Assembly: GCF_029227915.1 (NCBI RefSeq)
Contig: NC_079881.1
Span: 18,949,501-19,013,500 of the forward strand
Direction of reading: 5' to 3'
Length of the DNA: 64,000 nt
Origin: Hydractinia symbiolongicarpus
Taxonomy: Eukaryota > Cnidaria > Hydrozoa > Anthoathecata > Hydractiniidae
Part shown: piece by piece, positions 1 to 64,000 of the stretch
Layout of the letters: every line of letters starts with the position of its first letter
Numbering within the stretch: the first letter of the stretch is position 1
Translations under genes and position numbers: made by a program
Notes under the pieces: generated by a model
Database searches by the model: none
The model's input: only the letters and a program-made list of their open reading frames with translations
What the model was told of the DNA's origin: nothing

Positions 1-1538
<1,538 letters not shown>

Positions 1539-1612
1539 TGTATACGTCTGTTTGTCACGCAAAATGATAACCGCAGTAGCGAAACATATAATGCGGCAAA
1601 TAAAGGACGGGC
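1539..1612 (+). repeat. Inverted partner of repeat at 10477-10552
   Basis: About 75 bp whose reverse complement reappears at 10477-10552 with roughly 85% identity by eye. A core such as GTGACAAACAGACGTATAC is readable at the second site. The pair flanks the first SET/YR locus in opposite orientation. It may be a dispersed repeat rather than element termini. Confidence 0.7.
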
Positions 1613-3142
1613 GAGTTAGTGAATTTACCCACGGGTTACCAACTAGTATAGTAAAAAAAATCAAAGAAACTGAGGTTTTCGTTATGATTTTAGGTCAAAT
1701 GTTGGTTAAGAAGTACCCGACAAATCTCTACATATCATGGTCTGGTTTAAATAGAATTAGTAGTACACAACAATAACACAATCTTAGTTTTGAAAGGTAT
1801 CAGAATTAAAAGCTCCCAAAATGTGCTAAAAGTAATCTGCGAAAAAAAAGTACTTCAGCTTCTTGATGGGAATAGAAAACAGACTGTCAAACTAGATATA
1901 TTTGACACAATATAACGCCATTGATAAAGTTGTTTTCCAATACTTTGGTAAGTCATGACTTTTTAATATGACGAAATATCTTGTGAATGTAAAAATGTTA
2001 TTGACTTAAGGATTCAACTATCTAGTACGTTCTACTTACTACACTACTAAGGACCAATAATAGACAAATTTTAACATACAAAATGCTAACTCCGGTCGGG
2101 TATTTTTACATATATACTTTACAAGTAGCTATACAAAATATTGAGACCTAGATATAAACAACTATAATATTTTCTCAATATTTGTAGATGAAACAAATTC
2201 AATCATCGAAATCAAAAGTCTTTAGTTTGCAAAATTCGCGGCCATAGCATTATCATATTTTATTTTCTATTTTAACCGCGGTGATCAATTACGGCAACTC
2301 GCCGCGTTAACGCAAAATTAGTAAAATCATACTGCTAATCACAACACAAAATGTCAACCTCCTCCCCAGGGCTCTTCTTCACTTTTTGATAATGGAAACA
2401 CAAATCTGTTAGAAATAATAAAACATTGTAGGTCTGTGTACCGAGTTTGTTGAGTTATGAGAGAAATATTAAAAAATATGTCAGGCTATCCGATTTTAGT
2501 ATTAAGATTAAAAGGGAATTTAGTGTAAATACCAGACTATCCTGAATTAAGTAAGTAAGTAAGTATTCATTTATTTATTTGTCCTAATAGACTGGAGACC
2601 ATTTCGATAGGATAATATCTAATAGGTAAGAATGACAACCAAACCAAGTTACAAATTTATAATTACAAACTTTATATACTCATAAATAACGATCGATATA
2701 TGCAACAATAAAAGGATTAAATGTTAAAACTACTATATGATGAAAAACAATAAAACTTGACCAGATACTTTAGATGACCCAACGACAGCGTAGTGAAAAA
2801 TTGTAATTGATATTGGGGGATGTTTATAAAAGGCGAACAGTGATCACGATATTGGCGTAAAATTAAATATTATTGATATTTTGAAAGTACATTACCATCA
2901 TCAACGTTTTAGAAGCAAAGTGAAAGCACAGTATTTTTGAGTAAGAAGTATTTTGTGTCTTTGTGTGTCTACGTGTGCATTTATTTGTAAGATGCATAGC
3001 CTGAGAGCACAGAAAGTCTGTGAGGCTTTTAACCTTTACCGGGGGAATTATAAATTATACTTTATAGTGGGACATTAAAGCCATTGCCCGAATTTTAATC
3101 TTAGTGAATCTGATGTGGAGATATAAGATTAATGTGGCAAAA
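1613..3142. other. No gene; isolated outlier of the 89-bp repeat near 2475
   Basis: No coding domain is seen. At about 2475-2515 lies a single partial copy of the 89-bp unit (TCAGGCTATCCGATTTTAGT), some 670 bp before the main array. A short (AAGT)n-like run lies near 2550-2565. Confidence 0.6.
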
Positions 3143-4722
3143 GATGTCAAGCTATTCGATTTTATTATTAAGATTAAAAGTTTATTAGTCTGGGTACGAA
3201 TTTGTCGAGTCAAAAGAACAATGTGCGTGTAGATGCCAGGCTATCCGATTTTATTATTAAGATTAAAAGTTTATCAGTCTGGGTACGAGTTTGTCGAGTC
3301 AAAAGAGCAATGTGCGTGAAGCTGTCAGACTATCCGATTTTATTATTAAGATTAAAAGTTTATCAGTCTGGGTACGAGTTTGTGGAGTCAAAAGAGCAAT
3401 TTGCGTGAAGATGCCAGGCTATCCGATTTTATTATTAAGATTAAAAGTTTATCAGTCTGGGTACGAGTTTGTCGAGTCAAAAGAGCAATGTGCGTGAAGA
3501 TGTCAGACTATCCGATTTTTTTATTAAGATTAAAAGTTTATCAGTCTGGGTACGAGTTTGTCGAGTCAAAAGAGCAATGTGCGTGAAGATGTCAGACTAT
3601 CCGATTTTATTATTAAGATTAAAAGTTTATCAGTCTGGGTACGAGTTTGTCGAGTCAAAAGAGCAATGTGCGTGAAGATGTCAGACTATCCGATTTATTA
3701 TTAAGATTAAAAGTTTATCAGTCTGGGTACGTGTTTGTTGAGTCAAAAGAGCAATGTGCGTGAAGATGCCAGGCTATCCGATTTTATTAATAAGATTAAA
3801 AGTTTATCAGTCTGGGTACGTGTTTGTCGAGTCAAAAGAGCAATTTGCGTGAAGATGCCAGGCTATCCGATTTTATTATCAAGATTAATAGTTTATCAGT
3901 CTGGGTACGAATTTGTCGAGTCAAAAGAGCAATTTGCGTGAAGATGTCAGACTATCCGATTTTATTATTAAGATTAAAAGTTTATCAGTCTGGGCACGAG
4001 TTTGTCGAGTCAAAAGAGCAATGTGCGTGAAGATGTCAGACTATCCGATTTTATTATTAAGATTAAAAGTTTATCAGTCTGGGTACGAGTTTGTGGAGTC
4101 AAAAGAGCAATTTGCGTGAAGATGCCAGGCTATCCGATTTTATTATTAAGATTAAAAGTTTATCAGTCTGGGTACGAGTTTGTCGAGTCAAAAGACCAAT
4201 GTGAGTGAAGATGTCAGACTATCCGATTTTATTATTAAGATTAAGGGTTTATCAGTCTGGGTACGAGTTTGTTGAGTCAAAAGAGCAATGTGCGTGAAGA
4301 TGTCAGACTATCCGATTTTATTATTAAGGTTAAAAGTTTATCAGTCTGGGTACGAGTTTGTCGAGTCAAAAGAGCAATGTGCGTGAAGATGTCAGACTAT
4401 CCGATTTTATTATTAAGATTAAAAGTTTATCAGTCTGGGTACGAGTTTGTTGAGTCAAAAGAGCAATGTGCGTGAAGATGTCAGACTATCCGATTTTATT
4501 ATTAAGATTAAAAGTTTGTCAGTCTGGGTACGAATTTGTCGAGTCAAAAGAGCAATTTGCGTGAAGATGCCAAGCTATCCGATTTTATTAATAAGATTAA
4601 AGTTTATCAGTCTGGGTACGAGTTTGTCGAGTCAAAAGAGCAATGTGCGTGAAGATGTCAGACTATCCGATTTTATTATTAAGATTAAAATTTATCAGTC
4701 TGGGTACGAGTTTGCCGAGATA
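3143..4722. repeat. 89-bp tandem repeat, about 17.7 copies
   Basis: Head-to-tail units of 89 bp beginning GATGTCAGACTATCCGATTT and passing through CAGTCTGGGTACGAGTTTGT and GAGTCAAAAGAGCAATGTGC. Units differ by a few substitutions; one near 3690 is 88 bp and one near 4600 is also shortened. Two alternating variants (GATGTCAGACT and GATGCCAGGCT) suggest higher-order duplication. Because 89 is not a multiple of 3, each unit shifts the frame, producing staggered 68-codon ORFs every 89 bp. Those ORFs are by-products of the repeat, not genes. Confidence 0.95.
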
Positions 4723-4839
4723 TAACAACAATCCGCGAAAAAATCTCAGGCTATGGAAAGTTCAACGGATTAGCCTGTCAACCCAAATAATTACTCTGCA
4801 TCTTCTTCTTTTAGCACCTTGACTTTGTAAACGGACACA

Positions 4840-6794
4840 ATGGATACTGAAAAGAAAGCATATACACTCAGAAACCGTGTAAGTTATAATATCTTACATT
4901 CTAATTATGCAAATAATTACCAACCCAAAGTCACTGCGTTCTCACCCGTGTGTAGGAATTTACTCCCACAATATATGTTGCTCCAAGAGTTACTATTATA
5001 TACTTTTACTGCACATTACATTGATACACGAGGTATTTTAATATGATCTTTGGTTGTTTACCTCAAAACCTCCTAGTTGGAAAAAGGTAATAAAATTATA
5101 TACATCTAAGTAACCATTGTGTCATCATCCAGTTTTTATAGTCTGTAACATTACACAGAGGTAACCTTGAAAATAAAAGGAATATAAAATACCGAAGGTA
5201 TGTTGAAAATGTTCTAGGCTTTATATGGAAAAGTAAAAAACATAATAATTCATGTTCATGCAGGATAATCGATTTTTGGTACGCGATTGGGAGGAAGCCC
5301 TTGAAGATGGCCACGGATTTACTTTGCATCAAATCGACACAGTAATCGGTGAGTATTTAATATTTGATTTTTTCTTTAACATTATTCACGTCAGACAGGA
5401 GATGGGAAGAGGGAAAGGAGGGTGAAATGACCTTCGGACATACTTTAACTTAGTAACAATTAGTAGCCGACCCAAAAAAGTTTAAAAACTTTCCAGTCGG
5501 TGGTATGCCACGCCCATTCTTTAAAAGACCCGTGTATCTGTTTCGAATGTTTTGATATAACAATGATTTTCGTCGTTGGAGTTCTATAATTAAGCCTTAT
5601 TTTTTTATCTCTTATTCACGCCAAGGACGTTAAGGATTTTGTGGATTTTTTTTAATTTTCAGCCAAGCAAACAATGCACCAAATAAACGCTATATCTTAT
5701 TAAAAAGGCGCATGAATTTTTAATTTTTTTTAACAAAATCGCGCTCTAATAAAAGGCTCAATTATGGCGCTAAATATAAATATCAAAAGTATCAATATAG
5801 TTACTAATACGGTGTCACGGTACTAGTAACTATATGCGACCGCCTTTGTTGAAATAGAATGAGTTAATATGTCAATCAATAGCAACCGACACGCGTGAAC
5901 TTGCCCAACTGTGTTACTTTCGCCGATAACAACTAATCATCATCGACGAGAAATCGTCCCTAGGTAGCAACTGATGGAAATATTTATGTCAAACATTCAT
6001 GCTGAGTGAGTGAAAATGACTTCTCTAATCCAAAGAGTACCGTTGTTTTGACCGCGAAAACAATAGATAAAATGGCACGAAAATTCCACACCATACGAAA
6101 AAATCGGAATGATATCGAGGAAAATATTGCGCCCTAACCGACTGGTGACGGATCAACCTCAGGCAGTCGATTAAGTTTATTATTTTTAGCAAATATCTAC
6201 AAAATTGAGGAATTATGATACGCAAGATTATATCTATTGATCTGGTATAGAAGCTGTTTACTAATTTTTTAATTCTTTTTATCAGGCTATGGTGTCTTTG
6301 CAACAAAGTGGTTCAAAAACGGAGATGCTTTGCTCAGCTACAAAGGAAGTTTAGTTAGTGCGACGGAAGCAGATGATCTCGCAAAAGAGTACGGAGAAAA
6401 TATTTCATCCAGATACCTTTTTTATTTCTCTGACAAAAATAATAAACTTTGCGTCAATGCAACAAATTCTAACTGCATGGCAAGATACGTCAACGACTCA
6501 CCGCAATGTTTTTCGAACTGTCGAATGGTAATAAAGCATGATGGTGAAATGCCACAGATATGCTTAGTCGCAAGTAAAGATATCGACGTAAACTAAGAGC
6601 TTCGATACGATTACGGTGATAAAGGAAAGTATTTACCATGGCGGAAAAGTTCTAATTATTTAAAGCCTTTGAAGCTCAGTTTAGAAGTTCAAGAAAAATT
6701 AAAAAAACAAAAAGCGGCTACTGCGTCCAATTTTCATCTACGCATTTTCTCCCTCCACCTTCAAGACCTAGCTTGTTCAATTTTGTTAAGTTAA
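4840..6794 (+). pseudogene. A1 locus, 5' part: KMT5A/SET8-like SET domain, in-frame stop
   Basis: Three exons are supported by splice borders and phase: 4840-4878 (ATG start, ends CGT before GTAAGT), 5264-5348 (after CAG, before GTGAGT, phase 1) and 6286 onward (after ATCAG). The spliced frame reads through DTVIG-GYGVFATKWFKNGD into a SET domain. Its order of motifs (GYGVFA, LCVNAT, ARYVNDSP, ASKDI, ELRYDYGDKGK) matches the SET8/KMT5A type of histone H4K20 methyltransferase. A TAA at 6594-6596 falls just before ELRYDYG; the same frame continues to 6794. The usual NHS motif reads NDS. Two AATAAA signals (6958-6963, 6975-6980) suggest a transcript could end here. Activity is doubtful because of the stop. 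Confidence 0.75.
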
Positions 6795-7346
6795 TTTGCT
6801 TAATATCATTTTTCCATTCTCTCACACGCTTTGGTTCCATATTGAAACGGGATGCAGCAGCTGTTATTTATAGAAAATTTCCTTATTTTACCGATGTATC
6901 AAATATGAGAGATTGTATTTAGTTGTATTTATGAAATTTTTATATTATAATAGAACCAATAAAATTTCATTTCAAATAAAATACCAAAACGATAACAGTT
7001 ATTGATTTTTTCATATACTTTTACTATCGTCTCGAGTAAACGCCCCCTTATGAGGGAGGGTCTTATGTTAGAGGGGGTGTCTAGTAGAGGGGGCGTTTAT
7101 TTGAAAAATGACTGAAAAGGAGAGCGTCTATTCGAGGGAAGAGGACAATATATTCGAAGCATTACGGTAACCAAAAATTCACTTGTAAGTCAATCCAATC
7201 GAATCATAATGGTCAGGAGCGAAAAAAATGTGTACTCAGAAAATTATGACGCTTATTGAAGATTGCGCCTTTCCTATAGTCGCTTATTAAAGACGTTGGT
7301 ATGGGTGCTTGACAAGTCTTAAAATAATAATGTCATCAATATCTAG
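6795..7346. other. Spacer with GC-rich palindromic repeat
   Basis: Contains two AATAAA signals and, at about 7030-7105, a stretch of imperfect inverted C-rich/G-rich blocks (AAACGCCCCC facing GGGGGCGTTTAT). The latter looks like a degenerate MITE or SINE-like repeat. No coding domain is seen. Confidence 0.55.
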
Positions 7347-9727
7347 GTCGACTTTGCAGTTACTGATTCAAAGAAAGGAAAATTGCAGGCTAGAAACTCT
7401 AACGAAGATACCACTAAGAAGAATTCTCAAATCGTTTTTTGTAATACCAAGGTTTATGACGATTCAAGTAAATCTTATACTCATAACAATATTGAGCTGC
7501 TGCTTGGGTCAAAAGAAGAAAAAAGAGAGAACAGAATAAAACAGGTAGTGAAGAAGGACCAATCGAAAGTTTAAATGCCCTGTGTGTGATGTTGAACAGA
7601 ATTACATCACAAGACATTTAAGGCAAAAGCATAAGTGGAGCTGGGAAAGTGCTGCACCAGCCTCTAGTCAGTTTTTTAGTAGCACACCAAAAACAGGCAA
7701 CGAAAAGTTAAGTAAAATTGATAAAAAAACTCTGAACTATCATCGCAAGAGAATGTGTTCTGTTAAAAATTGCATGATGGTGAGGACAAACCTACCTGAT
7801 CACGTCATGAAACAACACAATATCCCAAAAGGTCCTTTATATTATCATTTGCTGAAACAGGCACCCAAGGTAGACGCCCCTTTTATACAAGGCAATGTTT
7901 CCGAATCTCCAAGAAAGTCTTTCTCGGAAGTATTTTTAAATAGAACATTGGAAAGCACTGTATCAACTTCAACTGCACCTATTAAACAGTTACAACAAAA
8001 GGCGAACGAAAATGACGTAGAGGAATGTTTCGTGCAATCTGTTCAGATTTCAGTGAATAATGATCGTTGTTGAAAACACTGCATGCAACACCAGAAACGA
8101 ATCTAGTTCTTTTGGTAAGGAAAGTGAAAGTGAGGAAAGTGAATTTGAGCCTGTTGATGAAAAGAACGAATCTGTAATATATAACCTTGCTAGTAACGTG
8201 GAAACTTTGGTTACAGACTTCATATGTTATAGGATCGGCCCTGATAGACAGAGAAAACATAGGGCAGTTTACCTGACTGCGAATGAAATACGACGTATAT
8301 TTCGTGTTATGGAAGTAAAGGATGACCTAAGCGTTGTTTTCAGAAATGGAGGTAATGATTTTCGGGATAAATACATTACAAAGCACTGTCAAGAAACGGA
8401 AAAAAACAACCAGTATCAAAAAGTATTTATATAGTCTAATAGACTTTTGCGAATTTTTTATTGCTGAGGAAAAAGAAGTAATGAACAGCAGTCATCAAGA
8501 CATTACAACGTTTATTTCAAAATTGCGGTAGTGGAGAAAAATTTTTAAAGTGCAAGAGAAATTGGTAAAATTTGAGCAGATGACAGACGACCGAGAAATG
8601 CTCATTGATCAGGAGCAAGTAGGAAGATACCTTAACAGTAACAAGGGAGCAAAAAAGGGTGAAGCCATACTAAAACTTTTAAAGGAAGACATAGGATATA
8701 ATCTAACTCAGACGGAGTATTGCGCCGTAAGAGATTATTTATATGCTGTGATTCATTTATCAATTGCACAGAGATCTGGTGTGACGGCCAACCTCACAAT
8801 GAATGAATATGATAGGGCAGCGAAGCTTGACGGAAAATTTGTAATGAATGTTTGGGACCATAAAACAGTTGACACCTATGGCCCAGCTAAAATTATCCTT
8901 AATGAAGAAGAATTTGATTTCTTGACAACATACGTGAAATTTGCCAGACCACAAACTTTACCAAAATGCGAGTATGTATTTTTAAGTTGGTCAGGAAAGA
9001 AAGTGTCACCTGGGGACATTAGTAAACGTCTTCATCTTCAGTGGGACAGAGTTGGTAATTTTAATGATAAATGTCCTCCAAAAAATCTTTCAGCAAATAT
9101 AATTCGGAAGTCTGTTAGCACAGCATTAAGAGAATCGGAAAGCTGTAATTTAAAAGATGCCGCCACGTTGATGACACACAGCATGAGGACAGCAGAGGAA
9201 CACTATTTCCTAAGAAATATGGAGAAGTCTTCTTTGGTTGGGTAGTTAAAGAACTTTTCCAAGCTGACAAGTCAAACGAAGCAGCTAGACAAGAAAGCAA
9301 AAGAAAAGTGTGGTCAGAACAAGAGATTAAAGAGCTGAAAGAGGTGTTTCCTGTCAATAATGATGTGAGTTTCTCGGAGGTAAAACAAAAATGCGCAGCT
9401 GTACCAACTCTAACTGCGTCACCTAGACAGGTTTATGACAAGTTGCGTCATATATCACCGAAAAAAACACCACCGTGTGTCATGAAGCGAAAATCACTGT
9501 TTCCGAAACATGATTTAAAATTAATTTTAATGCATGGAAAAGAACTAATTAAAGGTGGAAGCTTAGATGAAAACAGATTGAGGACACATCTAGAATCATG
9601 TGGGTTGTTCGAGAAGTACACCTTCGTTCAGTTGCGCACTCGAATAAATTACGAGAGAAAAATCTACAAAGAAAAAAAGGGTGAATTTCATAATACATAT
9701 AGCTTTATAGTTTATTTATGCTTATAG
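7347..9727 (+). pseudogene. A1 locus, 3' part: C2H2 fingers, tyrosine recombinase, SANT-like tail
   Basis: Conserved coding runs through several frames. First come two zinc fingers (CPVCDVEQNYITRHLRQKHK about 7577-7640; then CSVKNC...HVMKQH about 7760-7820). An acidic segment follows (ESESEESEFEP), then a helical core-binding region. The type-A tyrosine recombinase (8550-9245) has Arg in AQRSG, an IIRKSVST box, MTHS, and the likely nucleophile Tyr in EEHYFLR. The C-terminal part (9308-9727) has a SANT-like WSEQEIKELKEVF and the motif KYTFVQLRTRINYE. Frame changes occur near 7565, 8060-8075, 8400 and 9230; a TAG interrupts at about 8530. The YR is Crypton-like. No introns are seen, unlike A2. 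Probably a decayed paralogue of A2. Confidence 0.75.
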
Positions 9728-10476
9728 TTTGTTTTTGATAATGCTATTTGATACTTGATACTGCGTCAATCTTATTGATTCAAAGGAATTTCCCTAAAAT
9801 TTCAATGTTTAGTTATACCTTCCGCTATTTTAACATCGTTTTAAAACTTCTTCACTTTTAATATAATTTAGCTCTTCACCTTTTTGATGAAAACTGTGAA
9901 ATAAAATTCCAACAACGAATGTCGATTATCGATAAGAAAATGTAATGCTAGCAACTACAAACAGTAACAGCTTGCTCACATCCAGCAAAGCTAAGAAGCC
10001 CATGGTTAAAAATTCCCAATGATTTACTCTTTTATATTAATCTCCTCCGGTGAAAATGTAAATTTCGTCATTGTACACTAATAATTATGTCAGTGCTGTG
10101 GCCAGCAAAATGATTTTTTTTTGTTCTCCAAAGTATGTTCGTACAGGTTTTTTCTACTCCAAAAAGTAATTTCATCCTCTCCTCCTCAGGCAGCAGTGTA
10201 TTTTTACCCTATGCATGCCGAAGTATAGGGTGTCAGGGAGGGGGAGGAGGGAGGAGAGAGCCAAAACTGCCCTACCCCCATAACTTACCTTGTCTTGGGT
10301 TAGAAGCCATAAAACGTGATCTATGACGAGACAATTAAAACTAATGCTTCAAATTATGACTGTCAGCAATAACTTTTGCTGACGTCAGTCTGCATATTTT
10401 GATAAGATATATGTTTTTAAAGATCCATTGTTATTTAGAAAATACTAATCGGTGGCCCTTGGAAAAATCCACGGTT

Positions 10477-10552
10477 CGCATGCCCTTTATTTACCGCAAT
10501 TCATGTTTCGCTACTATGGTTATCATTTTACGTGACAAACAGACGTATACGG
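10477..10552 (-). repeat. Inverted partner of repeat at 1539-1612
   Basis: Reverse-complement match to 1539-1612, sharing GTGACAAACAGACGTATAC and TTTCGCTACT among others. It lies just downstream of the A1 locus. Confidence 0.7.
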
Positions 10553-11761
10553 GTATTAATTATGATAGAGATTATATTCAAATAATCACTGTGTTAGGGC
10601 GCGATATCTTCCTTGATATTATTCGGGTATGTAGTTGAATTTTCGTGCACAGCTTAGGTGCCATTTTATGTAGTTAGAGTATCTTGCCCCACTCCGCCCC
10701 CTTTCCCCTTTTAAACACATTATGTTTTTAATTCGTTGTACTGTTTTTAAATTGCTTATTTTGTGTTCTTCAACATATTTGCATTATCATGTTGCAAGAG
10801 AAGGTCTAGACTTTAAGTCGACTTCACTTAATCCGAGCATTTTACTGATGTAAATAATTCCGGCGCGGCGACTTTCCATACCAAATAGGATAAGTATCTT
10901 GTCAATTGAAGTCTTCATAATTGAACAGAATATTTCGAACGGTTTCTCGTTCCTGTAGTACTTGGGAACATTTTCTCTCCTTAACTTGAAAATAAGTCGT
11001 TTATACTGGGCCTTAGTAAAATGGAAAATCATTAATCGCCAAACCGAAATCCTCTCTATAACAATAATATACGTTGTCTATCTGTGTTAGAAACGGTTGC
11101 ACCACTGCGTTATTTTAGACTCTCCGATCAGTAATTTCTTTGTTCATGATGACAGGCGGACAAGCAAGCATAAAATGCAGGGATATATATGTGAAGGGCA
11201 AATTCATGCGGGTTTTTACACAGGGGTGGGTCAGCGTCCTAATAAAAAGGAAACGCATCGTTGCATTAAAAAATACACAAGATATAATTGATCGGTAATT
11301 TTATAAAAACATAGGTTTCATAGTTATGACCTAAAGCGCAAGAAAACAATAATCAAGGGGCTAACAAAGACTTTCCCTGTCTATTGACTTGCAAAAGACT
11401 TTTCCACGATTCCGGCGCAAAACTGCTGATACCCAATACAGTAAACATTTTCTCTTGCCATATGTGAAAAAAATTAGAGATGGCAGGCTATCCGATATCG
11501 TCAAACGGCAATTTGTTTCCGCGGTTGGAAATAATAATTGGATCAACGTATTACCAATAATAATTATTGAATCAATTATTATCACTATTTTTAAGTTAGA
11601 GGAAATCAATATTGTTTGGAATAAAATAATAATTTTTTTTATTGGATCTAATCTCAATAATATAAATTTTGCGCAACAACAATAATATAATTGATCCAAC
11701 GCCTGCCGGTTGTCGTTATACATAGGATGTCAGGCTATCCTGTTTTCAAATAGGAACATCC

Positions 11762-11845
<84 letters not shown>
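11762..11845. repeat. (TAA)n microsatellite
   Basis: About 28 uninterrupted AAT/TAA trinucleotides. It creates spurious poly-Ile and poly-Leu frames on the two strands. Confidence 0.97.
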
Positions 11846-12825
11846 GAATTGCTTACTACCATAAACATAAACATGACTGCAGCTGTATAATGATAAACTT
11901 TTTTTTATATTATTTCTCCTTACAGGTACCTGCTGCGACGCATTTATCTCTAATGTTAGAATAATAATACTCAAACAATCGAAAGTTTGTACAGTAATAT
12001 TTCTCTGTTAAGCTATGCAATTAAAGCGTAACTACATTTGTAGATGAGTTTAGAGACAGGAGAATAATCGACAATCGAAATTACAATGTCACGTGACCAG
12101 CTTGCCCCATTTTGCAACTACCTTTTCTATATCAGTTATAGGAATCTTTACCCTTTTTTGTTTCAGAGCCATATATGAAAACAGCATAATTTTGTTATTT
12201 AGAACTAACCATGAATGATTATTTCTTTAGAAAAAAAAAACTTCATTCAATCAAGTAAGCATTCAGAATAGATTTTAAGTATTCACATGGCTGTTTGTGT
12301 CATTTTAGTTAGTTTTGGGATTAACACCATTCAGTTCGCTCCCCGACCAACTCCCCCCCCCCACCTTCCCCCTTTTTTACTCCGTAGCATAGCTATAAAT
12401 ACTTTTTGATTTTTAGTATTCATCTATTAGCAACTTGCCTACAAAATAATTAGGTCAAGTATCTCACAGAGCCTTAGATATTGGCCATTTTTGGAAACAA
12501 GCCCCTAAATTTCTATAAAATTCTTGTGATCTGTAAAATAAAATAACTTTCATTAGGATAATACTTGAAACTTTTAACTAACAAAATAACTTTATTTTAT
12601 AAACAAATTTCATTTTAGAAAGTTTTCACACGTGATTAACCCGATTATTTTGGATTCTATCTGAAAATCAGGAAAAATTGCATTTTCAAAAAATACAAAA
12701 AATGAAAGTACAGAAGTTATGTTGTTAAGCAACTTTTATTTGGCCGTCAGAAACATCAAACAGAATGGTAAAAATTCGATCTATTAATTTACTTCTAAGC
12801 AGAGTTTGTATTATTTCAATGAAAG

Positions 12826-12862
12826 AAACTTTCGCGATTTTTGGCCTCAATCGCGAAAGTTT
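12826..12862. repeat. Perfect 14-bp hairpin with TTCGCG core
   Basis: AAACTTTCGCGATT (12826-12839) is followed by a 9-nt loop and its exact reverse complement (12849-12862). The TTCGCG core recalls the palindromic MITEs at 32550 and 38722, so this may be a remnant of such an element just upstream of B1. Confidence 0.8.
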
Positions 12863-12959
12863 ATTCCGGCGAAAACTGATACTGAATAATGTTCAAACGG
12901 GAAAGAAGGATCTAGTGAAAGTGAGCAAGAGGGAAACACAGCAATGAACATTTACTAAT

Positions 12960-15900
12960 CGCTAGTAGACTCCAGAGACAGATTGAACAAATTAATTACT
13001 GCTGCAGAAATGCAATTACTTGCAGACGATGAGTTTATATTCAACAGGGAAAAAACAATAGTATGGTATAAAAAAAGCGAATTAATGAGAGAAAGTTGGC
13101 TAAGCGGAGATCTTGTATTAAAATACACCTCGGATCATTAGATGCTGTAAAATGTGATGATACGGTGATGAACAAAATAAAAAAAGAGTTTTCACATTTG
13201 CCTGTTCGGAATGCCACGAAAAAAATTGAGATACAATTAGCTAGACATTTGCAAAACAAACACAAGTATAGTGAACAAGACGCTGACTAAAAGCAATCAG
13301 AAATGTGTGTGATGTTTTTGTGGGCAGAGAAAAACTAATTGGGCGCATAATTACTATTAACAGGCGAAGATTGCAAAGTATGCCACTTGCGGTTAGACTA
13401 CTTGAGCCGAAAGTACAAGTTGGACAAATCTCAACGTTTCAATGTTATGCAACCACTGAGTTAAAAATATGGCAGAATGGGAAACGAAGGATCGGCGCAA
13501 AATACCTTCCGCAAAATCTTGAAGAAGTCATGGGATGTAGTATCCGAGTGTGTTTTTAAAATTTACTATAAGCCTAAGAAAGATTTGACGAAGGCATTTG
13601 TTGCAGAATTAAAAGCGAGTGGCAGTTACAACCGCCCAGCCAAGCAACACAGAAATCAAGTGGAGATAATTTGGGGTACCGTGGATAAAATTTTTTTAAT
13701 GTTTCCAAAAAATTCACTCTCGAACAAGTACGCATTGCATGACAACTACCATCACCCCTTGTTTTTGCAAAATTGGAAAAGGTGGGGCAGAAGGTTCGAC
13801 ATTGCGTGAATTTTTTCCTAACCTTTCTTCATAAATGTGGTATATTTGCTAGTGTAACAAGGTCAGATATCACTAATGTATTGGAAAATATGCAAAACCT
13901 AAACAAAGAATTGGACCCAAAGATATCACAACGTCGAATGGACGTTCGGCAAGATAGAAAGAAGAATTTAAGGACGACGTTCCACATGATATCATATGAC
14001 CGTTTTAAGCATGTGCAAAACGTCATTAAAATTATGAAAAAGTTTAGCAGTGTAAAAATGTCAAAAGGTTTTCAATAGATGTATGGAATTACCTAATGTG
14101 AAAAATGTCTATTACGAATGTTTTCAAGGCTTTGCATTTAATTGAGTTGACATTGGGAAACGTCAAAAATGAAGTAGAAAACGAAGAGTATCCTGGACAG
14201 AAAGTAATTGAAAACGCGAAGTATAAGATGTTAAGCATCTACGGTAAAAAGCTGATTGCCTTACCTAATCCTTTGTTTGAACAACTTGAAAGTTATGTGA
14301 AATAATGTCGTCCAGTACTAGTTGATGAGAAAAAAACTTCGCGTTTATCAGTTTCAACATCAGATATACCAAAGTTAACTCAAAGCAACGTATCTGCTTC
14401 GTTAACTCCATCATTTGCAAAGGCTTGAGTGTTTAAAGTGGCTAAACATTTTATGAAAAATAGAAAGCAGACAACCGCAATGCATTACAATATGTATGCA
14501 AACCATTTGTCCAGCCAGCCAGTCTTCTCGGCGGCTAATTTCAAGTTTTAGGCGGAAATAAAATAAAAATTGAGGAAAAAGAAAAAGAGGAGTTAACGAA
14601 TGCGATGACCACTAAAAAGAACCTTCCTACACAAGATGAAGTTATTCAGTGTATGATGAAATTGGATCCTAAAATTACAAATGAGGAAATGAATGCCGTC
14701 AAAAACCTACTCTCGTGCCTGAAAGATAGGGTAGAAGAAAATGGTCTGAAAATAAAAAGCTTCTATGGACCTTTTGTAAGTATAACATCCTTTGCTGTGT
14801 TTAGTTTTTATTTGTTTTACTTTCACTTTACAGTTTATACTGCTTTTCCAAATATTTAATTTAGATTTATTAGGACTACTTATTTCAATCTTGGCACTGT
14901 ATTTCTTTGATTTCAGTAGCTTGTTTAGCCTATAAAGGCGTTGAACACATCATACTAGAATAAATTGTGTTTTAGCAGATGAAAATTTATGACTTTTGTC
15001 AGATAACTTCTTGCAAATGATTTTTTTTCAAAAGTTATCCTTTTATTTACATATTAAAAGAATATATTTTTTCGAATGCACCCAGAATCAACAAGAGAAA
15101 GCTGTAATGCAAAGACCGCATACAGTAGTAGTTTTCTTTTTATGTTATAAAATTTTTGAACAACATGAACCATTGTATCTTGTGTCATAGGACAATTAAT
15201 TCAAAAATCATAACGAAGCAAACTGTATGCATGGTTTGAATGACGGGGTAATTATATACATTAAATAAAAGAAAACTTTATTAGTATCCATATTCCGGGT
15301 GAAAAGAACATGTTTGTTCATATCGAATGAAATAGCACTAAGTGACTCCCCCCATGTCAATTACCTTACCTTTTAAAAAATTCGAAAAATGTCGAATATC
15401 AAAGGGATGAGATAATTGGTTAATAACTATTATTTATTCCATAGGCTAGCAACGGATCTACACTAACCAAAGAAAATATTTCTACGGTAAATCATTATTA
15501 CTGGCTTTAAAATCTACATTATAGTATTTAGTCTATCTCTTCTGTATTTATAACATATTTGGCAAAATAAAAGTATGCATATAGCCTTTATGAAAATAGC
15601 ATCTGAAAAGAAAAAAAGCAGATGACGAGGCAAAAAGAAAAAAGCAGATGACGAGGCAAGTCCAGTATTTATTTTTTACTGCATAATAATTGATTTGTAC
15701 CAAAATAATCTAAAATTTCGATTTCTATTTTCCAGGTGTGTAAAAAAGTGTATCCAAAAAGACTTCGAAACAACGTATGAAGAATTTATTAAAAATTGTC
15801 TGTTTAAACACATTTTAAATTTTAGACACACTTTGATCAAAACACTGAAGCCGACGATAACGCCAACGATGTAAGTGATGTCGATTTTCACCATACCAAA

Positions 15901-16174
15901 CATTCTCGTAGAGAAATAATAGAAGTAGATCCCGAACATCACGATAACTTCGATGACTTCCGATAGCGAGATCGAGGCGAAAAAATCCAATACACAAAGA
16001 AAGATGTTTTCAAGTAGTGAAATTAAAGAATTGCAAGCAAAATGTGCTAAAATAATAAGATTTTGGCCAATTGAAGAGTATAAAGTTTCAGAAAGCTTGG
16101 AAGATTCCGAATTGGTGGGAAAATACTAATTTGTTCAACTGCGTACAAGACTTACTTACGAAAGGAAACGATAA
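12960..16174 (+). pseudogene. B1 locus: zinc fingers and type-B tyrosine recombinase, heavily broken
   Basis: Aligns by eye with B2. Regions in order are: a finger with one Cys lost (HLPVRNATKK, then ARHLQNKHKYS) at 13190-13280; a second finger (CKVCHLRLDYLSRKYK) after CVMFLWAEKN near 13310-13420; a core-binding region (about 13470-14078, including MISYDRFKHVQNVIK). Next are the YR (14105-14305, then KHFMKNRKQTTAMHYNMY near 14445-14505) and a C-terminal helical exon ending at GTAAGT (14777). The catalytic Arg of B2 (GLRASN) is Lys here (VFKALH). A later exon (about 15826-16174) carries acidic sequence and KY-stop-FVQLRTRLTYERK, the tail motif of the A loci. Many in-frame stops, mostly TAA, and several frameshifts make this a pseudogene. 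Confidence 0.7.
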
Positions 16175-17589
16175 GTTTTTTTCCACATTTAGGTCCAGTT
16201 CAGTTTGCGTCACATACTATTCAAATAGTAACGATCAAAGGACTAATACTTTTTATGTTTACCCCTGTTTGAAATATTTTGTTTTAGTGGCTTTGTGATA
16301 CAAATAAATTTTTGTTGCAACAACGCTTATTTATTTCATTAACCGTTATGATTGAATCTGTAATTATGTAAATAAAATAAATTTTAACTTCAGCAGTGTA
16401 TATTTTATGTCTCCTACTCTGAAAGCCATTGGGAATTGGTATAAATTGAGAAAACAATGGACTTTTCATGAAATCCGCAAAATTTAATTGTCACAAAATA
16501 TTAGGACTCACAAAACTTCACAAAAATATTTTAATTGAAAAATTTCTTATAAAAGGCTATGGCTGCTTCAAACATCGCTAACATCATAAATTACACAAAT
16601 TTTGTCACCAATCCACTTTTCTAATTCACATCAGCACTTTGCAAGTGACAGGGGAATGCCGATGTGTTATAGTGAGGGAGGGTAATTATTACGCCATATC
16701 ACAAAACTTTGTTTTTTGCCCGGTGTAAAGAGTTAAATTTCCTTTGTTGTGATTTTGTAAAGGCTATGGTACCATCTTTAAAAGTAAAAACAATTTTTAG
16801 TTCCTAACTGCCTTGCTCCACAATTATTAAGCGTAACAATTAGCCCCAAAATTATTAATTATTACGCCTTTGAGGAAAATTATTACACTGTAAAATTACT
16901 TTATATACCAACAACTGCAGCGGACGGCAATAATACAACTAAGCTCTGAAAAGGAAACAATAACTTTCTTATAAGTAATTTACATCAAAAACAGGTATTA
17001 AAGGGTAGGCTTGGGCATCATTAGGTTGTATATCGCAGAAGTTGCCAATGACATGCTGCGAAAATGCTTAACCATTAAAACCACCCGAAAGGCCTAATTT
17101 AATTAGGCCTTTTAGATGGTTTTGGTGCTTTGCAAAAACTCAAAATTCATCAAGTTTAAAAATTAAAAAACAACTTTTCAGTGTACTAAACCACCAATGT
17201 TGGAACCCTACGGGAACTTAAAATAAATAAAAATACAGAATTTATGTCAACATTTACTTCAACTATCAACAACAACTGCATGGGCCAGACTTTTCTAGTG
17301 GCAGGAATTTGTATTAATGGCAGGAAATCAAGCCTTCTATTGCAAAAGTCATGCACATAAATTTCGCAAAAAACATAATGGCAGACATACTGTTATCAGT
17401 ATGTCTGGGATCAGGAACAAACTTTGTTGGAGCTTTATTGTCGTAAAATTCATGAAAAGGCTGCATTTGATACAATTTGCTTGATAAACATACATACTTA
17501 ATAGATAGATAGATAGATAGACAGATGGATGTGCATATTTTACATGGCTAGCCTCACAAATATCGAGGGATATACCCTGTCTATTATTT
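16175..17589. other. No gene recognised
   Basis: AT-rich spacer downstream of B1 with an AATAAA near 16303 and a short GATA run at about 17499-17521. No conserved coding sequence is seen. Confidence 0.55.
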
Positions 17590-17875
17590 CCAGGAGGGGC
17601 CATGGCGTAGATGGAGAGTCCTAGAGTATTTAATGCTCATTTTGAGCTACGCAGACCCATTTTGAGCTACGCAGACCTAATTAGAGCTTGCGCTCTACTA
17701 GACAACTCCCGGCAACATCCAACGACCCACACAGTATGCCAACTTCCCAATTTCCCTCACATGGCTTGGGTTAACCCAGGGCTATGGTAACATTCACTCG
17801 CCCATGTTGAATCGCCGTCAAGAGGAATCGAACCGGTCTCCCGCACTGAGTACGAGAGCTATAACCACTAATAAA
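17590..17875 (-). repeat. tRNA-derived SINE (minus strand)
   Basis: The minus strand carries a perfect pol III B-box consensus, GGTTCGATTCC (17824-17834), preceded by a tRNA-like head starting near 17872 (GTGGTTATAGCTCTCGTACT). The body extends toward 17590 and includes two 23-bp copies of CATTTTGAGCTACGCAGACC. Full boundaries are not certain. Confidence 0.55.
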
Positions 17876-18955
17876 ATCCTTAGAAAATCATTAATATAAA
17901 CCTACAACTCTTTTAACTTTAAGGTTCTCTTTTTTTGTTAAATAAAAAATTTATTTGAAAAAACTCAGATCTCGCCCTCATATATGCGCTGTTTTTGATA
18001 AGTTTTTCACCGAAAACAATACTCGTGTCCACACATCAGCCTTTCTAACTAATTTTTTTTTTATGGCAACACAGTTGCTGAAGTTCAATTTTACATCCAA
18101 GTTAGAGAGAAACCAATTTGCTGACGTGAATTAAGAATTTTTGTTAACACCATGAATAAGAAAGGCTGACACATGGATATGTACAGGCAAAAATATAAAT
18201 AATAGACTGAAGGGACTGAAAAAATAAAAAACTCACACCAAGGGGCGTATCGGGTTACGCTAGACGGCTCACTTAACCAGCTAGCTTAGTTAGGCAAGCT
18301 GAATATTTCTCATGATGTGAGCTGGTCTTTGTGCAAGTTGCAAACACTTTACAAAGCTTATTTTTTTTTTCTTCAAAAAACGAAGTATATCCATGTCCAA
18401 ACCAGTTCATGCTCATTTTGTTGAAAAATGGTTAAAATTATCACAGTAAGATTTAAGATTTTCCCAATTGTATGGAGTATACATATTTAATTTTCTCCAT
18501 GCATCTCCATGTTAAACAATAAGATTTTATTGCATGATGTTGTTGTTGTTTTTAGTGCACTTCACGTGCTTTTTTGATTTAATAATGATAAAAAACATTA
18601 AATCTATTCCAAAAAAGGAGTAGAGCTACTATTGAATAATGTTAGGCGTCCAATATTATTTGTTGTTTTGTATTGCAAATTTATAATAATAAAAATTAAT
18701 AGCATTTGACTATATAATACTTACAAGTTCTTTGTAGGTGGGTTAAAATTTCTGGTTTTGTTCTTGCTGAAACCTGCATGTTTGGTTTTTGCACAGGTGT
18801 GATGTAAAATAAATTTTTACCACTTATACCTAAATATCTTATGGAAATAAAGTTTTAAAATGCAATATTATTTTCTTTAGATTCATAAATAAATAAATAA
18901 AAGGTGAAGTCAATTCCACTTCAGCGAAATAGTTAGTGAGGAAACTCAATTATCA
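17876..18955. other. No gene recognised; possible upstream region of A2
   Basis: AT-rich, no domain. At the end, ATG (18956-18958) is followed directly by GTGAGT, a possible one-codon first coding exon of A2. This is weak evidence. Confidence 0.4.
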
Positions 18956-21900
18956 ATGGTGAGTTAATACCTAGGTCTAAAGCTTTATAGGATTATTAGC
19001 CAAAAAATTAATTTTGTAACCATGTTGTTGTTAAATACAGAATTACTGTAAATACTCGATTATGCACTTTTTTTTAGCTTTATTTTAAGCACCCCAAGGC
19101 AGATAGCCAAAAGGACCATTTATTTCAATATTTTAGAATTAGGAAAAAAAACTTGTCTTCAAAAAAGCTTTATTTTTAAGTCATAACAGCATGAAATTTT
19201 ATGTCAAAATGTTTATATTCATTATACTTCTAAAAGCTTGAGGGTTTTTTTTAAGGCACTTCTCTTGATTTACTGCCCCTCTGAAATAAGCACCCACCAT
19301 AAAATTCAAAATTTTATATAAGCGTGCGGGCTGGTTAATAGAGCCTTTACAGTATGCTGCATATACTAAATGGAGCATTGGTTTATAACACGTTTGCCCA
19401 TTTTAATAAAGACATACCAAGTTGTTATACATGTTCTATCTACTTTTAGTCTCAAAGAAAAAGAGTGAAAGTAAATTTTACTGAGCAAGCAAAGCTTTAC
19501 TGCACAAAAAAAGTAGACCCTTCTGGATTTGAAAAACATTGGATAGACGATGTTATTGGTAAGCATCAATTTTAATATGTAAATTTAAATATCCAAGTCA
19601 GTTAATAAACAATATACGAAGGCTCTGGAAAGTGGGAAGATATAGCCCCATTCTGAGAAACTAAATCATGTAGCTGAGCCATTATTTATTCCCTTAGTTT
19701 CACTTTATAATTGTATACATGGCCTTTATTAGTTATGGTTCCCTGTTTTCCGGCTTGTGTTGTTGTTGTAGGGTCGATTGTAGGGTTTATTATTTTTTTA
19801 CCTCTTGTCAGATAAAAAAATACTGTCTTCTTGTCAACCTTGCTTTACTGTATGTTTGTAATATTAGGATATCCTCATTTCAATTATCTCTTACCAATTT
19901 AAAATATACTAGATCGTGAATACAATATAAATAAATATAGTAGCTGCTTGAAGTGTGATTTTCTGGCATACTCTGTTGTTTTGATTATTTATTTCGTTAT
20001 TGATTTGTTTGCTGCAACCAGTAGTTTAACTTTTGGGGGGTTGGGAATCGACGAAATACTGGGAAAATTAAAGAATGTTGAAAATCATATCCCAAAATTT
20101 TGTGGTCGGTTAGAAAACGAATAATTTTTTAAGGACCGCCTAGCTGAACTATACATTGATTTTGGTTGTCTGTTTTTCTGATCATTTGTTATTCTTTGCA
20201 TTTGTTTAATGTGCACCGTGATTAGCATCAATATTTACACATTTATTATTGTGATTTAAAAATCATCTTAACACTTTAACTGTACTTACTGTGTACTAAC
20301 TTAAGTACGTTGTTTATTTTATGTTTTTTTATAGTTGTATAGATGCCACTAATTAGCGTTGTTTTTTACAAACAGACAAACTTCTTCCTATGATTTACCT
20401 GTGTAGGATTAGTACTTGATGAATTTGCTTGTGACAATGTACCACTTAAAGTATACTACATAGCACTTTACATTATACAGGCTATGGTGTTTTTGCTGTT
20501 AAAGATTTTGAAAAATGATAATTTTTGCTGGAATATTCTGGTGAACATATAACGCAGTCAGAGGGAGAAAAACGTATGACAACGTACAGTGAAGCAGCAG
20601 GATCGTATCTCTTCTTTTTCAAAGATATTTGGTAAATATAGATCAATGTTTGTCATGGCACATTCGTGTGACCATTTGCCTTAATCAAAATGATAATATT
20701 TAAATTTGATTTTTATTTTTAATGCATTTAGCATTAATGCCACTTTTGACAATCGCCTTGGCAAATATGTCAATGATTCTCCATATGGAAACTGTGTTAT
20801 GCGTTCAGTTCAAATTAAAGGGCAATTACACCTATGCTTGTTTGCATTGACCAACCTCTCATCAGGGATTGAGCTAAGATATTCATATGGTGTACCTGGT
20901 TTACCTTGGAGAAAGGTAATTAGTTTACCTTACATCAAAATTAAAATACATGCTTATCTATTGACAAGAATTTATTTTATTTATTTCAGGATCCTAAATG
21001 AAAATTTGCCATGAATTTGAGCATGATTCAGTCAATAAGTTACAGCAAATGTGTATGTTAAGTGAAACTTTTAATGTGAATGGACAGTTGACCTTGTAAA
21101 ATTTTGTTTTTATTTGACCTTGTTGGTTATTTAAAATGCTTTTATTTTTTTAAGAATAAAGATGAGTCCATTTCTAATGAAGATACTATCCAAAAAGGTG
21201 AAGAGTGTTATTATTAAGTGTAGTGTAATTTGAAAGTGGAAAAGAGAATAAAATATTCATATTAACATGTTTGTAAAACACTGTACATTCTGTATATGAA
21301 GTATTGTAGTGGTAAAATCCATACTTTAGATCAAATTGATTTTCAATTAAAAGAAAGAATAACGTGTCGTGATGGTGTAGTGCACATCGATATTGAGCCT
21401 GGTGTTGATACTTCCGAAGTAAGAATAGACTGTGAGAATCTTTATAATTCTAAAAGTCTAAACTTTACATTTAAGGTAACTCTCCATATTCTTTGTATCT
21501 TTGTAGGAAAAAGACTGGTTGCAGAAAAATCCAAATCTCTGTGATGCAAACAAAACTGCATTGGTACTATAAAAATCTGACCTACTTTTAATTTTTGCAT
21601 GGTGACACATTTAAACAGACATTCAACAAGGTTTAATGAGACATTCAGAATTATTTAGTTGAGATTTTGATACTCAGTGACCTGCAGCTAGGTTGAGTAT
21701 AAACAAAGCAAGACTTTAAATACTTCAATGTCCCACACCAGGTCAAATATATTTTGCATCGTCTTAGAGTATTCAAATTTATGGAAAATTTTAGGTTAAA
21801 ATTAATTCTTATTTTTTGAGAGAAACATTACTTTCTTCTATAAAATTATTTGTATAAAAGAAAAGCATTCAAAGTATTATTATTTGCCTTTGTCTTCATA

Positions 21901-24900
21901 TTGTTTTTTCAAACGTAAAAAACAGCTTGTAAATTCAATAGTTAAGTATAATATATTCAAGGAGGTTGTTGCATTTTGTTTTAAATGATGTCTGGCTTAT
22001 ATTATTAATAATAACAACAAATCAATAAAATTTGCATGTAACGTACAAGACCTACTGCCAAATAACTATGGGAATTTAATATTTAAATACCGCAGATTAT
22101 TTGATAAGTATTTTACGTTACAGATGTATGATAATCATAGTAATATCTCTCTACACCATTATTAGAATTACACTGAGTTGGAGATGAAAGATGAAAAGTT
22201 GTTTTGGGTGTCTTTCCAGTGAGTTTTTTTTGGTTATCAAGCTTGTACTGTCATCTAATTGTTCTCTTAATTTTAATTTCATTATTTTTGTTTTGTTTCA
22301 GAAATTTAAAAGATGTTCCTGAAGATGTAGTAGTGAAAATAATACGCCATGTAGGAAAGAAAATTTTGGATATTTTTTCTGGAAAGGTAAATAAAGATAA
22401 ATGATTTTCATTACAGAATTATCAATCTAGAAATTCGTTTTTCAAAATTAGTTAAGATAAATTGTTATGTGTATAATATTGTTTCTGTAAATTATATAAT
22501 CTCATAAGGCTGAAAAGGCTGAAAAGTCCATGGAAATCGTTATCAATAAAAGTGACTTCGCTGTTAACACTGATATCAGCGGTGTATGTGTTTATTACAG
22601 GATTTGAAGTTGTATTCAATGAATTTTGAAAGTCAATTGCCCTCTTTTTAATATTTTTTGCACTCTATTTAGGACTGCATGATTTGCACTGAAAAGTGTC
22701 GCAACTTGCAAAGATGTCAATTCGAATTTTGTGCAGACGGGGATATACTTTATTGTGTTCTATGTTTTAATGGGCATGTATGTAGGCAGACATATGGACA
22801 GGTACAATTCTTATAATTTATTTATTAAGGAAAATAAATTTTGCATTACTATTCAGAAATGTGGAAGATAATGAAATTTTTCAACCTATGATATACAAAA
22901 ATATTTCCATACTACATATAAAGGAAAACGATCTGTTATAGTTACATTTAACATTTAGATGACTTTTATTTTGTTAGCAGTGTCTTTCTGACGATGAACC
23001 AATTACAGAAGAGACTCCTTTGAGAAGTACTGATAACCAGGTAGAGTTTATTATTTTATTATTTATGTTTCCCAAATGAATGTGTATTATAACCAAAACG
23101 CATTTTTAGTCTGTATGTGCAATGTGTGGTGAAGAAGGAATTACTATTCAGAAATGTGGCAGACAATCGTGTGCAGATAGTGATATCATTCTATGTGAGA
23201 AATGTCTAGATAAACATGTTTGCAAGAAAATCTTAAACAAGGTGAGAATAGTACATAGATCGAAAGTATAGATTTTACCTTGTCATTCAATGTTTGCGTT
23301 TTGTAAATTTCATTTTTGCTAATTTAGGTTGTTTGTGCAATATGTGGGGAACACAAATTTACTGTTCAAAAATGCGGCCGACGATCGTGTGCGGAGAGTG
23401 ATGTGGTTTTATGTACTTTATGCCTGGATAAACATGCTTGCACAAAGACAAGTGCTAAGGTAAGATTTTGCATGGAAACTATTTACAGGCAACTCAACAG
23501 AGATTTAGTATAACTGTTGACTAGCATTACGCTTCATTTAAAGCCCAAAGACATTTAGTTTTTCAATATACCCATCAAATCGTGCATTATCACTTTATTT
23601 TTATTAATTTCAGATATGTTGCTATTGTCAAAAGAGAAAACCTCCAGGTGAAATGGGCGAATGCAATGCGCTTTTGTGTGTTGCATACCAAAAATATTTT
23701 TGCGAAAAGTGTCTGGAATCTCATTTATGCCGCAAGAAGACTGTCCTAAGGAATGTGAAGGTACGAATATTTGTTTTCATATTTATCACTGCGATAACAA
23801 AATATTTAAAGATAACAATCTGATCTGCCATTATGTTTACCTCTGATTTTATTTGTATTTTTAGGTCTGTATTGGATGTAACAAGGAGGTGTTTGCAGAT
23901 AGATTTGATAAGTGTCGGCAAGTTCATTGTAAATTAAAGAATCAATTATTTTGCGCAGAATGTGTGGTAGAGCACGAATGTGAAATTAACCAGGTACACC
24001 TGCAATTTATATTTTGATTCAAAGCAAAAGCGATTTGCATAGCCATTTAAAGATGATTGAATAATGTCGATGCGAAATTTATAGTGTTCGTGATGATCAT
24101 AGAAAAGAGGCAAATTTTAATTAAGTTAAATAAAAGTCTTTAAGTATACGATATTTTCACTTTGTTTAGATTGAGGAGTCACCAGTCAAACTAAAACGTG
24201 ACCACAAAAGTGCACTTGAAAATAATGGGGTAATGACGCTAGCAAGCATTGGTCTGTAATATTTATTTTGTAGTATTCTAAAGAGGTAGAAATTAAACAA
24301 ATCAAGGAACAGGTTTCCCGTTTACTGGAACAAAACGATTTCAGGGCTATACAAGAGGTAAACATTTCATACATTATAAGACCTGGCGAGAGTAGGCTTA
24401 TAAAAGCACAAAATAATTCTCCAATTTAAACACTGTATTTTTATTCACGTGTTGTTAATGAATCCCTGTAAATTATATTTTTAGAGTCTTGAACGATTAG
24501 AGAAAGTGACTAACAATGAGAAAACCGATCTAAATTCGTAAGTATAATTCATGCGTTATTATAATTAATATCGAACATTTGATGAAGGGGTAGACTGAAA
24601 TATGCGATGGATAAGTTTCAAGAGACACTTCTATTATTGTGAAATTAAAATAAACGTATACTCATTTAGTGAAAAATCTAATAAGTAAATGGTGCAGACA
24701 TTTACTGCGTGTTAAATTTTGTGCTTGTCCAACTTTGTTAGCATACTGAAACTACTTTTATTCCTTTTAGAAAGCAAAAATTAACAAAACGACGACAAAT
24801 AAAGTGTCCCATTAAGTGTTGTTCGAAACCTGTCACAGACGTTTCCCGTCATTTGCGTGAAGTACACAAGTGGTGCCGAGAAAAGGCTGTTGGTGCCATG

Positions 24901-27500
24901 GAAAAGTTTGACTTAAGAAAGAAACACAATAACAACAAAGGGAAAAGAAAAATACATAACGCAGAAAGCAACAAAAAACTGCGTGATTACCATAAAAAAC
25001 GGTGGTGCCCCATTGGTTCCTGTGAAGCTGCAGTACTGAAATTGGACGAACACTTGCTCAAAGTGCATCACATACAGCGGGGCTCTGCAGAACAAAGGAG
25101 AGTTTTGAAATGTGCTCAAGTAAAGGTAAACTTGAAGGCTCAATCGCGAGTCAGTTCGAAGCCGAGGGTGGAAGAAGTCCAAGTAAAAAACACGAATGAA
25201 GTTATTAAACCGGTGTATAAACATAAAGAAGTTATGCACGATCGACAAAGCTCCAAAAGTTCGGAATCAGGTTCTTCTTCTGAATTTGAATCTGACACCG
25301 ATTCCGAATACCAGCCTCAACAAGAAAACGTCCAGTCCCAGCAAGCAGTTGACAAAATTACACAAAACCTTGTTGATCAGTTTTTTAAGTACATCATTTC
25401 AGCTGACGGAGGACAGAAGAACGAACAAGCATCAAAGCAAACAGCATCGCAGATCAAGAGAATGTATACTGTGATAAAGGCTTCATCTGTCAGTGACATG
25501 TTCCAACCGAGGCTTTTGAGAGACCATTTTTTGACAGAATATTGTAAGGAAATGAAATATGAAGCTGACACGGTTAAGAGATACTTGAGATCACTTGGCG
25601 ATTTCTGCGACTTCGTTATTGCAGAAGAGGTGGAAATTCCAAATTGTTCCTTAGAAAAGGTGTCAGTGATGAAAATGAAACTTTTGGCATGGTCGAAAAC
25701 CTACAAAAAGCAGTCAAAGCACAGATTCTGGGAACGACAAGAAGAGGATGAGATCATGATGGTTACTCCTCAGCAAATTTCCACCTATAAAACAAGTGAA
25801 CATAACAGGGCTGCCATTAAGCTGTTTGGTCAATACGCCAGCCCATACTGTCAAAATATGATAAACATGACAGATTTTTGCATAATGAGAGATTTCTTGT
25901 TTGTGGAGCTACATACTAGCACAGCCCAACGCTCTGGTGTTAGTGCAAACATGAAATTAAAAGAATTTGAAGCTGCACTTCAACAAGATGATGGTCGTTA
26001 TGTGATCAAAGTTAGAGATCACAAAACCTTTCACGTGTATGGGCATGCCATTGTGATACTAGAAAGACATGTGTTTGATTGGCTATCATTGTTCGTTAAT
26101 AAAATAGGCTCTCAAATTAGCGTTTGTTGTCCATATGTTTTTACATCATGGTCTGGTAAACATATGAGATCTGGTGCTATCAGTTGTCAGCTGCACAGTC
26201 TTTGGCTAAAGGCAGGCATTTATGCATTAACCGAAAGTTACCTAAAAATTTGAGTTGCACAATATTAAGAAAAAGTGCTAGCACTGGAATTCGAGAAGCG
26301 GAAACTGGTTTTTATGCTGAATCAGCTGCGGCAATGTCACATAGCATCCAAACTGCAGAAACGCACTATGTGAATCGTAAAAAATTAAATTAATCTAAGC
26401 AAGGTAAGTCCTTTATTTAAAGTTGTCCGTGAAGTTTGTACATTTGTGGTTACTAAACGCCATAACTATTAAAATCGCATTGTTAATGCCATTTTAATAG
26501 TTTTGGCGTGACAGGAGTATAAGCGTAGTTGGTTTTTGTTTGTTAACAAACAACAGAAGCATGAGAATGAAATTAGGTTTGCTTTTAAAGAGTAAAAATT
26601 TTTGCGATAAGAAATTTTCGAGGTTTCAAAACCAGCATATTGCCCCAATGTATTTTTATTTTTTTCGCGTTGTATTTCGTGGATTTAATTTCATTCATTG
26701 ACGTTTTTCCTTGTTTTTGTTGTTGTTTTTTGCGAATTGAAGGTTGTGCTTACTTTTTCTGACTTAATTTCGTGACTTCGGGAGAAATTCTGCAGAATGT
26801 CTGATAGTAGAAAATTTTACACAATATCTATAATTTGATTATTACATAGGTTGTAAAGTGGTTCGAGGGTATTTTCATGGAGAAGTGAACTCAAAGTATG
26901 GCGCAACTGCATCTCCAATTTTGAAATACGATACTAAGAGATCATGGACAACAGAAGAGGAAAGCATTTTAAAGTCTGCTTTCGCAGACAAAATTGTAGA
27001 ACGAAATGTTAAAATTGAAGACGTACGTCAGAGGTATTTCTCCTTGAACATTAAAGATGTGTCTGGGAAGCAGTTGTACGATAAAGTAAGAAATTAATCG
27101 GTAAAGAACAGACTGATATTGTGGAATCTGAGCACCTTGACGATGACTCTAAATCACAAGAGGTATGAAATATTTATAGTGTTTTACGAATGTCATCACA
27201 ATATGCATAAAAACCGACTTGATGATTTACTCTCTTTATTATGTGTAGACCAATTTAGCAGCGTCTCAGTCATCTGTCGTTGCATCCAGCAATATTGCCC
27301 GACGAAGAATGTTTTCAGAAGAAGAAATCGAGAAAATTCGTCAGCGATGTGGCCACATAATCAAAAGTGGGCCAAAGACGGATGATCTCATTAAAATGGC
27401 CTTAGATGGCTCTATGCTTCTTCAAAAATACACACTTGTACAGTTAAGAACGAGGATTAATTACGAAGCGTCCAAAAGAAAAAGCATTTGCCGGATGTAA
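18956..27500 (+). CDS. A2 locus: multi-exon SET / Cys-rich / C2H2 / tyrosine recombinase / SANT gene
   Basis: At least 15 exons join with consistent GT/AG borders and mostly matched phases. The predicted order is: basic N-terminus, SET8-like domain, linker, five Cys/His-rich modules each on its own exon, coiled-coil exons, two C2H2-like fingers, acidic stretch, type-A tyrosine recombinase, SANT-like exon, and a C-terminal exon with KYTLVQLRTRINYE. A SET methyltransferase and YR in one reading frame would put chromatin marking and DNA breakage/rejoining on one protein. That combined role is inference. Damage: tandem TGA-TAA in the SET exon (about 20518), a TGA soon after the SET exon, a frameshift near 26217 in the YR, and indels in the SANT exon. 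Either a decaying gene or base errors. B2 begins 260 bp downstream on the same strand. Confidence 0.6.
19450..21003 (+). pseudogene. A2 SET8-like SET-domain exons
   Basis: Exon 19450-19558 (SQRKRVKVNF... HWIDDVIG, phase 1 before GTAAGC) joins exon 20481-20631 (GYGVFAVKDFEK then TGA TAA, then LLEYSGEHI... YLFFFKDI) and exon 20732-20915 (C-INATFDNRLGKYVNDSPY ... SSGIELRYSYGVPGLPWRK). The same splice point (G|GCTATGG) is used in A1, confirming homology. Compared with A1, the two stops sit where Gly-Asp is expected. The NHS motif is NDS, as in A1, and YDYG is YSYG. The next exon (from about 20991) hits TGA after DPK. These changes make catalytic activity unlikely. Confidence 0.7.
21155..22577 (+). 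CDS. A2 linker exons (partly uncertain)
   Basis: Small candidate exons: 21155-21197 (NKDESISNEDTIQK); one ending 21475 before GTAACT (DQIDFQLKERITCRDG ... SLNFTFK) with uncertain start near 21302; and 21507-21563 (EKDWLQKNPNLCDANKTAL). Exons 22166-22218 (NYTELEMKDEKLFWVSF) and 22302-22386 (NLKDVPEDVVVKIIRHVGKK) join in phase 2. A Lys/Glu-rich exon (AEKAEKSMEIVINK) starts near 22510. Borders of the last two phase-matched exons are good; the phase between 21197 and 21302 does not match, so an exon is missed or one call is wrong. No known domain. Confidence 0.45.
22673..23993 (+). CDS. A2 Cys/His-rich zinc-binding modules, one per exon (five)
   Basis: Five exons of near-equal size, all phase 0, encode repeats of one module: 22673-22801, 23110-23241, 23328-23459, 23614-23760 and 23865-23993 (43-49 codons each). 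Pattern: CxxC, then KC, then SC/FC, then LCxxC, then HxC; for example VCAICGEHKFTVQKCGRRSC followed by LCTLCLDKHAC. A 20-codon exon without cysteines (22981-23040) follows the first. Eight regularly spaced Cys/His suggest two metal sites per module, resembling RING/B-box-like folds, but I cannot assign a named family. All five are open and free of stops, unlike the SET exons. Symmetric phase-0 exons would allow gain and loss of modules without frame change. A1 shows no counterpart. Confidence 0.75.
24170..24537 (+). CDS. A2 charged/coiled-coil exons
   Basis: Exons 24170-24229 (IEESPVKLKRDHKSALENNG), 24274-24357 (YSKEVEIKQIKEQVSRLLEQ...) and 24485-24537 (SLERLEKVTNNEKTDLNS, phase 2) all have AG/GT borders. 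The Glu/Lys/Leu content suggests a coiled coil that could mediate dimerisation, which is inferred only from composition. The last exon joins 24771 in frame. Confidence 0.65.
24771..26403 (+). CDS. A2 zinc-finger and tyrosine-recombinase exon (one frameshift)
   Basis: Long exon after TTTTAG, ending at GTAAGT (26404). The frame carries two fingers (CPIKCCSKPVTDVSRHLREV at about 24808; CPIGSCEAAVLKLDEHLLKV at about 25008), then a Ser/Glu/Asp-rich stretch (ESGSSSEFESDTDSEYQPQ), a helical core-binding domain and the type-A YR. YR residues visible: Arg in AQRSGVSANM, Lys in RDHKT, Arg in ILRKSAST, His in MSHSIQTAE, Tyr in THYVNRKK. A one-base loss near 26217 shifts the frame (LKAGI to LCINRKLPKNLS), so 24853-26253 and 26184-26393 are two parts of one domain. 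Fold and catalytic set match Crypton-like YRs; no reverse transcriptase lies nearby, which argues against DIRS or Ngaro. Confidence 0.75.
26850..27500 (+). CDS. A2 SANT-like exon and C-terminal exon
   Basis: Exon 26850-27162 (after ATAG, before GTATGA) encodes VVKWF, then shifts frame to a SANT/Myb-like block (SWTTEEESILKSAFADKIVE ... GKQLYDKV), then shifts again into VESEHLDDDSKSQE. The final exon 27249-27500 (after TGTGTAG) contains RRMFSEEEIEKIRQRCGHII and KYTLVQLRTRINYE, ending at TAA 27498-27500. The same last motif occurs in A1 (9600-9660) and B1 (near 16125-16165), so it is a family signature. Its function is unknown; being basic and helical, it could bind DNA. Confidence 0.65.
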
Positions 27501-27543
27501 CATTTCGAACGTTTATCGTATTTATTTTCGTTACGAAATATTC

Positions 27544-27564
27544 GTGTGCCGTTACGCGGCACAC
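27544..27564. repeat. 8-bp hairpin in A2 3' flank
   Basis: GTGTGCCG and CGGCACAC pair perfectly around a 5-nt loop (TTACG), 44 bp after the A2 stop codon. It could form an RNA hairpin in the 3' UTR. No further support. Confidence 0.6.
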
Positions 27565-27759
27565 TAGTTCCAGTTTTAGCGTTATAACACGTGCAACAAC
27601 TCTCACCCTGCTCACAAGTCCATTAACCATTATAGCTATAACAAGTTAAAGAGAAAGTCCACCCACCCACCCCCTAAAAAGTTGTATAATATGATATTGC
27701 CTTACTTTAAGCTTAGAAATATGTCGCTTCTATATGGTTTCTTTTTGGAAAATAGGTAA

Positions 27760-29247
27760 ATGAAACCAACCTTATTTGGCTACGAGGTACCGGAGAGTTT
27801 TTATCCTGGAAAAATCTGTAAGTATAGCTTGCACTTAAAGCAATAGAAAAAAGGCGAATACCTTCTGATTGCTTGTTGTTTATTTTATATTATGTACATA
27901 TGTTTTTTGATGACGTAAAAACTTTAACGATTCTAAAAAAGTGTAGGAAAGAACTGATATTACGGTGTAAGATTGATATTACGATCTTTAATTTCAAAAG
28001 CAGGATAAATTTAAACCAATTTTGTTTTTAATACCTCTCGATCGAAATATTTGAGAACAGAAAACTTTTGTATACGTTTCGTTTTTAATACCCCAAAATT
28101 TCTTAAAACGAAGACATAAAATATGAGCGTTTAAAAAGTTGTGAAACAAAATCAAAAAAATCTGGAAACATCAAAGGATGTAACATGGGATTGTTATGAC
28201 AGAAATTTTACTTACAAACATACAAAATCACTAAATCTAAGGCGCCATTTTTAATTTTTGTTAATGGTAACATAATTTTATTTGCAAGCTCTGCCATACT
28301 GTTTAGATGAAGACGTTTCCTATTCTGAAATTGGACGTGATAGATGTTGTGAGGATAAAAATTCGCTCACTGAAACAGGTGCGGTGCTGAAAGTTATTTT
28401 ATCGAATAGGACTCTAACCCACGACCTTTCGCTTGATATCTGATTGCTCTACTGATTGCGCTATCGATCCGATGTTATCTCCCTAGCACGTGTGGTTGAT
28501 AGCCTAAAAATGAATATTCTTTACAAATTGTATTCCCAAATTTAACTTCTATCTTCTCTATTTGTAGTAACAGATCCAGTGAAAAGCCTAAAAAAGAATA
28601 GAAAACTGAAGGAGAAGAGAAGATTAGGTAGGAACTATGTAAATTCTAAATAATTTATGAAATAAAATAAACGCAGTTACTTTTATTTTTCGTGATTTAT
28701 TCCAGATAAGATAGAAGAATTAAAGAAGTCGATGGAAGTGATGAAAAAGCGTTTGGAGAAGGCCGAGAGGGCTGCTGAACGGGAATATATGACAAGTGAG
28801 GAGGAAGACATCGATCTTGTGGTTCAACAATCACAAAATGATGAAGGAAGACCACCTAAAGTGCTGAGCCATGCGAAAAAGCTTGCGGAAAAAAGAAAGG
28901 CAGAAAGGAAACGAAAAAAAACAATGGCCTGTGTCTCAAAATATGTTGGGTCGCCTGGTACTATTAGGGAGCGGAAAACAGGAGTGAAGGATTTGAAAAA
29001 GAGCTATGATATCAAATGCCCAGTATGCAATAGAGTTTCAAGCAGATTGCACCAACATCTTATGTTGAAACATAAATACTCAAATAGTGAGGCAAAGCTA
29101 AAAGAATCAGAGATCAGGGTAATGTTTCTGTGGGCTAAAAGAAATAAACATGGTTCTGCTAAGCCGTTACCGTGCACAATATGTGGTGTCTGGCATACAC
29201 GACTTCGCCGGCATCTCAAAAGAAAGCATAAATTTCAACGTGAATAA
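27760..29247 (+). CDS. B2 locus, 5' part: coiled coil and two zinc fingers
   Basis: Four exons join in matching phase 1: 27760-27817 (ATG start, MKPTLFGYEVPESFYPGKI before GTAAGT), 28289-28378, 28568-28627 and 28706-29247. The protein has an acidic/Cys-containing N-terminus, a Lys/Glu coiled coil (DKIEELKKSMEVMKKRLEKA), a basic region (KKLAEKRKAERKRKKT, likely nuclear localisation) and two C2H2-like fingers (CPVCNRVSSRLHQHLMLKHK at about 29017; CTICGVWHTRLRRHLKRKHK at about 29173). TAA 29245-29247 ends the frame right after the second finger. Relative to B1 the N-terminal half of the YR core-binding region is then missing, so the stop is probably linked to a deletion. No SET domain is seen here. 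Confidence 0.7.
28395..28475 (-). repeat. tRNA-derived SINE remnant in B2 intron
   Basis: The minus strand reads as a tRNA-like segment: an A-box-like TAGCGCAATCAGTAG (about 28449-28463) and a B-box-like GGTTAGAGTCC (28409-28419). It lies wholly inside the intron 28379-28567. Too diverged to be a functional tRNA. Confidence 0.5.
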
Positions 29248-29261
29248 AGTTGAAAAGGCTG

Positions 29262-31559
29262 ATGACGCCTACGCACATGATAAGATATGGTCGGTCACAA
29301 TTTGTACAGGGTCTTATCAAGCAGGTTGAGAATACTTCCCAAAAAGAAAGATCAAAGCCAACAAAGCGTTTTGCGCAGAATGTGAGAGACTACCTAATTA
29401 CTTAACTGTGCATTATGAACGGGCTTAGAGCATCAAACATAATAGAATTAAGATTAACAGATGTTCAGGAAGCTCACACCGACCCAGAGTATCCAGGATA
29501 TATGGTTTTTACCAATTCGCGGTACAAGACTTCTACAATTTATGGTGAAAAAGTAATTGTGTTACCTAAAAATATTTTTAGCTATTTAAAGTATTATGTC
29601 GATCATCTTAGGGATGTATTAAGTCCAACAACGGAAACATATTTGTTTATTGCATCAGATGCCGATCAAATATCGCACGCTGTCATTGGAAGTAGTTTGA
29701 CATCTTCCTTTAAAAATGCATCTGCTTTTAAGAAGAATGAATATGGAAGGGTTTGTCCAACTAGAATAAGATGTGATGCTACATTTGGTTGCAAAGTAGA
29801 TGGCATAGATAGTGGATATTTTGCCAAACACTTTATGAAGAACAAGGAAGATACCACAAATATCCACTACAACCTTTATTCCAACCACAGAGAAGCGCTG
29901 AAATTGGCAATGATGATGGGGAACACTTTTGAAGTGGGGGACATCACAAAAGTCCTTAAAACTGAAGATATTGAAAAAATCACCACTGAGATATACAAAA
30001 ATGAAAAGAAAATACCATCAAAGGATGACGTTATAAAGTGGGCCAATAACAACAACGCTCTTGAACCAAAAGAATTGGCTGATTTTCTTGAGATACTGGG
30101 AGAAGTTGAAGTTGGGACTGAAAAACTTAAAAAATTCTATGGAGAAAATGAAGCAAAGCAAAAAAATGTGAGTTCATATGATTGCTGCTGTTATTAGAAT
30201 TATAACTTCATAGAGTATGCACCTTGTGAATCCATGTTCTCCTGTATCATGTTTTCTTCTTTCTCCTGTAACGAGATGCTTTTTCCCTCTTCTTGTGCTA
30301 TTTCTATTTTCTGATGTTATAAATTTTTATATCTCTATAATAATGACGTCTGCCCATCTGTGAGTCGGAATGGTGGCTGGTGGTTAATGCTTATTTATTT
30401 TGTTACACTTTTTTACTAAGTACAAAAGTTATTTTATGGGGAAAATATTAAAGTTATAATTTATCCGTCGTAAAATCATGGTAAAAAACATGGGAATTAA
30501 TCTATCTAAAAATCCACGTTAATTCACCCTTTGCTAGTCGTAGCTACCATCTCTGGCTTACAGACGGACGGCGTTATATACATTTGCATTTTTTCATCTA
30601 GGTTGAGGTTGCACCTGTCAAAACATACTCACTGCGTGAAGGTACAAAAAGCGATAAACAGCAGGTATATATAAAAAAATTAATAAAACTTGTGCCGTAA
30701 ATGCTTATTTTAGTAATTAGGATGAGCACATGCGCATCATTTCGTATTGAAGTCCTAAACCTGGTGTATTTTAAGATATAGGAAATTACGCTGGATTAAC
30801 ATGTTTCTAGAATGACTTTTATACTGGTCATATGCATTTAGCTTAACATTATCATGCATGCTATATGCTGTTGTACTCTTTTTTTCCTATTTTAGAATAA
30901 ACCTTTATCGGATTCCGAAGATGAAAGTGATTTCAACAGTGACAGTTCTGCGGAAAGTATGTACTCCGACACTTCGGACGAGGTTTTAAACACAACAGAA
31001 AAAACAACTGGTTCTTTTGTGAGGTCAGATGAAATGGTAATATATATAGCGTTTTACGTTGCTTAATTATAATGTTATGTGAAATTTCCAAACCAAATTT
31101 TTCACAGGTTTAAGCACATTTTTTACTGGGTTTAATAGTTCGTAGAAAATTTAAAAAAAAATGCTAAGAATGAAATTAAGGGATTAATAGGAGGAATAAT
31201 GAATGTTTTAATTTTAGATATTTAGTGAAAAATATGCTGAGACCAAACGAGAAGACCTGGTTAAAGGAAGAAAACATGATAGGCGTATATTTCTTGCCCT
31301 TACGTATGCGTGTGAGGAACTTATAAAACGTGCAGATTACGATAATGCGTTTAGCACAAGAAGTTTTACTGCAAAGGAAGTTAAGCCGTGTATTCAAAAA
31401 CATGAAAGAATACGAGAAATGTGTAAAATGAACGACTCGGATTATTGGAAATATCTGGTTTTAAATATGCGCGAAAAGTATCAAACTGAAATGGCAAGGG
31501 AGAATTTTTCTAAGTGTCGGATGTGGCTTGAAGAAGCACAAAACATGGTTGCTGAATAA
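29262..31559 (+). pseudogene. B2 locus, 3' part: type-B tyrosine recombinase and C-terminal exons
   Basis: A frame open from MTPTHMIRYGRSQFVQG (29262) runs into VRDYLIT, a TAA (29403-29405), then LCIMNGLRASNIIELRLTDV and the rest of the YR to a splice donor at 30168 (GTGAGT). Catalytic-type residues: Arg in GLRASN, Lys in SRYKTSTIYG, Arg in TRIRCDATFG, and Tyr in NKEDTTNIHYNLYSNH. Further exons: 30602-30664 (VEVAPVKTYSLREG...), 30896-31036 (acidic, SDSEDESDFNSDSSAESMYS) and 31218-31559 (helical, ends AQNMVAE-TAA). The TAA aligns with a Lys codon in B1, so one AAA-to-TAA change would explain it. The C-terminal exon differs from the tail of A1/A2/B1. An upstream deletion plus the stop suggest a recent pseudogene. 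Confidence 0.7.
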
Positions 31560-31715
31560 GTTGTAGTAAAAGAAAACTAGACATTTTTGCGGATACTTGA
31601 TTTGCACTAGAAGCGTCATTTTTATGTTTAAGGATTTATGTTAATTTTTTATGTGTGCTATTTAAATACGGTATCTCCGTTGAGAATTTAGTTTCTTAAG
31701 TACTTTCTGTGGAAA

Positions 31716-31732
31716 AATAAACTAAAAATAAA
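31716..31732 (+). promoter_or_regulatory. Polyadenylation signals of B2
   Basis: AATAAA at 31716-31721 and again at 31727-31732, about 160 bp after the B2 stop codon, consistent with a real 3' end for this transcription unit. Confidence 0.6.
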
Positions 31733-32549
31733 ATTATTGAAGGGTGAATGCTGTTTGTGTCTTATTTGTGTGTTTGGTCAACGCGCTCTCCTTCACAATT
31801 CAATACTCGTAAGTTTTAAATGACTGAAAGTTTACGTTCCTCAAATAAGACGCCGTCTATTACAGAGAGAGTATAGGGATAGGGGAATATCGTGCTTAGA
31901 CTTCGGGAAGTCGGGAAAAAATATAGTCGGTAAACATTTAGTCTCCTATTGCCGACTAATATCCTTTGTTTTTCGTTCAATAAACAACAACAAAAGGACA
32001 CTGAAATAGAAAAAATGAAAATTACAAAGTGCACGCACTATGATAAACTCGACCAGTTAAGTCTTAAAATTTAAATTCTAGAGGTTTTGCTCCTCTAAAG
32101 AATATGCTCATATAAAAGAACACAATTCTTCCTTTTTCCAAGGAGATAATTGACACAAAAATTGAACAAACAAACAGACAGAGAGAGTAGGACAGGACTT
32201 CTGTTATATATATCAACAATTGTAAAGGTTATTTAGAAAAATGGGAGGAGAGACTCACACAATCTTTGTGTTCTCACTATTACTGCTATGGTCTTATAGA
32301 TAGTAAATTGAAAATTTTGACAAAAAATAAAAAATGACAAAAAAACAACAAAAAATTGTAGTCCGCACAAAAAAGGCAAAAATCGTTGCTAGGCAAAAAA
32401 TATTAGTCACTTAGCATAAATCTGGTCAGATATTTTGAACTTGCGATGTATGCGATGGATGCGAAAGAATCATATTTTTAGATATAGCCACTGTTGTATA
32501 GTTTTTGCCAAAAGCCTAAGTCTCATTCAATGGATCTGCATACTTTATT
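31733..32549. other. No gene recognised
   Basis: AT-rich spacer with A-rich runs. No coding conservation seen. Confidence 0.55.
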
Positions 32550-33095
32550 GGGATAAATTTTCGCGGGGATTTAATTTCGCGGATTTCTCGGAATTTGACC
32601 CAATCCGCGAAATTAAGTCCCTACGAAAATATTGTAAAGTATAGTTATCCGCGAAAATTTGTCCCCTCGAAATTTTTAAATAATTAACTGACACGCGAAG
32701 TTTATATAAGAAAATTTCCGAAAAAATTTCCATTGTCGAAATCTTCACTTCCACAAGCGTTTTCCCATAAGAAAAGAAACGAGTAAAAATTAAGAGATTA
32801 AGCTATTCTATATTTCAAAATAAAGTACCTCTCGTCATCGATTACAGAAGTATCTACTTTTCCGCCTGGCTTTGGTTTCCCAGCTGGTTGATTTTGATCT
32901 CTGAGCATTCAAAAACAGACAATAGATTTGGCGGTTTGTCATGAGAGCTAATTTTGCCAGTTTTAAAAAATAGTCAAAAATGTCAAAACGCGAAATTAAG
33001 TCCCCGCGAGATATTAGAAAATGGCTCATCCGCGAAATAATCGATTTTCGCGGATGAGCTTAACCGCGAAATTTAATCCCTGCGGAAATTTATCA
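32550..33095. mobile_element. MITE-like element with TTCGCG-rich inverted ends
   Basis: The left end (GGGATAAATTTTCGCGGGGA, continuing TTTAATTTCGCGG) and the reverse complement of the right end (GTGATAAATTTCCGCAGGGA, continuing TTAAATTTCGCGG) match over about 33 bp. More CGCGAAATTAAGTCC blocks occur inside in both orientations. No ORF. Length about 546 bp. A non-autonomous DNA element; superfamily and target-site duplication are not clear. Confidence 0.65.
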
Positions 33096-33403
33096 CAATG
33101 AAAATATCAAGAAAAAATAAAAATCCTTGTCAAAAAAAAAAAAATAAAAAAATAAAAAAAAATGGCCCAATCACAGTTCAGAATAATACAACCAAAAAAC
33201 ACGAAACAACCAATTACGGAATAATACAACCATTTACAGAATAGCACAACCAAAAAAAACGAGTTGCAGAATAATACAATCAATTAGAATAGCACATCCA
33301 TCCTAATAATAATAATAATAATAATATGTAAAACTGAGGACCAACTAGATGCAATGACTTATCATGAACTGAATTGTAATCCAGTATTAGCTGTGTAGAA
33401 AAC
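33096..33403. other. A-rich spacer with short (TAA)n
   Basis: Low-complexity A-rich sequence, repeated AATACAACC-type words and about eight TAA units near 33302-33325. The stretch just before 33404 (LNCNPVLAV then TAG) may be the decayed start of the Helitron Rep. Confidence 0.5.
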
Positions 33404-33784
33404 TTTTTCAAAGAGATTGTCCTTGGTGGTTTACTCGGTAAAACACAATACTATGCTATTCGTGTTAAGTTTCAGGTAAAAGGAAGTCCTCATATTCACT
33501 CTTTTCTATGGACAACAAATTCACCAGTTTTAAGAAGCGATAATAAGGAACTTTATATAAGGCATGTCGATGGAAAGATAAGTGCAGTTTTACCTGTCAG
33601 AAGTCAAAATGAAATTTGTGAACTTGTTAAAACATATCAAATACACCGACATTCCAAATCTTGCAGAAAGTACAGAAATAATAGTTGCAGAATTCATTTA
33701 GGAAAGTTTTCTTGTGAGCATAAAATTATATCAGAACCTTTATCAAGGGATCTTTCTCCAAGTTTGGCGCAAAGACATACTTGA
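33404..33784 (+). pseudogene. Helitron Rep (HUH) fragment
   Basis: A 126-codon open stretch without its own ATG begins FFKEIVLGGLLGKTQYYAI and contains KGSPHIHSFLW, the HUH motif (HIH) of Helitron replication initiators. It continues to HRHSKSCRKYRNNSCRIHLG, the conserved Cys/His region after the nuclease core. It ends at TGA 33782-33784; similar protein (ELNPTKKNLELTSENSQTYV) resumes in a shifted frame to about 33905. Rep nicks and joins single strands in rolling-circle transposition. The catalytic Tyr region was not found intact, so this is a dead copy. Confidence 0.75.
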
Positions 33785-33913
33785 AAAAGACATATATTAA
33801 TGCAGAATTGAACCCAACAAAGAAAAACTTGAGTTAACATCAGAAAATTCCCAAACTTATGTAGAAATACTTCAAGAACTTGGCACTATTGATACAATAA
33901 CATAAATAAAGCA

Positions 33914-34872
33914 TTGATTGAACCGTTTTTAAAACTAGTTGATCAAGCCTTTGAGCAACTTATGAACACTAATGCCACTGCCAAAGATGCATACAGTCAA
34001 CAAGAAAATGGAGAGGTTCTAGATCAATTAGTAGATGATGAAGATGAAGAAGAGAATGATGAAATGCCACCTGCATCTTCCAATCAAGTCATTTCAATTG
34101 CTATTGCCTTATTGACAGATGATTTAAATGCTAGAAATAGAAGTCTCAATTGCCAGCAGAGAGAAATTTTTGAATTTGTTCATAATTGCGGTAGAAAATA
34201 TTTAAAGAATTTGTCTTGTAAAGCACAAAGTAAAATTTAACCATTCCATTTATTTTTGACTGGTGGCGGCGGTGTTGGTAAATGACTACTTCTTACAACA
34301 ATGTACAATGCTTTAAGCAAACAGTTGATTTACAGGGGTAATGAACCCAGTAAAAGTAGGATATTAGTTTTGGCGCCAACAGGTGTAGCTGCCATAAATG
34401 TAAATGGGACAACAATTCATTCAGAGTTAACTATTCCAACAAGAGGCAAACTCTTTCCTTTAAATAACAAGGCAAGAACTAAATTGCGCTTAAAGCTAGC
34501 TTTTGTAGAATTGATTATGATTGATGAAATTCCTATGGTTCCAAGTAAGTTATTCAAAGAAATATATTTACGACTGCGAGAAATATTTAGCTGCGACATG
34601 GCATTTGGAGAAAAGTCAATTATCCTATGTGGAGATCTCTATCAGCTACCACCAGTACTTGGAAGGCCTGTGTACATACATGGCTGTTCTTACGTTCAAG
34701 GTATTCTAGGTTTCTAGTTTTTTTAAAATCTCGTTTTTTGACAAAATATAGTGCAGACTACCCTGTTCAAACTATTTATATATTTGCTGAAAATGCACCT
34801 GTAAATCAACACAATCAGCAAATGCTTGAGCATTTAGACACACCAATTAACTTACATTTTAGCTATCGATGA
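33914..34872 (+). pseudogene. Helitron PIF1-type helicase fragment
   Basis: Two adjacent frames form one helicase. 33914-34240 has the acidic spacer and LNCQQREIFEFVHNCGRKYL. After a stop, LFLTGGGGVGK is a Walker A in which the Ser/Thr codon is TGA (about 34282). 34301-34717 gives VLAPTGVAAINVNGTTIHSE, LIMIDEIPMVPSKLFKEI (Walker B) and SIILCGDLYQLPPVLGRPVY. The following segment (IYIFAENAPVNQHNQQML, from about 34770) shifts frame and ends near 34872. Motifs match the PIF1/RecD helicase fused to Rep in Helitrons. Several stops make it non-functional. Confidence 0.8.
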
Positions 34873-35933
34873 AATTCCAAGAGAAGCCGAAATTTCAAAT
34901 GTTGATTTGACATGGGTTAAAACAGCCAATTTGAGCGAAACTGGTGGGCTTACTTATAAATTAGATTTACAATGTGCGAGTTATGATAACCAAGAATATT
35001 GACATATTTGACAAACGCTGGGGCAATTTCTTTCATTAAATTTAGAAACAGTAATGTTAGTTAATTATATGCTATTTATGTCCTGCCGTATTGAAATTTA
35101 TATCTGTTATGTAACTGGGTTGTGTTGTCCTTGTGTTGTCCCGTTTGTGCTCTGCTGTAGAGTTCGCTCTGCGGTGGAGTACGAGATGCATTATATTCGT
35201 TAGTTTTGTGTTGTGATGTCCCGTGTTAATTATGTAAAAGAATAATTGTAATTTTGGTACTATTTTTAGTTAAATTTTCCCCTTGAGTCTGTTTTGTTTT
35301 GCACATCTTGCACATCCTTTTTCTGTGCTAGCAGTCCTCAGCATGTAGCGACAAGGTCGGACATAAACTTCAGGAATACATTCGCTGTTGAGTGAATTAG
35401 TAATTTATATTCGCATATCACAGGAGTTGTCCTGATCTCAGTTACATTTCAGTTGTTTTCTCTCACTTGTAGTTGGCTTGGCTCACGCCACTATATTTCT
35501 AGTAAGTGATTATTTCCTAATATTTATGTCATGTTATATGTGTTATTTGTTACTTAAACTTCGCCTTGTATTTTGTTTGTTTAGCGACTAAGATTGTTAA
35601 CTACTCCGTTGGAATCGTGTCTTTAATTTCCAAGCACCTACAATACTGCCGGGTTAAAATCAAAACAGACAAATTTAATTACAAGGCAAAATAACTGGAT
35701 AGTGATTGAAAGATCAGAATCAACATTAAACACACAAAACGGATATCCAATTCTCCTTGTATTAGACGAACACGATTTCCTTTGATGCTTTCTTGGGCTT
35801 GTTCATGTCATAAAGTACAAGGTCTCAGTTTACCAAGTGCTGTTATTAGCTTCGATCATTAAGTCGGGTTACTAATAATAAGGGACTATTTTTAATCGGT
35901 AAATTTTCATACAAAGCAATTAGAATTAAGAAA
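34873..35933. other. No gene recognised between helicase and endonuclease
   Basis: About 1 kb without recognisable coding; possibly Helentron interior replaced by, or holding, a further insertion. Confidence 0.5.
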
Positions 35934-36351
35934 AAAGCAGATGCTGAGTATAAGAGATTAAGAGATGGAAATGCCTTTAAACCTTTGATGGATTTAGATA
36001 TACTTCATAACAATGTAACAGTAACATTGTTTAACACAAGGTCACTCAATAAGCACGCTGTAGATATTGCTGCAGATAAACATCTTTGCAACCGTGACAT
36101 TATATGTTTGACTGAAACTCAATTATTACCAGAGGATGATAGTTCAAGTATTGAAGATAAACTGAATGAATTTGTTCTTGAGTATAATAATTGTGCATTT
36201 CATAAGTTCAAAAGCAATTTTCTTGAAGTTTCTCTTGTTTCTTTTTTGAAACCTAACTTTTCACCAAATTATTTTATTTTCATGTTACTTTATCATCAAC
36301 CAGGTGATGTACTTCGAAATTTACAGGGAAAATGTCATCATAGTTCATGCT
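35934..36351 (+). pseudogene. Helentron-type endonuclease domain fragment
   Basis: The frame reads KKADAEYKRLRDGNAFKPL then VTVTLFNTRSLNKHAVDIAA, CNRDIICLTETQLLPEDD and LNEFVLEYNNCAFHKF. This resembles the N-terminal half of the exonuclease/endonuclease/phosphatase domain that Helentrons carry after the helicase (NxRSL, LTET motifs). The Glu of TET would be a metal ligand. The domain is truncated in its second half near 36350. Position and strand after Rep and helicase support a Helentron rather than a canonical Helitron. Confidence 0.6.
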
Positions 36352-36864
36352 GATGAAAATTATGAAATGACTCTCGCTAAATTTTCATTAGAAGATTTGA
36401 TCTTTACTGCAAAATACTGGAATGAAAATGTTATAACCACTATTGAATCCATTATTCTAATATGTTCTGATTGGAGTTGTTTTAATACTACTAACACAAG
36501 CAGAAACTACTATTCCATCTATTACTTCTAACATGTTCGATGCTTATTGATTGGAGTTGATGCAATACCACTAACACAAGCAGAAACTACTATTGCATCC
36601 ATTACTACTAACACAATCAGATATTGTCGACCTAAAACTCAACTATCAAAAATATAGTCAGTATAGATGAAATACCATTAATAACGATATGATCTTACAA
36701 GGAGACTTGCTTATAGAATAGTCTCGCTCACATATTCAGCCGAAGGAAAAACCAGCAGGAGCATTGGTTATTCTTGTGTTGGACGGTCATCAGCAGAAAC
36801 TACACATCCCTATCTTTCCAAAATTAACTTTGACCACTTTCTGTTCAACTGTGCTATTCTTTGT
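36352..36864. other. Spacer with a local direct duplication
   Basis: Sequence with GATTGGAGTTG and ACTAACACAAGCAGAAACTA is repeated at about 36471-36543 and 36551-36615. No coding domain recognised. Confidence 0.55.
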
Positions 36865-37385
36865 TTTTAACTGAGGTAATAAGTGAAGTCGTTACTCTCC
36901 AAAGACAAGATCATGTGTGATCAAACCCCCCTGCTAATATTTTTTTATTATTATTTTTTATTTATTTTTTTTTTTTTTAACTGGGGTAATAAGTGGAGTC
37001 GTCACTCTCCAAAGACAAGACCTAGTATGATCAAACCCCCTCATTACGGTTAAAATATTCTTATCTCAGCTCTTCTAAAAAGAAAACATATGACTCGTGA
37101 CTGTTAATAAGGCGGTCATCACAGAAAATTACTGCTCTATCGTTGCAATGCATCCACCTGTGTACCATTTGGTCAAAGGCTATGGTTGTGTAGTGACCAT
37201 TATTTAAGTTGCCGCAATGGTTGATAATAGCCCTTAATTGAAAATTTTTACGAAATTTCACTTCTCCATCTACGGTTAAAGGTATGGAAAGGGTACCAGG
37301 GTAAGCAGTAATACGAGAGGCAATTTTTGACACAAGGCCGTTGGCACTGGCAAAACGTTTTAGCTGTAAAATCAGATGGGAACCG
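36865..37385 (-). mobile_element. 5'-truncated copy of USP-bearing non-LTR retrotransposon (minus)
   Basis: The minus-strand frame 37385-37061 encodes the end of a USP domain: LILQLKRFASANG, then INHCGNLNNGHYTTIAFD and WMHCNDRAV, ending SYVFFLEELR-stop. These are the His box and Asp of the C19 peptidase, equivalent to GHYWAY and WYHCNDRAV in the full-length copy at 50536-54801. Downstream on the minus strand is the family 3' UTR signature (TTGTCTTTGG near CCCCAGTT), present twice (about 36979-37041 and 36865-36930). The copy begins inside the RPA-like ORF that follows, so it inserted into the Helentron. It is diverged from the full-length element and clearly 5'-truncated. Confidence 0.7.
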
Positions 37386-38095
37386 CACGACACTTTACAA
37401 AGGTAAATAAAATTAAATTGGAACATTCCGGTTCAAATAAAGTTGTCGGCTTCGTGTCATGGTCTAAAGAAACAGTAGAGATCCAGGTAGGTCTAAACAA
37501 AGTAATTAAGAGTGTGAGAGATGGTTTTTTTGCTGATGAGACGGGAATTATACCAATATCTATATGGGTGATTTGATCAATGAAATAGAGGAAAATGTTT
37601 GTTATCAAATTTTTAAAGTTGTAGTCGTGGAAAGGTATAAAATTGCAATCGACGTCTGATTTTTCAGTAACCATTCAAAGAACAGACATTCCAACTATTG
37701 ATTGGAGCAACAAGCCTGTACCATTGGGGGAAGATCAAATTCGTACTCTAATAGGGAAGTTCATCTCGTGTAACATTATTCACTTCAAAATTTGTCAAGC
37801 AATGCTGCAAGAAGAATGTGTTTCTGCTGACAGGAGAGAAATCTGTAAGTGCAACACCTGCAATTCTAAGATGAGAATTGCTTCATGTAAAAATGTAACT
37901 AATGTCAATGTTGTTCTTGAGAATGAGGTCAAACAGCACGAGTTTACTATCTTTTCCAATGTGATAAATGATTTCCTTGACAATAACATTCCAAAAAATG
38001 ATGAAACAATTGAAGATACCTTTTTGGATATGTTAGAAATATCTGTTAAAGTGAATACGCAAGATGTTGTGATTTCGTTTGACTCAACAGTCTGA
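37376..38095 (+). pseudogene. RPA-like OB-fold ORF, probably Helentron cargo
   Basis: Frame from about 37376 reads HFTKVNKIKLEHSGSNKVVG then VKSVRDGFFADETGIIPISI-W in alternating small steps. A one-base shift near 37568 leads to DLINEIEENVCYQIFKVVVV. A further shift leads to the frame at 37643-38095: SDFSVTIQRTDIPTIDW, FISCNIIHFKICQAM, CKCNTCNSKM. The DETG...IW pattern and a CxxC pair are like OB-fold single-stranded DNA-binding proteins of the RPA type, which several Helitrons encode. The 5' end is cut by the minus-strand retroelement copy. Assignment to OB-fold is by pattern only. Confidence 0.5.
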
Positions 38096-38721
38096 GCAAT
38101 GTTTCGTTATTTTATGTTTTATACTTTTCTGTTTTTTAAATTCTTTGTTATGACAAAAACCATTGAAGGATTAAGATCATAAAACCTGCCAGCAATTTGC
38201 TTTTTTGTGCCAATCATTTATACCAGTAGAAATAAAAACAAGTTTGTTTATAGTTTTTTCGGAATTACAGAAAGCTTTTATTTTGTTTACATCTGTATAT
38301 ATTATTTGTTCATCTTCCTTTATACAAAAAGCACATGTTGTGTTGTGTTTTTTAAATAAACACAAATGCACTGGTAATTGAATCTCATAGTTAAAGTTCT
38401 GTTTTGTATATACAGGCTAAGTACCATGTTCTTTATTTATTATGTTTCTTGCTGATTCAGATTGCCTCGCCCACTCGTTAAAGATATATAAAGAGGTAAA
38501 AGATCGATTGTTCATCGCCAAGTTAATTTACTTTCAGGATACTTTAACTTAATCGCTACCCAGTACACTGTTTTGAATTGTATAACAGAATTTAAGTTAT
38601 ATCCATCAAAACAACCCTTTTACGAAGTTCGTGGTGAAATCTGCGTAACCGCTCCTAATGTTTACACGAATCATTCCGCAAATTATACACAAGAAAGTCA
38701 CTGGCGGAAACAAATACTAAT
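38096..38721. other. No gene recognised
   Basis: AT-rich sequence downstream of the Helentron remnant. Nothing conserved was seen. Confidence 0.5.
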
Positions 38722-39118
38722 GGTCACATATTTTCGCGGTAACAAATTTCGCGTTGTTTGGTCAATTTCGCGAGAAAAAAAATCAAAATCGCCGCACCAC
38801 ACGAAAGTTAGAATTTCCGCGAGCTTTTTTTTTCACGCAAAAAACTCATTGTTATGATCAAGACATGCAATTCTTAGCCCGCTTGAATAAGTTGAGAACG
38901 ACGGTAATGTATCGATGTCAGTTTATTAGCGACCAAATTTAATTCTTTAAGAAAAAAAGTCATACAAAAATTGTTTTTATGCCATCCCGAAGCTAAATAC
39001 TCTCATTAAAACGTGAAAATTTATTCTGCGTAACCTTTTCAAAATCCCCCATACGCAAAAATGTATTCGCGCTAAGATAAAATTTTCGCGTTTTTTTGTC
39101 ACGCGAGAATATGTGACC
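38722..39118. mobile_element. Second TTCGCG-rich MITE
   Basis: Starts GGTCACATATTTTCGCGGT and ends with the reverse complement of GGTCACATATTCTCGCGTG, giving terminal inverted repeats of about 19 bp in a 397-bp element. Internal TTCGCG blocks resemble those at 32550-33095, but the terminal words differ, so it is a different family. No transposase ORF. Confidence 0.7.
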
Positions 39119-39510
39119 TTAATGTATTAAATCTCCGCTGATTCGCTGCCGCTATCAGCTGCATTTTTATTATTTTAAGTGGGAGAAGAAAAACTTGCTG
39201 TATAAATTTCAAAACAATGCAAGTATATTCTGTGCAACTTTTAAAGCAACACAAGAATAATTCTTGCTGTATAACTTTCAAACCAAGAAAAATTCTTGCT
39301 GCATAACTTTGAAAAGCAAGTTTTTGAGCATACAAGTATTTTTATCTTTTCACCGTAAGAACTACTTATTAGGCACCTTACGAAATTGACGGCGGTAAGT
39401 TCTGCGACGGCGTAACAAAATGATCGAGGATAGCGGTTCCGCAATAGTTGACGGTCATTACGATCATTAAATTCGAACAACGGCGGGAAAAACGTATATA
39501 TATATATAAT
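39119..39510. other. Possible left flank of the Harbinger element
   Basis: Contains a 30-bp-scale repeated phrase (TTCTTGCTGTATAACTTT and variants, about 39195-39310). No gene recognised. Confidence 0.45.
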
Positions 39511-40538
39511 ATGGCTCCCCTGAGAAATGTTCGTGAAGCTATTTTATTTGCTTACAGTGATAACTTAATTGATGAAGATACGTGAATTTTACTATATGAT
39601 ATAAACAGAACAAAAAACTATGACCTTCCGTACTGGAATTACGAACGATTCGATTTACATTCTATGAGCGATGATGAATGTAGAACTGAGTTTAGATTTT
39701 GGAAGAATGACTTGTATATTTTGACAGAAGCTCTTCAAATACCCAACGAAATAAAATGTTACAATGGGCTCAAGGTGTCTTGAAGAGGTTTGCATACCCA
39801 TGCAGATATAGTGATATCATGAATAGATTCTGTCGCCCAACACCTTAACTTTCAATGATATCTAATTTTATTGTTGATCATGTGTATCAAAATTTCTCAT
39901 ATCACGTCACTACATTAAATCAACCGTGGTTCTCAAATACAGAACTCTCAAGATTTGCAGATAGCATACATAGAAAAGGCGCACCACTTCAAAACTGTTG
40001 AGGTTTTGTGGATGACACTGTTCAACTTATATGTAGAGCACAAGAGAACCAAAGAGTTATGTATAATGGTCACAAGCGAATTCACGCTATAAAGTTCCAG
40101 TCAGTTGTGGCTCCTAATGGAATCATAGCAAACTTATCTTGTCCATACGAGGGAAGAAAACATGACGCTGGTATGCTTGCAGAGTCAGGCTTGCTTAATC
40201 AATTACAAATTTATAGCTTCTCGCCTGCTGGAAATACACTTTGCATTTATGGGGACCCTGCATATCCTTTGAGAGTTCATCTACAAGCCCCATTTAGACG
40301 AAATGCAGGTCTCAATCAGAACCAAAAATTATACAATAAAGCAATAAGTCAAGTGCGCATTTCTGTGGAATGGGTGTACAAAATATACAAAAAGAATCTG
40401 AAAATTGGTCTTAGCTCCTTTGGAAAAATGTATATATGTTGTGCATTGATGAGAAATGCTCATAGTTGTCTGTACAAAAATACTACCTCAAATTACTTTG
40501 GCATTGACCCTCCTGACATATTCAACTATTTTCAGTGA
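39511..40538 (+). pseudogene. PIF/Harbinger transposase (DDE_Tnp_4 type), broken N-terminus
   Basis: From ATG 39511 the frame gives MAPLRNVREAILFAYSDNLI, TGA at 39583, then LPYWNYERFDLHSMSDDECR and LTEALQIPNEIKC. After a shift it gives LKRFAYPCRYSDIMNRFCRP and SRFADSIHRKGAPLQNC. A TGA replaces the usual Trp before GFVDDTV, and from 40008 the frame is open to 40538. Catalytic acids: D in GFVDDTV, D in YGDPAYPLRVHLQAPF, E in SVEWVYK. IKFQSVVAPNGIIANL and GLSSFGKMYICCALMRNA are also typical of this family. A cut-and-paste transposase; this copy needs at least two stops and one indel corrected, so it is inactive. Confidence 0.85.
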
Positions 40539-40642
40539 AGGAAAGAAACAATCATTTGACTATAGCAATGTTTATAAATAACTTTTTAAACACTGTACAT
40601 AAACATAAAGCAAAATTTTAAAGCAAAGTTTTTTTTTAATGT

Positions 40643-41365
40643 TTATTTTGTCAATTTATCTACTAAAGCTGCAAACAGTTGTGACTGTTGTTGTTGGAAT
40701 TGTAACTGGGTCATCATCAATTGATTGTGCTGTTGTGAAGCTGCTTGTTGATTTTGTGAAATTCTTTCCATACATTCAGTTAATACCTTTTGATGATCTG
40801 CCATAAGTTGTCGTTGTCCTGCAAGCTCATGTTCTCGAATTTTTAACTCTTCTCTACGTAACTCACGATCAGTTTCAGTTTTTATTCTTAAAAAACGTTT
40901 AGTACCATTTGCTCGACGCTTTAATGCACCTTTTGGGCTCTCATCGTCAGAAGTAGCATTTCTTTTTTTCGTTTCGCTGAAGGTTTCTAAACTTTTCTGA
41001 CGCATTTCTTCAGCAGATTTTCTTTCACTATCAGCATTTTCTGAACCAGTACTTTGGATAGATAAATCATTAAACTTATCGATAATATCTTGAATTGCAA
41101 TTTCCAGATCTGTCAACTCAGGTGGTGAATTTCCACTAGCAATTTCTTCTTGCCTTGCCGAGTACCTATCCCTGACAGCTCATTGATTCACTCTGAATTT
41201 GGGATCATCGATATCATTTAATATATCTGCTATTTGGTCCCAGGCATTGCCACGCTGTGGCGTACCATGTTTATATTTATAAGGGCCCACAGTTAGAATT
41301 TCTGGAATCAAGAGCTCATCGTGCTCCGGGGTCCATCCCATTGATGGCCTAAAATTATAAAACAT
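40643..41365 (-). pseudogene. Harbinger accessory Myb/SANT-like protein, one stop
   Basis: The minus frame from 41365 reads GWTPEHDELLIPEILTVGPY and RGNAWDQIADILNDIDDPKF, a Myb/trihelix-like helix set. It then has VNQ-TGA-AVRDRYSARQEEI and a long charged and Gln-rich coiled coil (ETDRELRREELKIREHELAG; QQAASQQHNQLMMTQLQFQQ) to the stop at 40643. PIF/Harbinger elements usually carry such a second gene, which brings the transposase to DNA. The two ORFs converge, 3' ends about 100 bp apart. The single TGA (about 41184) is the only break. Confidence 0.7.
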
Positions 41366-41745
41366 ATGTAGCTAGCTTTATGACTCAAACATGGAGTATA
41401 TAGAGTTATAGGTCGCTGGTAGTCAAAGCAAAAAATAAGCTTGACACAAGTGTTTTTGTGGAGGCATGATCAGAACAAAGTTTGAATGACTTTTTTTAAC
41501 TATATATTTAAGCAACAAAATTGGTAGCTAGCTGGGTATAAGCTGGGCTAAGCACACGTCTGCTTGCTTTTGGTGCGGTAAAATATAAAAACAAAAACAA
41601 ATTTTTTGAAAAACAATATTTTCCCAGACTTAAGAGAACGCTGCTAAAACATTTCGAGATACTGATAAAATAATAGTGTGAATTAATATAGCAAATTTAA
41701 AGTATTTAAGTACTTACTGTCGTTTTTTCTTTTCGATTTTCTACA
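41366..41745. other. No gene recognised
   Basis: AT-rich flank of the Harbinger element. No clear terminal inverted repeat was found. Confidence 0.45.
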
Positions 41746-42177
41746 TTGCGAAAACGTTCTACACACAACCTCAAAGGTGAAGGAGATATAAAAAAGACAG
41801 AAATTTTCTTCAGCAATCTTAACAATAGCAATATCCAACAAATACGCGGCGAAATTTATAAGTCTATAAATGGTGACAGCTTTTTCCCAATACACACATG
41901 GTCTTTAGATATGCAGTTATTGTTTACTAACCTCCCTCTATCCGATTCAGATACATTTAAATTAATTTTATTTATGTTTGGAAATGGTTGCCCCCCACAA
42001 ATTTCCATACAACATATTTTATGTAGCCACTTAAACGCTATGAAAACGATAAAACGCATCCACGAAATTAGATGGATTACAACCAATTTGGAACACAAAT
42101 TAAACACATGGTATTATTTTGACATATTTGAAAACAAAATGCTCTCTTTGAGTGGGACACCCAGTGGATCGTTATAA
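41746..42177 (+). CDS. Unknown ORF, 143 codons, possible element protein
   Basis: Open frame with a real-looking composition: NLNNSNIQQIRGEIYKSING, FPIHTWSLDMQLLFTNLPLS, FMFGNGCPPQISIQHILC and EIRWITTNLEHKLNTWYYFD. The block GNGCPP followed by aromatic-rich WYYFDIFENK looks like a folded domain rather than chance. I do not recognise the family. It is followed by a Lys-rich and then Pro/Asn/Lys-rich stretch in shifted frames up to 42960. It may belong to a transposable element. ATG status of the start is uncertain. Confidence 0.4.
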   Translation: MRKRSTHNLKGEGDIKKTEIFFSNLNNSNIQQIRGEIYKSINGDSFFPIHTWSLDMQLLFTNLPLSDSDTFKLILFMFGNGCPPQISIQHILCSHLNAMKTIKRIHEIRWITTNLEHKLNTWYYFDIFENKMLSLSGTPSGSL

Positions 42178-42201
42178 AACTATTTCACATGCACCTCCCT
42201 T

Positions 42202-42960
42202 TTGGTCTCCCCCCCTCCCCTTTTTAACCCCGACAAAATAAATGATAAAGTGATGTTCGCTATTTTTTGCTTTAAAATTTTAGTCATCTTGGACTGCGAT
42301 CAACTCAGTACTGGCGTTTCAGAAGACTTTGACATGTTTGGTCCTCCAGAAGACTCCCCTACCTTCGTGCACCAAAGACACCTCGAAAAAGAAAAAAAAA
42401 CAAAGCTTGGACTTGCTCCTAATAGAAAAATTAAAAAAAAAAAAAAACAGAAATCGAGACTTTGGGCCATGCATAAATATCATTCCCACCATTTCCCTTA
42501 CAAAAAACTGAACTACCCACTGAAACCAGATATGTCAACATACAGCCTTCCTTCACCATATTCTTCTGGAACAAGTCATCACGCACATAGAATCTAAATT
42601 ACACCAAATTGAATTACAATTACAGTACAAACATATATCTACACCCATACCAGACAACGTAACGTGCGGCCAACCCTCTCCAGGTAAGTCAGGTAAGGAT
42701 CCCTCTACACCTCTGTCTCCACCTGTGACCACAAACAAGAAAAATCCAATAACTAAAAGAACTACACTCCTCCCAAAAGAAGAAATTCCAAATCAAACGC
42801 AGCGACCAGTACCACTCATAAATCTCAAAATCCGACCACCTAAATTATACTACAAAAACACCAACTCCAATTCCAATCGAAAAATCACCAAATCCAATGA
42901 CCGCCATAAAAATCAAAGAAACCAAAAAAAACAATTATCAAATCCAACAAAAAGAATATA
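42202..42960 (+). pseudogene. Lys/Pro-rich continuation after unknown ORF
   Basis: Overlapping frames switch several times: FDMFGPPEDSPTFVHQRHLE, a Lys tract near 42390-42450, SKLHQIELQLQ-like text near 42595, and PPVTTNKKNPITKRTTLLPK ending at 42961. The low-complexity basic, proline-rich content suggests a disordered DNA- or RNA-binding tail of the previous ORF, broken by indels. Weak. Confidence 0.3.
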
Positions 42961-44538
42961 AATCAACAGCATCAGAAAGCACAATAAAATACAGGGATTA
43001 TCGCTATCTTTAGTGATATATCTCTCACACACATACACCTCCCCACTGCCATGGTAAGCCCATACAAAATTATTTTTCCAAATAAATTTAAATCAACAAA
43101 TTATGCTTTTTTAATTTCAAGGAATATTTTGAGAACAAGCGCGCTCGCAACATGCACTAGCTGCACTATCGCTTGCTATAATTACCAATTTTATCTAAGC
43201 TTCTAGGCAAGAGGCTGCGGAGCGATATGCGTGACAAGATTAAAGCCACCATCTTGCAGTAGTCACAAATTTCTTACCTCAAGTTTCTGGGGCATCGCGG
43301 GAATAAATGGTAAAGGGACGCGCGATAAATTGTTATAGACTGGCAAAGATTGTAGCTTTTTCACCACGGACGTCTAGGCTATAACCTGTTGAGGCAAAAT
43401 GCGGCTTATGACTTAATATGAGCGTTATTTAATTTTGCCGATTTACCATAACTACAATTGCTCGCGAAGGGCTACATAGGAGGGTAAGATACGTATCGGA
43501 TTGCGGACCCGTATTGGTGCATTTACATATCAAAAAATTAAAGGGGACACGAAAATTTTATGTAGCGGTATATTTTACTTTTTTTGCTGCAGTACTTAAG
43601 CAATACTTTTAACGCACTTTCGTTAGCTAATTACTCTTCCATTTCCACATTTTTTTGCATTCTTCCCCCTACGAATTAGGTTTGTTTCACCCTGCAAAAT
43701 TTTAAAAATGGGAGATGTAGCACAAATGTGATTGGTCAAATAAGCAAAATGTCAATTATAACTACCGCAGCAAAGCTGAACCGAATCGCCGAATATATAG
43801 TCTGTGGATCCATTCACACACCATATCTATCCCAGATATTTCACGACAGGCCGTGTTTCATCATTCTTCATCTGCTGCTGGCTAGCTCATTCATATAGTT
43901 TTTTCGAAATCAAACCATTTTTACCTGCTGGACAGTTATTCCTCCATCATAAATTTATTTTATGTGCCTTATGTGACAGTTTCTTATTTTTTTCAATACG
44001 CACTTAATGCTGGAGAATCACGCTGCAGGTCAGGCTTGCTATCTCATTTATATTATCATTTATACTTTTATACTATTGTTTATACTAATGACACTATTAT
44101 GCAGCACATTAATTATTACAAATCGTTTAGTAGCTGGTCTTTGAAACTCGACTTATGGTACAAACCATCAAATCCCTTTTGACTTGTGACAATTGTCATT
44201 ATTTATACCAACAACAAACACACCTATGGCGGTGGGAATTAGCTACTCCTGCTGGGCAATTGAAACTTTTTAGGAATAATTGCCTGAAGCAGTTACACTG
44301 GTATCTACTGATGAGTCATCAGGTGTTTTCCTATTCATTTTGTTGTTCTTTTTCTTTTTTTCAAAAAACAGGTTGCATAAAGGTACACATGGCATAACTT
44401 TCGTTCGGAAATGTTATTCAAATAAAAAAAAATAAAAAAAACAGAAAAAACTATAAAATTTAAATAAAAATCCTCTCTTTTTCATCTTAATTTTCTAAAT
44501 TGACAGATAATAAATTATCTTTAGTATATACATATACT
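42961..44538. other. No gene recognised
   Basis: Short frames only (43804-44397). Nothing conserved seen. Confidence 0.5.
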
Positions 44539-44889
44539 GAGCTATCGGTCTGATAGTGAGACGAGTTTGCATATGCCTTTTTCCCTCAGTACAGGATCGA
44601 GCCCAGTTGGTGGTTCAAGCCAACCAGCACAAGCCTTCACTTCCGTCAATCGCGGCCAGCTACCCAGCCGGGTGTTTCGGTAACATTACCTTAGTACAAC
44701 AGTAGTAGAATACAGTACAAGGCATATACATTTAACAATTTTCAGTAGTGGATCGGCGAAAGTGAAAACTTGGACTGTGTGGAATTTGAACCAGTGACTA
44801 TTGGGTTTAGCGCCCCATTACTCTGCCAACTGAGCTATCGGTCCGATAGTGAGACAAGTTTGCAATTGCCTTTTCTCTCACTACAGGAT
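44539..44889 (-). repeat. tRNA-derived SINE, two partial copies
   Basis: Two copies of about 57 bp (44539-44595 and 44830-44888) share GAGCTATCGGTCYGATAGTG and TTTGC...CTCAGTACAGGAT-like text. Next to the second, the minus strand reads as a tRNA-like head: A-box TAGCTCAGTTGG (44826-44837) and B-box-like GGTTCAAATTC (44782-44792). The anticodon and T stems do not pair properly, so it is not called a tRNA gene. Confidence 0.55.
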
Positions 44890-47361
44890 ATATAATTTTT
44901 TGTAATACTTTTTAGCGAAAGATTTTTTTAACGTTATAGCACATCTACATTATAGTATATATAAATATAATTGAAAATAAGTAATTACAATTGGCATGCT
45001 TACTTCATACATATTGTTCAATTCAGATTCTAAATGGAAGAAACACTTGCAAAATTAGCAGTGGGTTTAATTCCTACATGAATCAATTCAAATGTAGAAT
45101 TTTTTAACTATTTATTGCATTTAAAACAGATAAAAACAAGATATATCAACATGAAAAAAATATTCTAAAAAAGCAGTTAAGCAAAGAACTTGATGAATTT
45201 CTTTAAGTTATCAACCTGATGCATTAATGCGTAGTTTAAATAAACTATTTTGTCACCAACTGAAATTTTTATTGAGAAATGCAGTCGCAATTATAGATAA
45301 TTGACTTAGATATGAAAATAATTTAAAGGAGGTGGTTTTTTTATTCTAATAAAAATCTATATGCTTGAAGATTTGTCAAATCATCAAACAACCTACTCCC
45401 AAGATAGGGTGTGGTTTTTGTGCCATCCAGTGGTGGACAAACCTGTTAAAAAGACTTCACCCAAGATGGGGTGTCGTTTTCATGTCAACCCGTGGTGGGC
45501 AAACTGTTAAAAAGGTTTCGTTTAAGATTGTGTGTGGAATTTGGTAGTGTATCAACTATATCGTATATAGAGTAGAGCTTATTTCGTATAGGTGCACACT
45601 TATCCGAGCTGTTGCAGATCGTTTGGAACAGATTTCTATGTGGATCTGTGTTTTTTTTTGATAATAAATCAAAATAAATTAACCATAAATTATGCTTGCG
45701 GAGAATAGGAGTAACTACATCGCAATGCAGATAAAACTAGTCTTTTAAGACGGAAAGTTTAATTAAAAAAATGTGAATGTGGAAACACGAGGATTGGTGA
45801 AATTGGGATCTGGTGCGGGCCCTTGAGTAAGCATCCCCTGCCTCCTGCAAGACACCAGCCACATTCATTGACACCGTCCGCCAAAACCAATAACTTTTGT
45901 TAAACTTTGGAGAAAGAAAAGTCGACAGCTGCAAATCGTATCGTTGTTACTGACACAGACTGACACAGAGCCCAGGGCTAAGAGAGGTAGACTTGGAACC
46001 CAGCCCTTAGAGAGGTTGTGACAAAGAATAAAAAGCAGCAAACCTGGAAACAGAAAAGCTTTCTGGTTTAACTACAGGAAATTTATTTGAAGATTTTGTT
46101 ACCTCAAGAAGCGTAGTATGCATGTCTTTGGATAACTTTAGCATGTCATTTTTCAATTTTGTTGCACATAACACTTTCTTAATTGCCTCATATTCTGGTG
46201 ATAACGGTCTTAATCATTTAACCCTGCGAACTTCGTTTTTTTCTAGCGTATCATCATTACATTCAGTAACACATGTTGCTTAACTAAAGAGAATGAAACA
46301 AATTTTATTCTCTTTTTATCCTAAATGGAATGTGTATTTGAGTGTACAGCATACCTAAAAAATTCGAGTGTTTGTTGGCTATGTGATAAAGCACAGACGC
46401 AAACCTTTTCACAAAAAACTCGGCATGTCCGTTGCAAGAAGCCAACGACCATCTACGCTGATTATGACAATTAACAGCTTCACAATGAACCATAATGTCT
46501 ATAAGTTCTTAAAGGTTCGTAACCGCAATAAAAATTTTTAAAAACAAACTTTTTTAATTAACACGTGGCTTTTCCAGACATTTGATAGACAAAGGCCAAA
46601 AGATTGTTTTATTGTGTGTGCATGTTTTACTAGTACGATATTGCTATCGAATGTGAGGAAGAAGGCAAAAGTTCAATTTTTAATAACTTTCTCGTCTGAT
46701 GCGCTCACAATATTTTTTCCTGTAAAAGTGCGAGACACCTTACGTCACAGCATTTGTCGAAGCAAAGTAATCTGGAACCGAGAATACAACGCGGTCGAGT
46801 TTATTCTGCAAATGGCGGCTATGAATCCAGCATGTTTTAAACAATATCAAACACATTAGTAATCTACATATAGTAAGAGCATGTTTTTTGAAAGTTTCTT
46901 ACTCTTTTTCATTGTTTTATATTTATTTATATTTTCATGTTAGGATCCTTTTAAGTGCACACTTTCTTATCAATTCAGCATTAATATCGTCATAGATAAC
47001 ATTGTTTATATCTTTGGTTTGACCTTGCAATAGCATGGCGTCATACTTCAGTTGCGCACTAGGATGTTTTTGAAGAAGTCATTGCATTGTATCCTCATCC
47101 GCATGAGTTCTCACCCAAAAGTCGAATAGCTGCATTTAGATATCTGTTAGCAGTTTTGCTACACGATTTGTTTAATTTTGTTACCTGGCTGTATTCCTGT
47201 GGAGTAATTAAGGAATTGCGTAAGGGCGCCAAGCTCCCGCAAAGATCTACTAGATGGCTTCCGTGTGTTTTGATTTTTACTAAGTGCGCATGCGCAAAAG
47301 GCTAGCAGTCAAAACATTGAGCGTGTGCCATTGAAACTCTATACAAGTTGAGACAACGAAC
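44890..47361. other. No gene; local 59-bp duplication at about 45393-45513
   Basis: The phrase CCAAGATRGGGTGT with TGGTGGRCAAAC and TGTTAAAAAG is repeated in tandem with about 80% identity. The rest has only short frames without recognised domains. Confidence 0.5.
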
Positions 47362-47527
47362 TGTAGTATTTTGAACCAACAAGAAAGAGCTGACAACAAA
47401 TAGTGGTCACAGAGACGCCATCTTATTTTACTAAAAAACATTCCTCAAAAGAACAAAACAAAACAACTTTACGGCAACCGGATTAGTCCGTTCCAATGTC
47501 CAAGTATATAACATTTCTCCCCTCTAA
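47362..47527 (-). mobile_element. Putative 3' LTR start and polypurine tract of the Gypsy element
   Basis: On the minus strand the coding end (RRKPEQLEDYDCST-stop near 47540) is followed by the polypurine run TTAGAGGGGAGAAA (47514-47527) and then TGTTATATACTTGG. A CA end at about 47362 would give a ~152-bp LTR. No second LTR is visible in the window, so the far boundary is a guess. Confidence 0.4.
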
Positions 47528-49228
47528 GTTCTTTTAGGTCGAGCAGTCATAATCCTCTAGCTGTTCAGGTTTCCGCCTGACTCGTTTTGGTGTCTCAAAA
47601 TCCCCAGGCATAGCTTCAACTTTTGGCGTGCACGGCGCTACAGCATTAGTTTCAACGACTTCCGGTTGTCTGGACCGTTGTTGCGGTGGTACTATTTCAT
47701 CGCGTAATGTACTTGTTTGGGTACTTTTTTTGTACTTTGTTGTTGCAATATTTGTATTGTCCAGAGGGTTGCTTTTTCAATTAACTTGGTTGTACAGACC
47801 ATCCTTGTAAAAGGGAGATCTTGCTTTGCATAGAGATCTTTAGAGGATTTAAACTCTGCCACTTAAAATAAGAGTCATTAGACTAGTCGAATCACTACAG
47901 CTTGCTGTTTTGTTATCTCATAATCTGGTTGTGGTATCACCACAGGATCTAAGATATTCTCGCCGCTGTCGCTCCTATTCCTGATTTGATCAATGTGACG
48001 GTGGTGTATTTTGTTGCCTGCATGTATGTGGTAGAAAACGGGTCCTGATTTTGCTTCGATTACTTCTTGCACCCATTTCGAATCTGTACGGTTATGACTC
48101 CTCATCCACACCTCATGTCCGACTGAAAAGGACCAGGAGGGAGCATTTCCAGTGAGATTATTTTCTTGTTTTGCACTCAATCGCCTCTAGAGATTTGGTT
48201 TGATGAGACTCAACTTTGTAGTCAACTTCCGGTTCATTAAAAGTTCCGCCGGAGACATCTCGTTTGCTGTTTGTGGCGTTGTTCTATGCCCGAAAAGGAA
48301 CCTGTTCACTCTTGTTTAAATGGAATCGACAGATGGAGAACTACTCATCTTCTTCCTTGCACTTTTGAAGGATTGAACTGTTCGTTCTGCACTACCTTTT
48401 GTTGACGGATTGTATGGAGCGCTTGTGATGTGCCGAATGCCACAGTTCTTCATGAATATGTCAAACTCGCTGCTTGTAAAACTTGGCCCCTTATCAGTTC
48501 CACACATCTGGCGTAGACCATGGGTGGCGAAGGCGATCCTCAGACATTCTATTGTTGCCTTTAACCCGTAGTTGTTGGGACTCAATCGGATAGGCCTCAA
48601 TCCATTTGGAAAATGTGTCGACTGGAACCAGAATTACCTTTCCGAGAAAAAGTCCGGCAAAGTCTAAATGAAACCTTGTCCATGGTTGATGTTTTGGTGT
48701 TCTTGGCAGGGTTGACATCCTTTAACACTTTCCTTGATATCCCGATCCATGTTGGGCCAACAAATGTAGCTGCGGGCCAACGCCTTCATTCAACAGATCC
48801 AACATGCAATTCTTCCAAAATGTTGGATTGCGGAGCTGCTGGCACTACTACTCGGTTGCCACACAACACACATCCATCCTCGACTGACAGTTCGTTCTGA
48901 CGAATTTTGTAGGGTTTCCACTGATCCAGGGCCGTCATGTGTTCTGGCCATCCATTGCATACAAAGTCGAGCACCCTTTCAAGCACAGGATCTCTTCTGG
49001 TGTCTTTCTGTACTTCATGTGCTGTAACAGGAAAATGTACAAGTTCGGTGAGCATCACTTCACTTTTTGCTCCTGAGGATTCCTCTGAAGGCAGGAAAGA
49101 CGATGCATGCAATCCGCGTTTGCATTTAACTCTCCGCTACGATATCTCAATTCATAATTATATCCTCACAACAGCAAAACCCACCTCTGAATACTAGAAT
49201 TTCAATTTGTGGACTTTGCTTGGAGTGG
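47528..49228 (-). pseudogene. Ty3/Gypsy-like pol: RNase H remnant, integrase, C-terminus
   Basis: Minus strand, in order: remnant of RNase H end (GYNYELRYRSGELNANADCM near 49130-49170), a linker frame 49112-48786, the integrase zinc region (SYICWPNMDRDIKESVKGCQ then PCQEH), and the catalytic core (HLDFAGLFLGKVILVPVDTF; RQMCGTDKGPSFTSSEF; APYNPSTKGSAERTVQSF, giving D, D, E). The C-terminal frame is 48180-47933 (SFSVGHEVWMRSHN ... ILDPVVIPQPD). After the insertion at 47739-47932 the end of the frame is near 47540. Most of RNase H is deleted near 49228. Frameshifts between segments make the element dead. Confidence 0.75.
47739..47932 (+). mobile_element. Short 3'-end copy of the 56537-57567 retroelement
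   Basis: About 190 bp nearly identical to 57380-57567 (shared TAGACTAGTCGAATCACTAC and GGGTTGCTTTTTCAATTAAC). It interrupts the minus-strand Gypsy frame between PVVIPQPD and TLRDEIVPPQQ. Both copies end at the same 3' point (CTCATAATC), which fits independent 5'-truncated insertions of one non-LTR family. Confidence 0.7.
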
Positions 49229-49234
49229 GTAATT

Positions 49235-49714
49235 TTAGAATCGATCTAATTTTGACTTGACTGGAGTGTCACTTCTACTGTTGATCATGAATCCTAAGTA
49301 TATCACCTCGCTCACCATGAAAGAACACTTTTCTTTCTTTAATCTTAGTCCGCAATTTTTGATTACTGTTTCTCTTAGATTTGCCAACAAGTCTGATTGA
49401 CTTGTTCCTGCAAGCAGGAAATCCTCTACTCTAACCGTAAGGCGCGGTATGTGTCCTAATTTCTTCTCCATCTCCTGTTGGAACATGTCTAATGCCGAGT
49501 GTATGCCATACTGCAATCTGGTCGGTTGATATAATCCCTTGTGTGTATTTACGGTTAAGTATTCCCTTGACCCTTTGTCCAACTTCAATTGTTGATATGC
49601 ATGACTGAGGTCTAGCTTGCAAAACAGTTTTCCCCCGTTTAGCATAGCCAGCAGATCTTCAGTTTTCGACACAAGATAGCTGTCAAGGTCAGCGGCCTGG
49701 TTGACTGCTAACTT
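49235..49714 (-). pseudogene. Gypsy-like reverse transcriptase (C-terminal part)
   Basis: The minus frame gives AVNQAADLDSYLVSKTEDLL, GGKLFCKLDLSHAYQQLKL (first catalytic Asp), YQPTRLQYGIHSALDMFQQE, RVEDFLLAGTSQSDLLANLR and KKEKCSFMVSEVIYLGFMIN. The usual xxDD box is VED here, with the first Asp replaced by Glu. It resumes the Gypsy protein interrupted at 55555 by the non-LTR insertion, and is truncated before RNase H. Confidence 0.8.
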
Positions 49715-50187
49715 GGTCTTCAGGCTTGACAACCCTGCTGTCCTTAGTCAAAATATGTACAGGCTGGTCCTGTCATGACAACCTCCTGTGTAAGGCTGAG
49801 TGTTGGGGCCCTGTAACACATGTGGAAAGCTACAGCCAGAGTCACAAGTTCTGGCGCACAGGAGGGTTTTATATAATTCTTTTTTTTATATTATATATTT
49901 TTGACATATACATTTTTTCCATTTGTGTTTGTTCTGTAACCAGTCCGTTTATGTTGTTAGATCTGTCTTGTGTCGTATTGTTTGTGATTGAAGGATTGTT
50001 TTTTCTCTTTAAGATTTTCTCAGTGAATAGTTATAGGTCCAAGTTGGACAGTACTCATGCTTGTAATAAGCAAGAAAGTGTATTCAGCACCTTCTTCTGG
50101 GAGCCTAATCCCAATTTTATTTACATCCACCGTCCCTGTAGACAAGATACTTCAGTGCAGCTTGCTGTATTGTAAACCTTTTTCATC
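49715..50187 (+). mobile_element. 5'-truncated 3' end of the USP non-LTR element, adjacent to the full copy
   Basis: Essentially identical to 55082-55554, the 3' end of the full-length element, including AGGCTGGTCCTGTCATGACA. The left junction shows a 7-bp match, CTAACTT, between the Gypsy target and the retroelement sequence, as expected for a microhomology-joined truncated insertion. The full-length copy follows directly, so the pair can look like long terminal repeats but is better read as a head-to-tail double insertion. Confidence 0.7.
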
Positions 50188-50535
50188 TTATTGTTGACCG
50201 CAATGGTTTCAACCTGACACTGGGAAAGACTAGTGACACTGGGAAAGACTAGGGACACTGGGAGAGACTAGTGACACTGGGAAAGACCGGTAAACTGTTT
50301 GCAACTGGATCGACATGACCGTTTTAAAGGACTCGATTGTGTATACTGATTTTGATTTTATTATAACCGGACCCTAATCCACGGTACGCGTCAACGGATG
50401 AATGGCTAATGGGTTAATTAGTCGCTAGCGAATCCTCACAGTCTTGGTGCCGCTGTGAAAACTATAGCCTTACCCTGTGCGCCAGGCAACGCAGGGCTGA
50501 CAATCTTATCCTGTGCATAATCAACCCCTATAGTT
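50188..50535 (+). mobile_element. 5' region of the USP non-LTR element with 19-bp tandem repeat
   Basis: Four copies of a 19-bp unit (GACACTGGGAAAGACTAGT) at 50216-50290 precede the ORF. Short 5' repeats are common in promoters of non-LTR elements. An in-frame TAA at 50518-50520 shows the ORF does not extend further upstream in this copy. Confidence 0.6.
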
Positions 50536-53500
50536 ATGACTTCTTTTATACCCAACTTCGAAAAGAATCATTGCAATAAACAAAATGATACAGTACTCCA
50601 AAAGCACTTGATGAAAAGCTGTAAAGTTGTTTTGGAGGATGTTTGTTCTCTCAGTGGTGCTGAAAAGCTTAAGATCACAATCTCTACTTCGATTTCATCC
50701 CACAAAAGTAAATTGTGTCACACGGAAAAAAACAAACTTCAGAACCTCGATGAGAAAGCCCCCATTATATGGGGTAAGATGAATGATAAGCGTTGGAGTG
50801 ACTTAGACAGTGCTGTGCATAGCAAGCTAAAGGCTTGTACCAATCTATCCATTTCTGAGAAAGTTAAAACACTCGAAACTTTAATTTACGAAGAGGCTTC
50901 AAAAATATTTGGTTGCCGCTCCTCAAATAAAACAAAAAACATTGCCAGTATTAACAGGCGTACAATACGTTCCATTAATCTGGTTAAGGAGAAAAATGTT
51001 CTGTTAGCGCAGATTGCCTCATCAACCATCAAGGAGGAACTAACTGCCTTGCAAGAACTGTTGCAACAAGTTCGAATAAAAATAAGGGTGATGCGTCGAG
51101 GTGAGAAACGAAGAAGAAGAAAGTGGAGCTTTAAGAACGCTCAAAAGGTTTTTAGGAATGATCCCTACAAAGCAGGAAAGGACCTGCTTAACCCTAAATC
51201 AGATATTCGTCTTTGTGTTGAACAGTCTGTTCTGGACAACCATAAATTATCTAGCTTATCTGATAATTTTCACGACTCTTCTCTTCCCCTTCTTCCAGGT
51301 CTTCCACCACCTCCGCAGATCAAGAAAGCTTTCTCAGCCACATCTTTCAAATTTTCTGATTTCGCAAGTGTTTTATATACGCGTAGGAACGCCTCAGCTC
51401 CTGGGCTAAATGGCATATCTTACAAAGTGTACAAAAAATGTACGAAAATTTCATCCTTCTTGTTTAATGTATTTAAGTGTTGTTTAAAAAATTGTGTTGT
51501 GCCTCTTCAATGGCGTCATGCCAAAGAAATTTACATTCCCAAATCCAAAACTCCTGTACCATCTAACCTAAAAGATTTTCGACCTATAGCCCTCCTAAAT
51601 GTCGAAGGAAAATTATTTTTTAGTATTTTTTCAAGGCGACTAGAAACACATGTCATCCATAACAATAAGTTTATTAACACGTCTGTTCAAAAGGGGTGCA
51701 TGGCGAATGTTCCTGGCTGTTGGGAACACATGTCGTCAATCTGGGCAGCTTTAAAAGATGCACGCTCTGCAAGAACTGATCTTGCCACCATTTGGTTGGA
51801 TATCGCAAGTGCGTATCCCTCAATACCGCACAGATTAATCTTTTTTGCTTTGGAAAGGTATGGTATATCTCCTAGTTGGATTGCCATTGTAAAGGGTTAC
51901 TATTCTGGGCTGTACAGCAAATCATTCTCAAAATCTGCTCCAAGCAATTGGCACCAGCACTTCAGGGGCATCTTCGCTGGCTGCACCCTGTCTATCGTCT
52001 TGTTTTTATCAGGCATAAATGTTATTTTGGAGTATACGCTGGCAACATCTGTGTCATGCTACATCACCTCTAACAGAGTATCCTTACCTTTAATAAGGGC
52101 TTTTATGGACGACATAAACATCATGTCTTCTTCTGTTGCTGGAACACAAGTACTCCTTAACAGGTGCACCACAGCTCTAAGTTGGGCCAATATGACATTT
52201 CGCGCTGAAAAATCCCGTAGTTTTGTGATCATCAAGGGAAGATCTATCAATAGCACCCCTTTTAGTGTAAGTAGCCCTGAAAACGACATTGATTTCTCAC
52301 AGTATATCCCATCTATTCATGCCTCGCCAGTGCGATTTTTAGGCCGGATTATTGATTGTTCTATCTCAGACAGGAAGTCCATCAACGAATTGGAGGAAAA
52401 GCTGATAGAAGGGCTTCGTGTCATTAATAAGTCCTTATACACTGGAGCGCAAAAACTTTGGATCTTGCAACATCTTTTGATCCCGCGAATTCAGTGGCCA
52501 CTGTTAATATACGAGGTCTCGATGTCTGTTGCTGGGCGCCTAGAGCAAAAGGTTTCAGTGTTCATACGAAAATGGCTGAACTTACACCGTTCCATCACAA
52601 ACATTTCCCTATATGCTGACTCCTCTCCTTGCCCTCTGCCCATTAAGAGCCTCACTTCTATTTTAAAATCCGCAAAGATTAGCGGCCACCTACTTTTGCG
52701 TCACTCCAAAGATCCGATTCTGTCAACACTCGATCCATCTTTAAAGGCAGGTTCTTGGAAGGTGAGCGATGCAGTTAACATAGCTGAGGGTGAATTAAAG
52801 TACAAGACCATAAGGGGTCCTGTACAGCGTGGACGAACCGGTCTTGGCATTTGTAAAGTGGAAGTAATACCACCAAAAACCACTCACAAGTACAGAAAGT
52901 TAATCGCAAAAACATCGGCTGAGATTGACGAGGAAAGCTATCTATCTAAGGCACTGCAACTTCAGGTGCAGGGCCAATGGACAAGATGGGAGAACTACGT
53001 AAAGTTTGATCTTTCATGGAAGAACATCCTAGCAACTCCTCCTAATCTCTTATCTTTCTGCCTGCAATCCACTTACGATGTTCTGCCATCACCAAGTAAC
53101 CTAAGGAGGTGGAAAATAAATACAGAACCATCATGTTTCCTATGTCACAAAGAAATTTGCACTTCTGCTCACATTCTTGGTGCTTGTAAAACTGCTCTTT
53201 CCCAGGGTAGATATACCTTTAGACACGATTCTGTACTTACCCATTTGGTAGAAACTTTGAAAAAGTTCATTTTTGAGCTTCCTTCTGAACCTCCTAAAAA
53301 TTGTCAAAAAATAACCTTTCTGAGAGCCGGGTCAAAGGCACATACAAAATCTAAAGTGTCAGGTATACTGCACCTTACCAAAGATTGGAAGATTGTTGCT
53401 GACACACACTCGAACTATGTGTTTCCTAGCCATATTGCCATTTCTGAGCTTAAACCGGACCTTGTGTTATATTCAAATGACCTTAAGCGCGTTATTATTG

Positions 53501-54801
53501 TAGAACTCACTTGCCCATGTGAGGAAAACATGAATGCTTGGCACTCCACAAAAGTTGCCAAATATTCCTGTTTAATGAATGTGATTATGGTTAATGGCTG
53601 GCAAGTTGATTTCTTCGCAGTGGAAGTAGGAGCAAGAGGATATTGTGCAAGAACCACCACTGCCTGTTTAAAAAGAATGGGTTTCACCAACAAACTTGCT
53701 TATTCCACTGCAAATGATCTCGGTAAAATCAGTATGAGGTCTTCTTTTTGTATCTGGCTGGCACGTGAATCCAATGTTTGGTCAACTGACTCCTTAATGC
53801 AATTACCCAAATCCAAGCAGGCTTTGCCCATTGTGGAGACCAAGGGTGTTTCATCTCGCCGAAAGGGGCCATCTAAAAAGGTTAGCCAAAATAAAAATGA
53901 CACTCAACCAATTAGTGTCTATAAAAACATCGGTTTTTTAAACAAAGGCAACACTTGTTACGCCAACGCCATTTTGCAAGTATTAAGTACCATTCCAACA
54001 CTCTGGTGCCAGAGTGGGTCAGAATCGTTTCATTTATCACCTATTGCGAGGTCTATTTCGCTTAACATGGCGAAGCTGAAGCAATCATTGTCACCTGTTG
54101 ACCCTTCGAATTTTCTCTGGGCCCTTGAACGTCAAATGCACTCTGATGGGAAACTGGACTTCCAATTTAATACTCAGCAAGATGTAGCAGAGATTTTGTT
54201 TGTGGTTTTGGACGCCCTTAAGGGATTTTCCCCGATTGCTGCAGATAAAATCTCAACTGAAATCTCAATGTCCGTAAGCTGTAACACCTGCCTGTGCACC
54301 TCGGTAAATGTCGAAATGCAGGACATTTTAACACTGCCAATGACATCTAAAATCCAATCTTGTGTCAGCAAATTTTTAGAACCGGAAATTCTAACTGATG
54401 GAAACAAGTGGTTTTGTCCGCAATGCTTTGCACATAGAGAGAGTACTAGAGAAACGCAAATCAGCAGGAGTAGTGAAATCTTATTCCTGCATCTTAAAAG
54501 GTTTTTAAAACATGGTGAACATCTGGTAAAAGACAACAGAGTTGTTGAATGTGTTTCTATACGTGACTCTCTCCTGCAACTACCTCTCGTCAGTGATACG
54601 GACACAATGTTTAATCAGAACTACTCATTGTTAGCAACAATTAATCACTCCGGTACATTAACCGCAGGTCATTATTGGGCTTATGTTAAGGATCCTGCCA
54701 CAAATTCTTGGTACCACTGCAATGATAGAGCGGTTTGCAAATGCTCTCCACCTATTCTCAACAACAATTCATGTTATATTCTTTGTTACGTTCGCTGTTG
54801 A
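50536..54801 (+). CDS. Non-LTR retrotransposon polyprotein: RT + restriction-like endonuclease + ubiquitin-specific protease
   Basis: An uninterrupted 1421-codon ORF from ATG 50536. Residues about 1-280: charged N-terminal region. About 285-620: reverse transcriptase (NASAPGLNGISYKVYKKC; DFRPIALLNVEGKLFFSIF; TIWLDIASAYPSIPH; FRAFMDDINIMS-like FMDD at about 523-526). About 860-900: CCHC-like zinc site and RHDSVL. About 970-1050: restriction-like endonuclease (ELKPDLV with D975, VELTCPCEEN, VAKYS, VEVGARG). About 1127-1420: USP/C19 domain with Cys box GFLNKGNTCYANAILQVL (C1141), CxxC pairs (SCNTC; WFCPQC), QLKRF-like HLKRF, His box GTLTAGHYWAYVKD (H1379) and WYHCNDRAV. All key residues of the three enzymes appear present. 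R2/NeSL-like elements share the RT/endonuclease layout; some carry other cysteine proteases. The intact frame suggests recent activity. N-terminal DNA-binding fingers of that group were not seen. Confidence 0.9.
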   Translation: MTSFIPNFEKNHCNKQNDTVLQKHLMKSCKVVLEDVCSLSGAEKLKITISTSISSHKSKLCHTEKNKLQNLDEKAPIIWGKMNDKRWSDLDSAVHSKLKACTNLSISEKVKTLETLIYEEASKIFGCRSSNKTKNIASINRRTIRSINLVKEKNVLLAQIASSTIKEELTALQELLQQVRIKIRVMRRGEKRRRRKWSFKNAQKVFRNDPYKAGKDLLNPKSDIRLCVEQSVLDNHKLSSLSDNFHDSSLPLLPGLPPPPQIKKAFSATSFKFSDFASVLYTRRNASAPGLNGISYKVYKKCTKISSFLFNVFKCCLKNCVVPLQWRHAKEIYIPKSKTPVPSNLKDFRPIALLNVEGKLFFSIFSRRLETHVIHNNKFINTSVQKGCMANVPGCWEHMSSIWAALKDARSARTDLATIWLDIASAYPSIPHRLIFFALERYGISPSWIAIVKGYYSGLYSKSFSKSAPSNWHQHFRGIFAGCTLSIVLFLSGINVILEYTLATSVSCYITSNRVSLPLIRAFMDDINIMSSSVAGTQVLLNRCTTALSWANMTFRAEKSRSFVIIKGRSINSTPFSVSSPENDIDFSQYIPSIHASPVRFLGRIIDCSISDRKSINELEEKLIEGLRVINKSLYTGAQKLWILQHLLIPRIQWPLLIYEVSMSVAGRLEQKVSVFIRKWLNLHRSITNISLYADSSPCPLPIKSLTSILKSAKISGHLLLRHSKDPILSTLDPSLKAGSWKVSDAVNIAEGELKYKTIRGPVQRGRTGLGICKVEVIPPKTTHKYRKLIAKTSAEIDEESYLSKALQLQVQGQWTRWENYVKFDLSWKNILATPPNLLSFCLQSTYDVLPSPSNLRRWKINTEPSCFLCHKEICTSAHILGACKTALSQGRYTFRHDSVLTHLVETLKKFIFELPSEPPKNCQKITFLRAGSKAHTKSKVSGILHLTKDWKIVADTHSNYVFPSHIAISELKPDLVLYSNDLKRVIIVELTCPCEENMNAWHSTKVAKYSCLMNVIMVNGWQVDFFAVEVGARGYCARTTTACLKRMGFTNKLAYSTANDLGKISMRSSFCIWLARESNVWSTDSLMQLPKSKQALPIVETKGVSSRRKGPSKKVSQNKNDTQPISVYKNIGFLNKGNTCYANAILQVLSTIPTLWCQSGSESFHLSPIARSISLNMAKLKQSLSPVDPSNFLWALERQMHSDGKLDFQFNTQQDVAEILFVVLDALKGFSPIAADKISTEISMSVSCNTCLCTSVNVEMQDILTLPMTSKIQSCVSKFLEPEILTDGNKWFCPQCFAHRESTRETQISRSSEILFLHLKRFLKHGEHLVKDNRVVECVSIRDSLLQLPLVSDTDTMFNQNYSLLATINHSGTLTAGHYWAYVKDPATNSWYHCNDRAVCKCSPPILNNNSCYILCYVRC

Positions 54802-55554
54802 TCCGCTTTTTCTTTCTTTCTTATACATTTATCATTACGTTTATAAAACCTGTACTTCCAGGGTCATGGGGGAGGAAAATGTAAATCCGAGCGGTTTTAT
54901 ATTACCCCAGCTAGTTCATTCGAACCAGTTTGCCGTCAATACCCAGAGGGTAAAGAGTTCAGCTCACTCTTCTCTGGTAACTTAAAAGAAGCTTAGCAAG
55001 GGGGTTTGCTTTCAGCTTGTCTTTGGGTGTAACGACCCCACTTTTTACCCCAGTTCAGTAAGGTGCCCAAGTTTACTAACTTGGTCTTCAGGCTTGACAA
55101 CCCTGCTGTCCTTAGTCAAAATATGTACAGGCTGGTCCTGTCATGACAACCTCCTGTGTAAGGCTGAGTGTTGGGGCCCTGTAACACATGTGGAAAGCTA
55201 CAGCCAGAGTCACAAGTTCTGGCGCACAGGAGGGTTTTATATAATTCTTTTTTTTATATTATATATTTTTGACATATACATTTTTTCCATTTGTGTTTGT
55301 TCTGTAACCAGTCCGTTTATGTTGTTAGATCTGTCTTGTGTCGTATTGTTTGTGATTGAAGGATTGTTTTTTCTCTTTAAGATTTTCTCAGTGAATAGTT
55401 ATAGGTCCAAGTTGGACAGTACTCATGCTTGTAATAAGCAAGAAAGTGTATTCAGCACCTTCTTCTGGGAGCCTAATCCCAATTTTATTTACATCCACCG
55501 TCCCTGTAGACAAGATACTTCAGTGCAGCTTGCTGTATTGTAAACCTTTTTCAT
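54802..55554 (+). mobile_element. 3' UTR of the USP non-LTR element
   Basis: Contains GCGGTTTTATATTACCCC, TAGCAAGGGGGTTT, CTTGTCTTTGGGTGTAACGA and GTAAGGCTGAGTGTTGGGG. All recur in diverged form in the copy at 56970-57290, and in part on the minus strand at 36865-37060. The end (CAGCTTGCTGTATTGTAAAC then CTTTTTCATC) abuts Gypsy sequence at 55555. No poly-A tail is visible, in line with some site-selective endonuclease-bearing elements. Confidence 0.75.
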
Positions 55555-55992
55555 CCACAAATTCTTACTGTCCCGTTGTCCTTTGGAACCGGAACGATGG
55601 GTGCGGCCCACTTTAAATATGCGACCTGTTGAGAAACCCATTTTTGACGAGTCTGTCTAGTTCCTTACTTTATCTTTGTGAGCATAAGGAACGGTGCGAG
55701 CTCTGAAGAATCTGGGCTTCGCCTCAGGGAAAACTGGAATATGCACAAGGGTGTCCTTTAATGTTCCTAATTCAGGCTTGAATACCTCCTGGAATTCTGA
55801 TAACAACGCATCTAGGTTCCGTCCCCTTCTTTTGGGAGATATTTCAGTGAATGCAAACCTTAAGAGGATTCCAGGGCCTCCGGATGACCACTTAGTGGAC
55901 CTTGGACTAGAAGTGCCCTGCCTGGAATCCTGACACCACTTGGTTGAGGCTTTGGGGCGAAACCGTTTGGTGTCAAGGTTGGGATTGTGCAT
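55555..55992 (-). pseudogene. Gypsy-like pol, protease-RT junction
   Basis: The minus frame reads FQEVFKPELGTLKDTLVHIP, FPEAKPRFFRARTVPYAHKD, then after a shift KWAAPIVPVPKDNGTVRICG, the N-terminal RT block of Ty3/Gypsy-like elements. It is cut at 55555 by the non-LTR insertion and continues at 49714 (AVNQAADLDS). Distance between the two halves equals the inserted double retroelement. Confidence 0.75.
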
Positions 55993-56086
55993 TTTTTTTG
56001 TGTGTGTTTTTTTGTGTGTGTGTGTGTTTCTTTCACTGTTTAAGTGTCTTATTGGCAGTAACTTTGGAGGAACACAACCTCTATGA
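55993..56086. repeat. (GT)n-rich junction between Gypsy and DIRS fragments
   Basis: GT/T-rich microsatellite-like run at about 55998-56035. It separates Gypsy and DIRS-like coding pieces. Confidence 0.6.
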
Positions 56087-56511
56087 TTTAACCCTAAAGC
56101 TTAACAGGTTGAGTATTTCATTGTGCCGTGCTGCAATGTTTAAAATTTTCTTTGAAATGGTTGTAGGGTACAAATTTGTTGAGTTACTGAGCGATTTCCT
56201 CCATCTTTTTTTCCCCACGAGGAAAAGATTGCTTATAAACTGTCCTGCTACAGAACCTACTTTTGTGATGGCTGCTTTTCTCAACATTTCCATCACTTCT
56301 CTATCTACCATGCTTTTTTCTTGTTGAGTCAATGTCGGGGGATTTCGTAACCCAAGACTATTGACAACAGAATTTTGTCCTGAGTTAGTCTTCTCCAGGC
56401 TAGAAGAAAATGTATTATACGCCCAGCCAGAGGGGCCTTTGGAATTTTTAGACTTAAAAATGATTTAGAATTACCTGATGAACCCGAGTGAGGTCCTCCG
56501 AGTTTACCCAA
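56087..56511 (-). pseudogene. DIRS-like reverse transcriptase N-terminal fragment
   Basis: The minus strand shows PLAGRIIHFLLAWRRLTQDK and LSIVLGYEIP, then LTQQEKSMVDREVMEMLRKA, AITKVGSVAGQFISNLFLVG-KK. This order (hairpin of W-LTQD, GYEIP, MLxKGAI-like, FISNLFLV.KK) is typical of the start of the DIRS RT. The frame then decays. It lies on the same strand as the gag-like block at 57568-58420 and is separated from it by a retroelement insertion. Confidence 0.6.
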
Positions 56512-56536
56512 TTCCCTTGTTACAGGTTCAATTAAT

Positions 56537-57567
56537 TTTTTTTTGCAGCCCGAAAATTTGTCTGGAAATGACAGGTGGCTTTGCCCGCAGTGCTCTTCTT
56601 ATCAAGACAGTACAAGCGAAACGGTTTTCACCCAGTGTGGAGACATTCTAATTATCCAACTGAAGAGGTTTACGTTTCTTGATGGAAGAACCCTAAAAAA
56701 TAACAAATTTGTTACCTGCCTTGCTTCAAATGACGACATTTTTTAGAGTTCGCTCTCAGCCAACGGATGACATATCATTTAACAACAAATATTCGTTAGC
56801 TGCCACTATCATTCGGGCACCCTAGGAGCAGGTCACTATTGGGCATTCATTAAAGATCGCAGCCGTGGCTCATGGTTAAGATGTGACGATAAAGCAGTTG
56901 TTAGAGTTGCACCATCCGATTTAAATAACTCTTCTGTGTATGTGTTGTTTTATGTGAAAATGTAATAATTGTCTGATTAACATTCACATAAAAGGGGGAG
57001 GGTTATCTTTCCCTAGCGGTTTTATATTACCCCGGCTGTTTCTGTCACAAGCATTCTACCGTGAACCTAGAGTTTGCTGACTCTTCACTCTCTTATAGAG
57101 TAATCATAACAAGCATAGCAAGGGGGTTCAACTATGTCTTGTCTTTGGTGCGACGACCCCAGGCTGGTCCTGACCAACGCTGGTCCAAAGCATCAATCAC
57201 CTGTGTAAGGCTGAGTGTTGGGATCCCGTAACACGTGTAAAGCCACAGCCAGGTTCACAAGTCCTGACGCATAGGTAGTTGTTTGCCCCCTTTATATAGT
57301 TTTCATTTATTTGTTTCATGTATTTTTCATTTACATATATATACGTTTTGTGTCAATATATGTTGTTGTTTTTTGTTTTGTTGTTGCAATATTTGTATAG
57401 TCCAGAGGGTTGCTTTTTCAATTAACTTGGTTCTACAGACCATCCTTGTAAAAGGGAGATCTTGTTTTGTATAGAGATCTTTGGAGGGTTTAACCTCTAC
57501 CACTTAAAATAAGAGTCATTAGACTAGTCGAATCACTACAGCTTGCTGTTTTGTTATCTCATAATCA
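56537..57567 (+). mobile_element. Sister-family 5'-truncated USP non-LTR copy
   Basis: Begins inside the USP domain: LSGNDRWLCPQCSSYQDSTS, ILIIQLKRFTFLDGRTLKNN (frame 56543-56746). After frameshifts near 56750-56810 it continues HSGTLGAGHYWAFIKDRSRG, CDDKAVVRV and SSVYVLFYVKM-stop near 56966. The 3' UTR shares the signature words of the full-length element, but the protein and UTR differ enough to be a separate family. Its 3' end (57380-57567) is repeated at 47739-47932. It inserted between DIRS-like gag and RT. The Cys-box half is missing, so the protease fragment is inactive. Confidence 0.8.
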
Positions 57568-58420
57568 AAAATAAGACAAGGACCATTTTCTAATACTTTT
57601 TTGACTTGTATTCTGTCCTCCCCCACCATCGTCTTGAAATGGGAAGGGCCCCATCGAAAGGGCTTTTTGTTGAACCATCTCTTTTTCGAACCTGATGATG
57701 ATGAGGGTTTATCTAGATATGGCACGACCATACAATCTTGCTTGATATTCTTGTTCGTCTCTGTCATACGTTCTCTATACTTTTTACCAAAAAGGTCATC
57801 GTCATCCATCTGCCGCAGTGATGCTTAATCCTGCAAAGTTTGTGACGCTTGAGCGGCTGACACATTCGACATAGCAGTCAAAACATTCTTACGACGTTCA
57901 TAGGGCCACATGTTTAAGCATTGTCCCACCATAGTTACAGACTTCTCGACTGCTGAAGCCACTTCTTCCGGATTCGGCAAGTCCGCACCCTCACCAGAGC
58001 TACGCACAAGCTCCACCATCTGTCATACCTTGAAAAGTGGCCCCATTATGTCAGCCACTTTCTCTTGAATCTTCTTTAAGGTTTTATCCAGCTCATAATC
58101 TTGATGGTTTTGACTTTAGTTCCTAGTCAGGAATAAACTATTCGGATGCCTTTGTTCGGATGTTGGCATGTTGAGCGAGTTCCTCAGGAAGGGACCACTT
58201 ATGTGCATCCTCTTCCTGGGTAACTTTAAAACGTTTATGCTGTTGATGCCTCTCAGGGCCATCAGTCATCGCAGGGCCATCAGCCTTTCGTTCGCCAGTT
58301 GTTGTTTGGCTATTATCTTCCATGTTAGGTTCTTCCATGTTAGGTTCTTTCCTACTGTCGTCAATCTGATCAACAGCAAGATCAACAACATTGGAGGACT
58401 CCATCTTGATGAAATTCATT
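57568..58420 (-). pseudogene. DIRS-like gag fragment
   Basis: Minus-strand frames read DAHKWSLPEELAQHANIRTK (58419-58138), then LDKTLKKIQEKVADIMGPLF-KV-TGA-QMVEL, PEEVASAVEKSVTMVGQCLN, YERRKNVLTAMSN and LFGKKYRERMTETNKNIKQ, then PFRWGPSH. The series (helical core, ERR/KNVLTA, then a GKKYRER and basic tail) resembles gag proteins of DIRS-like elements. In-frame TGA and TAA codons near 58025 and 57826 break it. DIRS elements encode a tyrosine recombinase, but none is seen here; the YRs at 8-31 kb lack a linked RT and are separate. Confidence 0.55.
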
Positions 58421-58947
58421 ATTCACTAGTCGGTGATGTAGGTAAATTATCTCGATTGATATGAAACTTTTGAAAATGACTTTCTCGGAGCTCCTTCCTC
58501 GATCGCGAAGAAATTGTAAAGAGGAACCACACCACTGTAGTTTATTATTTGTAGCATAATTTAAGAAACATATATTCATTCAACTTCAACAACAAGTTTA
58601 AAATTTCGCTGTGTCTAAAGGGCCTGGGAAAAGAATTCCCGACACAACTTAGCCCGTCAATAAATCCACGGGTTTCCGCGCCTGTCGCACAATTCCAATC
58701 TTTAGATTATTACCTGTTGTACATATCCCGGAAATTCCTAGTGTTTGCATCCTTAGCACGAAGTAGCGTTCGGCTTCCATTTTGAACAGAATACGGCTAT
58801 AGCAAACTTGTCGTTAGCCCACAGCCACAGGTTCACCTGTCCTTTAAATTTCTCCGTCGCAACAAAGTGGATAAATTTATCGCATGTGATATTCGTGTTT
58901 TCGTAGGACAACTTTTTTGTCGCGCAAAAACAGACAGAATAGAGGTA
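58421..58947. other. No gene recognised
   Basis: No domain seen; likely 5' part of the DIRS-like remnant or host spacer. Confidence 0.45.
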
Positions 58948-60189
58948 CAGTTGACTCCCTGTAATTTGAATCTCTATAATTTGGATATTTCTATAATTTG
59001 AACTAGTGCTCATTCACTGTCAATTTTCCTTAAGGCGGTTCCCCTAGAAAAAAAACTATATCGCAGAGGATTGCCTTTTGTGACGATACTTAATAAGCCG
59101 TTTTTGCTCCTCAAGCCGCTTTTGCTCCTCAAAGGTCACGTGTATAGATTGAGAGAAGCGCACTTTCCAAAGGCTGACTCATCTTCCAGAGAACTGATGC
59201 GGTATTTTTTGGACAACAGAAAAGCTAAAACAGGGCGAGACAGGCAATATCTCGACAAAATAACTGAAAGACAAAACTTCGATTTGAAAATCGGTTTCAT
59301 TTAAACACTAGGTAGTACTAATGCCTGCAACTACAGAAGAAATTGTAACGCGTGGGTGCTTCGATCTTGAGAATTCATGTTTCGCGTGGATTCCGAACTA
59401 AAACGGCAAAACACTTGTTTAAAGATTATTTTATGAATATCTTGACTTGTGGATCGACAAAAGGTGTACGCCAGCACTATTTCAACCTGAAAGCACCAAA
59501 TACCTTGATGAGTAAACTCTGTAGAGTTCACTTTGGAGGGTGCGTCGTTAAGACTTATATTTCCGGTTGGTTGGAAAAAGTGGCAGAATGTGCAATAAAA
59601 ATCTAAATGTGTCAGAAGCAAGCACTACTTGCCACGGTATTCTAAGTTAAATTTGCTGTCAGAAAACAGCTAAATAACACTTCTTGAATTTTAAAATTTT
59701 TTTCTATGGGAACCACCTTAAGAAACTCTTATAAAAAACATTCGAGAATTCGAATTTCTCCAATTAGAAACTTTCTATAATTCGAATTTCTCTAATTCGA
59801 AACTTTCTATAATTCGAACATCTTTTCAATCCCTTCAGAACGATTCTCTTCCTTATTCGAATTTTAGAGTATAAAGAGGGCTTTGACAAATTCGAATGTT
59901 TTTCTAAATTTCAAAAATTGTCTTTCGAACGTTATTTTTCAAAACGTTGGTCTTGCACTTGGTGATGCAATTCGTTTTGTCGAAAGAGATCGACTCTCCA
60001 ATGTAAAGCAATCAAATATTTAACATTTTTTTAAATAGAGTTTCTTATTTTGTAATAAAGATTAAATCAAACTTGAATTATGTTTTCTTGATTTTGAACT
60101 TAACGTAATTTCTCTCTAAGTTCGAATGACAAAGACTTAATAATTCTCTATAATTCGAATCTCTCTATAATTAGAACAAGAGTCAACTA
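58948..60189. mobile_element. pogo/Tigger-like non-autonomous DNA element
   Basis: Begins CAGTTGACTCCCTGTAATTT after a TA (58946-58947) and ends GAGTCAACTA before a TA (60190-60191). The terminal words are inverted repeats of each other. Subterminal TTCGAATT/TCTCTATAATT words recur many times at both ends. This terminal form with TA duplication is typical of pogo-like Tc1/mariner elements. The interior (1.24 kb) has no recognisable transposase; it has two frames at 59071-59304 and 59352-59606 of unknown origin, possibly captured sequence. Confidence 0.7.
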
Positions 60190-60191
60190 TA

Positions 60192-63100
60192 TTAAAAAAA
60201 GGAGATGACCAATGTAAAGTATACGCTAAACGTCAATCTGCTGTTTATATAATCCTATACGTCGTTTCCTCCATGCGTAAACGAAGTCCCCAACATCAGG
60301 CTTGTGATTTTTTATAAGGTTATCATGTGTTTTATTGATAAATATATAAATATAATTTGAATTTGTGCTGCAATTATATGGCAAAAGAGTTGTGTCTAAA
60401 TATCTGATCAAAATTGCCAACGCATTTGTTCAATCAAGGGACGACGACAACAGAAAGCGAGTATTCGGAAAATTTACAAAGGAGGACTGGTAGTTGTCAT
60501 ATACTATAACCTTTCTCTGCATTATTTTTATTTTGGTACGATTTTTTTTTCTTTTTTTGAAAATATATTTTGCATAAAATATGGCGTTTCTTTATTTCTA
60601 TATATAACCTCTTGCTTTTTGTGAGGCTTTTGAGCGCAATATTTCGGAATTTGAAGTATGCTTTACCAAATCAAGGGGCCGAAAGTTTTAAAGATTTCTT
60701 AGCCCGTGATGATCGGGCTTCTTTTGATACGGAATAATTTAGCCCCTCCACTTTAAAAATTGCCCGCCGGGCCTGAATATATGTGATATTTGATACTTTA
60801 TGCACGAAATCACAGGCACTCGGGCATACATTGAACAAAGAATATGGACTGCAAATAAGGAAAATGTTGTTTAAAGATGTTTAAAGGAAGATGTTAGGAA
60901 AAATATGTCATTTTAATTGCTGTATTTAGTAAGCAAAGGGAGCTTGGCATTGCTTCTAATTGGACAGCGAAGTCAGGAGTGGCTTTTTGAGGAGCTATAA
61001 ATATTTTTTTATTTCAGGCTTTTTTGATTTTTGATTTCTAAACTCCATAAGAAACCTTCTGAACACCTGATAAAACTTGATCCATCATTTTTGCATCACT
61101 TGGGAAGCTACAATCCTGGTCATAATATTATTGGAAAAGGTCGATATTTGGCAATTTCACGAAATGTGCAATTAAACTCACCTTACCAAAAATCTGCATC
61201 CGGTAGCCTGCAAAAGATTTACTTTGGCGGATATATAGGCCAGCGTCAAAAATGCTGGAAGTTTCTGCTATGTCTGCATTTCTGAAAAATTTACACGACG
61301 GCCAGCTAAGGTGTCAAACATCGAAAAATGGAGTATGCTGACGTCAGCAAAAATTGTTATGGCTTAAGAATTTGAAGCTAACCAAATAACCTAAGATCCT
61401 AAATCATAAGTCCATTTGAGATCATTGACAAGTGAACTTTGACAATTTCTTAGTGCCTATGTCTTTTATAGAAACAGCGTTTATAATTGCTTGTAAAACG
61501 AACTTCAAAATTCGACCCTCTTTTCCAATAAATTAAGTCTAAATTGTAATGTGCCGGTGGACTTGTACTTGATAAAACCTTTCATAACTTTTTTTTAACC
61601 ATTTTAGTCCCGGAAAGTCGTGCATTTTTGAAAAAAAGTAATTATACGCATTGGTGACTAATTTTAAATAAAAGAAGATTTGCAAAGTCATGTATTCGTT
61701 TTAAAAGAGTTTCAGTAATAAACTCGTCTTAAGAACTATGGTATCCTTCTAATTGGCGGGTGAATCCGCTATGGGGTAATGTAAGTTGGTAATTTTACTG
61801 ACATTCGCTATAGAAAGGTATTCGGTACATAGAGGTTTTGTTGTGAGAGTTGACCGTCATTACATTCGTTCCTGAGAAAAGCGTCCGTCGTGTAGAGAAT
61901 TATCTGCTATAAAGGGTGTTCGTTCTTATGTAGGAGCAGGTATATTCGCGTTAAGTGCATCTCTTAAAGTACCGAAAAATCGATCCCATACTTACTCGAA
62001 TCTCCTTGCTAGCGGAAGTCGTTGCGTTGAAGTTTTTTGGTTATTAGGAAAAAAATTGGTCGCAATATTATAAACTCCTCTTTAATGTAGTATGAAAGTT
62101 TAGGGGACCGAGAAATTCAGTAACACTTAGCAAAAGTCCTACTTGTCCAGGATCTCGCTTATCGAGTACACTGTATAAAAAGTCGGGGTTTTATATCTTG
62201 GAACCTATAGCATTTTATTAAAATGCTGTCTTGACGAAACCTCAACCTTCATTAAACTTTTAGCTTGGACGTGAATAACAAGATTCAGTAGCCGAAACAG
62301 CCAAATGTATTTCTGCGATTCATTCAAAAAGAATCTCGCGAAGTTTAGGATTTTGCAAGTTAACGAATATTTTAGCCAATTTAGTACATTTAAAACTGCT
62401 AATTAATAATATAACCACTTAGAAGCCTTTATTACGGCCTCCAGGAATTTAAAAGTCGGTAAAAACTTGACATTTAAGGTTTACGAGGCAATGCATATAG
62501 GTTGCGCAATCAATTGTCGTGCGTGGCAACAATTTTTTTTGGTAATATATACTTTCCCAGCAAGGAAAGAAGTAATTTAGGGTCAAAACCGTGCAGTTTT
62601 TTCGCTTTGAATATAATGCAACATATTTGACATTCTAGGTTGACTGCCATAAAGCTGCAAATCAACTTGTCACTAGAAAACTACGGACACATGATCACAT
62701 ATTACTGTATCAACGGCATAGAGAAAAAAATGTTAAAGATTAACTCGTGTCCTTGATTTCTAATGAGATAAGAATGTACCTTCTATTCTCATCATTTTAC
62801 ACCGGACCGAAGAAAATATAAGTTTTTCAGGGAGTAGCGGTTACTTTAGTACACGTTTTTTCGTAATACGTACTTTTTAAGTTTTTTTATGTTTTTTCAT
62901 TCGCAAAAGTTTATACCCTACACATTAAAAGTAGAATCTGAACCTTTCTAAAGATTGTGCACGGGTTTTGCACTTTTCTTATTGCTTTACATTATTTGCG
63001 GATTAGATTTTGATTTTTATGTGGATTTTCATATTTTATGTGGTGGTTCTTAAAGCTAGCTACAGTATTTATGGAACAGTTACCGTAATTTATCGAATAA

Positions 63101-64000
63101 TCCTCTACTCTTAAATAAGCCCCCAGTCTTGAATAACCCCTCCGCTTCCCCTCCGTATAAGCACCCTCTTCCTAAACCCATTTTGACTGGGTTGGATAGC
63201 TTATTCAATCATTTACGGTATGCAAAAAGTAGCAAGTGAAATATTTTAAAAATGGTGTTGCTCAGAGTAAAACACTACTTCTTACCAGGGATGAACATAG
63301 CAGAAAGTAGAAATATTTTGTCTATCTCCGAGCAATTGCATAGTCATGCTACGGATACATGAAAAAGCAAATGCAACATGTTTTTATCTACTTTGTTGTG
63401 ATGGGTGAACTCACAGTGAGATTTATATGGACCAACGAATAGTGTCTGTCTTATCTTCTTTATTAATAATCGTAATCTGTCTGTCTGTTTGCGAGAAAAA
63501 AAGTCAGTCTACGGAGAAACAGTCGGTCTACGAACACATGAAATAGCAAAGGCGATGCATTTTGATACGAAGGGCGCAGACTAACGACTAGTCTCGATAG
63601 TATTAATACCCGTCCCTTGTCTGTCTCTGCGCAAAATGGTACCAGAGTAACGATTACTTTATGCTAACAGGCGAACAAGGATACACGAAATAACGTTTCC
63701 GTACAACGGGCAAAAATCTAACAAGGCAAACCAGTGGAATTTTCCATGAGCTAACGACTAGGCTTCTGTCTATGTTCAAAAGGATCGAATTGCAGGTTTA
63801 TTACGACAGACAAAAATCTAAGGACCCCCGTTAATAGTAGCCGTATTATTTTTGTCACACAGGCTGATTTTGTGTTAAGAATACATGAAATATTTTTAGC
63901 CGAAATATTAAATGCGATATAATTTATGCGACTTTCGTCGACTCTTTCGTGGGCTACGCTAGCCTCTATATTAATTATTCCCGCAGGGTCTGTCATGCTG
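60192..64000. other. No gene recognised
   Basis: About 3.8 kb of AT-rich DNA with only short frames (61031-61285 and 63751-63996). No splice-linked conserved coding or element ends were seen. Confidence 0.5.

Follow-up and report, generated by a model that had tools for sequence, protein, structure and literature searches.

An R2-like non-LTR retrotransposon of Hydractinia symbiolongicarpus whose single protein ends in a ubiquitin-specific protease

A 64,000-nucleotide stretch of Hydractinia symbiolongicarpus DNA (the window) contains a copy, its reading frame intact, of a non-LTR retrotransposon of the RLE type (R2-like). The single protein of this copy, judged from sequence, ends in a ubiquitin-specific protease (USP) retaining all catalytic residues. 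Sequence comparison and structural models together demonstrate the predicted architecture, intact triad, zinc site, fold and long-term co-inheritance with the reverse transcriptase (RT). The initial annotation of this DNA had read the locus as an open 1421-codon frame joining such an element to a complete C19 USP, which is supported, the frame running from ATG to stop exactly as given in Table 1. A Pfam profile search, which it had proposed as a check, matched RVT_1 and, strongly, UCH (E=3.8e-32, whole model covered), so that the lack of a USP profile at residues 1127-1420 that it had named as decisive counter-evidence did not materialize.

Table 1. Features of the element and its surroundings in the window
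Feature	Position	Strand	Basis
Ty3/gypsy-like RT, host site, portion downstream of insertion	49235..49747	-	RVT_1 E=3e-12; flank KLAVNQAADLDSYL...
5'-truncated partial copy (final 480 nt of element 3' UTR), head-to-tail ahead of full copy	49708..50187	+	
5' UTR of full copy, 348 nt	50188..50535	+	between upstream repeat and ATG
ORF, 1421 aa: N-terminal region, RT, CCHC, RLE, linker, USP	50536..54801	+	ORF translation and Pfam
Reverse transcriptase, residues 334-604; D422, FMDD 523-526	51535..52347	+	Pfam RVT_1 E=8.1e-16; R2 structures
CCHC knuckle CX2CX8HX4C, residues 867-884	53134..53187	+	sequence
Restriction-like endonuclease (RLE) core: PD 974-975, E990, KX2KY 1006-1010	53455..53565	+	sequence; alignment with R2 RLE
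RLE-USP linker, residues 1083-1132, largely disordered	53782..53931	+	pLDDT and low identity
Ubiquitin-specific protease, peptidase C19, residues 1132-1418	53929..54789	+	Pfam UCH
Catalytic Cys1141 codon	53956..53958	+	invariant in 64/64 complete USP domains
USP-finger zinc site C1249, C1252, C1294, C1297	54280..54426	+	all invariant, 64/64
Catalytic His1379 and Asp1397	54670..54726	+	invariant in 64/64
3' UTR, 754 nt, without poly(A)	54802..55555	+	
Ty3/gypsy-like pol, host site, portion upstream of insertion	55657..56100	-	flank nearest insertion ...WAAPIVPVPKDNGTVRIC
Relic of second, diverged element: USP residues 1266-1420, 37% identical, stop-interrupted	56501..56959	+	tblastn E=1e-28
Relic of further diverged USP element, residues 1316-1416, 36% identical	37082..37375	-	tblastn E=9e-14

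The FMDD box, CCHC site and PD-(D/E)xK endonuclease recognized at the outset were all located (residues 523-526, 867-884 and 974-1010). Alignment and codons gave the complete RT catalytic triad (D422, D525, D526), and the RT-linker-RLE fold of R2 is present in the protein, with an RLE signature of P974 D975, E990 and the displaced lysine in KVAKY (K1006-X2-K-Y1010). The knuckle (C867-X2-C870-X8-H879-X4-C884), whose four residues are invariant among 27 aligned members, satisfies the spacing rule CX2-3CX7-8HX4C given for the CCHC that precedes the RLE in this group (PMC5678591); zf-RVT gave a weak Pfam match under its cut-off.

In the C-terminal part, the Cys box, two CxxC pairs, His box and Asp of the initial reading were confirmed at codon level, and every catalytic and zinc residue was retained in all 64 complete homologous domains, at a mean pairwise USP identity of merely 32% (47 full-length rows). 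The suggested structure prediction (AlphaFold) placed the USP part mostly at pLDDT >90, and fold matches assigned it to the USP fold; this confidence, together with the residue conservation, argues that the domain is not a chance match. The likeness to cellular USP2, USP8, USP15 and USP36 extends to catalytic domain, fold and zinc fingers, but identity in structure alignments is 20-30%, and the element domain is compact (about 290 residues) and fused to RT-RLE.

The fusion is widespread among relatives. A search for it, also proposed earlier, gave an alignment of 95 proteins, the window's own among them, in which 65 carry a USP behind the RLE; 58 of these extend to the DD of the RT and seven begin downstream of it. 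USP distances correlate with RT-RLE distances (r=0.889, n=47; r=0.754, n=29), the observed correlation being reached in 0 of 2000 permutations in either set, and selection has evidently kept the USP in dozens of lineages. An assembly join confined to one copy, named at the outset as a possible undoing of the fusion, is ruled out by the RLE-USP order of these proteins, besides which the window itself holds two diverged USP relics (Table 1), and functionless passive capture of a host gene, to which we attach a negligible probability, is likewise refuted, as far as sequence allows, by the spread, residue conservation and co-inheritance of the fusion.

A clade of six rows with zinc fingers and no USP adjoins the USP clade, implying that the USP is dispensable for the wider group, which counts against the protective role proposed below. 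On the tree of RT-RLE regions, a grouping of 22 USP rows apart from the 10 remaining rows was mildly rejected (AU p 0.033), the group having been defined after the trees were inspected; this mildly indicates either two separate USP gains or a single gain followed by a loss in the clade with zinc fingers. When three cellular USPs were placed in a tree with 23 element USPs, the cellular ones grouped together (support 100/97), many inner forks being weak, and the USP of one relative (P0065) scored 162 bits against the element profile, only slightly more than two of the three cellular USPs (156 and 154 bits), the third reaching 110; given these weak forks and scores, a single origin of all element USPs is not established. 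A USP-only search, which depends on shared short words, yielded 21 proteins, none of them new to the RT family list, and within that limit no cellular USP passed. Scans of viral and prokaryote contig collections with two short patterns each gave 7 and 23 hits to the patterns, of which not one could be confirmed as a relative; this is weak evidence of absence from these collections.

As for the role of the USP, RT and RLE presumably perform target-primed reverse transcription as R2 does, and the USP would stay on the same polypeptide inside the element's ribonucleoprotein (RNP), where it would remove ubiquitin in cis, either from the element's RT protein itself or from the binding partners of that protein. 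Proteasomal destruction might thereby be delayed, and the RNP might persist long enough for insertion. We give this reading an even chance; that the enzyme is active, that its modifier is ubiquitin and that it acts on the RNP of the element itself are inferred. Of the roles first proposed, the best fit is deubiquitination of host factors or of the protein encoded by the element. Since no conserved ubiquitin-like cleavage site lies between RT and USP, the USP probably remains attached to the RT, which favours action in cis. In mammals, TRIM41 ubiquitinates LINE-1 ORF2p, leading to its degradation (PMC10716122), and TEX19.1, probably via UBR2, promotes ORF1p ubiquitination and degradation (PMC5570191); these LINE-1 cases are precedents for such a threat, although their being mammalian counts against the reading, and ubiquitin would restrict retrotransposons in hydrozoans only by analogy. 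A broader proposal, which we hold more tentatively and somewhat below an even chance, is that a diverse, old retrotransposon clade carries a deubiquitinase of its own that counters restriction of the RT protein by ubiquitin, the USP having been gained by a zinc-finger-bearing RLE ancestor whose fingers were lost later. If so, one C-terminal module would have altered the element's dealings with its host, and the family would be a retrotransposon counterpart of viral deubiquitinases.

USPs can also act on DNA-repair and chromatin substrates. It is conceivable, though less likely, that the USP targets host proteins at the insertion site (e.g., ubiquitinated histones, PCNA or FANCD2), making second-strand synthesis easier or muting the damage response; conservation of the USP would be equally explained in this way, which counts against protection in cis. 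That the USP works on FUBI or a similar modifier instead of ubiquitin is improbable: the fold matches include USP36 (FUBI) and USP18 (ISG15), but the nearest sequence matches are USP8, 15 and 2, and D1216 of the QQD box, presumably involved in ubiquitin binding, is invariant among the aligned element USPs. Many elements and viruses cleave polyproteins with their own proteases, and the initial annotation had also considered a processing protease, here one maturing the polyprotein; this role is unsupported and very improbable, as the RLE-USP linker varies from 40 to 316 residues in the 47 full-length members, averages 14% identity (residues 1086-1128), contains Gly-Gly in only five of them, and RGG is absent throughout all 47 proteins. 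In the model, linker pLDDT falls below 50 at residues 1088-1127 (model residues 189-228).

The R2/NeSL-like grade named in the initial annotation holds as far as R2-likeness goes, whereas this copy lacks the tested defining features of R2, NeSL and Utopia. It shares 16-20% identity with R2 (R2Tg, R2Bm) in structure alignments, and differs in its extra C-terminal USP, in showing no N-terminal zinc finger or Myb such as R2 proper has (no Pfam match to E=1; no C2H2 pattern towards the N terminus of the protein, P0001) and in its target, a Ty3/gypsy-like pol instead of 28S rDNA, no Rfam family being detected in the window. In the midpoint-rooted RT tree, two R2 sequences, the sole named references, split from the other RLE rows beside the long-branched P0098. 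NeSL and Utopia-1_TSP are RLE elements fused to an Ulp1 protease (PMC4640811) and so likewise carry a ubiquitin/SUMO-related cysteine protease, but theirs is Ulp1-like and N-terminal, whereas the element's is a C-terminal C19 USP; Pfam found no Ulp1 family in the ORF, and Rfam no U2 snRNA gene, the target of Utopia, within the window for this copy. Neither Ulp1 nor OTU appeared in the Pfam lists of the best 120 of 238 proteins found by a reference-seeking search that scored the 7994 best candidates. Paramuricea clavata was the only organism named among the matches listed in that search.

The RT-linker-RLE core of Prp8 is described as related to RLE LINEs (PMC5678591). Spliceosome chains, presumably Prp8, matched the model from E=6e-9 in a structure search. 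The C-terminal ubiquitin-binding domain of Prp8 is Jab1/MPN, whereas the element ends in a USP, and no shared membership is implied. Ginger1 DNA transposons with a C-terminal OTU or Ulp1, and a Trichomonas vaginalis transposase_11-C19 protein, also bear ubiquitin/SUMO protease domains, the latter even a C19, but are DNA transposases without RT (PMC2836005). The earlier remark that no C19 USP had been described thus stands for retrotransposons, for which no report was found in literature covered mostly as titles and abstracts (Repbase Reports and most subscription journals lay outside its scope), but not for transposons at large, given the Trichomonas precedent.

Ulp1 and OTU proteases are already known in mobile elements. 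Here a clear RT-RLE is fused to a USP with every catalytic residue, and USP-less relatives provide natural controls, making the question of why transposons carry deubiquitinases directly testable by a single point mutant. The fusion points to ubiquitin-based retrotransposon restriction beyond mammals, and its retention in dozens of relatives suggests that some jumping genes may bring along a means of countering the tags that mark proteins for disposal in the cell.

The full copy is inserted in a Ty3/gypsy-like pol gene, although the upstream ORF (55657..56100, minus strand) had no Pfam match. The partial copy matches 55076-55555 with 100% identity along all 480 bp, and the 5' UTR, whose start is inferred from this dimer junction, contains a 19-bp tandem repeat at 50215-50287. 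A 3' UTR block (55147-55230) is 83% identical over 84 columns to 57194-57275 of a diverged copy, and the 84-nt block folds into a closed multi-branched hairpin in both; because their z-scores are weak (-1.40 and -0.72), a structured RNA is not claimed. The terminal 116 nt of the full copy gave a z-score of -2.59, and the matching stretch of the other copy -0.90. In the nearer USP relic, the open frame terminates at 56746.

The open frame of 1421 codons proved to be real and complete from ATG to stop, and the architecture proposed for it in the initial annotation, in which a reverse transcriptase (RT), a CCHC site, a PD-(D/E)xK nuclease and a C-terminal ubiquitin-specific protease (USP, peptidase C19) are combined in one ORF, was borne out by Pfam matches to RVT_1 and UCH and by motifs followed codon by codon. 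In the encoded protein (P0001), RVT_1 covers residues 334-604 (E=8.1e-16) and the whole UCH model is matched by residues 1132-1418 (E=3.8e-32; score 112 bits, cut-off 24); zf-RVT scored under its own cut-off. At the codon level, the RT aspartates, a CCHC knuckle with the spacing CX2CX8HX4C, the core PD...E...KX2KY of the restriction-like endonuclease (RLE; rules for CCHC and KX2KY after PMC5678591), and the Cys, His, Asp and four zinc cysteines of the USP could be placed.

A protein search with P0001 revealed 98 relatives, 94 of which were aligned with it (95 rows); judged by their Pfam lists, three of the excluded P0096-P0099 are USP proteins that lack an RT, and the fourth is an RT of the APE type. 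The USP is covered over at least 230 of 288 columns in 65 of the 95 aligned proteins, which, as far as sequence can tell, refutes an assembly join confined to this copy, a concern raised at the outset. All 65 reach the RLE, with D-E-K intact in 64 and D-G-K in P0085, and 58 reach the DD of the RT, the other seven starting downstream of it. Over aligned residues, the 64 USP-covering relatives share 36-61% identity with the window protein. P0004 (Hydractinia symbiolongicarpus LOC130629774) is 97% identical to it over 55% of the query, and P0050 and P0071, also named H. symbiolongicarpus, are 46-47% identical. P0033 and P0066, two RT-USP proteins filed under metagenome bins labelled Pseudomonadales, are probably eukaryotic contamination, since no RT-USP locus was confirmed in species-level prokaryote genomes. 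Long N-terminal extensions were observed in P0039, P0040, P0049 and P0057 (1861-2151 aa), whose matches to the window protein start at residues 551, 415, 411 and 623, respectively; the RLE-USP linkers of P0039 and P0040 comprise 275-278 residues.

P0079 ends ahead of the His box and was excluded; in a realignment of the 64 complete USPs that remained, one of them that of the window protein, 10 of 296 columns were invariant: G1133, C1141, D1216, C1249, C1252, C1294, C1297, H1371, H1379, and D1397. This set comprises the triad, the zinc site, the QQD-box aspartate, and two further residues. Across 47 full-length rows, pairs were on average 57% identical in the RT, 46% in the CCHC-RLE, 32% in the USP, and 14% in the linker. 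The USP thus changes fast, while its active site stays constant. RT-RLE distances correlate strongly with those of the USP (r=0.889 over 47 rows; r=0.754 over the 29 rows less than 65% mutually identical; 0 of 2000 permutations as high in either case). The USP and its RT have a long shared history.

Family knowledge and fold suggest that RT and RLE would carry out target-primed reverse transcription as in R2, the USP remaining joined to them via a loose linker. No conserved ubiquitin-like cleavage site was found in the RLE-USP linkers of 47 proteins; Gly-Gly is present in five of these linkers, and RGG is absent from the whole length of all 47 proteins. Because the USP is attached, without a conserved cleavage site, it would most likely act in cis on the RNP. 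In mammalian restriction of LINE-1, TRIM41 ubiquitinates ORF2p (PMC10716122) and TEX19.1, probably via UBR2, promotes ubiquitination of ORF1p (PMC5570191); a built-in deubiquitinase would directly offset such restriction of the element's own proteins. We give roughly even credence to a cis-acting USP that counters ubiquitination of the element's own proteins. The main rival explanation would direct the USP at chromatin or repair proteins at the insertion target, which we consider rather doubtful.

Dualen-type elements carry an OTU protease. Ulp1 has been described in NeSL and one Utopia element (PMC4640811), and OTU or Ulp1 in Ginger, in a paper that also notes a fusion of C19 to a transposase in Trichomonas (PMC2836005). 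No report of a C19 USP in a retrotransposon was found in the literature searched, Repbase Reports lying outside the coverage. LINEs account for 4% of each Hydractinia genome (PMC11067881), and the word 'ubiquitin' is absent from the main text of that paper.

The RT-RLE tree included 70 of the 95 rows: 48 in which the USP spans 190 or more of 288 columns, four with a USP fragment, and 18 without a USP. Among the last, P0050, P0058 and P0070 fall inside USP clades and may be cut-short sequences. Six others (P0067, P0072, and P0074-P0077) form a clade adjoining the USP lineages; these proteins stop shortly past the RLE and carry N-terminal C2H2 patterns, one or two per protein. The other nine are outer branches, with a finger pattern in P0081 and none in the remaining eight. 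Among 36 scanned USP-bearing long rows, a C2H2 finger occurs in the basal P0065 only, which combines an N-terminal pattern with a C-terminal USP. In this part of the tree, finger-bearing forms lacking a USP probably came first, followed by forms with both and then by USP-bearing forms that lack fingers; the absence of the pattern from the eight deeper rows weakens the case for fingers as the ancestral state. The USP may have arisen in a single gain, followed by its loss from the clade of six, or in two separate gains. In a midpoint-rooted tree, the two R2 sequences split from the other RLE rows, beside the long-branched P0098.

The bounds of the full unit of this R2-like element follow from a perfect direct repeat. 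It is preceded by a second copy in head-to-tail orientation, of which the final 480 nt are present, forming a partial dimer. Such an arrangement could arise by template jumping, or if a dimer transcript produced by read-through was reverse-transcribed and then truncated at the 5' end; two successive insertions are less likely because the repeats are perfectly identical. The pair interrupts an opposite-strand RT gene of Ty3/gypsy-like type (RVT_1 E=3e-12 on its left part), the right flank reading ...WAAPIVPVPKDNGTVRIC and the left KLAVNQAADLDSYL.... Compared with the usual gypsy protein motif, about 8 target bases seem to be missing at the insertion. The gypsy frame also accommodates CTAACTT (KLA, opposite strand), the first bases of the partial copy, so that microhomology seems to mark the site of its 5' truncation. 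The perfect repeats and the intact frame point to a recent insertion of the main copy.

Coordinates of the element and other features in the window
Feature	Position	Strand	Details
Open frame	50536-54801		1421 codons
Direct repeats	49708-50187; 55076-55555		480 bp, 100% identical
Full unit	50188-55555		348-nt 5' UTR, ORF, 754-nt 3' UTR without poly(A)
Diverged USP relic	56501-56959	+	
Diverged USP relic	37082-37375	-	
Element-like 3' ends	47725-47925; 57366-57566		94% identical mutually
3' UTR block	55147-55230; 57194-57275		84 nt, 83% identical
Satellite	3141-4719		89-bp unit, ~18 copies, 94% match
ORF	24853-26253		466 aa, no Pfam match
ORF	29415-30197		260 aa, no Pfam match

The element-like 3' ends flank the main copy within the same gypsy-like region. 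The USPs of the two copies that share the 3' UTR block are 37% identical. A closed multi-branch hairpin was predicted for the block in both copies, with weak z-scores, and the block may be a region recognised by the RT.
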